A DNA stretch of 61,222 bases from contig JAHBZS010000026.1 in the NCBI GenBank assembly GCA_019635285.1, positions 1-61,222 on the forward strand, written 5' to 3'. A program made the translations under genes and the position numbers. The DNA comes from Rubrivivax sp. (GTDB lineage: Bacteria > Pseudomonadota > Gammaproteobacteria > Burkholderiales > Burkholderiaceae_C). Below, in pieces: positions 1 through 61,222 of this stretch. Below the pieces are notes generated by a model. That model saw only the letters and a list, made by a program, of their open reading frames with translations. It was not told the origin of the DNA and searched no databases. The first letter of the stretch is position 1; each line of letters begins with the position of its first letter.

Positions 1-703
1 TACGGCATGGCATTCATTCGAGAACCTCCTGCCCGTCGGGGCCCGAGGATCCGTTTCTGGAACAAGGGCTGTGGCGTATCACCTGCTGGTGATGTTGTCG
101 CCGTACGTCAACGAAGCGTCGAGGCCCTACCTCGGCTATCTGCGCGGACGATACGCGACATGATGCGGAGCCGATGTGACTTCCGCAGGTTCTCTGTATC
201 GGGCGCGTCCCCGCGGCGCGGGGCCGGGCTGTCGTGCTTCGCATCGAGCCGCCAGCGAGTTCGCAGATTTGCTGTCGCACCGGACAGTGGTCCGGCGGGC
301 GGCAGACGACCATTTGAGAGCGGGTAACCCGGTCGACCGAGAGCTAGCGCTCCGGCGGTCAGCTGAAGCGCTCGCATGGGGCAGTGCTGCGGCGGGCCTC
401 CGCCGTCAAGCGAACATCGTTGTCAAGCGACATTCAGAACTGACCGTTTTTCATGTCGCCCGACACATCGTCGACCGGGGGTTGGGCTAGCTGGCTATGC
501 TGTGCTTGAGTTTCCCGCCAGCCGAGAGCCCGGTTAGCGGCGCGTCCTCGTTTGACCGCTTCTGGCCGAGTCCGTGAGCTCGCACGCCCGCTCCAAAGCT
601 GACCTTCGGCATTGGGCGCCGAACATCAGCCTTGATCGAGCGCGCGCGCCCCGGCGCCGTTCGAGCGCATCCTGCGTGGCCCTCAACTCGATGGGAGACC
701 ATC
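1..703. other. No gene recognised
   Basis: This stretch has open frames of up to about 106 codons on both strands, but their composition is arginine- and alanine-rich in the manner of GC-rich shadow frames and none looks like a known protein. One segment near 206-252 resembles a segment near 47446-47492 close to the second integrase (same order of short GC-rich words with scattered differences), so part of it may be a remnant of mobile DNA. I see no RNA gene or terminator here. Confidence 0.5.
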
Positions 704-1327
704 ATGGGTACGTCAGGCCATGCCGTTCATCGCGAGCCGTGGAACAAGGGCAAGCTCGTCGGGCAGAAGGCGCCGTTCAAGCTCAAGGACATCTGGGCCC
801 TGCGCGTTCGGCTGCAGATGGAAGGCCGCGTCCGCGAACTGGCTCTCTTCAACCTCGGCATTGACAGCAAGTTGCGAGGCTGCGACTTGGTCAGCCTCAA
901 GGTCCGGGACGTATGCCACGGCGAGCAAGTGGCCACCCGCGCGATCGTTGTCCAGCACAAGACGCAGCGCCCGGTTCAGTTCGAGATCACGCCGGCCGCA
1001 CGGGATGCCGTGCAGGCGTGGATCAATCTGGCAGGGCTGAAGCCGGAGGATTTCCTGTTCCCCAGCCGGCTCCACGACTCTCCTCATCTCGGCACGCGCC
1101 AGTACGCCCGTATCCTTGGGCACTGGGTCGACGAACTGGGGCTGGACCGCGCCGACTACGGGACGCACTCGATGCGACGGACGAAGGCGACGCTGATCTA
1201 CCGGCGCACAAAGAACCTTCGCGCTGTGCAACTACTCCTCGGACACTCCAAGCTTGAGTCAACAGTGAGGTACCTCGGAATCGAGGTCGATGACGCGCTC
1301 GAAATCTCCGAGCAGACTGAGATCTGA
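704..1327 (+). CDS. Short tyrosine-type recombinase/integrase
   Basis: A 207-aa protein that looks like the catalytic domain of a tyrosine recombinase with little or no N-terminal arm-binding domain. The expected active-site boxes are visible in order: the first arginine in SKLRGCDLVSLKV, the HxxR box in THSMRRTKA, and the GHSKLESTVRYLG box, which holds the second histidine and the candidate nucleophile tyrosine. An ATG at 704 preceded by GGGAGA (693-698) fixes the start; the frame stays open 24 codons further upstream but without a better start. Near-identical short recombinases are widespread in proteobacteria and are often found alone. It sits at the left edge of the injection-system locus and may mark a past insertion. 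A hairpin follows the stop codon. Confidence 0.85.
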   Translation: MGTSGHAVHREPWNKGKLVGQKAPFKLKDIWALRVRLQMEGRVRELALFNLGIDSKLRGCDLVSLKVRDVCHGEQVATRAIVVQHKTQRPVQFEITPAARDAVQAWINLAGLKPEDFLFPSRLHDSPHLGTRQYARILGHWVDELGLDRADYGTHSMRRTKATLIYRRTKNLRAVQLLLGHSKLESTVRYLGIEVDDALEISEQTEI

Positions 1328-1338
1328 TCATTGACTGC

Positions 1339-1368
1339 GGCCGCGCCGTCAGCGATGAGGGCGCGGCC
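1339..1368 (+). terminator. Hairpin after the recombinase gene
   Basis: A 9-bp GC-only stem (GGCCGCGCC / GGCGCGGCC) with a 12-nt loop begins 11 nt after the recombinase stop codon. There is no clear T-tract, so it may be a weak or Rho-assisted terminator. Confidence 0.4.
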
Positions 1369-1735
1369 AATCTTCAACGGCAGATATGTGGCGCACGGGC
1401 CGACTGGCGGACTCGGCCATCAGCTGACCTTCGTCGGTGGGACCCGAGCACCCGCTGGATGCTGAACTGCGACATTCGCGGCCACTGGCTGAGCGACCGC
1501 TGCGGTCATTCCCCGGACATTCATCGGTCATCTGTGGCGAGTAGCTTGTCGACGTGTTCCGCCCTATCGCTGCAAATGAGCGGATGTCGCAGAGCTCGGT
1601 GGTGCTGATCGCAATCAGTCTTGGGGATGCCATTCCGCGCCGGGAGTTCTATCGTACGGATGCTTTGTCGGAGATGCTGTTGGTTGTGCCAACCGATGGG
1701 CGTCGTCCCGGCAACTACCTGCGGCGGAGAACGCA
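1369..1735. other. Intergenic region upstream of the sigma-54 activator gene
   Basis: No convincing gene. I found no -24/-12 promoter here, so the activator gene is probably read from an ordinary promoter that I cannot place with confidence. GGAGAACGC occurs twice at the 3' end (about 1726-1734 and 1741-1749), each copy directly in front of a TTG. Confidence 0.4.
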
Positions 1736-2764
1736 TTGCCGGAGAACGCCTTGCCAACAGCCAGCGACAACACTCAGGCCACCCACCCCCGGTTGGCGGC
1801 CTTGGTGGGCACGAGCCCGGGATTCGTGCGCGTGCTGAACCGCGTCCCGGTGGTTGCGGCCTGTGATGTCGGTGTACTCATCCTCGGCGAGACAGGCACG
1901 GGCAAGGAACTCGTTGCCCAGGCGGTGCACTACCTCAGTGCGCGTGCGGGCCAGCCCTTCGTGGCCGTCAACTGCGGGGCGCTGCCGCTGGAGCTCGTCG
2001 AGTCCGAGCTCTTCGGCCATGTCCGCGGCGCCTTCACGAGTGCCCATGACGCGCAGCGGGGCCTGGTGGCGCAGGCGCGCGGCGGCACGCTGTTCCTCGA
2101 CGAGGTGGACAGCCTGCCCTTGGTGGCACAGGTCAAGCTCTTGCGATTCCTCCAGGACAAGGAATACCGGCCGCTGGGCGCCGCTCGCAGCGAGCAGGCC
2201 GATGTGCGCATCATCGCGGCGAGCAACCTGGACCTGTGGCCTCAGGTGCAGGCCGGGCGCTTCCGGGCCGACCTGTACTACCGGCTGAACGTGCTGGCGC
2301 TGACACTGCCGGCGCTGCGCGAGCGGCCGGAGGATCTGCTGCCGCTGGCGTGGCACTTCTGCCAGCGCCATGCGCGCCTGCTGCAACGACCGGTGCCTGA
2401 GCTCTCGGCAGGGGCCTGTGCGGCCATCGAGGCCTATGACTGGCCCGGCAATGTGCGCGAGCTGGGGCATGCCGTCGAGCGCGGCGTGCTGCTGGCGCAG
2501 GGCGATCAGGTGCAGCCCGAGGACCTGGGCCTGCCCGGCGCGACCAGATCGGGCGGTGCGCAGGCCATCGTTGACGAGAATTTCCACGACGCAAAGGCGC
2601 GCGTGGTGCAGCAGTTCGAGAGCCGCTACATCGAGCAGCTGCTGCAGCGCCATGGCGGCAACGTGACGCGTGCCGCCGAGGCCTGCGCCAAGAACCGCCG
2701 GGCGTTCTTTGCGCTGATGAAGAAGCATGGCATCGACTCGCGGAGGTTTCGCGAGGATGGCTGA
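1736..2764 (+). CDS. Sigma-54-dependent transcriptional activator (sensor-less bEBP)
   Basis: A 342-aa bacterial enhancer-binding protein that would hydrolyse ATP to open sigma-54 promoters. The AAA+ domain starts almost at the N-terminus: Walker A GETGTGKE (about 51-58), the sigma-54 contact loop GAFTSA (98-103; the usual motif is GAFTGA), Walker B GGTLFLDEVD (116-125) and an arginine-finger region RFRADLYYRLNV. A Fis-type helix-turn-helix fills the last 37 residues. No receiver, GAF or PAS domain precedes the ATPase. The start is a TTG at 1736 after GCGGCGGAGAACGCA; a second TTG at 1751 has the same leader. The gene converges on the injection-system genes with only 3 bp between stop codons. 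The opposite end of that gene block has a sigma-54 promoter, which makes this the obvious activator (inference). Confidence 0.9.
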   Translation: MPENALPTASDNTQATHPRLAALVGTSPGFVRVLNRVPVVAACDVGVLILGETGTGKELVAQAVHYLSARAGQPFVAVNCGALPLELVESELFGHVRGAFTSAHDAQRGLVAQARGGTLFLDEVDSLPLVAQVKLLRFLQDKEYRPLGAARSEQADVRIIAASNLDLWPQVQAGRFRADLYYRLNVLALTLPALRERPEDLLPLAWHFCQRHARLLQRPVPELSAGACAAIEAYDWPGNVRELGHAVERGVLLAQGDQVQPEDLGLPGATRSGGAQAIVDENFHDAKARVVQQFESRYIEQLLQRHGGNVTRAAEACAKNRRAFFALMKKHGIDSRRFREDG

Positions 2765-2767
2765 GGG

Positions 2768-5700
2768 TCAGGGCTTCGACCCAGGTTCGGGCCTGGGCAC
2801 AGCGCCCTTGGCGTAGGCTTCCGATTCCTCAAGCCCTACCGGCTCCAGGTAACGCTCGTCGACCCAGAACTGCCGCAGTTCGCCGATCGCCACGGTCCAG
2901 CGGACGTCGGGCCAGTTCGGATGCCGGTAGTAGCTGGTTTCACCGAAACGGGAGTCGCCCGGCTCCGGGCCGGCGACGAAGGACACCACGTCACCGTCTG
3001 CCGGCTCGCGGCGCAGGATGGGCCGGTTGCCCTTCTGCACTTCCTTGAGTACGTCGTCGGGCTCTTCCTTGATGTGGTAAGTGGCGACCTGTGCCGCCCG
3101 CAATGCGTCCGCGTTCGCGGGGGCGACGAGCACGCGGTCGCGCCACTGGCCGCGGCGGAACCACTGCCAGGCTCCGCCCTCGAGTTCGCGGCCGAGCGTG
3201 CGAACCCATGGGTCGTTGCCCAGCAGTTGCTGGTCGCTCATGATGGGCTGTCCGCCGCGCGCCGAGCGGTACAGCGGCGTCTCGCTTCCGCGGCTCAGGC
3301 GGAAGACGTTGCGCCGCTGGCCTTCGTCGAGCCCGGCGAGCTGGCTGCGCGCGCTGGCGTCCAATTCGCCGAGCAGGCGCTCGCGCAGCGGTTCGATGAC
3401 ATCGGTGACGTCCACCAGGATGCGCAGGCTGCCGTAGGGCGCATTGGTCGGCGCGTAGTAGTGCCGCGGCTGGCGACGCTCTTCGGCGCTGGGCTCGCCA
3501 GGCATCGCCGGATCCTCAACGATCGTGCCCAGGACCTTGGCCATGTCCATGAACAGCAGGAAGTCGCGGTGCGTCTTAATCAGGGTGGGCAGCGTGTTCG
3601 CGAACGAAGCCTTGTCGATGGAGAACACGTAGGGGAAGCTGCCGCTGGTCAATATCGAGGTGTCGGCCTCCGAATCCACCGGCAGCGCATGCTGGTCCCA
3701 GATGTCCCAGACCCGGTGCTCAGGGTTGCCGCCGAACTGGGCCCAGAAGTCGATGCGCGCCTTGCCGAAGGCGATGTTCTGCCGCTGCTGCTGCAGGTTG
3801 CGGCCGATGGGGCCGAGGATCTCGTTGGCCACCATGATCAGTCCCAGGCCGGCGGCCACGCCCCGTGTTGCGGCCGAGTGGCCACTCCCGACCGCCCCGG
3901 TTCCCGCACCGGCCGGCTCGGCAGTCAGCGGCACCAGCTGCGGCGCGCCGCGGCCCACGCTGACGCGGCCTTCGGCGTCCACCGTCAGCACCGAGCGGCC
4001 CGACACCACCGTGTAGAAGCGCCCACCCTCGTGCAGCGAGGCCAGCAGTTCGCCGGACTGCACATTGCGCACCTCCCAGCGTGCGGACGAGCCGCGCACG
4101 ACGATGTCGCCCTCGCGCAGTTCGACCGCCTCGGTCGGAGGCACGACACGCCCCTGCACCACGAGGTTCTGGCCGCTGGTGTTGATGATGTTGGTCGGGA
4201 TGGACACCCCGGGCGCCAGCTCCGCCATGCCGGGCATTCCGGGCACGACAAGGGGCTGGTTCTGGCCCGGGAGGCCCGACCCGAGATTGCTGCCACCACC
4301 GCCCGGGCCCGGCGGCAGCGCCGCCTGGGGCCTGCCCTGCAGAGTGGGGGCCACAGTGCCGCCGGTGCCCAGTTGCAGCGGCTGCAGCGGCAGGCGCTGC
4401 AGCGTCCTTGACGTGGCGCTGAAGCCGACCCTGTACACCACGCCATTGACCAGAGCCAGCCCGCGGCTTTCGCGCTGCAGGCGCTCGATGTTGGACGCCT
4501 GCTGCAGCTCCATCGTGGTGGCCACCGGCAGCGGCTGAATGGGCTGGTCGCGCGCCATGGCCATGATCTGCCGGGCCTGGCTCTCGAGCAGCAGGCGTTG
4601 CGCGGTCACGGCCGTCAGATAGGCGATCTCGGCGGACGACTGCGCCATGCGCAGCGGCACCACCTGCGCCGTCGTGCCGTGCTGGCCGCGCGAGCCCGCA
4701 AAGCGCGCGTCGCTCGGCACGACCACCAGCCGCGGCGCGTTGGCCATGCCCAGCACCTCTCGCTTGTCGGGGCTGTACTCGAAGGTCCGCGACACGCCGG
4801 GCAGCAGGATGCGCAGCCCCGTGGTGGAGTGGCTCTCGATCCATCGGTGCACCTGCTCCTGGCCCTGCAGGCCGCCGGCCTCGCCGGACTTGATCTCCGC
4901 CACGCGCAGGATGCGGAGCCCGCCGGGCTCGATGACGCCGATGATGCCGTCCGTGAACAGCAGCGGCTGGGTCCAGTTGTCGGCGTCGATGCGCAGCTGC
5001 GCCGTCGGGCGCAGGAACAGCTGTGCGTTGGGGTGTTGCACGCGCACTTCGGCCAGCGCCTGCTCCAGCAGCGGCCGGGCCAGCAGTTCGCCCACATTGC
5101 CCTGCAGGATGGACTGGTGGCCTGCACCGATGCTCAGGCCCGACTGCGGCGAGAACTGCAGCCCGCCCAGGCGGCTGGTGAGCTCGCTGCCGCCGGCCTG
5201 CAGCCGGGCCAGGTCCCGCTGCTGGCGGGCGGCGTCATAGCCGGCCGGGGCGGCCGGGGCCGACACGTCCACGGGCGGCCTCGCCAGCCCGCTGCGCTGG
5301 CCCTTGGCGTAGTCCGGCCCCAGCAATTGCACCAGGCGTTCGCGTGCGACGCCCACCGTCTGGCGCAGCGCCCACTCGGCCGGCTCCGCCGCCGCCTTGT
5401 TCGAGCGCAGGTAATCCTGATAGGCCTTGTCGAGCGTGGCATCGGTGAAGCCGGGCGGCGTCGGCCGGATGAAATCGGCCAGCGTTGCCGGTGCGGCCTG
5501 CTTGGGCTGGTTGGGTTCCCGATGCACCTGGCCATGGCCCAGGCCGCGGGCATGCTGCACCGTGTGCGCCACCTCGTGCGCCAGCAGCCGCCGCCCCGCC
5601 GCACTGGCGAGGTCGAGGCGGCCTGCCGCGAAGCCGATGTTGGTGCCCACGGTGAAGGCCTTGGCGTCCAGCGCGGCGGCATCCGCGGCGGCGGCGGCGC

Positions 5701-6022
5701 CAGCGTGCACGCGCACCGCCGAGAGGTCCGTGCCGAAGTGGGCTTCGAGATCCTGGCGCAGGGCTGGCGGCAGCGCGCCGCTGGACGGCACTGCCGTCGC
5801 CTCGCGGCCCGGTCGTGCGGCGAAGGCGCTGGCCTGGGCATCGGCCTGGCGTTCCAGTGCGCTGCCGGCGGGTGCCACGGGCAAATTGCGGTGCAGGCCT
5901 TTGCTTTGCAGGGTCTGCAGGTTGCCGGCGGCGTGCGCCGGTTTCGTCGTGACAACGGTAGAAGTGGACGTGCTGGGGGAGGCCGCACAGTGCGGGTGGC
6001 GGGCATGCGCGCGGGGGTTCAT
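2768..6022 (-). CDS. DUF4157 protein, probable eCIS cargo toxin with PD-(D/E)XK-like core
   Basis: A 1084-aa protein. Residues about 80-160 form a DUF4157 module ending in the zinc-protease-like motif LLAHEVAHTVQH (HEVAH at 149-153); this module is strongly associated with extracellular contractile injection systems and is thought to mark payload proteins. Residues about 295-395 read like a restriction-endonuclease fold: FTDGIIGV (D358), then RVAEIKSG (E376, K378), then a glutamine in GQEQVHRW. A Gly/Pro-rich linker follows (551-600), then a beta-rich part, a hydrophobic stretch (721-739) and a charged C-terminal domain of about 330 residues that I do not recognise. It is last in the block, 14 bp after the second DUF4157 gene. 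No immunity gene is evident next to it. DUF4157 is clear; the nuclease assignment is motif-based. Confidence 0.85.
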   Translation of the reverse strand: MNPRAHARHPHCAASPSTSTSTVVTTKPAHAAGNLQTLQSKGLHRNLPVAPAGSALERQADAQASAFAARPGREATAVPSSGALPPALRQDLEAHFGTDLSAVRVHAGAAAAADAAALDAKAFTVGTNIGFAAGRLDLASAAGRRLLAHEVAHTVQHARGLGHGQVHREPNQPKQAAPATLADFIRPTPPGFTDATLDKAYQDYLRSNKAAAEPAEWALRQTVGVARERLVQLLGPDYAKGQRSGLARPPVDVSAPAAPAGYDAARQQRDLARLQAGGSELTSRLGGLQFSPQSGLSIGAGHQSILQGNVGELLARPLLEQALAEVRVQHPNAQLFLRPTAQLRIDADNWTQPLLFTDGIIGVIEPGGLRILRVAEIKSGEAGGLQGQEQVHRWIESHSTTGLRILLPGVSRTFEYSPDKREVLGMANAPRLVVVPSDARFAGSRGQHGTTAQVVPLRMAQSSAEIAYLTAVTAQRLLLESQARQIMAMARDQPIQPLPVATTMELQQASNIERLQRESRGLALVNGVVYRVGFSATSRTLQRLPLQPLQLGTGGTVAPTLQGRPQAALPPGPGGGGSNLGSGLPGQNQPLVVPGMPGMAELAPGVSIPTNIINTSGQNLVVQGRVVPPTEAVELREGDIVVRGSSARWEVRNVQSGELLASLHEGGRFYTVVSGRSVLTVDAEGRVSVGRGAPQLVPLTAEPAGAGTGAVGSGHSAATRGVAAGLGLIMVANEILGPIGRNLQQQRQNIAFGKARIDFWAQFGGNPEHRVWDIWDQHALPVDSEADTSILTSGSFPYVFSIDKASFANTLPTLIKTHRDFLLFMDMAKVLGTIVEDPAMPGEPSAEERRQPRHYYAPTNAPYGSLRILVDVTDVIEPLRERLLGELDASARSQLAGLDEGQRRNVFRLSRGSETPLYRSARGGQPIMSDQQLLGNDPWVRTLGRELEGGAWQWFRRGQWRDRVLVAPANADALRAAQVATYHIKEEPDDVLKEVQKGNRPILRREPADGDVVSFVAGPEPGDSRFGETSYYRHPNWPDVRWTVAIGELRQFWVDERYLEPVGLEESEAYAKGAVPRPEPGSKP

Positions 6023-6036
6023 GGGGTGCGGCCGGC

Positions 6037-9000
6037 CTAGAAGTCGAAGAATCCGACCTTCACGTCGCCGCCCTCGTAGGCATCGCCGACCTTGCGGATC
6101 GTGTCGCGAAGTTCCTCTGGAACGAGCGCGATGTCGTAGTCGAGGATCAACTCGTCGATCCGGATGGGAGCGCCGGGCTTGCCGGTTTCGACGCCCGCAC
6201 GTCTGACGTACTTGTTGCCATAGTATTTCTCCAGTCCTTCCCGGATGTCTGCCATGACGGTGGCTTCCACCGCCTCGCGGCCCTGCTTCGTCGCCGTCGA
6301 CGGGAAGATGCGTGACTTCTTCGAGACCGCCGTAAAGCCGCCACCTTTGGCCCTGGCAAAGACGTAGTCCGGAAAGACGACCTCGCCCTTGCCCGGGTTT
6401 GGCACCTTGCTGATGCCCAGATTGCTTGCCACCTTGCCGCTGCTGATCTCCGAGATCAGGTCGCCGGTGCCAGCTTGCGCCAGTCGGCCACGCAGCGCGT
6501 TGAGGAGCTGCGGATTTTCGGTATAGCGCTGCTTGAAGGCATCGAAAGGCAGCGGCATGTCGCGGCTGGTCTTGCCGCCGCCGCGCAAGTCCATCTGGAT
6601 CGCCGACACGCGTTCCTCGAAGTAGTCCAGGTACAAGTTCCAGAGCGTTTCGTCCTGACCCTTGACGAAGGCCGCCGGAGGACGATCCGGATGCGGTCGC
6701 AACGGTTCAAGGACGCGATCGATGTCGGCTTCCGTTTGGATGAGCTTGGATGCCGACCGGCCCTTCTTGGGCAGCACGCAGAGCGGATCGCCGGAGAACC
6801 GGCACCAATGGCCATCCTCGGTCCGGCGCCACGTATGCCGGTTGGGCAGCACCACTTCATCGCGGTAGCCCGGCTCGGACGACTTGCGCGGCGGCGCGCG
6901 CTCCACGATAGAAAGTTCAGCTTCCAGTTGCTCTGCCGACGGGACGGCGTCACCCAAGCCCGCTTGCAGCGTCCGGGTTTCGCCGGCGTTGGCCGGCTTG
7001 GCATGACCCGGTCCGGCCGCGCTTTCCGGTAGGGGCTCCAGTTCGGTGGCCTTCGGCTTGGACGAAGGGCCGCCCTCGGACTCTGCTGTCGGCCTGGATT
7101 CGGCGCGCGCTCCCGGCAGATGGGCCTCTTCGCTGAAGTGGGGGCGCAGCACCGCAAGCTCCCGGGCCACCATTGCCAAGTCGACGGCCGTGAGGACGGT
7201 CGTGACGCCGAGCATGGCCCATTCGAACGTTCCAGGTGCCGATACGCCCAGCAGCGCACCGTCTGGGCTGGTCGAAGCGGCGGAGAGGGTGCGGCGGTCG
7301 TTCATGTCCTTGATCTGGCCGCCCAACTGTGCTGCACCGATGCCGGCGATCGTGGCGCCACCGGCTGCTGCCCAGGCGGCAGCGCCGACCGCTGCTGCTC
7401 CCCCGGTGAGTCCCGTCAGGACGGCCAGGCCTAGCGCCATGACCATCTCCTTGGTGAACTCCGCCACTTCGTGTTCCCGCTGCAGGCGGTCGATCTCCGC
7501 CTGCAGGGCGGGTGGCAGCCCGGCCCGGGCCGCGGACACGGCGCCCGGTAAGTTCCAGACTTCCATGCCTCCGCCCCCGATCTTGACCAGCGCATCATCG
7601 GTACGCACCAGGATGGCCTCGAACGAGGCCTGTACTTGAGCGAGCAAGGCCTTGTCGTCGGGAGGTGCAGCGCGGCTAAATACCTTGCCCGCCACAACGC
7701 CTCCCAACAGCCCAAGCGGGCCGGGCAGCGCACTCAGAGCGGCCGTGATTGCCGCGACCTGGAGCACGGGGGTCGCCTTGTCTTCACCCGTCACCTTGTC
7801 TGCCGGCAAGTCGGCGAAGAAGGGGTAGGCGTCATAGACATTGGCCAGCGCTGCGTCCGTTCCGGCGATCTGACTCTTGCGGAAGGTGGCGATCTCGCGT
7901 CCGAGTTCCATCAGGCGCAGCTTCCTGGAACCCATTGAAAGGCCTTCCATCTGGCTACGGGTGAGCAAGACGCGCTGCATCATCGCCGGGCTGGAACGCG
8001 GCTCCGCAGCCGCCCACAGGGCCTGATACTCCTCTTTCAACGTCGAGGCACCGGCGTTAAGCCGAACCGCACTCTCGGCGTCGTGCTTCAAGCCCTGTAG
8101 ACGGGCCTTCTCCGCATTCAGCTTCACGACGACAGCCGCCGCGGCGCGGACGGCCTTGGCTGCGTCGGCGGCCTTGCGGTCCGCCGATGCATCGTTGCCC
8201 TTCGGCGATGTCGGGTTGCTCTGCCCGATCATGGCTTCGAACGAGTGCTTGCGGTCGAGCAACTGGAGTCGGTGCGCAGAGACCATTGTGATCGCCTGCA
8301 GCCGGATGAGCAGTCGCGCCCTGCGTTCGAAGATCTCGCGTTCGGCGTCATCCTTCGGCACCCCCGCGTTCCGCAGGAGCGCCAGCACCGCATCCCGCGT
8401 TGCCGGCGTCCCCGCCAGCAGCCGATCGTAGACGTCACCCATGCGCTTGCGCGATCCCTCGCTGCCGAACTGGCCCCACAGATTCTGGTTGGTCGCGTCT
8501 GGCGTGCCCTGGCGCGCCACGCCGCCGCCCGGCTGCAGCGTGTGCGCCAGCTCATGCGCGAGCAGGCGGCGGCCGTCGCTGCCTTGCGGGTCGTAGCGCC
8601 CGCGGTCGAAGTAGAGGTCGCTGCCGTGGGCGAAGGCATGCGCGCGCAGGCCGCGCGCGGCCTGCGCCGCGGCGGCGTTGTCGTGGATGCGCACGCGCGC
8701 GAAGTCCGCCTGGAAGAAGCGTTCGAACGGCGCCCGGACCGCGCCGGGCATGGGCTGGCCACCGCTGGTGCGCAGGGCGCCGAGCGTCGGTGCGGCGTCG
8801 GGTGGCAGCGGACCGCCGTGCGCCGGCTGCCGCTTGGTGGCCGCTCCCTGCGAAGGGCCGGCTGACGCCAGCGTGCCACGTGCCGCACCGCCAACGAACT
8901 CGTCAGCCAGGCGGTCGGCCTCGATCTCGTGCGGGTCACTGGGGTGTGAGACGTCCACGCCCTTCAACGCGATCTCGTCCCCGCAGCTGGCGCACTTGCG

Positions 9001-9138
9001 CGCAATGCGCAGCAGGTCCAGGTTGCTCGGACTGGCTGAGACGCGCATTGCCGGCGCGGACGCTGTCGAGCGGGGCTTGGGGCAGGGCAGCGCGCGCCCG
9101 GGCGGCGCGGTCTGGGCATAGGTGCGCACATGGCCCAT
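6037..9138 (-). CDS. DUF4157 protein with hydrophobic segments and polymorphic-toxin-like C-terminus
   Basis: A 1033-aa protein, start ATG at 9138; the frame runs further upstream into the ATPase gene but that part is shadow sequence. The N-terminus has a CxxC pair (KCASCGDE, 49-53) and the phrase SHPSDPHEIEADRLADEF, typical of eCIS cargo leaders. The DUF4157 module (about 115-205) carries RRLLAHELAHTLQ with HELAH at 195-199. Long helical segments follow, with hydrophobic stretches at about 461-487, 561-607 and 639-655 that could insert in a membrane. After a Pro/Ser/Glu linker (670-755) comes a C-terminal domain containing RHTW and HWCRFSGDPLC, a WCRFS phrase I associate with polymorphic toxin C-termini. 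The activity of that domain is unknown to me. The gene lies 10 bp after the ATPase gene. Confidence 0.85.
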   Translation of the reverse strand: MGHVRTYAQTAPPGRALPCPKPRSTASAPAMRVSASPSNLDLLRIARKCASCGDEIALKGVDVSHPSDPHEIEADRLADEFVGGAARGTLASAGPSQGAATKRQPAHGGPLPPDAAPTLGALRTSGGQPMPGAVRAPFERFFQADFARVRIHDNAAAAQAARGLRAHAFAHGSDLYFDRGRYDPQGSDGRRLLAHELAHTLQPGGGVARQGTPDATNQNLWGQFGSEGSRKRMGDVYDRLLAGTPATRDAVLALLRNAGVPKDDAEREIFERRARLLIRLQAITMVSAHRLQLLDRKHSFEAMIGQSNPTSPKGNDASADRKAADAAKAVRAAAAVVVKLNAEKARLQGLKHDAESAVRLNAGASTLKEEYQALWAAAEPRSSPAMMQRVLLTRSQMEGLSMGSRKLRLMELGREIATFRKSQIAGTDAALANVYDAYPFFADLPADKVTGEDKATPVLQVAAITAALSALPGPLGLLGGVVAGKVFSRAAPPDDKALLAQVQASFEAILVRTDDALVKIGGGGMEVWNLPGAVSAARAGLPPALQAEIDRLQREHEVAEFTKEMVMALGLAVLTGLTGGAAAVGAAAWAAAGGATIAGIGAAQLGGQIKDMNDRRTLSAASTSPDGALLGVSAPGTFEWAMLGVTTVLTAVDLAMVARELAVLRPHFSEEAHLPGARAESRPTAESEGGPSSKPKATELEPLPESAAGPGHAKPANAGETRTLQAGLGDAVPSAEQLEAELSIVERAPPRKSSEPGYRDEVVLPNRHTWRRTEDGHWCRFSGDPLCVLPKKGRSASKLIQTEADIDRVLEPLRPHPDRPPAAFVKGQDETLWNLYLDYFEERVSAIQMDLRGGGKTSRDMPLPFDAFKQRYTENPQLLNALRGRLAQAGTGDLISEISSGKVASNLGISKVPNPGKGEVVFPDYVFARAKGGGFTAVSKKSRIFPSTATKQGREAVEATVMADIREGLEKYYGNKYVRRAGVETGKPGAPIRIDELILDYDIALVPEELRDTIRKVGDAYEGGDVKVGFFDF

Positions 9139-9148
9139 GGCTGCGCGC

Positions 9149-11272
9149 TCAGCCCATGTCGGCGGAGGCCGGCCGCGTGCGGGCCGTGGGCTGCTGCCCC
9201 TCTGGCCCGAGCAGCCGCGCATACTCTCCCAGCTCGCCCGCATGCAGCAGCCGCCCGCGCTTTCCGTAGTGGCTGATGACGGCCGCCAGCACTTCTCGCA
9301 TGCCGATGGACGTCCCTTGCGCCGCGGCGCGGAAGGCTGCCTCCAACGTGATGTTGCGGATTTCGCCCCCGGCCATCTCGAACTGGCGAGCCAGGAAGCC
9401 AAGGTCCAGGTCCGCCGCACGCGGCGCCTCGGCGGGGAGCATCGCGTCCCACAGCCGCTGCCGCGCCGTGGCCTCGGGCAGGGGGAAGGACACCACGTAC
9501 TGGATGCGACGCGAGAACGCCGCATCGATGTTGTTGGCCAGGTTGGTGGCGACGATGACCACGCCGTCGTGGTCTTCCATGCGCTGCAGCAGATAGGCCA
9601 CCTCGACGTTGGCGTAGCGGTCATGCGCATCCTTGACCTCGCTGCGCTTGCCCAGCAGTGCGTCGGCCTCGTCGATGAAGAGGATGGCGTTGGCGCGGCG
9701 CGCGGCGGCGAAGGCGCGCTCCAGGTTCTTCTCGGTCTCGCCGATGTACTTGGACATCACGGCCGCGAGCTCCACGCGGTGCAGCTCCAGCCCCAGCTCG
9801 CGCGCGACGATGGCGGCCGCCATGGTCTTGCCGGTGCCCGAGGGGCCGGAGAACATGGCCTTGATGCCGCGCTGCCCGCCGCCTGGGCGAGCCAGGTTCC
9901 AGCCATCAAACACCAGCGGCCGCTGCTCGACGGCGGCAATGAGCTCGCGCAGGCGCTGCTCCACCTCGGGCGGCACCACCAGGTCGCTCCAGCCAAAGCG
10001 CTGCGGCACGCAGCGCACCACCTCGCCACTGCCCTCTAGCGAGAGCGCGCGCGCCGCGGCCTGCAGGTGGGCGGACTCGGGGGCGTGCAGGCCTTCCGCG
10101 CGGGCCAGGTCGCGGGCCAGCTCGGCCGCGTTCTCGATGCGCTCGGGTCCGAGCACGAAGCGGTCGGCCACGGCCATCACGGCCGCGTCGGACACCGGTA
10201 CGGCCGGCGAGCTGCCCAGCGCCTCGCGCCAGGCCTGGGCGCGCTCGCGCGCGTCGGGCTCGGGCAACGGCAGCTCGATGGCGCGTACGTCGCCCAGCAG
10301 CTCTCGCCAGCGCACGCCATGGCCCGCCGCGAAGACCAGGGGCCGCACCTGGCGCGCCAGCCGCCTCAGCGGCGCGGCCAGCGCATCCGTCGCGCGGCCT
10401 TCGGCGTCCACGACGGCATCCAGCGGCGCGGCGAAGACGGCGGCACCGGTGACGGCCTGCATCAGCGCCAGGGCGGCAATGGCCTCGGCCGGCGCTGCAT
10501 GGCCGCGCAGGGCCGCGAGGTCGAGCAGCAGCGGCAGCGCCTCGCCGCCGCTCAGGCTGCGCAATGCCGCGCCGACGGCATCGGTGGCCTGCACTGCGCT
10601 GGCCACCAGCACGGGTGCCTCGGGGTCGCGGCGCGCAGCCAGGCGGGCAAGCCCGTCCTGGACGGGGCCGGTCCGGGCGGGTGGAGCGCGGCGCACCAGC
10701 CCTTGCAGCCGCTCGTCGTCATAGGGCAGGCCCAGCAGCCATTCAGCCAGAGCCGCGTTGACGCGCAGTCCGCGCGCCGAACGGGCGGCGTCGCGCGTGG
10801 CGAGTACCGGCTCCAGCGCGTACCAGGCGAACAGCGGCGCGTCGGGCTGCAGGCGCTGGCGCAGTTCCACCCGGTGAGCGTCGTCGCGTGACAGCAGCCG
10901 CAGCGCCAGCTCGGCGCTGGGCCACTTGCGGGCCACGTCGTTGTGCAGATAGGCCCAGAGCGGTTCGAAGCGCGGGTCCAGCTCGCTGGCCATCACGAGC
11001 AGCAGCAGGTCCAGGTCGGCTTCGTTGAGTGCGAGGGCGCTGGCCAGTTGCTGCCAGCGCGGCGGCAATGGCGGCAGCGGCGGTGGCGCGGCGTCCGGCG
11101 TCAGCTCCGGCTGCACGCGCTTGAGCAGCGCGTCGACCTGCTCGTCGCTGACATAGAGGCCGCGGAACTCGTCCAGGCTCAGCTCATAGCGTGCACGCAG
11201 CCGGCCGATCTCGCGCTCGACCAGCGCCCGCAGCCGCTCCAGCGCCGGTGTCAGCGTAGTGCCGGTGTCCAT
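9149..11272 (-). CDS. eCIS AAA+ ATPase (Afp15-like)
   Basis: A 707-aa cytoplasmic AAA+ ATPase of the kind found in every Afp/PVC-type injection locus, where it is needed for particle assembly or sheath attachment (family knowledge). The N-terminal 430 residues are helical and variable. The ATPase core has Walker A SGPSGTGKTMAA (about 475-486), ILFIDEADALLGKRSE as Walker B, and a sensor/arginine-finger region VATNLANNIDAAFSRRIQ. The ATG at 11272 overlaps the previous stop as TGATG and has GAGG seven bases upstream; a GTG at 11275 is a less well spaced alternative. Its position between the tape-measure-like gene and the DUF4157 genes matches Afp14-Afp15-toxin order. Confidence 0.9.
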   Translation of the reverse strand: MDTGTTLTPALERLRALVEREIGRLRARYELSLDEFRGLYVSDEQVDALLKRVQPELTPDAAPPPLPPLPPRWQQLASALALNEADLDLLLLVMASELDPRFEPLWAYLHNDVARKWPSAELALRLLSRDDAHRVELRQRLQPDAPLFAWYALEPVLATRDAARSARGLRVNAALAEWLLGLPYDDERLQGLVRRAPPARTGPVQDGLARLAARRDPEAPVLVASAVQATDAVGAALRSLSGGEALPLLLDLAALRGHAAPAEAIAALALMQAVTGAAVFAAPLDAVVDAEGRATDALAAPLRRLARQVRPLVFAAGHGVRWRELLGDVRAIELPLPEPDARERAQAWREALGSSPAVPVSDAAVMAVADRFVLGPERIENAAELARDLARAEGLHAPESAHLQAAARALSLEGSGEVVRCVPQRFGWSDLVVPPEVEQRLRELIAAVEQRPLVFDGWNLARPGGGQRGIKAMFSGPSGTGKTMAAAIVARELGLELHRVELAAVMSKYIGETEKNLERAFAAARRANAILFIDEADALLGKRSEVKDAHDRYANVEVAYLLQRMEDHDGVVIVATNLANNIDAAFSRRIQYVVSFPLPEATARQRLWDAMLPAEAPRAADLDLGFLARQFEMAGGEIRNITLEAAFRAAAQGTSIGMREVLAAVISHYGKRGRLLHAGELGEYARLLGPEGQQPTARTRPASADMG

Positions 11273-12711
11273 CACTTGTCCTCGCTCGCGATGTCGACGC
11301 GCCAGCTACCCAGCGTCCAGCGGCTGCTCGCCAGGCCGGCGATGAGCAGCAGCACGTGCAGCGGCGCGCGGCCCAGGCGCACCCGGGCCACGCCGGCTTC
11401 GGCGTCCAGGGCCACGGTGGCCGGCATGGACAGCAGGTTGTCACGCAGATAGCGGGCGCTGCTCTGGGCGCAGCCGGGCACGCGCGTGGCGAGGGCCCGC
11501 AGCAGCTGCTCGGCCGGCCGCGGGCCCGGCACGGCACGGTTGGCCGCCCGCAGCGACGGGCCATGGCGGCGCAACAGGTCCGGCAGGTCCTGGACCTGCC
11601 ACAGCGTGCAAAGCGCCGGGTCGGTGCGCACCTGCGCCGGGGCACGCGGCTGCAGGCAGCGGGCGATCAGGTCCAGGCTCATCGCCCGTGATAGCTGCGC
11701 GGCGGTCTCGGCGTCGCCTGGCAGGACCTCCTGCCAGCGTGCCGGCCAGCGCAGCCAGTCCAGCACCGTCATCAGCACCAGGGCGCCGCCGTGCCGGGTG
11801 TGCAAGGTGGTGGTGCCCGTCGAGGCTGCGGGGGCCGCTTCGCTCCGCGTGGCCTGTGGCGCGAGCGGCCCGCCGGGTTCGCGCCAGCCGGCCCACTGCT
11901 GGCGCTCGGCCGCATCGAGGCCGTCCTGCCAGCCTGCGGGGCCTGTCGCCGTGGCTGCGACCTCGCGGGCGTGCAGTTCGTCGGCCAGCGCGGCCAGCAG
12001 CGTCAGCGTGCGCCTGCCCAGGCTGCCAGGGTGCGCACTCTGCAGCGCCATCGCGCCTCGCAGCACGCCGGGCAGGCCGGGCAGGCCAGAGCCCGGCAGC
12101 GCCTGAGCCGCCTGCAGCAGGGCCGGCAGGGGCACGCGCGCCGCGGCCTCGCGGCGGCTCCAGGTGGCCAGCAGCCGACACGCGTCGGCGTCGCCGAGGT
12201 TCTGCCACACCAACGCCTCCGCGCTCGGGGTGAGGCGCAGCAGCGCCTGGATGGCATCGTCGCCTTCGGCCTCGATCAGCGTTCGCAGCGCGGCCGTCAC
12301 GGGCAGGGCCGCCAGGCCGTCCAGCGCGCGGAACCACCATCGCCGCCAGGCCTGGCCCTGCACCAGGGCCAGCATGAACTCAGCCAGCCAATCCGCGCGG
12401 CTCGCGAAGCAGCGCAGGCCGTCGCCCGGGGGGGCCTGCAGTCGCCATTGCAGCCGCTGCGCCAGGGCGTGCGCCAGCGTGCGCGCCAGGCGTTCATCGT
12501 CCCAGGCGGTGGCCAGCACGGCCTGGACCTGCAGCTCGTCGATGAACACCATGGGCGCGCTGCCGTCGGCCGATACCTCCAGGCGCTGCAGCTCGGCGGG
12601 CAGGCGGTGGCGCGCCACGTCGCTCAGGCGCGCCTCGATGGCCGCTGCGCGGCTGGCATGCGCGCGGCTTTGCAGCTGCAGCCGCAGGCGGTCGATGGCG
12701 AGCCAGGCCAT
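11272..12711 (-). CDS. Contractile injection system tape-measure-like protein (Afp14-like)
   Basis: A 479-aa protein. The N-terminus (AIDRLRLQLQSRAHASRAA) and the following paired helices with an 'FIDELQVQ' strand match the pattern of CIS tape-measure proteins, which start with a conserved beta/alpha unit and then vary. A later phrase, GGALVLMTVLDWL (about residues 300-312), corresponds to the 'agLVLL.P.L' box of that family. The rest is Ala/Arg/Leu-rich helix. Its place directly before the AAA+ ATPase gene is the Afp14 position. In this family the protein is thought to set tube length or help assembly. The assignment is by pattern and synteny, with no single decisive motif. Confidence 0.6.
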   Translation of the reverse strand: MAWLAIDRLRLQLQSRAHASRAAAIEARLSDVARHRLPAELQRLEVSADGSAPMVFIDELQVQAVLATAWDDERLARTLAHALAQRLQWRLQAPPGDGLRCFASRADWLAEFMLALVQGQAWRRWWFRALDGLAALPVTAALRTLIEAEGDDAIQALLRLTPSAEALVWQNLGDADACRLLATWSRREAAARVPLPALLQAAQALPGSGLPGLPGVLRGAMALQSAHPGSLGRRTLTLLAALADELHAREVAATATGPAGWQDGLDAAERQQWAGWREPGGPLAPQATRSEAAPAASTGTTTLHTRHGGALVLMTVLDWLRWPARWQEVLPGDAETAAQLSRAMSLDLIARCLQPRAPAQVRTDPALCTLWQVQDLPDLLRRHGPSLRAANRAVPGPRPAEQLLRALATRVPGCAQSSARYLRDNLLSMPATVALDAEAGVARVRLGRAPLHVLLLIAGLASSRWTLGSWRVDIASEDK

Positions 12712-12713
12712 GC

Positions 12714-14954
12714 TCAGGCGGCGCCGAAGGCGACAAAGCTGAAGGCGCCGTCCTGCGGCTCGGGCGTGTTGCTGGCCTGCGCAGCCGCGTTCACCACGTC
12801 ACGCACGATCACCTGGAAGGAGGCCGCCGTCACGTTCCTCACCGTGAGCAGGTTGTCGTCGTTGCTCGAATCGATGGGCGTGGCCAGCACGACCGGCGGC
12901 GCGGCAAAGGCCGGCGCGAAGTTGACGGTGTAGTTGCCCATGCCGGTGCGTGCGCAGGAGAACTGCAGGTTGGCCGCCGCATTGCCGCCGGCATCGACGG
13001 CACCGATGACCGCGCGGATGGCCCGGTTGCAGCCCATCGCGAACAGCGCGGCCAGCGGACCCAGCCGCACGGGGCCGTCCACCTCCAGCTTGGCGCTCAC
13101 CGGCACGCGCCCGATGCCCACCAGGCCGTCCTCGGGGAAGGCGTTCACCACCACATGCCGCACCGGCGCGCCCTGGGCGGCGGGCGTGGTGCTGCGCAGG
13201 TAGAGGTGGCTGGTCTCGCTCTGCAAGTCGACCTGGCTGCCGTCGGCACGCAGGTCCACGACCTTCAGGCCGTCGGTGCTTTCCAGGCGGATGCGGTCGC
13301 CCTTGACGTGCACCTTGTGCGCCGGGGCGGCCGTCTCCACGCCCAGCTTCATGCCCTGCAGGCTGGTGACGCCGGCAGGCGCCTGGCGCACCACGAAGAG
13401 CTGGTCGCCACCGCCGTCGTACTCGATGTCGGCGCCGGCCGTGAAGATCGACAGCTTGCCCTGCTGGGGCTGCAGCAGGCCCTCGACGGTGAGCCGCCCG
13501 GTGGGTGCGTCCGTGCCGATGCCGACGCGCTGTGCGGTCGTGGCGGTGATGGCCGGCGCCCACTGGCCGGGCTGGGTGCGCACGGCCAGCCGCCACTGGC
13601 CCTGGCCCTTGTCGCCCAGCTGCGCGATCCACTGCGCGTCGGCCTCGTCGCCTCCGCCGGCGAAGCGCAGCGTGGGCTTGCTGCCGGACAGGCGCAGCGC
13701 GCCGTCCTCGGCGCCGTCCCAGTCGCCGCGCACCTCCAGCGCCGCCGCAGGGTCGCGCGTGTTGACACCCACCCGGCCCTCGGCGTCCTTCTTCGTGGGC
13801 CCTGCGCCGCTGGTCACCACCAGGCGCGGTGCGAGGTTGGCCGGCGAGGCGCCTGGCAGCTCGGGGCCCACGACCAGCCGGTTGTCGATCTGCGTGTCGG
13901 GGCCGATGGCCACGCGCAGCTCGCGAGCGCCGTCGGCCAGCTGGTGGTCGCCCCAACGCGAGACATAGAGCGGCGTCTTGCGCTCACCGCCGTCGCCGTC
14001 GCGCAGCAGCAGGGCGCCGCCGGCGAGCTTGGCGTCGCCGACGATGCGGGCGTGGCCCTCCACCCAGAGCAGGTCCTTCTTGAGGTCGTCCCACTTGTAG
14101 CCCGAGGCCAGCAGCTTGGCCAGGCGGTTAGCGAGCAGCGGGTTCTCGTCGCGCCGGTGCACCACCACCGCGCCGTCCGCGGACTCGATGTTCTGCGCCA
14201 CCGTGCCCACGTAGCGGCGCAGCGCCCGGGCGCGGTCGGCGGCGTTGTCGCTCTTCACCAGGTCGCGACGCGCGAAATACCCCAGCGCGCCATCGCGCGC
14301 CACCCAGCGCACCAGGCCCAGCGGCAGCCACCACACCGGCGGCCGGCCCTCCTCGGGGAAGGTCTGGTGCGGCACCGAGCTGTCCCACAGCGTGGGCGCG
14401 GCGGCGTCGAAAGACGTCAGCGCGTTTTCGGCCGGCGTGTTGACCGCGCCCACGGTGACGTTGGCGCGCAGCGTCCCATTGCCGGGCTGGTCGCCCATGC
14501 CGAAGGCGAATGACTCCTGAACGCGGGCGTGGGTGTCGCCATCGCCACAGGGCTCGAAGCCGGGCTGGGGCGGGCGCACGGCGAGTTCGTCGTAGCGCAT
14601 CCACAGCTTCACGAGGCGGCCACTGCCGCTGCCCACGGGCGGCTGGGCGTCGACCGCGGCGGCGTAGGCGATGGACTCGAACAAGGCCTCGTCCAACCGC
14701 TGCGGCCGCTCGATGACGAGGCTGCGGCCGAAGCCGTCCCAGGCGAGGCCCGGTTGCACGATCACCTCCACGCGGTCCGGCGCGCCGGGTGCCGGGCGCT
14801 CCAGCAGCGTCAGGCCCGTCGCGATGCCCCAGGTATGCGCGCCGAGCTGATGGCGGGCCTGCTGTACCCGGGGGTAACTGACCGCGGCATCGAGGTCGGC
14901 CGCGGAGAGGAACTGGCCTTCGTAGAACGACGGCCGTTGGTCATGAGCACCCAT
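12714..14954 (-). CDS. Tail-fibre-like protein with N-terminal GWGV-type module
   Basis: A 746-aa protein, start ATG at 14954 with AAGGAG nine bases upstream; the same frame continues far upstream but only as a shadow of the next gene. The N-terminus (YEGQFLSAADLD, then HTWGIATGL at about 40-48 and a 'VEVIVQPGLAWDGFGR' strand pair) is shared with the two genes upstream. From about residue 380 it has fibre repeats of the type GRVGVNTRDPAAALEVRG and RVGIGTDAPTGRLTVEG, then KVHVKGDRIRLE. The C-terminus (GMGNYTVNFAPAFAAPPVVL) resembles small beta-sandwich tip domains that bind sugars or protein. It sits where Afp13 fibres sit in other loci and is the best candidate for target recognition. Confidence 0.75.
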   Translation of the reverse strand: MGAHDQRPSFYEGQFLSAADLDAAVSYPRVQQARHQLGAHTWGIATGLTLLERPAPGAPDRVEVIVQPGLAWDGFGRSLVIERPQRLDEALFESIAYAAAVDAQPPVGSGSGRLVKLWMRYDELAVRPPQPGFEPCGDGDTHARVQESFAFGMGDQPGNGTLRANVTVGAVNTPAENALTSFDAAAPTLWDSSVPHQTFPEEGRPPVWWLPLGLVRWVARDGALGYFARRDLVKSDNAADRARALRRYVGTVAQNIESADGAVVVHRRDENPLLANRLAKLLASGYKWDDLKKDLLWVEGHARIVGDAKLAGGALLLRDGDGGERKTPLYVSRWGDHQLADGARELRVAIGPDTQIDNRLVVGPELPGASPANLAPRLVVTSGAGPTKKDAEGRVGVNTRDPAAALEVRGDWDGAEDGALRLSGSKPTLRFAGGGDEADAQWIAQLGDKGQGQWRLAVRTQPGQWAPAITATTAQRVGIGTDAPTGRLTVEGLLQPQQGKLSIFTAGADIEYDGGGDQLFVVRQAPAGVTSLQGMKLGVETAAPAHKVHVKGDRIRLESTDGLKVVDLRADGSQVDLQSETSHLYLRSTTPAAQGAPVRHVVVNAFPEDGLVGIGRVPVSAKLEVDGPVRLGPLAALFAMGCNRAIRAVIGAVDAGGNAAANLQFSCARTGMGNYTVNFAPAFAAPPVVLATPIDSSNDDNLLTVRNVTAASFQVIVRDVVNAAAQASNTPEPQDGAFSFVAFGAA

Positions 14955-14965
14955 GCCGGTCTCCT

Positions 14966-16831
14966 TCAAGCCTTGGGAAGATGGGCAAGGAGCGCGTCGA
15001 TCTGCTTCTGCTGCTCCACCACCACCTGCGAGAGCGCCTGCACCTGCTGGCGCATCTGCACCAGGCCGCCTTCGCCGCCCACGGCAGCGGCGTCGTCCAG
15101 CAGCGAGCCGTCCATCAGCCGCGCGGCCAGCTTGAACCAGCCGGGGGCGGCGGCCGTGCCGGAGCGGCCGCGGTCGAAATCCTCCAGCAGGTGCATCAGC
15201 AGGTCGGGCGCCGCGGCGGCGGCGCGCGGGTCGCCCACGGGCGGCACGCGCTTGGCCGCCTGCATGCCGGCGGCGCGTTTCACCGTCAGCCATCGGGCGT
15301 CGAGCATGGCGTCGCCACCCCCGGCCATGGCCCCCTGAGGCGCGTCCTGATCGTCCTGCCCGGGCGTCTTGCCGCAGGTGGCGCCCAGCAGCGCCACGCC
15401 CAGCAGCAGCGCCAGCAGCTGCAGCACCTTGGGCGTGTCGCCCTTGCCGCAGCACAGCTTGGCGATGCGCTCCTGCAGGCACTGCCAGGGCAGCCAGGAC
15501 AGCCAGTAGCCCACGGTGCGCCAGGTGACGAGGATCTTGCGGGCCTGCCAGTTGCAGATCTCCTGCACCGTGCATTGCCCGGTGCGCACCTTCACCACTG
15601 CCAGCGGCACGCAGTTGCCCTCGACGGGCTCGGGGCAGGGCGGCAGCAGCGCCGCGCAGGCGCATTCGACGACCATCTCGAACAAGGCGTTGTCGAACTG
15701 GTCGAGCTGGCCCTTCAGGTGCGACACCTGCGCGTCGCTGAGGTCGGCACCGTTGCCGACCTGGTTGCGGAACTCGACGGCCCGGTCGTACAGCAGACCC
15801 ACCTTGCCGACGAAGTTGCAGCGGTGCACCGTGAACTCGGTCGCGAAGGCCTGCATGGCCTCGGCGTACTCCACATAGGCGGTGTAGAGGGCCTGGCCGT
15901 CCTTCTTCTGCCCCTGCTTCCATTCGCCCAGCAGCTCGTGCGCGCGGGCGATGCAGCACAGCATGCGCTCCACGAGCGCGCCGAGTTGGCTGCGGTTCTC
16001 GAAGGCCCAGCCGAGGAACTTGCCGAAGATGCCCGCGGCGTTGTCGTGGCCGAGGTCCGGCAGCGCCGTCAGCCCGGCCGCCTTGGGGGCGGGGTAGGCG
16101 ATGAAGCGATAGCCTTCGCAGATCTGCGTGGGCTCGCAGTCCTTGCGCGCCGCCGCCTGCGGCCGTGACGAGTAGCTGGCGGGGTAGGGGGCGCATCCGC
16201 CCTTGCCGGCGGCCTTGCCGCCGCAGCCGCAGCCGCAGCCGCTGCCGCCGCAACTCCCGCACGAGGCCGAGCCGCCGCAGCGGCAGGGGCTGCGGCAGGC
16301 CGAGTCGCCGGCGCCCAGCAGCGCAGTGAGGCCGCGGCTGGGCTTCTCGTCGTAGCAGATGGCAAGCACCCAGTCGGTGTTGCCGCCGCGGCAGTCGCGC
16401 GGCGGGCGCTCGTAGGGCGGATCGCAGACCGTGGTGTTGGCGGGCCTGCATTCGCTGATCAGCTCGCACAGGTTCACCGACTGGTCGTTGCAGACGACGA
16501 TGTCGTCGCCGCAGGGCGACAGCGCATAGCCCGAGCGCACGATCACCTGCTGCGGGTCGCAGGGGTCGCAGGTCACCTCCAGGCCGCAGGCGACGCCCCA
16601 GCCGTGCAGGTAGCGGTTGTGCAGCTTGTTCTTCTCGACGATGTAGCGCGTCAACAGATTGAGGTCGCGGTCGGTGAGCAGCTGGCCGGGGAAGAAGCGC
16701 GGCCGGCACAGGCACTCCAGGCCGCCGCAGCTGGGGCATTTCGGCGGGCAGGGGTCGGCGCAGGGATCGGGCCGGGCAGCCGGGGCGCGGGCCTTGGACG
16801 CGGCGCGGGCGCGGGTGATGGTTTGCGGCAT
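14966..16831 (-). CDS. Cys-rich eCIS protein with GWGV module
   Basis: A 621-aa protein of unknown function. The first 110 residues contain the shared module: CRPRFFPGQLLTDRDLN, then LHGWGVACGLEV (about 75-86) and a 'VIVRSGYALSPCGDDIV' strand pair. A Cys/Gly cluster at about 178-213 (CGSCGGSGCGCGCGG) could bind metal or form disulfides. A hydrophobic stretch (LQLLALLLGVALLGATC) near residue 485 may be a membrane or hydrophobic-core helix, and the last 45 residues form a coiled coil (VEQQKQIDAL). The phrase CPEPVEGNC (near 15612-15640) is encoded by a REP-like repeat. Start ATG at 16831; the stop codon overlaps the ribosome-binding site of the fibre gene. It probably decorates the baseplate or fibre base (inference). 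Confidence 0.6.
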   Translation of the reverse strand: MPQTITRARAASKARAPAARPDPCADPCPPKCPSCGGLECLCRPRFFPGQLLTDRDLNLLTRYIVEKNKLHNRYLHGWGVACGLEVTCDPCDPQQVIVRSGYALSPCGDDIVVCNDQSVNLCELISECRPANTTVCDPPYERPPRDCRGGNTDWVLAICYDEKPSRGLTALLGAGDSACRSPCRCGGSASCGSCGGSGCGCGCGGKAAGKGGCAPYPASYSSRPQAAARKDCEPTQICEGYRFIAYPAPKAAGLTALPDLGHDNAAGIFGKFLGWAFENRSQLGALVERMLCCIARAHELLGEWKQGQKKDGQALYTAYVEYAEAMQAFATEFTVHRCNFVGKVGLLYDRAVEFRNQVGNGADLSDAQVSHLKGQLDQFDNALFEMVVECACAALLPPCPEPVEGNCVPLAVVKVRTGQCTVQEICNWQARKILVTWRTVGYWLSWLPWQCLQERIAKLCCGKGDTPKVLQLLALLLGVALLGATCGKTPGQDDQDAPQGAMAGGGDAMLDARWLTVKRAAGMQAAKRVPPVGDPRAAAAAPDLLMHLLEDFDRGRSGTAAAPGWFKLAARLMDGSLLDDAAAVGGEGGLVQMRQQVQALSQVVVEQQKQIDALLAHLPKA

Positions 16832-16832
16832 G

Positions 16833-19679
16833 TCAGCGCTCCACGGATGAGAAGGAGACCAGCGGTTCCAATAGGGCAGCGTCCTCGTCGCTCAGCGCGA
16901 GGCGGCCACGGAAGTCGGTGAAGGTCGCGAACGGCTGATCGGTGCGCATCGCCATGATCTGGCGCGCCCGCGAGGCGCCGATGCCCGGCAGGGCCACGAT
17001 GTCGCCGCGACGAGCCCGATTGATGGGCACCTGGCCCAGGGCCTCGTCCAGCCAGAACCAGCTCTCGAACACGCCGCCCTGGATGCCCAGTCGCGAGCCG
17101 GCCGGGCGGTCGCCGCTGGGCAGATCGGCGCGTGGGAACTCGGCATCGACGGCGCGCTTGTCCCGGTCGATGAAGAAGTCGCCGCGCAGCCGCACCATCA
17201 GCTGGCCGTTGGCCTGCGCCTTCTTCTGCGAGGGCAGCGAGAACACGAAGGCCCAGATGTCCGATGCCGGGCCCGCGATTTCCTCGATCACGTTGCCGTC
17301 GAACTTGGCCGGCACGGCGATGCCCGCCGCCTCGCACCAGCAGACCTCGTCCGGCGTTTCGCGCAGGCCGGCGTTGCGGTCGTCCACCTTGGGGCGTGGC
17401 GGCATGGCTCTGCTGGGCAGTTGCACGCTGAGGGCGTGCGGCGTGTACGTGGCGGAGCCGTGGTCCAGCGCGCGTACCGGCCCGCTGAAGCGCACCCAGA
17501 GGCCGAACACGTCAAAGGGGTTGTTGCCCAGCAGCTTGACCGGCCAGAGCTTGTTGCCTTGCTTGTCGTGCTGCCAGCCGATCTCGACGATCTGCGTCAG
17601 GTCCTTCTCCAGGCCTTCGCCATCCTTGCCGTCGCAGCCGCGCGGGATGGTCAGCTGCAGGGTGCGCACGCCGGCGATCGTCACGAGGGCCGCTGCGCCG
17701 GGCTGGGTGCAGGGCACGAAGCTGGCGGTGACGGCGTCGATGCCCTGGCCGGGCGTGCCCTCGCCGTCCTCGCCATCGCAGCCGCGCGGAATCTCGAGCA
17801 CCAGGGTGTGGACGCCGCCCACCACCTGCAGCACGGCGCTGCCTGGCTGGTCGCACGGCACGAAGCTGGCCTGCACGTCGTCGATGCCAGGGCCGGGGTC
17901 GCCGTCGTCTCCGGGCGGCCCGGCCGGGCCGGGAACGCCGCCCTTGAGCTGCAGGCATTCGAGCCAGGCCTGCAGCGTGGCGGTGCTGGCCAGCATGCGG
18001 CGGCCCAGGCGGTTGTCGATGCGCACGGCCGTGGGCGCGGCGACCTGGCTCTTCGTCTTTTCGTCCAGCATCTCGGCGCCGGGCCGGTAGTGGGCCAGGG
18101 TGGCCAGCACCACGCAGTCGGGCCGGCCGCAGTCCAGGCAGCCTTCGAGCTGCTGCCACAGCAGGTCGGCGCAGTCGCTGTCGGCCAGGGCGCTGACGGC
18201 CAGGGCGCCGGCCTGGCCGCCGTCGAACAGCAGCACCACCTCGTTGTGTCCGCCGCCGGTGAAGCGCGGCGCGGTCACGCGCGGCGGCGTCGCGGCCATC
18301 GGCAGCTCCACGGCCTGGACCATGCCATGGCCGTTGTGGTCCTCGTAGACCTGCAGCCAGCCGCCTGCCGCCGCCACGAACAGCGGCCGGTGGGCCAGCG
18401 GCTGCGTGCGCGGCGCGCTGGGCGTGGCGATGTTGATGGCCCACAGCATGCCCTGTCCGGCCGCGGTGCCCACCACCGCGACCGCAGGCTGCGCACCGTT
18501 GCTGAACGCGGCCAGGGCCGTGAGCTCCAGCGGCGCGGGAGCGGTGAGCGTGGTGAGGTGGTTGCTGGTGCCGGCGGCGAGGTCGATGGCGATGACCTTG
18601 GCGCCGTCCAGGGCGAAGGCGGCGGCGTCGCCGTCGCTCGTGATGGCCGTGAGGTTGGCCGGCAGCGCCAGCGCGGCGGCCGGCGCGTCGACGATCACGT
18701 GGGCGGCGTCGTGGGCGAAGCGGTGCAGCTTGCCGCTGTCCACGTCCAGCACCGCAAGGGCCGCATTGCCGCCGGCCTTGCCGACCACCGCGCGCAGCCG
18801 GCTGCTCGCGGTGGTGCCGGGCAGCTTGCGCGTGGCGGCGATGGTGGGCACTTCGGCCAGGTCGGCACGCTTGAACACGCGCACCTCGGCCTCGGCCGCG
18901 CCGCTGCCGCGCAGCACGACGAAGACGTGCGCGCCGTCGCTGGCCAGAGCCAACGCGGCGGCTTCGGCAGGCAGCATCAGCGCCTGCATCGCGCGCCGCG
19001 CCGGGTCGATGCGCAGCAGCCGCGTCGGCTGTTCCGGGTCGATCACCAGCACTTCGCCATCGGCCGCGCGCACGGCGCCGGTGACACCATGCACGCTGCT
19101 CGCGACGAAGGCGGCGACGGCCTCGCGGCCCACCAGCTGGGACAGGGACAGCACGGGGTCGACCAGCACGTCGAAGTCGTAGCTTTCGAGGATGCGGTTG
19201 GGCGCGCAGCGGGTGTCGTCGCAGCCGCATTCGTCGTACAGCACTGGCACCTGCTCGGTGGGGCATTCGCGCCAGCGCACGCACAGCTGCAGCGTGTGCA
19301 CGAGATCGTCGCGAGCCAGCTCCCGGACCTGCGGGAAGGCGGCCACTTCGACGATCTCGGCCGCCGGCACGAGGATCTCGTGGCCGCAGCAGTCCAGTGC
19401 CGAGCCCGGCTCGACCACGACGAAACGGGTGCGGCAGTCGGGCGAGGGGTGCTGGTGCACCTTCAGCCCGCAGACGACGCCCCAGCCGTGCAAGCGCACG
19501 TTGTGGTGGCGCATGCGCTCGGCGTGGTAGTGCGTCTCGGTGATGAACTCCGCCGCGCCCATCATCTTGCCGGTGTAGAAGTGGTTGCGGACGAAGGCCT
19601 CGAAGTCGCACAGCGCGCAACCCGCAGCGGCGTCGGGGGTGGCCGGCAGGCCCCATTCGGTGTGATGGCAGCAACCCAT
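16833..19679 (-). CDS. eCIS GWGV-module protein with propeller, collagen-like repeats and helix-hairpin-helix tail
   Basis: A 948-aa mosaic, ATG at 19679 after AAGGAG. Residues 1-110 hold the shared module (HFYTGKMMGAAEF, then LHGWGVVCGLKV, then a CCGHEILVPAAEIVEV strand). Residues about 150-480 are repeated short beta strands resembling a beta-propeller. Residues about 580-690 have a collagen-like stretch (GPAGPPGDDGDPGPG) and two near-identical units of about 42 residues, each with ASFVPC and IPRGCDG. The C-terminal 63 residues read like a ComEA-type helix-hairpin-helix (INRARRGDIVALPGIGASRA, then PFATFTDF), which normally contacts DNA. Function unknown; it probably belongs to the outer baseplate. 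The combination is unusual. Confidence 0.6.
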   Translation of the reverse strand: MGCCHHTEWGLPATPDAAAGCALCDFEAFVRNHFYTGKMMGAAEFITETHYHAERMRHHNVRLHGWGVVCGLKVHQHPSPDCRTRFVVVEPGSALDCCGHEILVPAAEIVEVAAFPQVRELARDDLVHTLQLCVRWRECPTEQVPVLYDECGCDDTRCAPNRILESYDFDVLVDPVLSLSQLVGREAVAAFVASSVHGVTGAVRAADGEVLVIDPEQPTRLLRIDPARRAMQALMLPAEAAALALASDGAHVFVVLRGSGAAEAEVRVFKRADLAEVPTIAATRKLPGTTASSRLRAVVGKAGGNAALAVLDVDSGKLHRFAHDAAHVIVDAPAAALALPANLTAITSDGDAAAFALDGAKVIAIDLAAGTSNHLTTLTAPAPLELTALAAFSNGAQPAVAVVGTAAGQGMLWAINIATPSAPRTQPLAHRPLFVAAAGGWLQVYEDHNGHGMVQAVELPMAATPPRVTAPRFTGGGHNEVVLLFDGGQAGALAVSALADSDCADLLWQQLEGCLDCGRPDCVVLATLAHYRPGAEMLDEKTKSQVAAPTAVRIDNRLGRRMLASTATLQAWLECLQLKGGVPGPAGPPGDDGDPGPGIDDVQASFVPCDQPGSAVLQVVGGVHTLVLEIPRGCDGEDGEGTPGQGIDAVTASFVPCTQPGAAALVTIAGVRTLQLTIPRGCDGKDGEGLEKDLTQIVEIGWQHDKQGNKLWPVKLLGNNPFDVFGLWVRFSGPVRALDHGSATYTPHALSVQLPSRAMPPRPKVDDRNAGLRETPDEVCWCEAAGIAVPAKFDGNVIEEIAGPASDIWAFVFSLPSQKKAQANGQLMVRLRGDFFIDRDKRAVDAEFPRADLPSGDRPAGSRLGIQGGVFESWFWLDEALGQVPINRARRGDIVALPGIGASRARQIMAMRTDQPFATFTDFRGRLALSDEDAALLEPLVSFSSVER

Positions 19680-19696
19680 ATTGGCTCCTTGGAGAG

Positions 19697-22282
19697 TTAG
19701 CCCAGCGCCATGCCGGCGCCGACGCGCGCGTCGCCCACGCGGGGCGCGCCGCCCCGCTGCGGCGCGCCTTGCAGCACCGTGCCCTGGCCCAGGCGGCCGG
19801 CCGGCTGATCGGCGCCCTGCAGCGCGACGCCGGCCGGCGTGCGCGCGACCACCGCGTCCAGCCCCAGCATGGCCTGGCGCCCGACCTGGAAGCGCGGCGC
19901 CACGTGGTGCAGCTGCACCTCCACATGCGCCGGCACCTCGCGCTGCAGCAGGCGCTGCAGGGCGCGCTGCAGCGCCGGTGAAGCCGCCACGCTGGCCGGC
20001 ACGAAGACGCTGGCGCGGTGGGCATGCACGAGCAGGGGATCGCGCAGGGGGTCGGGCGTGGCGGTCAGCCGCGTGCCGCCGACCTGGGCATGCACGTCCA
20101 GCTGCGTGCGGTTGACGATGGCGTCGCCCCACAGCTCGGCGTCGTCGCCCAGCCGCCCCTGGCCGGCGTGCAGCCAGCGCCGCAGCTTGAAGTGCTCCAG
20201 CAGCAGCGGCGGCGGCTCGGCCGGCAGGCAGGGCGCCGGCTCGGCGCAGTTGAGCGGACGCGGCGTGCACACACGCCGGCCGCGCGTATCCCGGCAGGCG
20301 GCGAGGGCCTGGTCCATGCCCAGCAGCAGCCACAGCTGGCGGCGCAGCCCATCGGGCGTGCCACGCAGCGCGAACAGGCGCGGCGCCTGCTTGAGCAGGT
20401 GGCGGCGCCGGGCCTCGGGCAGCTCGGCATAGGCCGGCTCGCCCAGCCAGCCGGCCAGCCAGCCGAGGAAGTCGCGCCCGGGCTCGCCGGCGGGCGCGGA
20501 CAGCGGGTCAACGAAGCTGGCCAGGTCGTCGATGGGCGCCTCGATGGAGCGCAGCGTGGCATCGAAGAGCGCCGCGAAGCGGTCGGTGAAATCCGCACCC
20601 TGCGGATCGGCACCGAACACGGCCGGCAGGTAGCGGCGCAGGCTGATGCGCGGGTATTCGATGGCGATGGACTCGACGCAGGGCGTGTGCTCGCCGTCGC
20701 CGCGCAGCTGCAGTCGCAGCCACAGGTAGCGCCCCGGCGGGCTCAGCACCAGGCAGTCGTGGTGCGGGCCGGGCGCCGCGTCCAGCACGATGCGCGTGCA
20801 CCAGGCGCTCTCGGGCAGCGTGGCGACCTCGGCGTCGTCCAGGTCGAGGGGCGCGGTGAGGGTCCGCACTTCGACCGAGCAGCCCGCGGGGATGCTGCCG
20901 CGCAGCTCCACGCGGTGCCAGGTGCAGCCGTCGATGGCCGAGTCCAGCCGCTCGGTCAGGGCGACGCCGCTGCGCTTGTAGCGCCACGGCGCGGGCGTGC
21001 GCCGGCCGAGCGCCTGGCCCCAGGCGTCGAACGCGGTCCATGCGCCGTGCGCGTCCTCGCCGGCGTCGATGCACTGCAGCAGCAGGCGGCCCTCGGCATC
21101 GACGTGCCAGGGCAGCTCGGCCGCCACCGGCGGCGGCAGGCCGGGCTGGTCGGCGCGCAGGCCCATGCGTTGCGCCGTGCCGCCTTCGATGCGCCAGGCC
21201 TGGGCTGCCTGCGCCACCAGGCCCGGTGCGCCCGCGGGCCAGGCCACGCGCGGCACGATGCGCAGCTGCAGCACGCGCCCGGTGTCCAGCAGCAGCGGCA
21301 GCGGCTGGCCCTGCTGCGCCTGCTGGACGTCGCTCGCGCAGCGGCGCCACTCGGTGGCGGGCAGCAGCGCCAGTGCGGCGGGGCCGAGGGCCGCATCGGC
21401 CACCCGGGCATCGACGTCGAAGCGGCAGCCGGCCGGCAGGGCGGCAAAGCGCAGCTGCTGCCATTCGGTCTCGGCGTCGCCGGCATCCAGCTCGACGAAG
21501 CCGGGCTGCGGGAAGGTCGTCGCAAAGCCGGCCGCATGCTCCTGCGTGGCGACCACGACCGGCCGGTCGGCGCAGTCCACCATCAGGTGGCGGGCGCCGG
21601 CCAGCGGCACGCCAGGGCCCAGCCAGCGGCCTTGGGCGTCGAAGCCGTCGACGCGGCCGTTGCGGGCGTCCAGCACCCACAGCCGACCGCGGCCGTCGAA
21701 GGCCACCTCGCGCGGCCACCAGGGCGTGGCCAGCGTCGCCGCCGCCTTGGCCGGCAGCTGCAACGCCGCGCGCGGCACCAGGCCCGACAGCGCGAACAGC
21801 AGCACGCGCCCATGGCCGCTGTCGGCCAGTGCGAGCCGGCCCTCGCAGACGGCGATGCCGCCCGGCTCCAGCAGCTGCGTGAAGGGCAGGTGGCGATGCG
21901 CCGCCGCAGGCAGGCTGCAGGCTTGTAGGGCTTCCAGCCGGAAGCCGCAGGGCAGGGGCTCGAAGCGGCAGGTGCAGGCATCGAAGGCCCGCAGCAGGCC
22001 GCGCGCTGCGTCCAGCAGCCGCAGGCGACCCTCCGGCCCCGCGGCCATGTGGGGCGGCAGTTTCAGGCCGCCGAAGCTGCCGCTTGCATCGGTCAGGCGG
22101 CGCGCGGAGTCAGGCGTGGGCGCGAGCTGCAGGGCGCCGTGCCGGTGGGACAGCTGCAGCCCCTGCAGCTGCCGCCAGCGCCAGCCCTGCAGCGGCGCGA
22201 GGCCAATCCACGGTGCGAGCAGCAGCGCACGGGGGTCGTGCGGCGGCTCGGGCACGCGGGGCAGGCGCAGGGCGGAGCTCAT
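19697..22282 (-). CDS. Phage tail protein I-like baseplate protein fused to a propeller
   Basis: An 861-aa protein. I chose the ATG at 22282, preceded by GAGAGGGTGACC, over an upstream in-frame start that would overlap the previous gene. Residues about 90-300 have propeller-like repeats (GRLALADSGHGRVLLFALSG, GRLWVLDARNGRVDGFD). From about residue 560 it matches the tail protein I / TIGR02242 pattern: LRRYLPAVFGAD, DFLGWLAGWLGE, RRHLLKQAPRLFALRGTPDG. That family links the baseplate wedge to the fibres. It lies directly after baseplate J, as in phages and in Afp11-Afp12. The last 100 residues (ALQRLLQREVPAHVEVQ) continue the family pattern. Confidence 0.8.
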   Translation of the reverse strand: MSSALRLPRVPEPPHDPRALLLAPWIGLAPLQGWRWRQLQGLQLSHRHGALQLAPTPDSARRLTDASGSFGGLKLPPHMAAGPEGRLRLLDAARGLLRAFDACTCRFEPLPCGFRLEALQACSLPAAAHRHLPFTQLLEPGGIAVCEGRLALADSGHGRVLLFALSGLVPRAALQLPAKAAATLATPWWPREVAFDGRGRLWVLDARNGRVDGFDAQGRWLGPGVPLAGARHLMVDCADRPVVVATQEHAAGFATTFPQPGFVELDAGDAETEWQQLRFAALPAGCRFDVDARVADAALGPAALALLPATEWRRCASDVQQAQQGQPLPLLLDTGRVLQLRIVPRVAWPAGAPGLVAQAAQAWRIEGGTAQRMGLRADQPGLPPPVAAELPWHVDAEGRLLLQCIDAGEDAHGAWTAFDAWGQALGRRTPAPWRYKRSGVALTERLDSAIDGCTWHRVELRGSIPAGCSVEVRTLTAPLDLDDAEVATLPESAWCTRIVLDAAPGPHHDCLVLSPPGRYLWLRLQLRGDGEHTPCVESIAIEYPRISLRRYLPAVFGADPQGADFTDRFAALFDATLRSIEAPIDDLASFVDPLSAPAGEPGRDFLGWLAGWLGEPAYAELPEARRRHLLKQAPRLFALRGTPDGLRRQLWLLLGMDQALAACRDTRGRRVCTPRPLNCAEPAPCLPAEPPPLLLEHFKLRRWLHAGQGRLGDDAELWGDAIVNRTQLDVHAQVGGTRLTATPDPLRDPLLVHAHRASVFVPASVAASPALQRALQRLLQREVPAHVEVQLHHVAPRFQVGRQAMLGLDAVVARTPAGVALQGADQPAGRLGQGTVLQGAPQRGGAPRVGDARVGAGMALG

Positions 22283-22292
22283 GGTCACCCTC

Positions 22293-24347
22293 TCAGGCCA
22301 TCGCTTCGAGTTTGCGCGCCGTGGCCACCTCGACGGCATGGGCGACGAGGTGCAGCAACGCCTGCGGCGCGATCTCGGCGAGCAGCACGTCCTGGCAAGG
22401 CTCGCGCTCCTCGTCGTCCACGGTGAGCACCAGCTCGGGCACGCTGTCCACGCCGTGCACGGCGAAGACCTTCTGCACGATCTTGGAGTAGCGCAACGGG
22501 CCGCCGAAGGGCCAGCCCAGGCCGTCTTCGCCGCCCAGCAGCGGGTCGAAGTAGCGGCGCAGCGCCTGCTCGACCTGCTCCTTCACCTCGGCGGTGTCGG
22601 CGTCGTCGTCGGCCTGCACGGTGGCGCGCACGGCCAGCTTCACATAGCGCGGCGCGATGACGAACAGCTCCGTCGTGAGCAGCCGCCTGGCATCGAGCGC
22701 CTGGCAGACGCTGCGCAGCAGGCCGTCGCTGGGCAGCGGCGGCGGCGCGCCGAGGGCCGGCAGGCTGTCGTCACGTCGCGGTGGCACGACGATGACCGTC
22801 ACCGCGCCGGGCACCTTGACGCCCGGGAACTGCGGGTTCACCAGCGGCAGCGCCCGGGCGCGCTTCACGCCGCCGGCCAGACGGGCCAGCAGCTCGAAGT
22901 CGTCCACCGTGACGGCGCGCTCCCGCGCCCGCAGCGACAGCGCGGCGCGGCGCCGGGCAGCCTCCAGCGTCTCCTCGTCGGCGCCGCCGGCCGCGGCAAA
23001 TAGGTTGCTGGTGGCGCCGGCATCCAGCCCAGGTAGCGGCGTGAGCAGGTTGTTGATGGCCTGGGCCTTCACGTTGCCGACCGTGCCGCCGCCGAAGCGG
23101 TAGCGGCGCGCGATGACGTTGGCATCCGGATTGGCCGCGTTGGCCACCGGCACGGCGCCATGCTCGCCGTCACCCAGGCGCAGCTCGCCGTCGCCCCAGT
23201 TCACGACGAGATGCGTGTCGTGCCGGCCGGAGCCGAGCAGGTCGGGCATCACGGTCCAGGCCTGCCAGCCCTGGCCCTCGTCGATCTCGACCCGCGGTGG
23301 CTCGCCCGCCAGGTTCAGCACCGGCTTGTTCGCGAACGTGAAGCGCTGGCCCGGCTCGCCCGAGCTGCCGCCCAGCACCTCGTTTTCGACCGTCTGCGCC
23401 TGGATGGCCGGCACAGTGTTGATGCGCAGCGTCAGCAGGCGCGGCGCCACCTCGTACTGCGCGGTGACGGCCCGCCAGCGCAGCCAGAACAGGGCTGGCT
23501 GCGGCTCGCCGCTGTCGCGGTCGATAGCGTCGTAGTCGCCGACGTAGGCGCGCTTGAGCGCGGCATTGGCCGGCACGCGCAACACCGTGTGGCCGCTCTG
23601 CGCCAGGGCCAGCGTGTCGTCGGCCAGGCTGTCCAGCTGCACCCACAGCGAGCCGTTCCACCCCTCCCACACCAGCCGGGCGGAAGGCCAGGCCTGCGTG
23701 CCGCGGCCGTCGCAGCGGCGCACCAGCGGCTGCGTGGGGTCGGGCTGGGTCCACACCGCGACGTCCACCGAGACGGCGGGGAAGGCGTCCGCGCCGGTGT
23801 AGCTGTCGGGGAAGGCAAAGCCCAGCAGCAGGGCCGCGCCAGGCTGCGGCTCGGCGCCCAGTGCGTCGAAGCCGCCACGCGCGGCGGCGTTGAGTGCGCT
23901 GACGTTGCGGTACTGCGCGCCGTCGTCCACCTGCACCGCGCGCAGCTGTAGCGCCAGCGCGGTGAAGGCACGTTCCGTCTCGAAGACGATGGGCGGCCCG
24001 TCATCGCCCGGCGCTGACACCTGGGTGCCCTTGGGTACCGGCACCGTCGGCTCGGGATGGCCATCGGCCACGCCCAGGCTCACTTCCACGCGCGCCGGCA
24101 GTGCCGGCGTCAGCTCGATGCCGATCAGCTCCAGGAACTTGATGTAGAGCAGGTCGGGCACCCGCTGCATGCGGAACAGCAGCATCTCCGCCAGGTGGGC
24201 GAACACCTGGGTCAGCGTGATGCCGGGGTCGTTGTCGTTGAGGTCGGTCCACTCCGGCGTGTAGTGCGGGATGCGGGCACGGATCTCGTCGACGATGTCC
24301 TGCCAGCGGCGGGTGTCGATCTGCGGGGTCTGGTCCTTCAGTGACAT
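22293..24347 (-). CDS. Baseplate J/gp6-like protein (Afp11-like)
   Basis: A 684-aa baseplate wedge protein. The N-terminus (RIPHYTPEWTDLNDNDPGIT, then HLAEMLLFRMQRVPD) is the standard opening of 'putative baseplate assembly' proteins in contractile systems, and the C-terminal half (LRARERAVTVDDFELLARLA, then VTVIVVPP) matches the Baseplate_J domain. It would connect the spike hub to the outer baseplate. Its start overlaps the stop of the gp25 gene as TAATG, so the two are translationally coupled. Confidence 0.9.
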   Translation of the reverse strand: MSLKDQTPQIDTRRWQDIVDEIRARIPHYTPEWTDLNDNDPGITLTQVFAHLAEMLLFRMQRVPDLLYIKFLELIGIELTPALPARVEVSLGVADGHPEPTVPVPKGTQVSAPGDDGPPIVFETERAFTALALQLRAVQVDDGAQYRNVSALNAAARGGFDALGAEPQPGAALLLGFAFPDSYTGADAFPAVSVDVAVWTQPDPTQPLVRRCDGRGTQAWPSARLVWEGWNGSLWVQLDSLADDTLALAQSGHTVLRVPANAALKRAYVGDYDAIDRDSGEPQPALFWLRWRAVTAQYEVAPRLLTLRINTVPAIQAQTVENEVLGGSSGEPGQRFTFANKPVLNLAGEPPRVEIDEGQGWQAWTVMPDLLGSGRHDTHLVVNWGDGELRLGDGEHGAVPVANAANPDANVIARRYRFGGGTVGNVKAQAINNLLTPLPGLDAGATSNLFAAAGGADEETLEAARRRAALSLRARERAVTVDDFELLARLAGGVKRARALPLVNPQFPGVKVPGAVTVIVVPPRRDDSLPALGAPPPLPSDGLLRSVCQALDARRLLTTELFVIAPRYVKLAVRATVQADDDADTAEVKEQVEQALRRYFDPLLGGEDGLGWPFGGPLRYSKIVQKVFAVHGVDSVPELVLTVDDEEREPCQDVLLAEIAPQALLHLVAHAVEVATARKLEAMA

Positions 24348-24760
24348 TACCGGCTCTCGTGGATGTGGTACGGATAGACCAGGTTGCCGATCGCGTTGGT
24401 GGCGCGCACCCGGTAGTTCACGCGGATCAGCAGCAGGTTGGGTGACTCGGCGGGGTTGTCGACCTGCACGTCCAGCACGTCGATGCGGGCCTCGTGGTCC
24501 ACCAGGGCGCGCCGCACCTCGTGCGCGACCAGGCCCACCGTGCGCGAGTCGTTGGTGGCGAACACCAGATCGTGGATGCCGCAGCCCCAGTCCGGCTGCA
24601 TCACCCGCTCACCCTTGGCCGTGGCGAGGATGAGCACGATGGCCTCCTCCACGCGTTGCTCGTAGCGCGCCATCGCGAGGCCGCCGCGGGTGTTCACCTG
24701 CAGCGGAAACCGCCAGCCCTTGCCCAGGAACTCGCGATGCGGCGTGGGGGTGTCGGCCAT
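24347..24760 (-). CDS. gp25/GPW-type sheath initiator (Afp9-like)
   Basis: A 137-aa protein with the gp25 family sequence: GWRFPLQVNTRGGLAMA, then a helix (VEEAIVLILATAKGERV) and QPDWGCGIHDLVFA. This protein starts sheath polymerization on the baseplate. Start ATG at 24760; the open frame extends upstream only as shadow of the neighbouring gene. It is coupled to the baseplate J gene. Confidence 0.92.
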   Translation of the reverse strand: MADTPTPHREFLGKGWRFPLQVNTRGGLAMARYEQRVEEAIVLILATAKGERVMQPDWGCGIHDLVFATNDSRTVGLVAHEVRRALVDHEARIDVLDVQVDNPAESPNLLLIRVNYRVRATNAIGNLVYPYHIHESR

Positions 24761-24765
24761 GGCGT

Positions 24766-25944
24766 TCAGGTCCAGTTGAGGTCGGTCTTGCCACCGCCGC
24801 CGCTGGGCTGGTAGCGGATGCGTTCGGCTTCCAGGTCGCCGAGCACCAGCACGCGGCGGCCCGGGGCGGGCTGGATTTCGATGTCGCCCTGGGCGGTGAG
24901 GCGCACGCGCGCCAGCACCTGGCCGGCGGCGTTGCAATTCACGAGCTCGGCTTCGCGCGGACTCAGCGCCATGCGCAGGTAGCCGGCCGTCTGGCCGGCG
25001 CTGTCGCGCAGCCGCAGGCGCACCTCGCTGCAGTCGCTGGGACCCTCGGTGTCGAACTGCATGCCGAAGTGCTCCTTGCCCGCCATGCGCACGAAGCGCA
25101 GGTCGGTCGAAGGAGGACCCAGGCCGAGGTACACCACGCCCGCTCGCTGCACCAGCGCGAAGGCACGCAGCCGGTAGGCCGGGCCACCGGCATCCGTTGG
25201 CAGGTAGCGCGGCGCGTCGGCGCCGTCCTTCTGGCCCAGCGCGACCAGCTGGCCCTGCCAGCGCCGCGCGTCGCCGGGCTTGTGCTCCAGTGCCAGCGGC
25301 TCCAGCGGTGGCTCCAGGGTGGCCAGGGCCTCGGCGTCGGCTGCCGCGGCCTGCCAGCGCATCGCCTTCTCATGCCAGAACTGGCCGCCATCACGCTCCA
25401 CCAGCACGCCCAGCTTGACGATGGCGTCGCCTTTCGCTTCCTCGCCGTCGGGCAGCAGCAGCGGCGGCAGCGCGACGTCCACCGGCTTCTCGATCGGTGC
25501 CTGGGCACCGCCGCCCGGCCAGCGCAGCGCGGGGGCAGGCAGGGCCAGGCCGGCCAGGCGCACCAGGGCCACCGCGGGCGACGGCGGGCTCACCACGCGC
25601 GGCGTGGCCACGATCTTGGCGAAGTACTGGAAGCCGCCCTCATGGCTGAACTGCGGCTCGCCGTTGGCGTCGCGCAGCGCGGCGGGGTCCAGCGGCAGCG
25701 TCCAACGCGGGCCCGCGGCGGAGAGTGCCAGCCCTTCCACGGCGCTGCCCAGCGCCTCGTCGCCCACCGCGGCCTGCCACAGCCCGCGCGCCGGGTTCCA
25801 CTGCTGCTCGCCCGCGGCGCCGCTGCGGTAGAGGAAGGCCTGGGCCTGGGTGGCGCCGTCGGGTGCCTCGATGGAGACCGTGAGCGGGCGGTCGGTGCGC
25901 AGACCGTTGGCCAGCTTGGTGCCACTGATGACCGGCGCCTTCAC
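24766..25944 (-). CDS. Unknown eCIS protein in the spike-tip position
   Basis: A 392-aa protein I do not recognise. It starts with GTG at 25944, overlapping the spike gene stop by GTGA, so it is coupled to the spike. In Afp/PVC loci this position, between the VgrG-like spike and gp25, is held by the PAAR-like tip protein (Afp10), but I see no PAAR motif. The first 300 residues look like beta-sandwich domains; the last 60 (ARVRLTAQGDIEIQPAPGRR, then VLVLGDLEAERIRYQ) have the short regular strand pattern of a beta-helix or prism. It may be an alternative tip or a hub accessory (inference). Confidence 0.5.
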   Translation of the reverse strand: MKAPVISGTKLANGLRTDRPLTVSIEAPDGATQAQAFLYRSGAAGEQQWNPARGLWQAAVGDEALGSAVEGLALSAAGPRWTLPLDPAALRDANGEPQFSHEGGFQYFAKIVATPRVVSPPSPAVALVRLAGLALPAPALRWPGGGAQAPIEKPVDVALPPLLLPDGEEAKGDAIVKLGVLVERDGGQFWHEKAMRWQAAAADAEALATLEPPLEPLALEHKPGDARRWQGQLVALGQKDGADAPRYLPTDAGGPAYRLRAFALVQRAGVVYLGLGPPSTDLRFVRMAGKEHFGMQFDTEGPSDCSEVRLRLRDSAGQTAGYLRMALSPREAELVNCNAAGQVLARVRLTAQGDIEIQPAPGRRVLVLGDLEAERIRYQPSGGGGKTDLNWT

Positions 25945-26861
25945 AGCAGGTTCCCCGCGCCCGGCGTGTAGACGGGACTGACCACCGAACTGGTGATCAG
26001 CGCCGCGCTGCGCACGACGCCGTTGAAGTTGGCGATGCCGGCATTGACGTTCAGCGCGGTGCAGTTGAAGTTAAGCGCCGCGCCGGCCGTGATGTTGGCC
26101 GCGCCGCCGATGGTGATGTTGGCAGCGCCGCCCACCGTGATGCTGGCCGCGCCGCCCAGCGTGACCGTGGCTGCGCCACCGGCCGTGACGCTGAGTGCGC
26201 TGGTGGCGTTGACCGTTACGCCCGAGCTGCTGACGTCGATGGTGTTGCCGGCGCCGACGCTGATGGACAGCGACGGCTGCGGCGTGGCGTTCATCGTGAT
26301 GGTCACGCCCAGCGACGCGCCGGCGCGCAGCTCCACCTTGGTGCCCGCGGGGCTGTCGTCCATCGTGATTTTGTTGCTGCCCGAGACGATCTCGACCTTC
26401 CCGGTGCCGCTGTCATCCAGCAGCAGCTGGCGCTTGCCCGCGGTGGCCAGGCTGGCCTGGTGCTGGCCGGGCTTGTCCTCCAGCGTGAGCTGGTGCTTGG
26501 CGCTGGAGCGCAGGATGACGCGCTCGTCACCCTTCTTGTCCTCGAAGCGCAGCTGGTGGCCGCCGGGCGTGACGATGACGCGCTGGTGCGCCTCGGTCTC
26601 AGGCGAGACCTGCTCGCCGTTCCACAGGAAGCCCAGCACGAAGGGGTGGTCGAACTCGCCGTTATGGAAGGCCACCAGCACCTCGTCGCCGACCTCGGGC
26701 ATGAACAGCATGCCGCGCTTCTTGCCGGCCAGCGGCACCGCCACCGGCGCCCAAGGTGACAGCAGCCCCTCCTCGATGGCGCGGTACTCGACGATGACCC
26801 GACCCTGCTTGGCATCCACCTTGTTGACGAAGGCCGTGACCACGCCGTCGCGCCGCTTCAT
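25941..26861 (-). CDS. Spike protein, gp5/baseplate V-like (Afp8 C-terminal half)
   Basis: A 306-aa protein with an OB-fold at residues about 5-95 (VVTAFVNKVDAKQGRVIVEY, then PEVGDEVLVAFHNGEFDHPF, FVLGFLWNGE), as in gpV and VgrG. A triple-stranded beta-helix follows: from about 215 there are regular short repeats such as GGAASITV, GGAANITI, GGAANITA. It would form the piercing needle. No effector extension is present. Start ATG at 26861 overlaps the previous stop as ATGA. In Afp8 and VgrG this half is fused to the gp27-like half; here they are two genes. Confidence 0.88.
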   Translation of the reverse strand: MKRRDGVVTAFVNKVDAKQGRVIVEYRAIEEGLLSPWAPVAVPLAGKKRGMLFMPEVGDEVLVAFHNGEFDHPFVLGFLWNGEQVSPETEAHQRVIVTPGGHQLRFEDKKGDERVILRSSAKHQLTLEDKPGQHQASLATAGKRQLLLDDSGTGKVEIVSGSNKITMDDSPAGTKVELRAGASLGVTITMNATPQPSLSISVGAGNTIDVSSSGVTVNATSALSVTAGGAATVTLGGAASITVGGAANITIGGAANITAGAALNFNCTALNVNAGIANFNGVVRSAALITSSVVSPVYTPGAGNLL

Positions 26862-28090
26862 GCCAGACCTCCCGGCAGTGGCGCCTCGCGGCGCGCGGTG
26901 AACTTGGTGATGTAACCGGAGTCGTTGACGGTGTGCGTGCTCTTGGTGACGAAGTAGACGCCCGAGAAGCGCGCGCCCAGCCCCTTCACGTGCACCTGCT
27001 GGCCGGCGCGCAGGTCGGGCAGGCCTACGCAGGTGCCGGTGGCCTCCACCATGCCCTTGAGCTTCTCGCTGAGGATGGCGGCGGCGCGGCGGCGAGCCTG
27101 GGCGGGGTTGGCCATGGTCTCTTCGGCCACCACTTCCTCGCGGGGCCGGCAGCCGGGCACGTCCAGCAGCGCCACCAGGTCGCGGTTGACGTTGACCGAC
27201 GGGTCGTTGAGCTCGACCTTCTCCTTGATCGCCTTGTTGGTCTTGCGGTCCCAGGCTTTCACGGTGACCGACTTGACCTGGTTGGCGGTGGACAGCTTGG
27301 GGGTGAAGTCGATCAGCGAGATGCCCCACTCCAGCTCGTAGGTGGAGCGCGGCACGCCGGGATGACGCGCGTCGGACGGCGCGAATACCAGCACCTCGCG
27401 CACGTTGCGGCCCTGGCGCTCCAGGTCGATGTAGACGACGTACCCGATCTGGCGCGCCTGCAGCAGCAGGAAGTCGATGTCGTGCTGGTTGTCCTGCGCC
27501 AGGTAGTCCAGCACCGGTTCCTTGGCCATCGCCTCCTGCGAGATGCGGATGGGCAGCGGGAAGGTCTCGCCGTCGATGCGGCGCTGGCCGACGTCCTGCA
27601 CGATGCGGCTGATCTTCATCTGCGCCGCGCTGACGCGCTTGTTGGGCCAGTGGTCGCGTTGCTGCTTGCCGCGCAGCTTGTGCAGCGCGTTGAGCAGGCG
27701 CACGGTCAGCGTGGGCGGGCCGGCGGCAGGGAAGCTCGGCTCCAGCGACGTCGTCGAGCCCTTCACGATGGTGGCCAGCTCGCTGCCGTAGCCGAGCTTG
27801 AGCTCGAACTCCCCGACGCAGGGATTGAACAGGCGCTGCATGGGCGTGGCGCCTTGCACGCTGGTCTCGGCGCCGACGTACTTGAAGCTGCGCCGGGCCG
27901 GGTCGCTGTCCCAGTTGGCGAGGGTGACGTCGAAGCTGTCGATTTCGGTGATGGAGTCGTTGTAGACCACCTGCGTCACGTCGCGCAGTACGGCCGGGCC
28001 GAGGCCCGCACCGGCCGCGCTGATCTCGAAGCGCGGCACGTAGAACTCGCCATAGCGGCTGGAGGCGTCGACGACGGCAGTGGTGGTCAT
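26858..28090 (-). CDS. Baseplate hub protein, gp27/gpD-like (Afp8 N-terminal half)
   Basis: A 410-aa protein with the late control D/gp27 pattern: PRFEISAAGAGLGPAVLRDV at the N-terminus, EIDSFDVTLANWD, LKLGYGSELATIVKGSTTS, a middle segment with EPVLDYLAQDNQHDIDFLLL and a C-terminal QVHVKGLGARFSGVYFVTKS. It forms the trimeric hub between tube and spike. Start ATG at 28090 overlaps the LysM gene stop (TGATG) and its own stop overlaps the spike start (ATGA), giving a coupled trio. Confidence 0.88.
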   Translation of the reverse strand: MTTTAVVDASSRYGEFYVPRFEISAAGAGLGPAVLRDVTQVVYNDSITEIDSFDVTLANWDSDPARRSFKYVGAETSVQGATPMQRLFNPCVGEFELKLGYGSELATIVKGSTTSLEPSFPAAGPPTLTVRLLNALHKLRGKQQRDHWPNKRVSAAQMKISRIVQDVGQRRIDGETFPLPIRISQEAMAKEPVLDYLAQDNQHDIDFLLLQARQIGYVVYIDLERQGRNVREVLVFAPSDARHPGVPRSTYELEWGISLIDFTPKLSTANQVKSVTVKAWDRKTNKAIKEKVELNDPSVNVNRDLVALLDVPGCRPREEVVAEETMANPAQARRRAAAILSEKLKGMVEATGTCVGLPDLRAGQQVHVKGLGARFSGVYFVTKSTHTVNDSGYITKFTARREAPLPGGLA

Positions 28091-28920
28091 CAGCGCAACC
28101 TCGGCACGCGCAGGAAGGTCCCGGGCACCAGGCGCCGCGGGTCGTGGATGGCGTTGGCGTCGGCGATCTCGCGCCACTCGGTGACGGACTCCCAGTAGGC
28201 ATGGGCCACGCGGGGCAGGTCGTCGTCGCGGCTGAGCACGTGCACGTGGGTGCGGTCGGGCGAGTTCAGTCCCAGTTCCTTGAGCTGGGTCTCCAGGTCG
28301 CGGTACTCGCGCAGCGTCACCGTGAGCGTGGCGCGCAGCGGCATGCCCTCGGGCGAGAACAGCGTGAACTTCTGCTTGATGCTCTCCAGCACGCAGCGGA
28401 AGCTCGTGCGGCGCTGGTTCTGCACCGCCGCACCCGCCGCGCTCATCGCAGTCGCGGCGGCGCTGCCCAGGGCGCCGGCGGCGCCGGCCAGGGCGCTCGC
28501 GCCCAGCTCCTGCACGGAGCGCGCCGCACGCGCCGCCTTGGCCGCCTTGAGCGTCGGCGGGCCGCCGACCTGGCTGCCCGGAAAACCCTTCTCGCCCCAG
28601 ATGAACTCCAGCACCGGCGGCGCATGCCGCTTGGGCTCGATCTTGATGAGCTGGTAGATCTTGTCGGTCTCGTGCGCCACGCTGTGGGCGCCGACGCCCA
28701 TGCCCTGGTCGGTGGTGTCGAAGAACAGGTCCAGCGTGAGCTTCTCGGCCTGGCCGCGCACGAACTGCTGCAGCGGGGCGTCCAGGCCGGGGATCTGCAC
28801 CTCGGCGATCTGGGCCTGCTTGTCCAGCGTGTACTCGCTGGGGTTGTACTGGACGGGGATGTTCTCCTCCGGCTTGCCCTGCCACTTGACCTTGATGACG
28901 GCGAGGTTGAGCTGCGTCAT
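28090..28920 (-). CDS. LysM baseplate protein (Afp7/gp53-like)
   Basis: A 276-aa protein. The N-terminal part (VQYNPSEYTLDKQAQIAE, then DLFFDTTDQG, then PPVLEFIWGE) is the conserved CIS tube-initiator/hub-collar sequence. The C-terminal 50 residues are a LysM repeat (HVLSRDDDLPRVAHAYWES, then DPRRLVPGTFLRVP). An Ala-rich linker (about 125-165) lies between them. In Afp/PVC this protein sits on the hub and starts the inner tube. Start ATG at 28920; the open frame extends upstream only as shadow. Coupled to both neighbours. Confidence 0.88.
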   Translation of the reverse strand: MTQLNLAVIKVKWQGKPEENIPVQYNPSEYTLDKQAQIAEVQIPGLDAPLQQFVRGQAEKLTLDLFFDTTDQGMGVGAHSVAHETDKIYQLIKIEPKRHAPPVLEFIWGEKGFPGSQVGGPPTLKAAKAARAARSVQELGASALAGAAGALGSAAATAMSAAGAAVQNQRRTSFRCVLESIKQKFTLFSPEGMPLRATLTVTLREYRDLETQLKELGLNSPDRTHVHVLSRDDDLPRVAHAYWESVTEWREIADANAIHDPRRLVPGTFLRVPRLR

Positions 28921-29129
28921 GGCCGGCCTCCCGCGCGGCCGTGGCAGCCGCAGTCGCCGCCGCCGACCTGGGTGTCGCGGCGGCGCGCCTCCTCGTCCTG
29001 CTGCTGCGCGCGCTGCGCGGCCAGCACGGCGGTGACGATGCGCGTCAGCACGGCCGGCGTGAGCAGGGAGTCGCCGTCCATCACCTGGGTCTGGGCCACC
29101 ACGTCGCGGATGTGTACCTGGGCTGTCAT
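28917..29129 (-). CDS. Small eCIS protein between tube and LysM genes
   Basis: A 70-aa protein. The first 20 residues (VHIRDVVAQTQVMDGDS) form a strand-rich lead, and the remainder is a charged helix ending in GGGDCGCHGRAGG. Small proteins of similar size and lead occupy the same slot in other eCIS loci (DUF5908-like); I am not sure of membership. The start lies 2 bp after the tube gene stop and its stop overlaps the LysM start (ATGA), which supports translation. Confidence 0.6.
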   Translation of the reverse strand: MTAQVHIRDVVAQTQVMDGDSLLTPAVLTRIVTAVLAAQRAQQQDEEARRRDTQVGGGDCGCHGRAGGRP

Positions 29130-29131
29130 GG

Positions 29132-29722
29132 TCAGAGAGTGATGGAGGCACCGACCGCGCCGGCGATGCTGCCGATCGCGCCGGTGAAGGGGATCTGGAA
29201 CACGCCCTCGTGGGCGAACTCGATGGCCTCGATGGCCACCTGGTTCTGCGTCGCGTTCAGCGGCGGGGCGGTGTACTTGACTGGCAGCGCGCGGGTGAAC
29301 ATCCAGGCCGCGGCGGGCAGGTGGCGCGAGTCCAGCAGCACGATGACGCCGTCGCGGCGGTGGCCGCGACCGGTGACGAAGCCGTAGTGCCAGTCCCACA
29401 GCGCCGTGTTGCTGGCCAGGCCGCGCTTGAGGGTGATATTGCTCCACTCCACCCGCGAGGCGAAGCGGCGCATGCCGCCGTTGTCGCCGCCTTCCTTGAC
29501 GTCCTCGGTCTTCATCGTCATCTCCAGGCCGCTGCATTCGCTGAATCCGCCCAGCGCGACGTCGAAGATCGCCGACATGCCGATGGACAGCGCCGCGTCC
29601 AGGCCGCTGGTGGTGTCGACGAGGCTGACGAGGAAGTTGTGGTTGAGCAGCGGGTCGGAGCGCAGCAAGTCGGCCGCGCCGGAGGCACCGGCGGCACGAA
29701 GGAGGTCGGGCAGCAGGGCCAT
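29132..29722 (-). CDS. Inner tube protein 2 (gp19-like, Afp5-like)
   Basis: A 196-aa tail tube protein. It has the gp19/T4-like tube core: NHNFLVSLVDT at the start, a GGFSECSGLEMTMKTEDVKE strand pair, WSNITLKRGLASNTALWDWH, and AIEAIEFAHEGVF near the end. Compared with the 146-aa tube gene upstream it has a 25-residue N-terminal extension (LLPDLLRAAGASGAADLLRS) and a Gly/Ala-rich tail. In Afp-type particles such a variant sits at the baseplate end of the tube. It overlaps the second sheath gene (TGATG). Confidence 0.88.
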   Translation of the reverse strand: MALLPDLLRAAGASGAADLLRSDPLLNHNFLVSLVDTTSGLDAALSIGMSAIFDVALGGFSECSGLEMTMKTEDVKEGGDNGGMRRFASRVEWSNITLKRGLASNTALWDWHYGFVTGRGHRRDGVIVLLDSRHLPAAAWMFTRALPVKYTAPPLNATQNQVAIEAIEFAHEGVFQIPFTGAIGSIAGAVGASITL

Positions 29723-31749
29723 CAGGCGGCTCCCGCCTCGGCGATGGCGAAGCCGCCGGCGTCGCGCCCGATGCGCAGCACGATGAACTCCATCGGCACG
29801 ACCGGCGCCAGGCCCACGTCGATCAGCAACTGGCCAAGGTCACGGCTGGGCGACGGGTTGTTGGTCTCGTCGCAGCGCACGTAGAAGGCCTCCTCCGCCA
29901 CCGCGCCCTGCAGCGCGCCGCGTACCCACAGGCTGCGCAGGAAGGAGCCGATGGCCAGCTGCAGCTTCATGCGCGTGCGCCAGTCGTTGGGCTCGAACAC
30001 GGCCCACTGGATCGCGATCTCGATGGCGCGCGCCACCATGGACATCAGCCGGCGCACGTTGACGAAGCGCCAGTCGGGGTCGGAGGACAGCGTGCGCGCG
30101 CCCAGCAGGCGCAGGCCGCGGCCCGGCACGGCGCGCACGAGGTTGACGTGCAGGTCGTTCAGCACGCCGTGGCGCTCGTCGTCGAAGGCCAGGGCCACGT
30201 CCTGCAGCCATTGCAGCGGCTGGTTGGCGGCGCTGGCATGCACACCCAGCCGCAGGTCGGTGGCGGCCATGATGCCGGCGATGTGGCCGCAGGGTGGCAC
30301 GGCCCGCACCAAGGATCGGCGCGCACCGCGGCGCGGGTCGACGACCTTCAGCCACGGCGCGTGCAGCGCGGCAAAGGCGCTGTCGAAGCGGCTGCGCCAG
30401 GCCCGCAGCCCGCTGGCCGACAAGCCGAGCTGCGAGACCGAAGACCAGGGCGCGTCGAGCAGCGCGAAGCGGTCGCGCCGGTGCTCGCAGTGCGCCACCA
30501 GTGCCGCCTGCACGCGCAGGATGGCGGCCTCTCCGAACTCGGGCGGCCGGTCGCCTATGGCAGGCGGCGGCGCGGGCGGGGCCAGCGGCGGCGCGGGAAG
30601 GCAGGCGTCGGGTGTGCAGGCAGGCGGCAGCAGCTGCGGCAGGGGGTCGGGGCGGATGTGTATGTCGGGCACGGCGACCAGGGCGACATCGTCGACCGGG
30701 TCCAGCGCCGCAATGCCGCGCCGGGCCGCGGAGGCGAGGTCAGGCGCGGCGGCCGGGTCGAAGGCTTCGCCGATGAAGTCGCGCACGTCCAGCGCCGCCA
30801 GGCCGTCGGCACCGCCCCGCAGCGCCAGGAGGCCGCCCGGTGCCGCGCCGGCCACCGCCACCAGGGGCAGCAGCGTGGCCCGGCGCGGCGCATCGCGCAG
30901 TTCGCGGATCACGACGGGCGGCGGCGCGTCCGGCAGGCGGTTGCGGGCGATGCGCAGGTGCTCCAGCGCGCGGTCGGCGTCGGGGATGCGGGCATCCGGC
31001 TGGTCGGGGTGCTGCACGTCGACCTGCCACCAGGGCTGCTTGAGCAGCCGCGGGCCGTAGCGCTCGTGCTGCGGCACCAGCGACAGGCCGTCCACCACGC
31101 GCACCAGCCGCCCGGCTTCGCGCACCTCGAGGTCATACGCCAGCGTCTCGACGCGCACGCTCAATCCGCCGCCGGCCGGCAGCGCCGGCTGCAGGGGCTG
31201 GGCCAGCACCAGGGCGCCCGCTTCCGCATCAACCGCCGCGATGATGGCGCGCGCACGGTCGGCGCCGCGGATGACCTCCACCAGGTCGAAGCGACTGAAG
31301 CCGTCGGGCTGGGGCAGCAGCAGGCGCAATGGGTCGGTGGCATCCAGCCGCGCGCGGCTGCGTTGGCGCCTCACCTCGGCCACGCGGACCTGCAGCCGGT
31401 TGCCCCAAACGCCGGCGCTGGCCGCCTCGACGCGCCAGGCGGCACCCGCGGCGTCGGCCAGCACCACCGACGCGGCGCTGGCCGCGGGTGAGGCCACGCG
31501 CACCACCCACAGCCGGCGCCCGCCGTTTTCGAAGAAACCGCGTGCCGCGTAGGCAAGGTAGCCGTTGTCGAAGACGTCGCCGAACCAGGCGATGAATTGC
31601 CGGGTCGATTCCACGGGCACCGCCAGGTGCAGCGGCCCGCGCTCGGCCAGACCGACGAAGGCCGCCACGTCGGTGCGCAGCGGCGCCACGCCGCCGGCGT
31701 TGGCGTCGTGCACCTCGTGGTGCACGCCTGGTGTGGAGTAGACACGCAT
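29722..31749 (-). CDS. Contractile sheath protein 2
   Basis: A 675-aa sheath subunit. N-terminus VYSTPGVHHEVHDANAG, followed by TDVAAFVGLAERGP, is the typical sheath opening. The C-terminal domain is strongly conserved with the first sheath: NVRRLMSMVARAIEIAIQWA, VFEPND, LWVRGALQGA and a final FIVLRIG strand. The middle domain is variable and contains a Pro-rich loop (near residue 385, APPLAPPAPPP). Two sheath types usually mean one main sheath and one baseplate-proximal or minor sheath; this one is paired with the second tube gene. Confidence 0.9.
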   Translation of the reverse strand: MRVYSTPGVHHEVHDANAGGVAPLRTDVAAFVGLAERGPLHLAVPVESTRQFIAWFGDVFDNGYLAYAARGFFENGGRRLWVVRVASPAASAASVVLADAAGAAWRVEAASAGVWGNRLQVRVAEVRRQRSRARLDATDPLRLLLPQPDGFSRFDLVEVIRGADRARAIIAAVDAEAGALVLAQPLQPALPAGGGLSVRVETLAYDLEVREAGRLVRVVDGLSLVPQHERYGPRLLKQPWWQVDVQHPDQPDARIPDADRALEHLRIARNRLPDAPPPVVIRELRDAPRRATLLPLVAVAGAAPGGLLALRGGADGLAALDVRDFIGEAFDPAAAPDLASAARRGIAALDPVDDVALVAVPDIHIRPDPLPQLLPPACTPDACLPAPPLAPPAPPPAIGDRPPEFGEAAILRVQAALVAHCEHRRDRFALLDAPWSSVSQLGLSASGLRAWRSRFDSAFAALHAPWLKVVDPRRGARRSLVRAVPPCGHIAGIMAATDLRLGVHASAANQPLQWLQDVALAFDDERHGVLNDLHVNLVRAVPGRGLRLLGARTLSSDPDWRFVNVRRLMSMVARAIEIAIQWAVFEPNDWRTRMKLQLAIGSFLRSLWVRGALQGAVAEEAFYVRCDETNNPSPSRDLGQLLIDVGLAPVVPMEFIVLRIGRDAGGFAIAEAGAA

Positions 31750-31768
31750 GGGCGGGTGACCTCGCGGG

Positions 31769-32209
31769 CTACATCTCCAGCTCGACGCCTTCGTGCGTGA
31801 GCTCCACCGACTCCATCGCGACCTCGTTGCCGCTGGCCTTCAGCGCCGGGCCCTCGATCTTGCTGATCCAGGCGCTCTCGGCGTGCCAGCGCAGCACCGC
31901 CTCGCGGCGCTCGTTGAGCAGCACGATGGTGACGTTGCGGCGGTCGGCGGTGCCGTTCAGGATGTTCTTCCACCAGGCCCAGAGGGTCTTGTCCTGGGTG
32001 ATGCCGCGTTTGAGCGTGATGGCCACCGGCTTGCTCAGCGCGGGCAGCTTGCGCACGCTGTTCTGCAGGTCGGTGCCTTCGCGATAGTCGGTGGCGTCGG
32101 TCTGCATCGTGAGGCCGCCGGCTTCGGAGAAGCCGGCGCGCGCGATGCCGTCGATCTCGACGACGAAGTTGAAGCCGCGGTAGGGGTCGTTGCGTTGGTC
32201 GGTGGCCAT
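31769..32209 (-). CDS. Inner tube protein 1 (gp19-like, Afp1-like)
   Basis: A 146-aa protein with the standard CIS tube sequence: YRGFNFVVEIDGIARAGFSE, GTDLQNSVRKLPALSKPVAI, TLKRGITQDKTLWAWW and VELTHEGVELEM. Length and motifs fit the main tube protein of Afp/PVC particles. ATG at 32209 follows GAGGAGCAAGCC, a strong ribosome-binding site, as expected for a high-copy structural protein. Confidence 0.93.
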   Translation of the reverse strand: MATDQRNDPYRGFNFVVEIDGIARAGFSEAGGLTMQTDATDYREGTDLQNSVRKLPALSKPVAITLKRGITQDKTLWAWWKNILNGTADRRNVTIVLLNERREAVLRWHAESAWISKIEGPALKASGNEVAMESVELTHEGVELEM

Positions 32210-32225
32210 GGCTTGCTCCTCGGAA

Positions 32226-35200
32226 TCACTCGTCGGCGTGGGCCGTCCACAGGCCGATGCGGACGATGACGTACTCGGCCGGCTTGACCGGCGCCACGCC
32301 CACCAGGCAGATCAGGCGGCCCTGGTCGATGTCGGTCTGCGTCATGGTCGTGCGGTCGCACTTGACGAAGAAGGCCTCTTCGACCTTGGTGCCCTCCAGT
32401 GCGCCGTTGCGCCAGACCAGGGTCAGGAAGTTGGTGATCGAACGGCGCACGCGCGCCCACAGCGGCTCGGCGTTGGGCTCGAAGACCACCCACTGCAGCC
32501 CGCGGTCGACCGAGGCCTCGATGAAGATCAGGAGCCGCCGCACGTTGACGTACTTCCAGTCGCTGTCGCTGGTGATGCAGCGCCCGCCGTAGATGCGGAT
32601 GCCACGGTTCACCGGCCGGAAGTCGCGGATCACGTTGATGTTGACCGGGTAGGGGTTGAGGATGTCGTGCTGTTCCTTGTTCAGCACGCGCTGCAGCCCG
32701 ATGACGCCGCGTACCACCTCGTTCGCCGGCGCCTTGTGCACGCCGCGTTCGATATCGGTGCGGGCATAGATGCCGGCCATGTGGCCCGAGGGCGGGATGG
32801 GGTAGTCGGGGGGCGGGCCTTGCACGTCGGGGTAGGGGTCGGGCACCAGCAGCCAGGGGTGGTAGAGCGCGGCGTACTTGGTGTCGTAGCGTTGGCGCTG
32901 CAGCTGGATCTCTGTCATGGAGTCGTGCGGAGGCGGGGCGCCGTCCAGCACCGCGAAGCGGTAGCGGCGCTGCTCGCAGTGGTTGATGAGGGCGTTCTGG
33001 ACCTTCGCAGTGGTGACGCCCGGGATCGCGACGATGCTGATCTCCTCGATGTTGTCCAGCGTGTAGAGGCCGGTGCGAAGCTCGGGGTTGGGGTCGGGCT
33101 GGCCGATGTAGGTGTCATCGCCGATGCCAGCGATGACGTCGTTGCCGCCGCCCAGCGGCAACAGCAGCAGGCGCGGCACACCGCCTGGCGGCGTGATGCG
33201 GGTGAACACCGCGCCGGGCCGCAGCGCCTGCGTGGGCGCCAGATCCAGCACGCGCACATGGCGCGATTCGCCTTCGCTGCGGCGGTCGCCGCGGCGCAGC
33301 GCGCGTCCGCCGTCGTCGGTGGTGGTGGCGTTGCTGGCTATGTTCCAGGTGGCGCCGATGACGCTTTGGAAGTAGCGCGAGTGCCGCGGGTCCAGCGACA
33401 GGGCGGCGAACACCTCGCGGTCGATGGCGTTGCCGTTGCGCGAGGGGTTGGCGGGGTCGGGCTGGCGCAGCAGCTCCACGACGAAGCGGTGCTCCTGCGA
33501 GCGCACCGTGGTGCCCACCACCACGCCGGCGGGCAGGGCGCCGCCGTCCAGCTCGACCAGCGAGTCGTCGTCGCGGTCGATGGAGCGCACCTTGGCGCGG
33601 TTGGGCGCGGCCACCCCGAACACGAGCTCGGTGCCGGCCTCGAGGCCCGCGGCCGAGTCCAGGCGCAGCCGGCCGCCCAGCAGTACCTGGCGCACACGGG
33701 TGGACAGCAGGGGCTCGTCCTGGGGTTCCATGCCCACGCGCAGGCGATTGCCCCAGCGCCCGGCGTCCAGCGCGCGCACCAGCACCATGGGCCTGCGCCG
33801 AGCCACGGTCGCACCGGCCACCTGGGCGTTGACGAGAGGGTTGACCAGCGGCACCACCATCGGCGCCAGCGCCACCGGCGCGCCGATGGCATGGAAGTAG
33901 GCGCCGCCGCTGGCCGGCCGCACGCGCAGCACGTCGGCGGCGGCGTAGCCGGCATCGGCGACCACCAGCGTCGGGGCACCGGGTGCCACGGGCAGCACGA
34001 CCGTCGACTGCAGCGTGGCCGGGCCCGGCATGGCGAAGCTGTCCACCGGCGTGGCGGGCACGGCGAGGTGGTTGTTGCGCAGCGGCGCGCGCAGCACGAT
34101 GTTGCCGGCGTCCGGCGGCGCGGTCGGGCTGGGCAGGTCGAGGATCTCGACAAACTCGCGCAAGGGACCGACGCCAATGCGCAGCAGCTGTCCCGCCACC
34201 ATGCTCTCGCGCCTGTCGACGCGGATCACCGTGGCGCCTGCGGCCGCATCGGTGCTCAGCTGCGTGGCGCGCACCACGCCGCCCAGCCCGGGCAGGCGCT
34301 CGACCACGCTGCCGGCAGCGAACTCGGCCGAGGCCGGCTGCTCCAGCGGCAGCCGGGTGAGTGCGCCCACGCGGCGGTATTCGACCTGCGGCGAGGCCGC
34401 GGCGTCGAAGCGCAGCACGCTGCCCGCCGGCACGGCCAGCGCCGCCGCGAAATGCACGGCACTGGCGCCGGCGGTGACGGCGGAGCCCGAGGCCACCGGG
34501 CCGACGATGGGGCCCGGCAAGGTCTGCCGCCGCACCGCCACACCGCTGGCATGGGCATGCCGCAACGGCGCGTTCAGCGGGATGCGGTTGGCGACGATGG
34601 GCCCGGCCACCACGGCCAGGTCCTCGTCATTGCCGGTGGTGCCCACGCGCAGCAGGTCGCCCACCGCGAGCGCGGGGTTGAACACGCTCGGGTTGACGAT
34701 CAGGCCGTCGGCCCCGGCCGCGACGGCGAAGGCCAGCGTGGTGCCATGGTCGGCCGCAGGCGCGCCGTCGACGATGGGCACCGAGGAGGCACCGGCCGTG
34801 TGGTCGAACACCAGCGGGGCGCGCAGGCCGTGCATCACGGCAGCGGCGATGGGCGGGATGGGGTTGATCGCCTGGAAGTCGGCGTTGATGCCGTCGCCGA
34901 TCTGCAGCGTGTCGGGCGCGGCCAGGCCGGGATTGGCGTCGATGACGATGCTGCCGGCGCCCGGTGCGGCGGCCGTGATCAACTGGGCCTGTGGCGGCGC
35001 GGCGGGGTCGGGAGCGACGAGCTGGCGGTTGGCCGCCAGCGCCTGGTCGATCTCGAGCACGCGGGTAATGAACACGCGCTTGCCGCCATTGGTGAAGAAG
35101 CCGTCCACCGCATGCGGCAGGAAGCAGTGCGTGCCATACAGCAGCGGATCCAGGGACTGGCCGAACCAGCGCTGGTACTCGCCGGCGCTGGTGACAAGGA

Positions 35201-35330
35201 TGGGCACGTTGACCGGCCCGCGTTCGGCGACGCCGACGAAGCCCGTCGTGCTGGTGGAGACCCCTTCGATCGGCTTGGAGCCGGTGTCGACTTCTTCCAC
35301 GTATACCGCGGGGGCCAGGTATTCAGGCAT
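32226..35330 (-). CDS. Contractile sheath protein 1 (large)
   Basis: A 1034-aa sheath protein, much longer than the 350-500 aa of common CIS sheaths. ATG at 35330 follows AAGGAG; 48 further in-frame codons upstream are rejected. The N-terminus (YLAPAVYVEEVDTGSKPIEG, then TTGFVGVAERGP) and C-terminus (GRCITSDSDWKYVNVRRL, VFEPNAEPLWARVR, NGALEGTKVEEAFF) are conserved sheath. The extra roughly 400 residues lie between about 110 and 600 and are made of repeated beta-domains (VLRVRPASGGAYF, LRIGVGPLREFVEI, LLRVGTTGNDEDLAV). These would decorate the outer surface of the particle. Paired with tube protein 1. Confidence 0.92.
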   Translation of the reverse strand: MPEYLAPAVYVEEVDTGSKPIEGVSTSTTGFVGVAERGPVNVPILVTSAGEYQRWFGQSLDPLLYGTHCFLPHAVDGFFTNGGKRVFITRVLEIDQALAANRQLVAPDPAAPPQAQLITAAAPGAGSIVIDANPGLAAPDTLQIGDGINADFQAINPIPPIAAAVMHGLRAPLVFDHTAGASSVPIVDGAPAADHGTTLAFAVAAGADGLIVNPSVFNPALAVGDLLRVGTTGNDEDLAVVAGPIVANRIPLNAPLRHAHASGVAVRRQTLPGPIVGPVASGSAVTAGASAVHFAAALAVPAGSVLRFDAAASPQVEYRRVGALTRLPLEQPASAEFAAGSVVERLPGLGGVVRATQLSTDAAAGATVIRVDRRESMVAGQLLRIGVGPLREFVEILDLPSPTAPPDAGNIVLRAPLRNNHLAVPATPVDSFAMPGPATLQSTVVLPVAPGAPTLVVADAGYAAADVLRVRPASGGAYFHAIGAPVALAPMVVPLVNPLVNAQVAGATVARRRPMVLVRALDAGRWGNRLRVGMEPQDEPLLSTRVRQVLLGGRLRLDSAAGLEAGTELVFGVAAPNRAKVRSIDRDDDSLVELDGGALPAGVVVGTTVRSQEHRFVVELLRQPDPANPSRNGNAIDREVFAALSLDPRHSRYFQSVIGATWNIASNATTTDDGGRALRRGDRRSEGESRHVRVLDLAPTQALRPGAVFTRITPPGGVPRLLLLPLGGGNDVIAGIGDDTYIGQPDPNPELRTGLYTLDNIEEISIVAIPGVTTAKVQNALINHCEQRRYRFAVLDGAPPPHDSMTEIQLQRQRYDTKYAALYHPWLLVPDPYPDVQGPPPDYPIPPSGHMAGIYARTDIERGVHKAPANEVVRGVIGLQRVLNKEQHDILNPYPVNINVIRDFRPVNRGIRIYGGRCITSDSDWKYVNVRRLLIFIEASVDRGLQWVVFEPNAEPLWARVRRSITNFLTLVWRNGALEGTKVEEAFFVKCDRTTMTQTDIDQGRLICLVGVAPVKPAEYVIVRIGLWTAHADE

Positions 35331-35347
35331 GGGGTTCTCCTTGAGAC

Positions 35348-36820
35348 TCAGGGAACGAGGATGGAAAGCGGGTTGGCGCTCTCGTAGGTCAGGGCGAAGC
35401 GGCGTGGTGCGATGGACAGGCCGGCGTGCATCACCGCGATCTCGATCTGCGCCACGCGGGCAAGCAGCGGCCACTCGAAGCGGCCGTCGGCATCAGCAAC
35501 CACGGCATGCGTGATCACGAACTGGTTCACCGCCGGCGGCGGCAGCGCCACCGCGCGTGGCAGCTGCGTGAAGCGGTGGTAGGACGCGCGCGGCGTGCCA
35601 TGGGCGACCGCCAGGCGCCCGCTGGCGCCCAGCGCGCCGAGGTTGGTGGCGAACAGCACCGGGTCGCCGGCCTGGGCTTCGCGGCTGATGCCGCCCGCGG
35701 CGACGAGGCCGCCGGCCGTCACGGCCTGCACCGTCGTACCGGCGCGGTGCAGACAGGCGCTTGGATGGGCCAGGCGCACGCGCGCCGGGGCCAGCGGGTC
35801 GGCGGGTGGCGTGAAGCCCAGGGTCATGACCCATTCGCATTCGGCGCTGGCGTCGGCCTCCAGTTGCAGCAGGTCGCCGCCGACCGGGTTCAGCAGCGTG
35901 TGCGGCTGCACCCACAGCGCGTCGCTGCCCGCCGGGGCGGGCTGCGTGAGCCGCCGCGCCACGCCTACGGGCGCCAGCGTGCAACCCTGCACGGCGACGC
36001 CGGGGCCATGGGCCAGCGGCAGCGGCGGCGACAGGGCGCAGAAGTCCACCGGCAGCGAGGCGCCGCCGATGGTGGACGGGTAGGTGGGCCAGTAACCAAG
36101 GATGCCCAGCTGGGCTCCGGCGGCGGGCACCAGGGCCGGCGGTGGGCCGGGCAGGCGCTGCTGCACCTGGCCGCGCAGGCGCAGTGTGGCGGCGCGGTGC
36201 AGGGGCTGGTCGGCCAGTTGCATGGGCACGCCGGCCACCCGCGCGCCCGCCGGCCGCGCGGCGCTCAGCGGCGGCACGATGGGCACCTCGCTGGCGGCCG
36301 CGGGCAGCGTGGCCGCGACGAGCGAGGTCTGCTCGGCCGGGTCGGCCGCGGTGCGCTCGATCACCACGCCGCGGCCAGGGCGGAACTGCGCGCGCACGTC
36401 GCCCGCCGCGGGAAGCGGGTCGGGCGGTGCCACTTGCAGCGGGTTGGTGTTGGTGGGCGAGAACAGCGGGAGGCTGCGCCGCGCGGCGTCGATGGCGGGT
36501 GTGAGGTCGCACGGCAGGTAGCCGGCGGCCTCGATGCGCGCGCCGAACAGGCCGGTGCGTGTGAGCGCCACGGCGGCGTCGTCGATGCGCGCGACCAGGC
36601 CGCACAGGCCGCCTTCGGCGGCGCGAGGCGTCATGCGGGCCACCAGCGGCGAATCCGCAGGCAGGGCCACCACGCGCACCGGCACGTGCGGCGGCTGGCC
36701 GGTGAGCTCGTCAACGGCCCGCGTGCGCAGCACGGCCCATTGCCATAGCCTCGGGGCCAGCGGGTCCTCGTCGGCGATCACCTGGGCCCGGCTGTCGAGC
36801 ATGACGGTTCGGCGCGGCAC
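35348..36820 (-). CDS. Unknown eCIS protein, beta-rich
   Basis: A 490-aa protein I do not recognise. The GTG at 36820 has GGGGAG nine bases upstream and is the preferred start; the next ATG is at 36802. It reads as several beta-domains: an N-terminal segment (RVVALPADSPLVARMTPRAA, GLFGARIEAAGYLPCDLTP), two middle segments with PLHRAATLRLRGQVQQRLPG, and a C-terminal part that ends with EIAVMHAGLSIAPRRFALTY. The central 'RLRG.V' phrasing is reminiscent of carboxypeptidase-like surface domains. It lies between the cap and sheath genes and might contribute to the cap or sheath surface (inference from position). Confidence 0.5.
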   Translation of the reverse strand: MPRRTVMLDSRAQVIADEDPLAPRLWQWAVLRTRAVDELTGQPPHVPVRVVALPADSPLVARMTPRAAEGGLCGLVARIDDAAVALTRTGLFGARIEAAGYLPCDLTPAIDAARRSLPLFSPTNTNPLQVAPPDPLPAAGDVRAQFRPGRGVVIERTAADPAEQTSLVAATLPAAASEVPIVPPLSAARPAGARVAGVPMQLADQPLHRAATLRLRGQVQQRLPGPPPALVPAAGAQLGILGYWPTYPSTIGGASLPVDFCALSPPLPLAHGPGVAVQGCTLAPVGVARRLTQPAPAGSDALWVQPHTLLNPVGGDLLQLEADASAECEWVMTLGFTPPADPLAPARVRLAHPSACLHRAGTTVQAVTAGGLVAAGGISREAQAGDPVLFATNLGALGASGRLAVAHGTPRASYHRFTQLPRAVALPPPAVNQFVITHAVVADADGRFEWPLLARVAQIEIAVMHAGLSIAPRRFALTYESANPLSILVP

Positions 36821-36825
36821 GGGGC

Positions 36826-37440
36826 TCAGCTCCCCACCATCAGGCCGTAGTCGGCGTGGCCCGACTCCACGAGCGCATTGCGCTCGGCTTCGGCGATGGA
36901 ATCGATGTTGGCCAGCGTCACCTCGTAGGAAACGCTGAGCTGGTAGGAGCCTTCGAGCGCCTCCCAGACCCGGGCGATCTCGTCGAGCGCCAACGCCTCC
37001 AGCCGCACGCGCACCTGCAAGTCGGTTCCGGCGAGGTCGCCGCGCAGCATGGCGCCAGCCAGCTCGGGCTGCGAATGCAGCAGCTGAAGCACGCGGCCCA
37101 GCACGCGCTGTTCCGTGTCGGGGTTGTTGTCGCTCAGGGGCGTCATCAGGTAGTGCAGCCGCAGCGGCAGCGGCGGCGGCAGCAATTCGACGAGACCGCC
37201 GCGACGTGGCCGCACGATGGGGGCGTCGTTGAGCCGTGTCTCGTCGCGCACCACCCGGTACAGCCACACCGACAGACCTTGCAGGCTCTGCTGGGCCATC
37301 TCCTGCGGGGTGTGCAGCGAGGTGACCATCGGCCCGCCGGAGAAGAAGCCGGCCAGGCCGCCGGGGCCCACGTCGGCCAGCATGCCCGCGTGCAGGAAGC
37401 TGCGCAGCGTCTCGCTGATCGAGGCCAGGCGCGTGTACAT
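36826..37440 (-). CDS. DUF4255/Pvc16-family cap (tail terminator) protein
   Basis: A 204-aa protein. Typical features of Pvc16/Afp16-type proteins are visible: an N-terminal helix (ISETLRSFLHAGM), SLQGLSVWLYRVVRDETRLN, then PLPLRLHYLMTPL and TEQRVLGRVLQLLHSQPELA, and a C-terminal YQLSVSYEVTLANIDS strand. The family ends the inner tube and sheath at the top of the particle. Being near the start of the operon is common in this subtype. ATG at 37440 with GAGG upstream, 9 bp after the small first gene. Confidence 0.9.
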   Translation of the reverse strand: MYTRLASISETLRSFLHAGMLADVGPGGLAGFFSGGPMVTSLHTPQEMAQQSLQGLSVWLYRVVRDETRLNDAPIVRPRRGGLVELLPPPLPLRLHYLMTPLSDNNPDTEQRVLGRVLQLLHSQPELAGAMLRGDLAGTDLQVRVRLEALALDEIARVWEALEGSYQLSVSYEVTLANIDSIAEAERNALVESGHADYGLMVGS

Positions 37441-37449
37441 CCGCAGCCC

Positions 37450-37731
37450 TCAGCGGCGCACGACGCCGTTCAGCGCCAGCCCGACGCGCCCGACGAGATC
37501 CCCCTCGCCGTCGGCCCGCGCATAGCTCACGCGGCCATCGCCCGCCAAGGCGCGTTTCATGAAGCCGTGTTCCACCATCCAGTCCAGCGCATTCAGCACA
37601 TCGATCTCACTCGGGGCATCGGTCGGAGGGAACCACCAGAGGCTGATGCCCTGCGCGCGGTCGCACGCCCTCGGGTGGTCCTGCAGATAGCGGGCCAACG
37701 ACATGACGGTGTGCTGCAGTTCGGGAGGCAA
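37450..37731 (-). CDS. Small first gene of the eCIS operon, possible winged-helix protein
   Basis: A 93-aa protein, first in the operon and only about 25 nt from the predicted sigma-54 start site. The start is TTG at 37731 (a stop codon lies six codons upstream in frame); the next candidate is ATG at 37704. Residues about 40-75 (SEIDVLNALDWMVEHGFMKR) followed by a beta-hairpin-like RVSYARADG look like a winged-helix fold. It could regulate or cap; I have no firm identity for it. No strong ribosome-binding site is seen. Confidence 0.5.
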   Translation of the reverse strand: MPPELQHTVMSLARYLQDHPRACDRAQGISLWWFPPTDAPSEIDVLNALDWMVEHGFMKRALAGDGRVSYARADGEGDLVGRVGLALNGVVRR

Positions 37732-37765
37732 CGCCGTATGTCCATGTCATCGCTGCCCGAAGAAT

Positions 37766-37781
37766 TGCAAGCGCGATGCCA
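37766..37781 (-). promoter_or_regulatory. Sigma-54 promoter of the eCIS operon
   Basis: On the minus strand the sequence reads TGGCATCGCGCTTGCA. It matches the -24/-12 consensus (TGGCAcg-N4-TTGCA) with the GG and GC pairs at the required spacing of 10 intervening bases. Transcription would start near 37754, 23 bases before the first codon of the operon at 37731. Confidence 0.75.
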
Positions 37782-37845
37782 GCCCGTGACAGCGTGCTAA
37801 GTCACTGAATTTGCAAGGGGTTCTCTAAGTCGCGGGATGCCGCCG

Positions 37846-37859
37846 GGACAAATTCGTCC
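37846..37859. promoter_or_regulatory. Candidate upstream activator site, proximal copy
   Basis: GGACAAATTCGTCC, a near palindrome (GGAC...GTCC around AATT). Its centre lies about 98 bp upstream of the predicted sigma-54 start site, a normal distance for an enhancer-binding protein. The same GGACAA....GTCC pattern recurs 49 bp further away. Confidence 0.55.
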
Positions 37860-37894
37860 TCCTTGAAGTTGCGGCTATGGCGCAGACAGGAGTG

Positions 37895-37908
37895 GGACAA
37901 GGATGTCC
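37895..37908. promoter_or_regulatory. Candidate upstream activator site, distal copy
   Basis: GGACAAGGATGTCC, an inverted repeat (GGACA/TGTCC). Its centre is about 147 bp upstream of the predicted start site. Together with the copy at 37846-37859 it forms a pair that a Fis-type helix-turn-helix dimer could occupy. Confidence 0.55.
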
Positions 37909-38373
37909 ATCCGATGCCTGTACATGTCCTCGTCTCGCTGGCGAAGCGCGTTTTCGACGGCTGGTGGGTTCTTGGGTGGGGCTGCTGACTCGTCAGATCA
38001 GAAGGCGCCTGATCCAGATGACCGCTTGGCGTCGGACAGTGTGATTTCAGCCGCGGCGGTCGAAGGCTTCAGTCGCTGCATTGCCGCTGCTCACGTCTGA
38101 GCGGTGAAGGACAGCAAAGGGTCGGTAGTACCTGTTCGAGGCATACGGAAGCGGTCGTCGACATCTTGAACTGCGCCGAACCGGCCGAAGACCGCTGTGC
38201 CTCGAATAGCGGCCCTTCATGGTGGAGTCAGCCGCCGCGGCCAACGGCAGCTTGGTGTCAGTCAGCGTGATTTCGTCGCCGAGCGTCCACTGACGGCAAT
38301 CGCTGCGTTGCTGCCCGCTCATCATGTCGGCGCAGAGCGCCAGGAGCCGAGCCACTCCCCAAAACAACCCCCA
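37909..38373. other. Intergenic region between eCIS promoter and ppc
   Basis: No gene that I can support. Short open frames at 37903-38100 (plus) and 38047-38367 (minus) have no recognisable protein features. The stretch is less GC-rich than its surroundings in places and may be an old insertion scar. I see no clear terminator for ppc. Confidence 0.4.
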
Positions 38374-41199
<2,826 letters not shown>

Positions 41200-41217
41200 C
41201 GGGGGTCTCCGGTGGAT

Positions 41218-41253
41218 GTAACCATGTTACCTAACGGGCCAGCTGGCGATAAT
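41218..41253 (+). promoter_or_regulatory. ppc/hemC divergent region with short palindrome and possible hemC promoter
   Basis: GTAACCATGTTAC (41218-41230) is a perfect 5-3-5 inverted repeat. A possible -10 GATAAT (41248-41253) lies 15 bp after TTACCT (41227-41232). If used, transcription would begin only a few bases before the hemC ATG at 41263. A regulator binding the palindrome would cover the -35 box. Confidence 0.35.
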
Positions 41254-41262
41254 GCAAGCGCC

Positions 41263-42195
41263 ATGCCCGACACCGTGATCATCGCCACCCGCGAAAGCCG
41301 GCTTGCCCTTTGGCAGGCCGAACACGTGCGCCATCTGCTGCAGTCGCGCTTCGGCATGCGCGTCGAGCTGCTGGGCATGACCACGCGCGGCGACCAGATC
41401 CTCGACCGCGCGCTGTCCAAGGTCGGCGGCAAGGGCCTGTTCGTCAAGGAGCTGGAAACCGCGCTGGAAGACGGCCGCGCCCATCTGGCGGTGCATTCGC
41501 TGAAGGACATGCTGATGGAGCTGCCGGCCGGCTTCGCGCTGGGTGCCGTGCTGCCGCGCGAGGACCCGCGCGACGCCTTCGTCAGCCCGCGCCACGCCCG
41601 CCTGCAGGACCTGCCGCAGGGCGCCTGCGTCGGCACCTCCAGCCTGCGCCGCGCCGCGCAGCTGCTGGCTTTGCGGCCCGACCTGCGCATCGAGCCGCTG
41701 CGCGGCAACCTGGACACGCGGCTGCGCAAGCTGGACGAAGGCGGCTACGACGCCATCGTGCTGGCCGCCGCGGGGCTGAAGCGGCTGGGGCTGCAGGCGC
41801 GCATCGCGTCGCTGTTCGACACGGCGCAGATGACGCCGGCGGCCGGGCAGGGCGCATTGGGCATCGAGCTGCGCGAGGACGCGACCGCGCTGCGCCAGGC
41901 ACTGTCCACGCTGGTGCACCGGCCCAGCTGGCTGGCGGTGCATGCCGAGCGCGCGGTGTCGCGCGCGCTGGGCGGCAGCTGCAGCATGCCGCTGGCCGCG
42001 CACGCGGTATGGGAAGGCGGCCAGTTGCGCGTCGACGCGGCGCTGGGCCATGCGCAGGACCTGGCGCAGCCGCTGCTGCGCACGCAGCTGCGCGCGCCCG
42101 TGGCCAGCGACGCCGAAGCGACGGCGCTGGGCGAGCGCGCGGCCGCGCAGCTGCGTGCCGACGGCGCCGAGACCTACCTCGGCGCGGCGGCCTGA
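41263..42195 (+). CDS. hemC: Hydroxymethylbilane synthase (porphobilinogen deaminase)
   Basis: A 310-aa enzyme joining four porphobilinogens into hydroxymethylbilane in tetrapyrrole synthesis. Seen: [16 protein letters not shown] at the start, [29 protein letters not shown] (usually HSMKD), [31 protein letters not shown], and the dipyrromethane cofactor cysteine in [13 protein letters not shown] chose ATG at 41263 because the family begins there; the frame extends 17 codons upstream. First gene of hemC-hemD-hemX-hemY. Confidence 0.97.
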
Positions 42196-42207
42196 GCGGC
42201 TGCGCCG

Positions 42208-42978
42208 ATGCGCCTGCTCATCACCCGGCCGCGTGCCCAGGCCGACACCCTGGTGGCTGAGTTGCGCGCCGGCGGCGTCGACGCCGCGGCGCTGCCGCTG
42301 ATCGACATCGCCCCGGCGGCCGATGCCTCGGCCGTGCGCCGGGCCTGGGACCTGCTGCCGGGCTGCGCGCTGGCCATGTTCGTCAGCGCCAATGCGGTGT
42401 GGCATTTCATGCAGGCGCGGCCGGCCCCGGCGGCGTGGCCGGCCGGGGTGCTGGCCGGCGCCACCGGGCCGGGCACCGCGGCCGCGCTGCGTGCGGCCGG
42501 TGTGCCGCCGGCGCTGCTGGTCGAGCCCGCGGGCGATGTCTTCGATTCCGAGGCGCTGTGGCAGCGCCTGCGTGACCGCGACTGGGCCGGCCGCCAGGTG
42601 CTGGTGGTGCGCGGCGAGCACGGCCGCGACTGGCTGGCCGCGCAGTTCGGCGCGGCCGGGGCCACGGTGCAGTTCGTCACCGCCTATGCGCGCCGGCCGC
42701 GGGTGCTGGATGCGGCGGCGCGGGCGCTGCTGGAGGCCGCGCTGGCGCAGCCGCGCACGCACCTGTGGGTGCTCAGCAGTTCCGAAGCCGTGGGCCACCT
42801 GGCGCGGCTGGCGCCGCAGGCCGACTGGTCGCGTGCCGCGGCCGTGGCGCCGCATGAGCGCATCGTTGGCGCGCTGCAGCGGCTGGGCTTCGGCCAGGTG
42901 CGGCGGCAGGCCGTCGATGCCGCGGCGCTGAGCGCCGTGCTGCATGAAGGCCCGCCGATACAATCCGGTACCCCGTGA
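42208..42978 (+). CDS. hemD: Uroporphyrinogen-III synthase
   Basis: A 256-aa enzyme that cyclizes and inverts ring D of hydroxymethylbilane. The family is poorly conserved, but the opening MRLLITRPRAQADTLVAELR, the phrase CALAMFVSANAV, VLVVRGEHGRDWLAAQF and VLSSSEAVGHL fit. It starts 12 bp after hemC and its stop overlaps the hemX start (GTGA). Function is supported by the hemC-hemD-hemX-hemY order. Confidence 0.93.
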   Translation: MRLLITRPRAQADTLVAELRAGGVDAAALPLIDIAPAADASAVRRAWDLLPGCALAMFVSANAVWHFMQARPAPAAWPAGVLAGATGPGTAAALRAAGVPPALLVEPAGDVFDSEALWQRLRDRDWAGRQVLVVRGEHGRDWLAAQFGAAGATVQFVTAYARRPRVLDAAARALLEAALAQPRTHLWVLSSSEAVGHLARLAPQADWSRAAAVAPHERIVGALQRLGFGQVRRQAVDAAALSAVLHEGPPIQSGTP

Positions 42979-44129
42979 CCGAGCCGATCGCCCCCCCCGC
43001 CGCAACCGCCCCCCCGGCCGTTGCCGCCGCGTCCCCCGCGGGCGACGTGCATGCGCTGCCCGGCCGCTGGATCGCCGTGGGCGCGATGGTGCTGGCCGGG
43101 CTGTGCGCCGCGGCCGTGATGTATGCCTGGAACACGCAGCAGCGCGTCAAGGGGTTGGAGCAGCAGCTGGTCAAGCGCCAGGAGGACAGCGGCGCGCAGG
43201 CCGCCGAGGCGCAGATGCTGGCCCGGCAGGCGCAGGACAACTCGCGCGACGCCGCCGCCAAGGTGGCGCTGCTGGAGGCGCGCGTGGCCGAGGTGGCCTT
43301 GCAGCGTTCGCAGCTGGAAGAGCTGATCCAGGCCATGTCGCGGTCGCGCGACGAGAACGTGCTCGCCGACGTGGAGGCCTCGATCCGCGTGGCCCTGCAG
43401 CATGCCGCCATCACCGGCAGCGCCGAGCCGCTGGCCATCGCACTGAAGCAGGCCGAGGAGCGGCTGGCGCGGCAGAACCAGCCGCGGCTGGATGGCGTGC
43501 GCCGCGCCGTCGTGCAGGACCTGGAGCGCGTGCGCGCCGCTGGTGCGGTGGACGTGTCGACGCTGGCCATCCGCCTGGACGAAGTGGTGCGCATGGTCGA
43601 TGAGTTGCCGCTGCTGTCGGCGCCGCAGCCGCAGCGCGGTGCGGCGCGCCCGGCGGTGCGCCCGCCCGTGCCGGCGGCCTCCGCCGCATCGGCCGCTGCG
43701 TCCGCCGGTTCGGCCGCATCGGCTGCCGAGGCCACGCCCGACCCCGCCTGGATCGAGCTGCTGGGGGCCCGCTGGGCGGCGCTGGGCGCGCGCGCCTGGG
43801 ACGAGGTGCGGCGCCTGGTGCGCGTGACGCCGATCGAGCAGCCCGAGGCGATGCTGGTGGCGCCGGAGCAGGCGTTCTTTCTGCGCGAGAACCTGAAGCT
43901 GCGCCTGCTGAACGCCCGGCTGGCGCTGATGAGCCGGCAGTTCGACACCGCGCAGGCCGACCTGCGCGATGTGCAGACCACGCTGGAGCGCTACTTCGAC
44001 CGCGGCTCGCGGCGCACGACGGCGGCGCTGGACCTGGTGCGCCAGGTCGCCGCCCAGGCGCGGCAGGTCACGGTGCCGCGGCCGGACGCCACGCTGGCGG
44101 CCATCGCCGCGGTGAACGGCGGTCGCTGA
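42975..44129 (+). CDS. hemX: HemX-family membrane protein
   Basis: A 384-aa protein with a Pro/Ala-rich cytoplasmic N-terminus, one membrane helix (WIAVGAMVLAGLCAAAVMYA, about 31-50), then a long coiled coil (QRVKGLEQQLVKRQE and on to about residue 135) and a helical C-terminal domain interrupted by an Ala/Ser/Pro linker (about 215-255). HemX proteins were once thought to be methyltransferases and are now regarded as accessory or regulatory in haem synthesis. GTG start at 42975 coupled to hemD. Confidence 0.88.
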   Translation: MTEPIAPPAATAPPAVAAASPAGDVHALPGRWIAVGAMVLAGLCAAAVMYAWNTQQRVKGLEQQLVKRQEDSGAQAAEAQMLARQAQDNSRDAAAKVALLEARVAEVALQRSQLEELIQAMSRSRDENVLADVEASIRVALQHAAITGSAEPLAIALKQAEERLARQNQPRLDGVRRAVVQDLERVRAAGAVDVSTLAIRLDEVVRMVDELPLLSAPQPQRGAARPAVRPPVPAASAASAAASAGSAASAAEATPDPAWIELLGARWAALGARAWDEVRRLVRVTPIEQPEAMLVAPEQAFFLRENLKLRLLNARLALMSRQFDTAQADLRDVQTTLERYFDRGSRRTTAALDLVRQVAAQARQVTVPRPDATLAAIAAVNGGR

Positions 44130-44147
44130 AGGGGAGCAGGCCACGCC

Positions 44148-45395
44148 ATGCGCGGCATCATCTGGCTCGTGCTGCTGTTCGTCGTGGCCGTGGTGGCGGC
44201 GACCACGCTGGGCCGCAACGACGGCCTGGTCAGCATCTACTTCGGTGCGTGGCGCACCGACCTGTCGCTGAACCTGTTCGTCATCCTGGTGCTGGCCAGC
44301 TGTGCCGTGCTGATGGTGGCCGCACGTTCGGTCAACCGCCTGCTGAGCCTGCCGGAGCGCGCGCACGAATGGCGCCAGCTGCGCCGCGAGCGCGCCGCGC
44401 ACGCCGGCCTGCGCGAGGCGCTGGCCGAATACTTCGCCGCGCGCTACAGCCGCGCGCACCGGGCCGCCTTGCGCGCGCTGGTGCTGCAGGACGAGACCGA
44501 CGCGCTGAAGGGCGACGGCGAGTTTCGCGCGCTGGTGCACCTGCTGGCGGCGGCCAGCCTGCACCGCATGCAGGACCGCACGCGCCGCGACGAGACGATG
44601 CGCCAGCTGGCGCGGCTGCCGCGCGCCGTCACCACCGTGCGGCCGGTCGACGAGGGCGCGCGCCTGCTGGCCGCCGAATGGGCCATCGACGACCGCGACG
44701 CGCCGCGCGCCATCGAGCAGCTGGCCGAACTGCCGGCCGGCGTGGCACGGCGCACGCAGGCCCTGCGGTTGCGGCTGCTGGCGCAGCGCCTGACCTTGCA
44801 GCCGCTGCCGGCGCTGCAGACCGCGCGGCTGCTGGCCAAGCACCAGGCCTTCTCGCCGAGCGCAGCGCAGAGCCTGCTGCGCACGCTGGCCGGCGAATCG
44901 CTGGACGCGGCGCCGGATGCCGACGCGCTGCGCCGCGTCTGGTCGCAGCTGGACCCGGCGGATCGACGCGACGCCACGCTGGCTGCGCGCGCGGCCACGC
45001 GGGCCGCGGCCTTCGGCAGTACCGAGGACGCGCGCGCCTGGCTGCGGCCCTTCTGGGACCGGCTGGCCGAACTGGAACCGGACGAGCGCCAACGTGTGGC
45101 CCTGGCGCTGCTGGATGCCGTGCCGGGCCTGCCGTCGGAATGGCTGCCGCGGCTGGAAGCGGCGTCGCTGGCGCTGCCCAACGACCCGGCCGTCGCGGTG
45201 GCCACCGGCACCGCGATGATCGAGCGACAGCTGTGGGGCAAGGCGCGCCGGCCGCTGGAGCAGGCCGCCGCAGCCGGCAGCCTGGCCGCGCCGGCTCGGC
45301 GCCGCGCCTGGCGCTCGCTGGCGCAGCTGGCCCGGCAGGAAGGTGACGAGGTGCGCGCCCAGCAGTGCGAGCGCGCCGCCGCGTCCGTCGACTGA
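44148..45395 (+). CDS. hemY: HemY-family haem biosynthesis protein
   Basis: A 415-aa inner-membrane protein with two N-terminal helices (IIWLVLLFVVAVVAATTLG, then LFVILVLASCAVLMVAA) and a cytoplasmic TPR-like helical domain (LREALAEYFAARYSRAHRA and following). This is the proteobacterial HemY of the hemCDXY operon; it is distinct from the Gram-positive oxidase of the same name. ATG at 44148 after GGGGAG. The tRNA-Arg promoter begins at its stop codon. Confidence 0.92.
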   Translation: MRGIIWLVLLFVVAVVAATTLGRNDGLVSIYFGAWRTDLSLNLFVILVLASCAVLMVAARSVNRLLSLPERAHEWRQLRRERAAHAGLREALAEYFAARYSRAHRAALRALVLQDETDALKGDGEFRALVHLLAAASLHRMQDRTRRDETMRQLARLPRAVTTVRPVDEGARLLAAEWAIDDRDAPRAIEQLAELPAGVARRTQALRLRLLAQRLTLQPLPALQTARLLAKHQAFSPSAAQSLLRTLAGESLDAAPDADALRRVWSQLDPADRRDATLAARAATRAAAFGSTEDARAWLRPFWDRLAELEPDERQRVALALLDAVPGLPSEWLPRLEAASLALPNDPAVAVATGTAMIERQLWGKARRPLEQAAAAGSLAAPARRRAWRSLAQLARQEGDEVRAQQCERAAASVD

Positions 45396-45422
45396 AGACA
45401 GCGCCGAGCGCGCTGCTATAAT
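45395..45422 (+). promoter_or_regulatory. Promoter of tRNA-Arg
   Basis: A perfect -10 TATAAT (45417-45422) lies 16 bp after AAGACA (45395-45400), a fair -35. The predicted start is a few bases before the mature tRNA at 45433. Confidence 0.65.
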
Positions 45423-45432
45423 GCGCAGCTTC

Positions 45433-45509
45433 GCGGCTGTAGCTCAGCTGGATAGAGTACTTGGCTACGAACCAAGGGGTCGTGGGTTCGATTCCTGCCA
45501 GCCGCGCCA
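45433..45509 (+). tRNA. tRNA-Arg(ACG)
   Basis: A 77-nt cloverleaf: acceptor GCGGCTG / CAGCCGC, D-arm with AGCTCAGCTGGATAGAG, anticodon stem CTTGG / CCAAG with loop CTACGAA (anticodon ACG, arginine), T-arm GTGGGTTCGATTCCTGC and an encoded CCA end. An integrase gene facing the 3' end shows that this tRNA gene is the insertion site of the element to its right. Confidence 0.96.
45484..45509 (+). other. Candidate left attachment site (3' end of tRNA-Arg)
   Basis: Elements of this type use the T-arm and acceptor end of the tRNA as the core recombination site and rebuild the gene on integration. The integrase gene ends 40 bp away, which fits. No second copy of the core is in the window, so the other end must lie beyond 61222. 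The exact borders of the core cannot be set from one copy. Confidence 0.5.
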
Positions 45510-45526
45510 GTTTTACCTTTATAGAC

Positions 45527-45558
45527 AACGGCTTAGGTGTGAGAGCACCTAAGCCGTT
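45527..45558 (+). terminator. Strong terminator between tRNA-Arg and integrase
   Basis: A perfect 13-bp stem (AACGGCTTAGGTG / CACCTAAGCCGTT) with a 6-nt loop, followed on the plus strand by TGTTCTT. The integrase stop codon (45549-45551) lies inside the right arm, so the hairpin can end transcription from both directions. Confidence 0.75.
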
Positions 45559-46754
45559 TGTTCTTGCTGAAGGGACTCCGAAGGGACTCGCGTCCGCCGG
45601 GCCTGTTTCGCAAGACTCCGAAGCGACCGATTCTCGCGACCGGTTTCCTCCCTGATGAGCTCGAGTGCCGAGCGCACTTCCAGCACCTGGGCTGCCGAGT
45701 AGTGCGCCGTCATGCTGTGGTCCTTGTGCCACAGAATGATCGACCGCGTCTCCTTGGCGACCCCTGCTTCGCGAAGCCGCATCCCGACCGTGTGCCGGAG
45801 GTCGTGAACGTGCAGATCACCCAGGCCCGCCTTCGAGCGTGCGCGTTGCCACCCGTTGTTGTTCATCGCTTCGATCGGCCGATAGGCCATAGGTGGCTTC
45901 ATGTCGTGTCGCTTCAGCTTCCCCTCGCTCGTGCGTTCCCTGCGCCAGACGAACACGTACTGGTCGTGCCGGCCTCTCATTGCGTCGACAACGCTCTGAG
46001 CGACCGAATTGCACACGACGTAGTCATAGGCCTTGTTCCGACCCTTGACGTGCTCGCGCGGTACCTCGAATACCGAGACCTCGATCCCATCCAGCTTCAA
46101 CCGAATCTCCCAGTCCCACTGCAAATTGCAGACGACATCGTCGCGCACTCCGGTGTTCAGGATGAACAACGCCATACGGGCCAAGTGCGGCGGCAGATGG
46201 GGCAGCAGCGCGCGCTGCTCCTCCCATGAAATGGGCTGTGGTTCGCGTTGATGTCCATCCAGCGGCAGCATCGTGAGCAGGGGTACCTGCCCTAGCACCG
46301 GCGCTGTCCGGCCGCCGCCGACGTCCACTCGCCATTTCCGCGCTGCCACGTTCAGGATGTGTCGGACCGAACCGAGGCTCAAGTTGATGGTCTTGTGAGC
46401 CCGCCCTTGCCTGAGCCGCGATTCGACGAACTTCCTCAACGTGCCGTCGTGCACCTGATCCAGCTGCAGATCACCGCAACACTCGATCATCGGCGCCAAG
46501 TGGTAAGTCTCGCTTTGCAGCGACACCTTCCCCTTGGCCTCTTCCTCCAGCAGGTACCGAGTCGCCGCCTCCGCCAATGTCATCGACCTTGTGCGGGCCG
46601 GTCCGAGCGCATCGATCTGTGCACACCTGGCGATCAGCCAGGCTTCTGCATCCTGATACGTGTCGAAACGGCCCTGAAGGCGTTCACCGCGGTGGACTCG
46701 GTCGACCCGCCACCTGCCTCTGGCGTCCTCATAGACGCCGCTTTGACGACCCAT
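45549..46754 (-). CDS. Tyrosine integrase of the tRNA-Arg element
   Basis: A 401-aa site-specific recombinase. N-terminal arm-binding part (GVYEDARGRWRVDRVHRGER), a core-binding SAM-like part (MTLAEAATRYLLEEE to about 160), and the catalytic domain with the first arginine in LNTGVRDDVVCNLQW, the HxxR box in VHDLRHTVGMRLRE, and the last boxes in LWHKDHSMTAHYSAA, where the histidine and nucleophile tyrosine are visible. ATG at 46754. It is oriented towards the tRNA and overlaps the upstream gene by about 120 bp. Confidence 0.93.
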   Translation of the reverse strand: MGRQSGVYEDARGRWRVDRVHRGERLQGRFDTYQDAEAWLIARCAQIDALGPARTRSMTLAEAATRYLLEEEAKGKVSLQSETYHLAPMIECCGDLQLDQVHDGTLRKFVESRLRQGRAHKTINLSLGSVRHILNVAARKWRVDVGGGRTAPVLGQVPLLTMLPLDGHQREPQPISWEEQRALLPHLPPHLARMALFILNTGVRDDVVCNLQWDWEIRLKLDGIEVSVFEVPREHVKGRNKAYDYVVCNSVAQSVVDAMRGRHDQYVFVWRRERTSEGKLKRHDMKPPMAYRPIEAMNNNGWQRARSKAGLGDLHVHDLRHTVGMRLREAGVAKETRSIILWHKDHSMTAHYSAAQVLEVRSALELIREETGRENRSLRSLAKQARRTRVPSESLQQEQTA

Positions 46755-47065
46755 TTTCTAACTCCTTTCTCGGAGGGCCGCCTGTCCACTGCCGAGGATA
46801 CGCCTGACTGGATCGTGCGGTTACCTGCGAGGCCGGTGTTGCCGTGTGCAATCTCAGTTGGTGTGCTCGGACTGGAGGATCTTTTCAGCCGATCGAAGAG
46901 AACGTCGAGGTCTCGGACGTCGTAGAGAAGGCTGGTGCCCGCTCGGAAGGCATGGAGCTCACCGACGAGCTGCTCGAAAACGCGTCGCTTCAGTCCCAGG
47001 TACTGAATGGCCGCCTTCTTGGGTAGACCGCGGCGCGTGACTTCGGTGCGGCTAGGCGAGCTCAT
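46634..47065 (-). CDS. Excisionase-like DNA-binding protein upstream of the integrase
   Basis: A 143-aa protein starting at ATG 47065. The N-terminal 60 residues (RRGLPKKAAIQYLGLKRRVF, then YDVRDLDVLFDRLK) look like a MerR/excisionase-type winged helix. The C-terminal half (EKGVRKWVVKAASMRTPEA, then NAFRAVSTRIRMQKPG) is conserved, as I recall, in small proteins placed just before integrases in proteobacterial integrative elements. It overlaps the integrase by 121 bp. I infer a directionality or regulatory role for excision; it has not been shown here. Confidence 0.65.
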   Translation of the reverse strand: MSSPSRTEVTRRGLPKKAAIQYLGLKRRVFEQLVGELHAFRAGTSLLYDVRDLDVLFDRLKRSSSPSTPTEIAHGNTGLAGNRTIQSGVSSAVDRRPSEKGVRKWVVKAASMRTPEAGGGSTESTAVNAFRAVSTRIRMQKPG

Positions 47066-48080
47066 CGCGGGGGTGTCCTTCGCGGCAAACAGTGCTTCGG
47101 CATCTATAGGCTCGCCCGTTGGGTGCGCCACATGGAACGATGCATGCCCATGACTGAGCGTAGATCGCTTCTCGACGGGATTGGGCGATGCCAAACGGCG
47201 GAGAATCATCGCCGCCGAGGCCTGCCGGGCGTTGAGCCAGTTGGCCCTTTGAACTCAGCACGCGGCCAGGCCCCTCCTGTAGCTCGTGACGACGGGGGCT
47301 CTTGCCCATCAATTGCTAGAGGCAACCGGCGACGTTGAATGGTGAGCACGGAGCACATGGTTGCCTGCTCCGACAGCACGGTCATCGTTGCGTGATGCGG
47401 CGGTCATCTGAAGGATCGTCGTTGTGCGGACGGCGCAGTGTCCGGACGTGTCCCCGCTTCGCGTGGCCGGGCTGTTGCGCTGCGCGTCGAGCCGCTGTCG
47501 AAGGCCCAGCGTCTCGCCCCTGTCGGGCTGCCATCCCTCACGCGGGCTCGCCGCCATGCTCCACGCCGTTGGCGTGCAGCATGTCGCCGGACTGCGGCCT
47601 GTCGGCCTTGCCGGTGCGCTCGCCGATGCGGCGATCAAGGCTGCGCCTTCATCGCAAGGTCCAACAGCCGGAATGCGGGAAGTGGCCGGCGTTGCCGGCA
47701 GGGTTGACGACAGCGGCCCGTTCCCGTGTCCGGGGATCGCGGGCTCTGGCTTCCTTCACGCTGCGCGTGAACGACGAGCCCGCTTGACGAACTGACCGGC
47801 GTTCCGCGCACGCCGCTGCGCTTCGTGCGCTGCACTTCGGCCAGATCGTCCCCCCGGCCACTCGCCACGCCCGATGCCGGGCCGCTGAAGGCTTGAACTC
47901 TTGAGGTGATCGGACCGGCTCGACCGTCGCGCCAGTCGCTGCGCTTGGTGGCACGCCGGCCGCAGGGGCGCCGGTCCTCGATGACATGGGCGGGCCGCTC
48001 GCTGCGGCCGTTGCGCCAGGGGACCTGTCACACCGGCCGCGGGGCTCGGGCCCTCTGAGGTGCACGGGCGCTTCACGGCA
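47066..48080. other. Gene-free region of the element
   Basis: About 1 kb with no protein I can support; open frames such as 47335-47787 have shadow-type composition. The sequence is full of short GC-rich words repeated with variations (for example GCTGCGCTTCGTGCGC, GCTGCGCTTGGTGGC) and TTCACGCTGCGCGTGAA near 47756 is a perfect inverted repeat. A segment near 47446-47492 resembles the sequence at 206-252. It may hold regulatory or replication sites. Confidence 0.4.
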
Positions 48081-48179
48081 ACCGCTTTGCCGCCCACCGC
48101 GATCCCCCCAACTGCGCCCCCGTCCGACACGAGGGGGACTTGTGGGGGGATCTTCGATGCGGTGGGCCGGCAAAGCGGT
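48081..48179. repeat. Large imperfect palindrome upstream of ssb
   Basis: Three nested stems: ACCGCTTTGCCG (48081-48092) with CGGCAAAGCGGT (48168-48179); CCCACCGC (48093-48100) with GCGGTGGG (48159-48166); GATCCCCCCA (48101-48110) with TGGGGGGATC (48143-48152). An inner CCCCC/GGGGG pair is possible. Only one base is bulged between the first two stems and six on one side before the third. This 30-bp interrupted hairpin could be a single-strand origin, a protein site or a structured RNA. Confidence 0.7.
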
Positions 48180-48324
48180 CCACCGTTGTCATGTTCGCGC
48201 CCGCCGAAGTCGACCCCCACCCCCCGCCCGCCCCCAGGGGCGGGAGCGAAGGGTCCGAGCAGAAGGATCAGTTTTCAGCAGCCCAAGACGGGAAGCGGCG
48301 GGTCCTTCCGATGAGGAGTTCATC

Positions 48325-48810
48325 ATGGCTTTCGTTCGAGTCGAACAACGCAACGCGCACCTGGCCTCGGCCGTGCGCCTGGTGTCCGTCCAGGGCCGCG
48401 ACGGCCCCGTGTCCAAGGCGACGCTGACCGCGATCAGCAACACCCGCCGGGGTTCGGGCGAGAACCGCGGCGAGGAGGCCACCGCCATCCAGTGGACGCT
48501 GTGGGGCAAGCAGGCCGAGAACGCCGCGCAGTACCTGGGCAAGGGCAGCCACGTCAACGTCGTCGGCCGGGTGCAGAACAACAACTACGAGCGCGACGGC
48601 GAGACCGTCTACACGATGGCCTTCACCGCCGAGGAGATCGACTACCTCGACACCAAGGCCGAGAGCGAGGCGCTGCGCGGCAACGGCAGGGCGCCGGAGC
48701 AGGGCGAAGCCCCGCTGTCTCCGAAGCTGGGCGCGAAGGCCAAGGGCGCGAAGGGTCGCAAGGCCGCACCGGCCGAGCTCGACGAGCACGGCGACCCGAT
48801 CCCGTTCTGA
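48325..48810 (+). CDS. ssb: Single-stranded DNA-binding protein
   Basis: A 161-aa OB-fold protein: ATLTAISNTRRGSGENRG, ATAIQWTLWGKQAENAAQYL, GKGSHVNVVGRVQNNNYERD and YTMAFTAEEIDYLDT follow the SSB pattern. A charged linker leads to the acidic tip DEHGDPIPF, the usual docking tail for replication and repair proteins. It probably protects the transferred strand during mobilization. ATG at 48325 after GATGAGGAGTTC. Confidence 0.93.
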   Translation: MAFVRVEQRNAHLASAVRLVSVQGRDGPVSKATLTAISNTRRGSGENRGEEATAIQWTLWGKQAENAAQYLGKGSHVNVVGRVQNNNYERDGETVYTMAFTAEEIDYLDTKAESEALRGNGRAPEQGEAPLSPKLGAKAKGAKGRKAAPAELDEHGDPIPF

Positions 48811-48872
48811 ACCACCCGCGGGCGCAGCCCAGCCGCTGCGCCCCATCGTCCACCAACGTTGAAGGAATCATC

Positions 48873-49730
48873 ATGTACTCGACACCCACCCTGGCCACGC
48901 GCTTCACCCGCAACACCCGCGTCCTGCGCGCCGAGCAGCCTCTGGGCGAAGACCAGATGCGCGCCGCGGCGCCGTCCATCTTCGCCGAGGGCAAGCACGC
49001 CAGCCGCTCCGAGCGCTACACCTACATTCCCACCATCGAGGTGCTGCGCGGCCTGAGGCGCGAGGGCTTCGAGCCCTTCATGGTCGCGCAGGGCGCAAGC
49101 CGCGTCGAAGGCAAGGCCGAATACACCAAGCACATGATCCGCATGCGGCACGCGGGGCAGGTGCAGACCCGGCCCGAGGCCAACGAGATCATCCTCATCA
49201 ACAGCCACGACGGCGCCAGCAGCTACCAGATGCTGGCCGGCATGTTCCGCTTCGTCTGCTGCAATGGCCTGGTGGTCGGCAAGGTCGTCGAAGACATCCG
49301 CATCCCGCACAAGGGCAACGTGCAGGGCGAGGTGATCGAGGGTGCCTTCCGCGTGCTCGACGAGTTCGAGGCAGCGCAAGCCTCGGCCGAAGGCATGAAG
49401 GCACTGACACTCGAACCCGAAGAGCAGGGCGCCTTCGCGACAGCCGCACTCGCCCTGCGCTTCGGCGAGCGCAGCGAAGGCCAGCCGCCGGTGCCGATCA
49501 GCGCCGAACAGCTGATCGTGGCGCGCCGGCCGGAAGACCAGGGCCGCAGCCTGTGGAGCACCTTCCAGCGTGTGCAGGAGAACGTGATGCGCGGTGGGCA
49601 GGTCGGGCGCAGCGCGCAAGGCCGCCGCCTGCACACCCGGCCGGTGGGCAGCATCGACCGCGGCGTGAGCCTGAACCGCGCGCTGTGGGTGCTGGCCGAG
49701 GAGATGCGGCGCATCCGGGCCGCAGGCTGA
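48873..49730 (+). CDS. DUF932 domain protein
   Basis: A 285-aa protein of the DUF932 family found on plasmids and integrative elements. Conserved parts: RSERYTYIPTIEVLRGLRRE, GFEPFMVAQGASR, KHMIRMRHA, EIILINSHDGASSYQMLAGM and FRFVCCNGLVVG. The biochemical role is not known to me. ATG at 48873 after GAAGGAATC, 62 bp after ssb, likely co-transcribed with it. A perfect hairpin follows its stop codon. Confidence 0.88.
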   Translation: MYSTPTLATRFTRNTRVLRAEQPLGEDQMRAAAPSIFAEGKHASRSERYTYIPTIEVLRGLRREGFEPFMVAQGASRVEGKAEYTKHMIRMRHAGQVQTRPEANEIILINSHDGASSYQMLAGMFRFVCCNGLVVGKVVEDIRIPHKGNVQGEVIEGAFRVLDEFEAAQASAEGMKALTLEPEEQGAFATAALALRFGERSEGQPPVPISAEQLIVARRPEDQGRSLWSTFQRVQENVMRGGQVGRSAQGRRLHTRPVGSIDRGVSLNRALWVLAEEMRRIRAAG

Positions 49731-49742
49731 TGCGGTAACACG

Positions 49743-49774
49743 GGGCGATGACTTCTGCGCTGAAGTCATCGCCC
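49743..49774 (+). terminator. Perfect hairpin after the DUF932 gene
   Basis: A 13-bp stem GGGCGATGACTTC / GAAGTCATCGCCC with a 6-nt loop. There is a GATTCC after it but no clear T-tract. A related imperfect hairpin follows the next gene (50212-50237). Confidence 0.55.
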
Positions 49775-49853
49775 GATTCCTCGCCGGCTGGCTTGACCAT
49801 CGGGCAGGCAGGCCGCACCGGCTTTGCCAGACCGCAGGACAGGGGATCGCACC

Positions 49854-50204
49854 ATGAACCCACAGACCGAAGCCGCGTTTGACGAGTACCAGCACCGATC
49901 GAGCACCGCTACGGCAGCAGGCGCGGCAGCCTTCGCCCGCCTTCTAGACCTGGCCGAGCATCGCGATTCCGGCCAGATCGCCCGGATCGCCCGCTTCCTC
50001 GCGGCGACCTACAACGGGCAAGCGTTCCCGTTGGACCCGTTCGAGTTGCGCGCCGTCGACATCGCGATCAGCGATGAGATGCTGCGGTGCCTCGATGCAC
50101 TGCGCTGGGGCCGTGCCGATTTGCACACGCTGATTCCCGAAGGAGACGGGCGCATGCAGGCCGTCATTGCGCGCTGGGGGCTGCGCTGGCCCGAGGGCGA
50201 TTGA
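49854..50204 (+). CDS. DUF7673-like element protein
   Basis: A 116-aa helical protein. The phrases AAFARLLDLAEHRDSGQIAR, IARFLAATYNGQAFPLD and IAISDEMLRCLDAL fit a small family I associate with integrative elements (DUF7673), function unknown. ATG at 49854; a longer reading frame begins at 49824 without a ribosome-binding site. It lies between two related hairpins. Confidence 0.6.
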   Translation: MNPQTEAAFDEYQHRSSTATAAGAAAFARLLDLAEHRDSGQIARIARFLAATYNGQAFPLDPFELRAVDIAISDEMLRCLDALRWGRADLHTLIPEGDGRMQAVIARWGLRWPEGD

Positions 50205-50211
50205 CGGGCGC

Positions 50212-50237
50212 CGATGACTTTCTCCTGAAACTCATCG
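50212..50237 (+). terminator. Imperfect hairpin related to the one at 49743
   Basis: CGATGACTTTC / GAAACTCATCG, an 11-bp stem with one C-C mismatch and a 4-nt loop, just after the DUF7673-like gene. It shares the CGATGACTT / CTCATCG core with 49743-49774. Confidence 0.4.
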
Positions 50238-50444
50238 CTACCGCGCCGCGCTGCCGCCCCGATCATCGATCGGGCGCGGTGCATGCCGTGGAACCCGGGT
50301 CGCGCTGGCCGGCCTCCGCTGTGCGTCGGCCGGCTCGCTAAGCCCGGCAGCGCCCATCGAGGGCGACGTGCCGGGCCGGGCTCCTGTGTCGCACCGCGTC
50401 CACCTCCCGGGTCGGTGGTCCGCGATCCGCTACCGGAGCCCTCG

Positions 50445-51278
50445 ATGAAGACCCTCGTCCTGTGCAACCAGAAGGGCGGCGTCGGCAAGAGCGCCGTCGC
50501 CACCCTGCTGGTGCATCTACTGGCCCATCGGGGCCGCCGCGTCCTGGCGATCGACCTCGATCATCAGGGGAACTTCAGCAAGCCGCTGCGGCTGTCTGGC
50601 CGTGCAGCCGTCAGCGCCATCGCGTCCGATGCGCTGCTGACCGACCGGCCGCCGCCGCTGCCCGACAAGCCCTGCGTGCTGGTGCCGGGTGACCGGGCCC
50701 TGCTCGGCCTGGAGCGCCAACCGGCGCTGCACACGCCCTTCGCCCGGAACTTCCGCAGCTTCCTCGGCGCCGTGGAGGGTGCCTTCGATGTCTGCGTCAT
50801 CGATACCAACCCCAACCCCGACATCCGCGTCATCGCCGCGCTGGCCTCGGCCGACTTCGTGCTGTCGCCGATGCAGCTCAACCAGGAGGCGATGGACGGC
50901 GTCAGCGGACTGCTCAACCACGAACGGGTGGGCCTGCGCAAGATCAAGGCGGTACTGAACCCGAAGCTCGCGCTGATCGGGCTGCTGCCGACGATGGTGG
51001 AGCCGACCCCGTTTCAGAAGGCCAACTTCGTGCAGGTGGTGCAGCAGTACCACCCGCTGATGATCCGCATCGGCGATGGGCCGGGCACCTTCGCGTCGAT
51101 TCCGCGCCGGTCCTGCATCGCCGAGGCCCAGGCCGAAGGTGCCGTGCTGTGGGAGATGAAGAAGACCGCCGCGCGCGACGCCTGGCGCGAGATCGAGCCC
51201 AGCCTGACGCGCATCGCTGACATCGTCACCGGCGCAACCATCCACCGCACGGAGGCCGACCATGCCGCTTCAGCTTGA
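50445..51278 (+). CDS. parA: ParA-family partition ATPase
   Basis: A 277-aa ATPase with the deviant Walker A box CNQKGGVGKSAVATL at the N-terminus, LAIDLDHQGNFSK, and VCVIDTNPNPDIRV as the Walker A' and B region. ParA moves DNA bound to ParB over the nucleoid; in integrative elements it stabilizes the excised circle. ATG at 50445 with GGAG seven bases upstream. It overlaps parB by 17 bp. Confidence 0.92.
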   Translation: MKTLVLCNQKGGVGKSAVATLLVHLLAHRGRRVLAIDLDHQGNFSKPLRLSGRAAVSAIASDALLTDRPPPLPDKPCVLVPGDRALLGLERQPALHTPFARNFRSFLGAVEGAFDVCVIDTNPNPDIRVIAALASADFVLSPMQLNQEAMDGVSGLLNHERVGLRKIKAVLNPKLALIGLLPTMVEPTPFQKANFVQVVQQYHPLMIRIGDGPGTFASIPRRSCIAEAQAEGAVLWEMKKTAARDAWREIEPSLTRIADIVTGATIHRTEADHAASA

Positions 51279-52221
51279 CGACCTGGCCGCGCTCGACGCA
51301 CCGAGCCTGTCCTCCAACGGCCAACCGCTGCTGCTGCCCGTCGAGGACATCGACGAAGACCCGGAGCAGCCGCGCCGCGAGTTCGATGCGAATGCGCTGC
51401 AGGAACTGGCCGAGACCATCCGCCAGCGCGGCGTGCGCCAGGCGATCTCGGTGCGGCCAGACCTGCTGGCTTCGGGCCGCTGGGTGCTGAACTTCGGGGC
51501 GCGACGGCTGCGCGCCTCGAAGCTGGCCGGGCTGGCGACGATCCCCGCCTTCGTCGACGCATCGGCCGACAGCTACGACCAGGTGATCGAGAACGAGCAG
51601 CGCGAGGGCCTGAAGCCGCTGGAGCTGGCGCTGTTCGTGCAGAAGCGCCTGGCGCTCGGCGACAAGCAGGCCGACATCGCCAAGAACCTGGGCAAGAGCC
51701 GGCAGTGGGTGACGCTGGCCACCGCGCTGATCGAGCCACCGGACTGGCTGCTGCAGGCGTACCGGGACGGCCGCTGCCGGGGCATGAACGAGCTGTACGA
51801 ACTGCGCCGGCTGCATGGGCAGCATGCCGAGGCCGTAGCGGACTGGGTGACGAAGCAGCCGGGACTGATCACACGCGAGAGGATCGCCGAGCTCCGTGCC
51901 CAGCTGACCGGCGACGCAGTGCAAGATCGATCCGGCGCCAGCACTCAGGACGACGGCGCCATCGGTACGAAGCAGCCGGTGCAGGCAGGCGATCGAGCCG
52001 GGTCGGGGCCAGCAGACCCCGTCCGCAAAGAGCCACACTCCCGCAGAAGCCCGAATTCCGACCAGCGGATCCACGTCGAGTTCGACGGCCAGGATTACCA
52101 GCTGGTCGTGTCGGTCGCGCCGGACCAGCCCGGGCACCTGTACGTGCGCCCGCTGGTCGGCGGGCCCAGACGCCTGGCGCCGGCCTCGGCGCTGAAGCTG
52201 CTCGGTTTCGTCGGCGGCTGA
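51262..52221 (+). CDS. parB: ParB/Spo0J-family partition protein
   Basis: A 319-aa protein. The ParB nuclease/CTPase fold is seen in DIDEDPEQPRREFDANALQE, LAETIRQRGVRQAISVR, NFGARRLRASKLAGLATIPA (the usual GERR is GARR) and VIENEQREGLKPLELALF. A helix-turn-helix follows (QADIAKNLGKSRQWVTL). The C-terminal 100 residues are charged, then end in a compact beta-domain (IHVEFDGQDYQLVVSV). Three palindromes just past its stop codon are candidate binding sites. Confidence 0.92.
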   Translation: MPLQLDDLAALDAPSLSSNGQPLLLPVEDIDEDPEQPRREFDANALQELAETIRQRGVRQAISVRPDLLASGRWVLNFGARRLRASKLAGLATIPAFVDASADSYDQVIENEQREGLKPLELALFVQKRLALGDKQADIAKNLGKSRQWVTLATALIEPPDWLLQAYRDGRCRGMNELYELRRLHGQHAEAVADWVTKQPGLITRERIAELRAQLTGDAVQDRSGASTQDDGAIGTKQPVQAGDRAGSGPADPVRKEPHSRRSPNSDQRIHVEFDGQDYQLVVSVAPDQPGHLYVRPLVGGPRRLAPASALKLLGFVGG

Positions 52222-52224
52222 GGG

Positions 52225-52357
52225 TTGTCACTCCGATTGACAGCATCGGCACGCCGGCTGCGCTTGGCCGGCGGTTCAAGCGACGCGGGTTTGTCACTCC
52301 GAGTGACAGCCTGCACCTTGACTCGTCGCCGTTGCTGTCTGTCACTCCGAGTGACAG
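52225..52357. repeat. Three 19-bp palindromes after parB, candidate parS or operator
   Basis: TTGTCACTCCGATTGACAG (52225-52243), TTGTCACTCCGAGTGACAG (52291-52309) and CTGTCACTCCGAGTGACAG (52339-52357). The last is a perfect 9-1-9 inverted repeat; the others differ by one or two bases. Centres are 66 and 48 bp apart. They lie directly 3' of parB and 5' of mobC, so they may be the ParB centromere or operators for the mobilization genes. Confidence 0.75.
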
Positions 52358-52450
52358 AGCCGACGGTTCTCGTCCGAGGCGACGATTCTTGGCCCGGAAT
52401 CGTCGGTCTTCGGACCTCGATCCGGGTCAATACTCAACGCATAGGTGAGT

Positions 52451-52472
52451 GCAGGATAGGCGGCGTGCCGCC
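52451..52472 (-). other. Candidate oriT with MOBP-type nic site
   Basis: On the minus strand an inverted repeat GGCGGC-AC-GCCGCC (52459-52472) runs directly into TATCCTGC. TATCCTG followed by a break is the nic core of IncP-type (MOBP) transfer origins, with an inverted repeat on its 5' side as here. The predicted nick is between the complements of 52452 and 52451. A further hairpin (CGACGATTC / GAATCGTCG, 52381-52406) is nearby. It is 50 bp upstream of mobC. Confidence 0.6.
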
Positions 52473-52523
52473 GAGTTGTGAAGACGCTGCGCTGGCCTCA
52501 GGGCATCCGTTTGCATTCGGCAC

Positions 52524-53093
52524 ATGATCTCTACCTCTCACCACTTCGTCACGGTCGACATGCGCGGCCTGAAGGTCGCGCTGGTGTCGCGCGCGCAGGC
52601 CGAGCGGGTCAGTGTGTCGGCCGTGGTGCGACGCGCCGTGCAGCGCGAGCTGGGGCTCGTCGACGCGTCGGCCGAGCGCGAGGCTTCGGCGCCTCCCTCG
52701 GCTCCGCCGGTGAACTTGTCCATCCGTTTGACAGTCGCCGAGGCCGATCAACTGGCAGCCGGCGCGCGGCGGGCCGGCCTGTCGCGCGGTGCGTTCCTGG
52801 CCGGGCTGCTGGCCGGTGTGCCATCGCTGTCGGACGGCGCCGGCAGCCGTCCCGATGCCATCGCGGCCCTGACCGCGTCGAGCGCCGAACTGGCGACGCT
52901 CACCCGCAACCTCCACCACCTGAGCGCCCTGCTGCGCCAGGGCGAGGTGCGTGCCGCCCAGGAGTACCGCCGCATGCTCGACACGCTGGGCGACGACGTG
53001 CGCGCGCATCTGGGCCTGGCCAGCAGCGTGCTGGCCGACCTGCGGCCCGCCCGGGCATCGGGCAACAGGTCGCGCGCACCCGCACGTCCATGA
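52524..53093 (+). CDS. MobC-like relaxosome accessory protein
   Basis: A 189-aa protein. The N-terminal part (VALVSRAQAERVSVSAVVRR, AVQREL) and the central part (LSIRLTVAEADQLAAGARRA, GLSRGAFLAGLLAG) look like ribbon-helix-helix DNA-binding units of mobilization proteins. The C-terminal part (LTRNLHHLSALLRQGEVRAA) matches the MobC 'N-LNQIAR' type helix. It would bind oriT and help the relaxase. ATG at 52524; 16 bp before the relaxase gene. Confidence 0.75.
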   Translation: MISTSHHFVTVDMRGLKVALVSRAQAERVSVSAVVRRAVQRELGLVDASAEREASAPPSAPPVNLSIRLTVAEADQLAAGARRAGLSRGAFLAGLLAGVPSLSDGAGSRPDAIAALTASSAELATLTRNLHHLSALLRQGEVRAAQEYRRMLDTLGDDVRAHLGLASSVLADLRPARASGNRSRAPARP

Positions 53094-53109
53094 CGCGAAG
53101 GAGACCGCT

Positions 53110-54066
53110 ATGTCCCAGCCACCGAACATCGACGGCGTCCTGATCCAGTGGGGCGACCGGTTGTTCTATCCGGGCAACCGCATCGTCAGGACCCAGTCTT
53201 CTCGGCTCAGCGCGCTTGCCGCGCGCCAACGGGCGGCGGCGATCCGCGAGCGCATCGAGGCCACCGTCGTGCGCCGCGCGCCGCAGGTGATGGTCAAGGT
53301 CACCGGCGGCGGGCGCGGCATGAAGGCCATCGCCGCGCACCTGCGCTACATCAGCAAGAACGGCCGGCTCGAGATGGAGGACGAGCGCGGCCAGACGACG
53401 CGCGGCAAGGACGCGCTGCACGAACTGGCCGACGACTGGCGCTACGGCGGCAGCCTGATCGACGACCTCAGCCCCAGGCGCGAGGCCTTCAACATCATGC
53501 TATCGATGCCGCGCGGCACCGACCCGCTGACGGTGCAGTGGGCGGCGCGGGAGTTTGCCAAGACCGAGCTGGCCGACCACAAGCTCGTGATGGTGCTGCA
53601 CGACCACCAGGCCAACCCGCATGTGCACATCAGCGTGCGCGCCGAGTCGAAGCACGGCCGGCGCCTGAACCCACGCAAGACCGATCTGCACCGCTGGCGC
53701 GAGACCTTTGCGGAGAAGCTGCGCGAGCGCGGCGTCGAGGCCGAAGCCATACGGCAGGCGGCCCGCGGTGCCACGCGCAACCATCCGGACCTGTGGCGCG
53801 TGAAGGCGGCCGAGGACGGGCGACTGCTGAAGCCACGCAGCAGCCACCGCCGCGGCGCAGCCGTGAGCGCCAGCCGTGCCGAGGCACGGCGCGCCTGGCA
53901 GGCGATTGCCGCTGTGCTGGCGCAGTCGGGCGATGCCGGCGACCGCAAGCTCGCGGCAGCCATCGATCGCTTCAGCCGCGACACGGCGCTGTCAAGCGAA
54001 CGCCTGCACGCGGACCATGCACAAGGCCGCTCGCCAGGGCCGGCGCCTGGCGATCGAGCGAGGTGA
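53110..54066 (+). CDS. Relaxase/mobilization nuclease
   Basis: A 318-aa relaxase of the VirD2/MobA type. Motifs: KVTGGGRGMKAIAAHLRYIS near residue 60, with candidate catalytic tyrosine Y in HLRYIS; NIMLSMPRGTDP; and the metal-binding histidine motif VLHDHQANPHVHISVR. A basic C-terminal region follows (TRNHPDLWRVKAAEDGR). It is shorter than conjugative relaxases, which suggests that the element is mobilizable, though the right part of the element is not seen. ATG at 53110 after GAAGGAGACC. Confidence 0.85.
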   Translation: MSQPPNIDGVLIQWGDRLFYPGNRIVRTQSSRLSALAARQRAAAIRERIEATVVRRAPQVMVKVTGGGRGMKAIAAHLRYISKNGRLEMEDERGQTTRGKDALHELADDWRYGGSLIDDLSPRREAFNIMLSMPRGTDPLTVQWAAREFAKTELADHKLVMVLHDHQANPHVHISVRAESKHGRRLNPRKTDLHRWRETFAEKLRERGVEAEAIRQAARGATRNHPDLWRVKAAEDGRLLKPRSSHRRGAAVSASRAEARRAWQAIAAVLAQSGDAGDRKLAAAIDRFSRDTALSSERLHADHAQGRSPGPAPGDRAR

Positions 54067-54158
54067 TCGAGGAGGGCTGATGTCACCAAACTCGCGCTTG
54101 CAATACTACTGGATGAATGTACAGTCTATGGCCTTGTCCTTGTTCCTGCCCTCGCTCC

Positions 54159-54353
54159 ATGAACGCGCCGCTGCTCCCCCAAGTCCTGATGCCACCCCCT
54201 GTGGTCGATCCAAGCGCATCAGCGGCCGAGAGCCTCCCGCCCACCGTCTGGCAGAGCGCGTTCGGTCCGATCCTGATCGAGGTGCGCGACGGCGCGGCCT
54301 ACGTCAACGGCAAGCGGGTGTTGTCGGTGGCCGAGATGCGCGATGCTGGTTGA
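54159..54353 (+). CDS. Small hypothetical protein of the element
   Basis: A 64-aa protein, ATG at 54159. The second half (TVWQSAFGPILIEVRDGAAY, VNGKRV) is compact and beta-like and resembles small proteins seen near mobilization genes in other integrative elements. The first half is Pro/Ser-rich. Function unknown. It overlaps the longest possible form of the next gene. Confidence 0.45.
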   Translation: MNAPLLPQVLMPPPVVDPSASAAESLPPTVWQSAFGPILIEVRDGAAYVNGKRVLSVAEMRDAG

Positions 54354-54432
54354 AGCGCAGGCTCGCCGCGCTCCGGCGGCTACGATGGCCGGCCGCCGAT
54401 CGACCCATCCGCCGAGTTCTCCGACAAGCCCC

Positions 54433-55560
54433 GTGACCAGCGAACTGACTCACTACGCCAAGCTGCTGGCCGACATCAAGGCGCGCATCCAGGCCGCGCA
54501 GACGCGGGCGGTGCTGGCGGTCAATGCCGAGCTGATCCGACTGTACTGGGGCATCGGCCGGCTGCTCGACGAGCGCCAGGCGGCCGAAGGGTGGGGCGCC
54601 GGCGTCATCCCGCGCCTGGCCAATGATCTGCGCAACGAACTGCCGGAGCTCAAGGGGTTCTCGAGCCGCAACCTGGACCGCATGCTGGCCTTTGCCCGGG
54701 CGTACCCGGAGCCGAGGGAGTTTTCGCCACAGGCCGTGGCGAAAAGTCTCGGCGGCCCACCTTCGCCACAGCCCGTGGCGAAATCCACCGCCGACAGCCT
54801 GCTGTGGCAGCTGCCCTGGGGCCACCACGCGCTGCTGCTGGAGAAGGTCAAGCCGGTCGAGGAGCGGCGCTGGTACATCGCGCAGACCCTGGCCCAGGGC
54901 TGGAGCCGGGCCACCCTGATGCTGATGATCGACAGCCAGGCCCATCAACGCCAGGGCGTGGGTGCCAGCAACTTTGGCGTGCGCCTGCTGGCGCCGCAGT
55001 CCGAGCTGGTCAGCCAAGCTCTGAAGGATCCCTACGTCTTCGACTTCCTGACGCTGGAGGAGCCGTTCCGCGAGCGCGAGCTGGAAACCGGGCTGGTGCA
55101 GCACCTGGAGAAGTTCCTGCTCGAACTCGGCCAGGGCTTCGCCTTCATGGGGCGGCAGTACCGGGTGGAGGTCGGCAAGCAGGAGTACTTCATCGACCTG
55201 CTGTTCTTCCACGTCAAGCTGCGCTGCTACGTGGTGACCGAGCTGAAGCGCGGCGAGTTCAAGCCGGAGTACGCCGGCAAGCTGAACTTCTACTGCAACG
55301 TGGTCGACGACCAGCTGAAGCACCCGAGCGACGCGCCGACCATCGGCCTGATCCTGTGCCAGCGCAGCAACCAGGTGCTGGCTGAATACGCGCTGCGCGG
55401 GCTGGACAAGCCGATCGGCGTGTCGACCTTCGAGCTGACGCGGGCGCTGCCGGCGTCGCTGCAGTCGGCGCTGCCGAGCATCGATGCGATCGAGGCGGAG
55501 TTGAGCGACAAGATGGGCGACGCTGACCAGGCGGATGCCTCGGGAGCGGTTCCAGACTGA
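54433..55560 (+). CDS. DUF1016/YhcG-family PD-(D/E)XK nuclease
   Basis: A 375-aa protein from the GTG at 54433, where the family begins (SELTHYAKLLADIKARIQ); ATG codons at 54385 and 54343 give longer forms. The N-terminal helical domain (LIRLYWGIGRLLDERQAAEG) recognises DNA or partners. The C-terminal nuclease fold has D in EYFIDLLFFHVKL and ExK in YVVTELKRGEFKPEYAGKL. A linker with two SPQ-VAKS repeats (54721-54782) separates the two parts. Family members are linked to restriction-like defence and are often next to type I systems, as here. Confidence 0.88.
   Translation: MTSELTHYAKLLADIKARIQAAQTRAVLAVNAELIRLYWGIGRLLDERQAAEGWGAGVIPRLANDLRNELPELKGFSSRNLDRMLAFARAYPEPREFSPQAVAKSLGGPPSPQPVAKSTADSLLWQLPWGHHALLLEKVKPVEERRWYIAQTLAQGWSRATLMLMIDSQAHQRQGVGASNFGVRLLAPQSELVSQALKDPYVFDFLTLEEPFRERELETGLVQHLEKFLLELGQGFAFMGRQYRVEVGKQEYFIDLLFFHVKLRCYVVTELKRGEFKPEYAGKLNFYCNVVDDQLKHPSDAPTIGLILCQRSNQVLAEYALRGLDKPIGVSTFELTRALPASLQSALPSIDAIEAELSDKMGDADQADASGAVPD
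54721..54782 (+). repeat. Two palindromic repeats inside the DUF1016 gene
   Basis: TTTTCGCCAC-AGGCC-GTGGCGAAAA (54721-54745) and TTCGCCAC-AGCCC-GTGGCGAA (54762-54782). Both encode an SPQ-VAKS unit in the linker between the two domains. Confidence 0.75.
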
Positions 55561-55723
55561 GCACGGGTCCTGCAGCTGAAGTTGAGCGCCGCAGGTCCTG
55601 GTCACCACCAGCGGTTCACCTGGTTGGCCGTGCGGCAGCAGGCCGCGGCCAGGCGCCTGATCGGAGCGCCGCACCGTCCAAGCGTCAACACGCTTCGCAT
55701 CAATCGAGAAGTTGCAGAAATTC

Positions 55724-55753
55724 TTGATAGTTTGCCGCCTGTTCATTTATGAT
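55724..55753 (+). promoter_or_regulatory. Sigma-70 promoter of the restriction-modification locus
   Basis: TTGATA (55724-55729), 18 bp, TATGAT (55748-55753). It lies in an AT-rich island within GC-rich DNA. The expected start falls on or next to the ATG at 55760 and there is no ribosome-binding site, so the first gene may be read from a leaderless message. Confidence 0.6.
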
Positions 55754-55759
55754 TGCGGT

Positions 55760-56380
55760 ATGGCATTTGATGCGAAAGAAATAGTTCTGGGGGATGTGGC
55801 CTTAGTGCAGGCCGGCTACCCATTTCGCACGACGGTCGAGGAGGTGCCGGATGGCGACGTCCTCGCAATCCAAATGAAGGACGTCGGGCCCGAGGTTGGC
55901 GTGGACTGGGCCAGCGCGATCCAGACCCGACTGGTCGGTCGCAAACAGCCCGACTGGATCCAGGATGGCGACATCCTGTTCGCGGCCAAGGGCGCCCGGT
56001 TCTACGCCGTATGTGCCGGAGCACCGCCGGGGCACGCCGTGTGCGTGCCGGCGTTCTTCCACCTCCGCGTTCATGCCGCAGCTCAGGTCGATCCTCACTT
56101 CCTGGCCTGGCAGATCAACCAGCCTCCTTGCCAGCGTCAACTGCTGCAGGCTGCCGAGGGCAGCAGCCAACTCAGCATTCGCCGGGCCGTGCTGGAGCAA
56201 CTCGCGCTTTCCATTCCCGCAGTCGAAGAACAGCGTCGCATCGTCGCCCTGGCCGAACTTGCGCAGCGGGAGCGTCGAGCGCTGCAGCGACTCATCAGCA
56301 ACCGCGAACAGCAGCTCCAGGCGATCGCCGAAGACTTAAGCGCGCCCGCCATCCACACCCGCATGCAGGACAAGAAATGA
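55760..56380 (+). CDS. hsdS: Type I restriction specificity protein, single-TRD form
   Basis: A 206-aa protein, about half the usual HsdS length. It starts at ATG 55760 with EIVLGDVALVQAGYPFR (the usual 'l.d....g.pF' start of a target-recognition domain), has WIQDGDILFAAKG and ends with LSIPAVEEQRRIVALAELAQ and a coiled-coil helix. One target-recognition domain plus one spacer helix could work as a dimer, giving a symmetric site, or could be an alternative subunit. Its stop overlaps the hsdM start (ATGA). Confidence 0.85.
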   Translation: MAFDAKEIVLGDVALVQAGYPFRTTVEEVPDGDVLAIQMKDVGPEVGVDWASAIQTRLVGRKQPDWIQDGDILFAAKGARFYAVCAGAPPGHAVCVPAFFHLRVHAAAQVDPHFLAWQINQPPCQRQLLQAAEGSSQLSIRRAVLEQLALSIPAVEEQRRIVALAELAQRERRALQRLISNREQQLQAIAEDLSAPAIHTRMQDKK

Positions 56381-57903
56381 CCGACCTCGTTGTGAGCAAG
56401 ACAAGCGTGAGCCAGGACGACATCAACGGCGCCGTCTGGGCCGCCTGCGACACCTTCCGCGGCACGGTGGACCCCAGCATCTACAAGGACTACGTCCTGA
56501 CCATGCTGTTCCTGAAGTACGTCTCAGACGTCTGGCAGGACCACTACGACAGCTACAAGCAGCAGTACGGCGACCACCCCGAGCTGATCGAGGAGATGCT
56601 CAAGAACGAGCGCTTCGTGCTGCCCGCCAGCGCCAGCTTCTATGCGCTGCATGCGCTGCGGCACACGCCGGGCAACGGCGAGCGTATCGACAAGGCCCTG
56701 CACGCCATCGAAGAGGCCAACCTCGGCAAGCTGCGCGATGTCTTCCAGGACATCAGCTTCAACAGCAACAAGCTGGGCGACGAGCAGCAGAAGAACGACA
56801 TCCTGCGCCACCTGCTGGAAGACTTTGCCAAGCCCGAGCTGAACCTGCGCGAAAGCCGCGTCGGCCAGCTTGACGTGATCGGCAACGCCTACGAGTTTCT
56901 GATCAAGAATTTCGCCTCCACCAGCGGCAAGAAGGCCGGCGAGTTCTACACGCCGCCCGAGGTGTCCACGCTGATGGCGCGGCTGATGGACCCTCAGCCC
57001 GGCGACGAGGTCTGCGACCCCACCTGCGGCTCCGGCTCGCTGCTGATGAAGTGCGGCCGGCTGATCCGCCAACGCACCGGCGCGCGCAAATACGCGCTGT
57101 ACGGGCAGGAGGCCATCGGCAGCACCTGGGCGCTGGCCAAGATGAACATGTTCCTGCACGGCGAGGACAACCACCGCATCGAGTGGGGCGACACCCTCCG
57201 CAACCCCAAGCTGCTGGACGGCACGGCCAGCCTCAAGCACTTCGACATCGTGGTGGCCAATCCGCCCTTCAGCCTGGAGAAGTGGGGCTTCGAAGGCGCG
57301 GAGGCCGACAAGTTCAGCCGCTTCCGCCGCGGCGTGCCGCCGCGCACCAAGGGCGACTACGCCTTCATCCTGCACATGGTCGAGACCATGAAGCCGGGCA
57401 CCGGCCGCATGGCCGTGGTGGTGCCGCACGGCGTGCTGTTCCGCGGCGCGGCCGAAGGGCGCATCCGCCAGAAGCTCATCGAAGAAAACCTGCTCGACCT
57501 GGTGATCGGCCTGCCCGAGAAGCTGTTCTACGGCACCGGCATCCCGGCGGCGGTGCTGGTGTTCCGCAAGCACAAAGCCGACGACAAGGTGCTGTTCATC
57601 GACGCCAGCCGCGACTTCGAGGCCGGCAAGAACCAGAACCTGCTGCGCGAGGCCGACCTGCAGCGCATCCTGGACACCGCCGCCGCGCGCCTGCCCGTGG
57701 CCCGCTACGCGCACCTGGCCACGCCGGCCGAGATCGCCAGGAACGACTTCAATCTCAACATCCCCCGCTACGTCGACACCTTCGAGGAAGAGGCCGAGAT
57801 CGACCTGATGGCCGTGAAGCGCGAGCGCGAGCAGCTCAAGGCCGAACTGGCGCGGCTGGAAGTGCAGATGGACGCCTACCTCAAGGAGCTGGGCTATGAG
57901 TGA
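56377..57903 (+). CDS. hsdM: Type I restriction-modification methyltransferase subunit
   Basis: A 508-aa N6-adenine methyltransferase. N-terminal helical part: FRGTVDPSIYKDYVLTMLFL. Catalytic part: KAGEFYTPPEVSTLM, SAM-binding DPTCGSGSLLMK, the NPPF active-site motif in FDIVVANPPFSLEKW, and TGRMAVVVPHGVLFRG. The C-terminus has a coiled-coil (VKREREQLKAELARLEV) that would contact HsdS. ATG at 56377 is coupled to the first hsdS. Confidence 0.96.
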   Translation: MTDLVVSKTSVSQDDINGAVWAACDTFRGTVDPSIYKDYVLTMLFLKYVSDVWQDHYDSYKQQYGDHPELIEEMLKNERFVLPASASFYALHALRHTPGNGERIDKALHAIEEANLGKLRDVFQDISFNSNKLGDEQQKNDILRHLLEDFAKPELNLRESRVGQLDVIGNAYEFLIKNFASTSGKKAGEFYTPPEVSTLMARLMDPQPGDEVCDPTCGSGSLLMKCGRLIRQRTGARKYALYGQEAIGSTWALAKMNMFLHGEDNHRIEWGDTLRNPKLLDGTASLKHFDIVVANPPFSLEKWGFEGAEADKFSRFRRGVPPRTKGDYAFILHMVETMKPGTGRMAVVVPHGVLFRGAAEGRIRQKLIEENLLDLVIGLPEKLFYGTGIPAAVLVFRKHKADDKVLFIDASRDFEAGKNQNLLREADLQRILDTAAARLPVARYAHLATPAEIARNDFNLNIPRYVDTFEEEAEIDLMAVKREREQLKAELARLEVQMDAYLKELGYE

Positions 57904-58945
57904 CGGCCTGCCTGTCGAGCCCAGAGGCGCGGGGGAGGTGGTGCTCTACGCCACCGAGGACGGCCAGGCCCAGGTCTTCCTGCGCGCCGAAGGCGGCACC
58001 GTCTGGCTGAGCCAGGCCGAGCTGGCCGCCCTGTTCCAGACCACCAAGCAGAACATCAGCCTGCACATCCGCAACGTGCTGGCCGAGGGGGAACTGCTGG
58101 CCGGGGCAACCGTCAAGGATCACTTGACAGTTCAAACCGAGGGCAAACGCCAGGTCCGGCGCAGTGTCCAGTTCTACAGCCTGGACATGATCCTCGCCGT
58201 GGGCTACCGGGTGAAGTCGCCCCGCGGCACCCAGTTCCGCCAGTGGGCCACCGCGCACCTGCGCGAGTACCTGGTCAAGGGCTTCGTGCTCGACGACGCG
58301 CGCATGAAGGACCCGCAGGGCTGGGACTACTTCGACGAGCTGCTCCAGCGCATCCGGGACATACGGGCGTCGGAGAAGCGCTTCTACCAGAAGGTGCGCG
58401 ACCTCTTCGCCCTGTCGGCGGACTACAAGGACGACGCCGATGCGGCCGGGCTGTTCTTCGCCGAGGTGCAGAACAAGATGCTCTACGCCGTCACGCAGTG
58501 CACGGCGGCCGAGATCATCGTGCAGCGCGCTGACGCCAGCCAACCCAACATGGCGCTCACCGCCTGGAAGGCCGACCGAGTGCGCAAGACCGACGTGGTG
58601 GTGGCCAAGAACTACCTGAGTGCCAAGGAGATCGAGGAACTGAACCGCATCGCGTCGATGTTCCTCGACTACGCCGAAGACCGTGCCCAGCAGCGCAAGG
58701 ACCTGCGCATGAACGACTGGCGCGACTACGTGAACCGCTTCGTCGCGTTCAACGAGCGCCCGCTCTTGCAAGGCGCGGGCAAGGTGAGCCGTGAGCGCAT
58801 GGAGCAGGTGGCCTACGAGCGCTATGCGGCATTCGACGCGCAGCGGCGTCTGGCCGATGCACGCGCCGCAGATGCCGAGGACATGGCCGAGCTCGAGAAG
58901 GTCGAGCGGCAGCTTGCAAAGAAGGGAAAGCCTGATGCTGCCTGA
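57896..58945 (+). CDS. rhuM: RhuM-family protein
   Basis: A 349-aa protein of the RhuM family, named from a Salmonella island gene. Conserved parts: GGTVWLSQAELAALFQTTKQ, NISLHIRNVLAEGEL, YSLDMILAVGYRVKSPRGTQ, FRQWATAHLREYL and LTAWKADRVRKTDVVVAKNY. The N-terminal third looks like a KilA-N/Bro-type DNA-binding fold. The function is unresolved; it often sits within type I restriction loci. Overlaps hsdM by 8 bp and the next gene by 11 bp, so it is part of the operon. Confidence 0.92.
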   Translation: MSDGLPVEPRGAGEVVLYATEDGQAQVFLRAEGGTVWLSQAELAALFQTTKQNISLHIRNVLAEGELLAGATVKDHLTVQTEGKRQVRRSVQFYSLDMILAVGYRVKSPRGTQFRQWATAHLREYLVKGFVLDDARMKDPQGWDYFDELLQRIRDIRASEKRFYQKVRDLFALSADYKDDADAAGLFFAEVQNKMLYAVTQCTAAEIIVQRADASQPNMALTAWKADRVRKTDVVVAKNYLSAKEIEELNRIASMFLDYAEDRAQQRKDLRMNDWRDYVNRFVAFNERPLLQGAGKVSRERMEQVAYERYAAFDAQRRLADARAADAEDMAELEKVERQLAKKGKPDAA

Positions 58946-60215
58946 GGGATGGCGATCCAGCACGATCGGTGCGGAAGCGAGGTTCCTGTCGGGCGGCACT
59001 CCCAGCAAGGAGAACTCGAAGTTCTGGGGTGGCAAGTTTCCCTGGGTTTCAGCACGAGACATGAAGACCATGTATTTGCGGTCGACCCTGCTCGGGCTGA
59101 CAGACGCGGGTAGGGCTGCATCGGCAGTTGCGCCTGCGAACGCCGTACTTGTTCTGACGCGGGGCATGACGTTGCTGAAGGACCTTCCAGTGTGTTTGAT
59201 CGAAATAGAGATGGCCTTCAACCAGGACATCAAGGCGCTACTGCCGAACGGCTCGTTGGACTCGCGGTTTCTGGCGTACCAGCTACTCGCTCGGAAGAAC
59301 GAGATCCTTGATCTTGTAGACACGGCGGGCCACGGCACGGGCCGCCTTGATACCGAGTTGCTGAAGGACGTTGCCTTCTCCGTGCCGCCACTCGGCGAGC
59401 AGAGCCGGATCGCCGACGCGTTGTTCACATGGGATCGGTCAATTTCGAAGGCGGAAGAGCTTCTGGCGAACAGACGGGTGCAATGGCAGGGTTTGCTGGC
59501 GCGTTGTCTAAGCCTTCCAGCCGCCAATCCCGACGCAGGCAGTTCAGCCGACAACGGTGGCTTTCCACCCTCCGTGCAGCCCGGAATCCCCAACTTGCCA
59601 CATGCGCCTGCAGGGTGGCAGCGTATTCAGCTGGGCCGCCACCTAACCGAAACGCGTCGACCCGTACGACTGAATCCGACCGACACCTACCGGCTCGTGA
59701 CGGTGAAGCGTTCGCGCGGTGGCGTCGAGTTGCGCGAAACCTTGACCGGCCGCGAGATCAAGACACCCACTCAGTTCTACGTCCGCACCGGCGACTTCCT
59801 GATTTCCAAGCGGCAGATCGTGCACGGCGCTTGCGGCATCGTGCCCGCTGAGTTGGACGGCGCGGTGGTCTCCAACGAGTACACGGTGCTGAACAGCGAC
59901 GGGCAGATCGATCTGCGCTTCCTGCGCTACCTGTCCGAGTCGCGCTACTTCCAACAGACCTGCTTCCACTCGAGCATCGGCGTGCATGTCGAGAAGATGA
60001 TCTTCAAGACCGAGCGCTGGCTGAAGTGGCCGTTCAACATTCCGCCTTTGCCCGACCAGCGGCGCATCGTCGAGGTGCTGGACACCGCGCGGCGTGAGAT
60101 GGAGCTTATCGCGGCTCAGATCGAGCGGCTCAGGCAGGAGAAGGCCGCGCTGATGTCCGACCTGCTCACGGGAAAGCGCCGCGTCCGCCTTACCGCTGCC
60201 GAGACAGCGCCATGA
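58935..60215 (+). CDS. hsdS: Type I restriction specificity protein, two-TRD form
   Basis: A 426-aa HsdS. First target-recognition domain from LPEGWRSSTIGAEARFLSGG with PWVSARDMK and a spacer helix starting at SVPPLGEQSRIADALFTWDR; second from APAGWQRIQLGRHLTETRRP with GDFLISKRQI and a spacer helix NIPPLPDQRRIVEVLDTARR. This gives a normal two-part site. ATG at 58935 after GAAGGGAAAG. The second hsdS in the operon. Confidence 0.93.
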   Translation: MLPEGWRSSTIGAEARFLSGGTPSKENSKFWGGKFPWVSARDMKTMYLRSTLLGLTDAGRAASAVAPANAVLVLTRGMTLLKDLPVCLIEIEMAFNQDIKALLPNGSLDSRFLAYQLLARKNEILDLVDTAGHGTGRLDTELLKDVAFSVPPLGEQSRIADALFTWDRSISKAEELLANRRVQWQGLLARCLSLPAANPDAGSSADNGGFPPSVQPGIPNLPHAPAGWQRIQLGRHLTETRRPVRLNPTDTYRLVTVKRSRGGVELRETLTGREIKTPTQFYVRTGDFLISKRQIVHGACGIVPAELDGAVVSNEYTVLNSDGQIDLRFLRYLSESRYFQQTCFHSSIGVHVEKMIFKTERWLKWPFNIPPLPDQRRIVEVLDTARREMELIAAQIERLRQEKAALMSDLLTGKRRVRLTAAETAP

Positions 60216-61222
60216 CTGCTGCCGCGCCAATCTCGAAGGAGCAGTACGCCGCGCACCTCCCGGCGCTGCACCTGTTGAGCAACCTCGGCTGGAACTTCCT
60301 GACCACGGCACAGGCCCTCGCGATGCGCGGCAGCACGCGCGAGGTTCTGCTGCGCTCGCGCCTGGTCGAAGTGCTGCAGACCCGCCGCTACGAGTACAAA
60401 GGCAATTTGTACCCGCTGTCCAGCAGCGGCATCGAACAGATCGTCCGTGAGCTGTCCGCGCTGAGCCTTGCCGAGGGGCTGCTGTCGGCCAACGAACGGC
60501 TATACGGCAAGCTAGCGCTGGGCATCACGGTCACCGAGTTCATGCCCGACGGCAAGAAGCACCAGCCGACGATTCCGGTCATTGACTGGGCCAACCCGGC
60601 TGCCAACCAATGGGACGTGACAGAAGAGATGGAGGTGCTCTCCGCCCAGGGCACGCACCACCGAACGCCGGATGTGGTGTGCTTCGTCAACGGGCTGCCG
60701 CTGGTGGTGATCGAAGCCAAGCGCCCGGAGTCCACGCACCTCGGCAAGTCGATGGTGACCGAGGGTGTCAGCCAGCACCTGCGCAACCAGCGGCCCGACG
60801 AGATTCCGCAGCTCTTCGGCTACGCCCAGCTGCTGCTGGCCGTGAGCCAGACCGAGGGCCGCTACGGCACCACGGGCACCGCCGCCAAGTTCTGGGCTCG
60901 CTGGCGCGAAGAAGAGTTCGATGTGGCGCACCACGCATCGGTCAAGAACGCCGCCCTGCCGGCGGCCGTGCGTGCCCAGCTGTTCGAGGGCAAGCCGGCG
61001 GCCCTGGCCAGCTACTTCGACGCGCTGTGGGCGCAGTCCATGGAGCCCACCGACCAGGACCGTCTGCTGGTGAGCCTGCTCACGCCGGGCCGCCTGCTGG
61101 AGTTCCTGCGCAGCTACGTGCTCTTCGACCGCAAGGTCGGCAAGATCGTGGCCCGCTACCAGCAGTTCTTCGGCATCCGGGCGCTGTTGGCGCGCATCCA
61201 GCAACTGAGGCCCGATGGTGGG
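60212..61222 (+). CDS. hsdR: Type I restriction subunit HsdR (cut by the window end)
   Basis: The first 337 codons of the restriction/translocase subunit, open to the end of the window. ATG at 60212 overlaps the hsdS stop (ATGA). The N-terminal PD-(D/E)XK nuclease is visible: TPDVVCFVNGLPLVVIEAKR, with D, then ExK. The following region, PDEIPQLFGYAQLLLAVSQT, is also typical. The helicase motifs lie beyond 61222. Confidence 0.93.
   Translation, partial: MTAAAPISKEQYAAHLPALHLLSNLGWNFLTTAQALAMRGSTREVLLRSRLVEVLQTRRYEYKGNLYPLSSSGIEQIVRELSALSLAEGLLSANERLYGKLALGITVTEFMPDGKKHQPTIPVIDWANPAANQWDVTEEMEVLSAQGTHHRTPDVVCFVNGLPLVVIEAKRPESTHLGKSMVTEGVSQHLRNQRPDEIPQLFGYAQLLLAVSQTEGRYGTTGTAAKFWARWREEEFDVAHHASVKNAALPAAVRAQLFEGKPAALASYFDALWAQSMEPTDQDRLLVSLLTPGRLLEFLRSYVLFDRKVGKIVARYQQFFGIRALLARIQQLRPDGG

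Follow-up and report, generated by a model that had tools for sequence, protein, structure and literature searches.

The extracellular contractile injection system (eCIS) operon of this Rubrivivax sp., which runs for about 35 kb on the minus strand from 37731 to 2768, raises the question of how the genes of an entire injection particle are switched on. The initial annotation had proposed that one dedicated sigma-54 activator controls all of them, and we looked at the promoter region, the activator gene and their relatives in other genomes for what bears on this proposal. Here the window means the whole stretch of 61,222 nucleotides that was analysed.

The eCIS operon and its surroundings

Sheath, tube, spike, baseplate, AAA+ ATPase, DUF4255 and eCIS_core (DUF4157) genes were recognised through Pfam in one cluster, which marks it as an eCIS locus. 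All operon genes are on the minus strand, and the first, here called g1 (37450..37731), starts with TTG and encodes a conserved HPxAxDTxxGIxRWW protein of 93 aa. It is followed by a Pvc16/DUF4255 gene (36826..37440; PF14065, 8.2e-37), an open frame with the first sheath gene (32226..35474; sheath domains PF17482 and PF04984), a tail tube gene (31769..32209; PF06841, 9.4e-42), a second sheath gene (29722..31749; PF17482, 2.5e-15), a second tube gene (29132..29722; PF06841, 2.1e-33), a CIS tube protein gene (28090..29151; PF19266, 4e-34), a spike/baseplate V gene (25941..28202; PF04717, 1e-20) and the gp25 and baseplate J genes (22293..24937; PF04965 and PF04865). Further downstream are a tape-measure gene (11272..12711; PF19268, 1.5e-6), an AAA+ ATPase with a winged-helix domain (9149..11275; PF00004, 2e-27 and PF22977, 5.1e-20) and two eCIS_core genes (6037..9630; PF13699, 9.4e-26 and 2768..6022; PF13699, 3.2e-25). 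The products of these last two are putative cargo of more than 1000 aa each, with no Pfam domain besides eCIS_core at E 0.001. The gene at 2768..6022 is the last of the operon and is convergent with the activator gene.

Genes of tyrosine recombinases (phage integrase family) flank the locus at 632-1327 (+), adjoining the activator gene, and at 45549-46754 (-). Some 640 bp upstream of g1 the same strand has a PEP carboxylase gene, and between that gene and the eCIS promoter, at 38040-38320, there are by eye apparently two diverged copies of GTGATTTC...CGCTGC..., perhaps a decayed repeat. Neither a sigma-70 promoter nor a terminator was found by consensus in 37440-38400.

Predicted promoter and candidate operators upstream of g1

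The -24/-12 element that the initial annotation had placed before the first gene was recovered as a predicted sigma-54 promoter on the minus strand (37781-37766), 34 bp upstream of the TTG start of g1 at 37731. Its sequence TGGCATCGCGCTTGCA differs from TGGCACNNNNNTTGCW by one mismatch and has the features expected of a sigma-54 promoter, namely GG at -24 and GC at -12 with ten bases between them in a TGGCAC-N5-TTGC-like arrangement; counted from the -12 GC, transcription is predicted to start at about 37755. The window has no other match with at most one mismatch, against a chance expectation of 2.36, and the score of the element was reached in 13 of 200 shuffles of the 673-bp stretch around it, so that the window's site taken alone lies within chance. 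Across the 4.9-Mb genome, in which rpoN is present, TGGCAC-N5-TTGC occurs at 19 places against 2 for the reversed pattern.

Upstream of the promoter stand two GGACA-type inverted repeats, also noticed in the initial annotation, which we locate at 37846..37859 and 37895..37908 with centres at about -97 and -146. The proximal palindrome GGACAAATTCGTCC has one mismatch to GGACA-N4-TGTCC and the distal one GGACAAGGATGTCC matches it exactly. The exact form is expected 0.03 times per window and occurs once in the whole genome; the one-mismatch form occurs at 35 genome places including the exact one, and only the window's two lie within 1 kb of each other, no further such pair that could mark a second target of the activator being found genome-wide. 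When two mismatches are allowed, the window shows no excess of the pattern (16 occurrences vs 24 expected). On the evidence of the window alone, these counts make the palindromes striking and the promoter plausible. The palindromes are candidate operators with the traits of upstream activating sequences, that is, dyads roughly 80-200 bp upstream that are often paired and are conserved along with an activator, and the available excerpt of PMC7057263 places the binding of sigma-54 activators at approximately 100-150 bp upstream.

The activator and its relatives

The gene for a sigma-54 activator, placed by the initial annotation at the far end of the locus, was indeed found there (1736..2764, plus strand, TTG start), ending four bases from the end of the last operon gene. 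Its product combines a Sigma54_activat AAA+ domain (3e-63), with Walker motifs visible by eye, and a C-terminal Fis-type HTH (HTH_8, 7.2e-6), the make-up of a bacterial enhancer-binding protein; no N-terminal sensor domain or any other domain beyond these two was found in it. For an activator with no recognisable sensor domain, control must lie in its amount or in a partner protein. PspF and HrpR/HrpS likewise consist of AAA+ and HTH with no cis-regulatory domain, and activators of this kind are controlled in trans, by PspA or HrpV, according to the excerpted text of PMC7057263. Unlike PspF, the eCIS activator sits with an eCIS operon and stays below the PspF family cut-off (257.5 bits vs 443.55 for TIGR02974). 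The loop that faces sigma-54 reads GAFTSA in the window's activator and not GAFTGA. Of the 31 eCIS activators listed, 30 differ from GA[FY]TGA at the fifth residue, the exception being the acidobacterial one (GAYTGA). GAFTDA, GAFTHA and GAYTDA are among the variants that would keep activity in the list given in the available part of PMC4641369, from which GAFTSA is absent.

The search for relatives of the activator covered 81 genomes from the genus and 399 from the family and yielded 51 stretches for comparison. When adjacent stretches of one contig were counted together, a homologue was present in 43 sequences (42 fetched loci and the window) and eCIS genes in 31 of these 43. In 28 of the 31 the activator is followed on its own strand by a front gene (g1, Pvc16 or sheath), within 750 bp in 22, and the three exceptions are the window, G077 and G414. 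When the genome collection was also scanned with a sheath alignment, the best 80 among 581 loci included seven with an activator homologue, one of them of another type (Solimonas, L139), and nine with g1 (L124, L125, L127, L129, L155, L188, L195, L170 and L175), where it has to be kept in mind that for the other 71 sheath loci the 10-kb flank would hide a far-end activator and the g1 motif could miss diverged copies. The activator of L139 (Solimonas soli; 6028-6921), a different sigma-54 activator near the sheath with 40% identity, another HTH and a canonical GAFTGA loop, was not counted.

The set of 37 eCIS loci compared below comprised the window and genomes from the activator search (30 loci together) and seven that came via the sheath (L124, L125, L127, L129, L155, L188 and L195). 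Left out were L170 and L175, as duplicates of G337 and G212, L148, where the motif match was spurious, and G096, which has a promoter score of 15 and no GGACA site with at most one mismatch. The 37 loci span an acidobacterium, a low-GC Thiodiazotropha, a Lysobacteraceae strain and two alphaproteobacteria. The acidobacterial locus (L124), the closest sheath relative among the matches listed (66% identity), has the module with an exact GGACATTTTTGTCC site, and its presence in an acidobacterium suggests horizontal transfer.

The distance between activator and promoter in the window is shared by other loci. In Cupriavidus sp. amp6, Tistlia consotensis and Erythrobacter ani, the three of the nine g1 loci from the sheath scan that have no activator nearby, the same contig has the activator gene at the opposite end, convergent with the operon and 33-34 kb from g1, and in G077 it is at the far end on the same strand; the idea that the far-end position is a peculiarity of the window was dropped on these grounds. 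In these five loci, the window included, 31-35 kb separate the activator from g1, and g1 has a sigma-54 site in each of the five and operators in four, the exception being Cupriavidus.

A sigma-54 site is conserved before g1. Taking the best score from 350 bp upstream of g1 to 16 bp inside the gene, 36 of the 37 loci reached at least 14 of 17 and 32 at least 15 (window included), the sole locus below 14 being G077 with 13; since every region is represented by its highest-scoring site, these figures are inflated towards conservation, and since 30 of the loci are the window and genomes reached via the activator, the linkage in them is not independent. As background, 2801 tiles of 500 bp from 29 such loci, scored on both strands, gave at least 14 in 359, at least 15 in 42 and at least 16 in none. 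Downstream of activator-like genes with no eCIS front gene nearby, a score of at least 14 was found in 5 of 14 stretches vs 27 of 29 eCIS stretches, and targets of other sigma-54 activators next door may be the reason for those five.

The palindromes were compared with the recognition helix of the activator in two groups, one with an RRAFFEL-type helix and its variants (group A, 16 loci) and one with a GKERxxFGKL-like helix, TERRHLGR in Tistlia and Erythrobacter (group B, 21 loci). GGACA-N4-TGTCC was present in group A with at most one mismatch in 12 of 16 loci and with at most two in all 16, four of them having only two-mismatch palindromes, and GGGTC-N6-GACCC was present in none. In group B, GGGTC-N6-GACCC was found with at most one mismatch in 17 of 21 loci, four having no GGGTC site, and GGACA with at most one mismatch in none, GGACA-like sites at two mismatches occurring in three. 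Fisher p values for GGACA and GGGTC were 9.8e-7 and 5.9e-7, and 7.1e-5 and 1.1e-5 after near-identical loci had been merged to 13 and 16; the grouping was not blind, as the palindromes had been noticed first and the groups were set by helix afterwards. Control tiles of 260 bp, drawn from the family and genus loci and the window with the true regions included, contained GGACA sites in 20 of 3663 and GGGTC sites in 51 of 3663. Judged by sequence, the type of operator goes with the activator's recognition helix.

The two groups also differ in the sigma-54 loop, which reads GA[FY]TDA in the 17 group B activators listed and has S, H, T or A at that position in group A. In a tree of the AAA+ domain built with the HTH removed (12 group A and 17 group B rows), one branch separates them with support of 92/89, which falls short of the 95/80 mark of the tool, and this single branch probably reflects one divergence and not repeated switches. 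Two or more sites with at most two mismatches occur in 10 of the 16 group A loci, and the symmetrised consensus of 26 group A sites is GGACAAATTTGTCC. A fixed helical phase between paired sites was considered and rejected, the spacings ranging from 49 to 86 bp in nine loci.

Autoregulation of the activator was likewise set aside, as the 450 bp upstream of the activator match contained a GGACA site with at most one mismatch in 0 of 28 loci, a sigma-54 score of at least 15 in 0 of 28 and a one-mismatch GGGTC site in 1 of 28; a one-mismatch GGACA site does stand upstream of the activator gene of Tistlia, which does not belong to the 28. The operators, as far as motif searches tell, accompany the promoter and not the activator gene. 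These comparisons strengthen the idea of a dedicated activator put forward in the initial annotation, and the activator family is tied to eCIS loci. The annotation had named absence of the repeats from related loci as evidence against its reading, and the repeats are present in relatives with a similar activator.

A box for IHF was a weak match in the initial annotation and is so here, and its placement had to be revised. The segment first suggested (AACCCCTTG) is not the best candidate, and ATTCAGTGACTTA (37798..37810, minus strand), with two mismatches to WATCAANNNNTTR, stands at the position of better boxes in some relatives. Within 90 bp upstream of the promoter, WATCAANNNNTTR with at most one mismatch was found in 12 of 32 loci, where letter shuffles give an expectation of 0.45, with no such box in the other 20; all 12 are on the same strand, at a distance of 28-30 bases upstream of where the promoter starts. 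A CAAG-N2-CTTG dyad is present in most of these boxes, which may thus be bound by another protein than IHF. Both ihfA and ihfB are in the genome, IhfA and IhfB having been recognised by eye among translated matches.

Competing readings and the proposed switch

We hold it to be very probable that the eCIS operon is driven by one sigma-54 promoter and by its own activator acting on the two GGACA palindromes. A chance origin of the matches would be conceivable in a GC-rich genome in which 2.36 sigma-54-like matches with at most one mismatch are expected per window, and it was set aside with next to no probability left to it on the conservation across loci, as related loci from several bacterial groups, an acidobacterium among them, have the same elements at the corresponding position. 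It is also quite improbable that the operon owes its expression to read-through of PEP carboxylase transcripts, or to a sigma-70 promoter that escaped recognition, and that the sigma-54 site has decayed. Such read-through would be helped by the common strand, the distance of some 640 bp and the lack of a detected terminator between the two genes; yet in most relatives it is the activator and not PEP carboxylase that precedes the promoter and the promoter is kept, no sigma-70 consensus match was found, and the window itself retains the promoter and both palindromes.

A rival that weighs somewhat more, though it is still unlikely, accepts the sigma-54 promoter and has the palindromes bound by another protein, most likely g1 as an autoregulator, the activator binding elsewhere or acting from solution. 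The alignment of g1 comprises 34 sequences of an uncharacterised protein that accompanies the activator and the sigma-54 site. Conservation ties g1 to the module, and through its linkage to the same promoters the operator type would track g1 too; some copies are weakly winged-helix-like in their second half, with a best Pfam match of 3e-5 (FUR) in 1 of the 34 members. The profile of g1 against solved structures gave at best 0.0002 (ribosomal protein eS25), with metal-uptake (Fur-type) and other regulators at 0.06 and above, and the window's own copy matched no Pfam family even at E 0.5. Against a role of g1 at the palindromes also speak their location, about where sigma-54 activators bind, their frequent pairing and the agreement of their type with the recognition helix of the activator.

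Under the favoured reading, in which the activator itself occupies the palindromes, RNA polymerase with sigma-54 would be held as a closed complex at the single promoter 37766-37781, from which the operon from 37731 to 2768 would be transcribed. The product of 1736-2764 would bind the palindromes at about -97 and -146 and form a ring, bending of the DNA, for which IHF at the box immediately before -24 may be responsible, would carry it to the promoter, and its ATP hydrolysis would open the complex. Control would be exerted through the amount of activator or through a partner protein. That g1 is this partner is a guess from their co-occurrence. A wider proposal, which we regard as doubtful though worth stating, is that a sigma-54 activator with no sensor, the operators that match it, in many cases an IHF box, and the small g1 form a self-contained module that defines an eCIS sub-class across phyla; here g1 would be the trans-acting partner of the activator, an anti-activator or feedback reader by analogy with PspA for PspF or HrpV for HrpS, and the specificities of activator and operator would have changed together (GGACA vs GGGTC).

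Regulator genes tied to eCIS operons have been described from other protein families. GerE/LuxR-type, BTAD and RfaH proteins are named as eCIS regulators, with GerE adjoining 25.8% of loci, in the available portion of Geller et al. 2021 (PMC8213781), and the terms 'sigma' and 'ntrc' have 0 occurrences in the main text of that paper. By term counts 'sigma', 'rpoN' and 'ntrC' are absent from the accessible text of a 2023 review (PMC10598620) and of a 2026 review, and the former states in its accessible text that some eCIS loci have no conserved regulatory genes and calls their regulation unclear. Among the matches listed in the open-licence literature (titles and starts of abstracts) there was no report of sigma-54 control of eCIS; a Geobacter transcriptome paper names both phage-tail-like genes and a sigma-54 regulator with no link between them in the part available, and one paper with 'contractile injection' and 'rpoN' applies the term, in its excerpt, to T6SS. 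The T6SS, another contractile injection machine, is likewise switched on by RpoN and a cluster-encoded activator, Sfa2, according to the excerpt of PMC5813230 on the H2-T6SS. Sigma-54 enhancer control is a known mode of regulation, including that of type VI secretion, and what appears to be new here is its probable dedication to eCIS. VasH is a further sigma-54 activator of type VI secretion. Set beside Sfa2 and VasH by description, the eCIS activator differs in consisting of AAA+ and HTH only, in its link to eCIS loci and in having its own operators.

The reciprocal difference in operators between the two activator groups makes them well suited to working out how sigma-54 activators recognise DNA. 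With a single promoter, a pair of defined 14-bp operators and one activator, the switch can be tested directly, and the supply of activator would be the obvious handle for the study of such particles in the laboratory.
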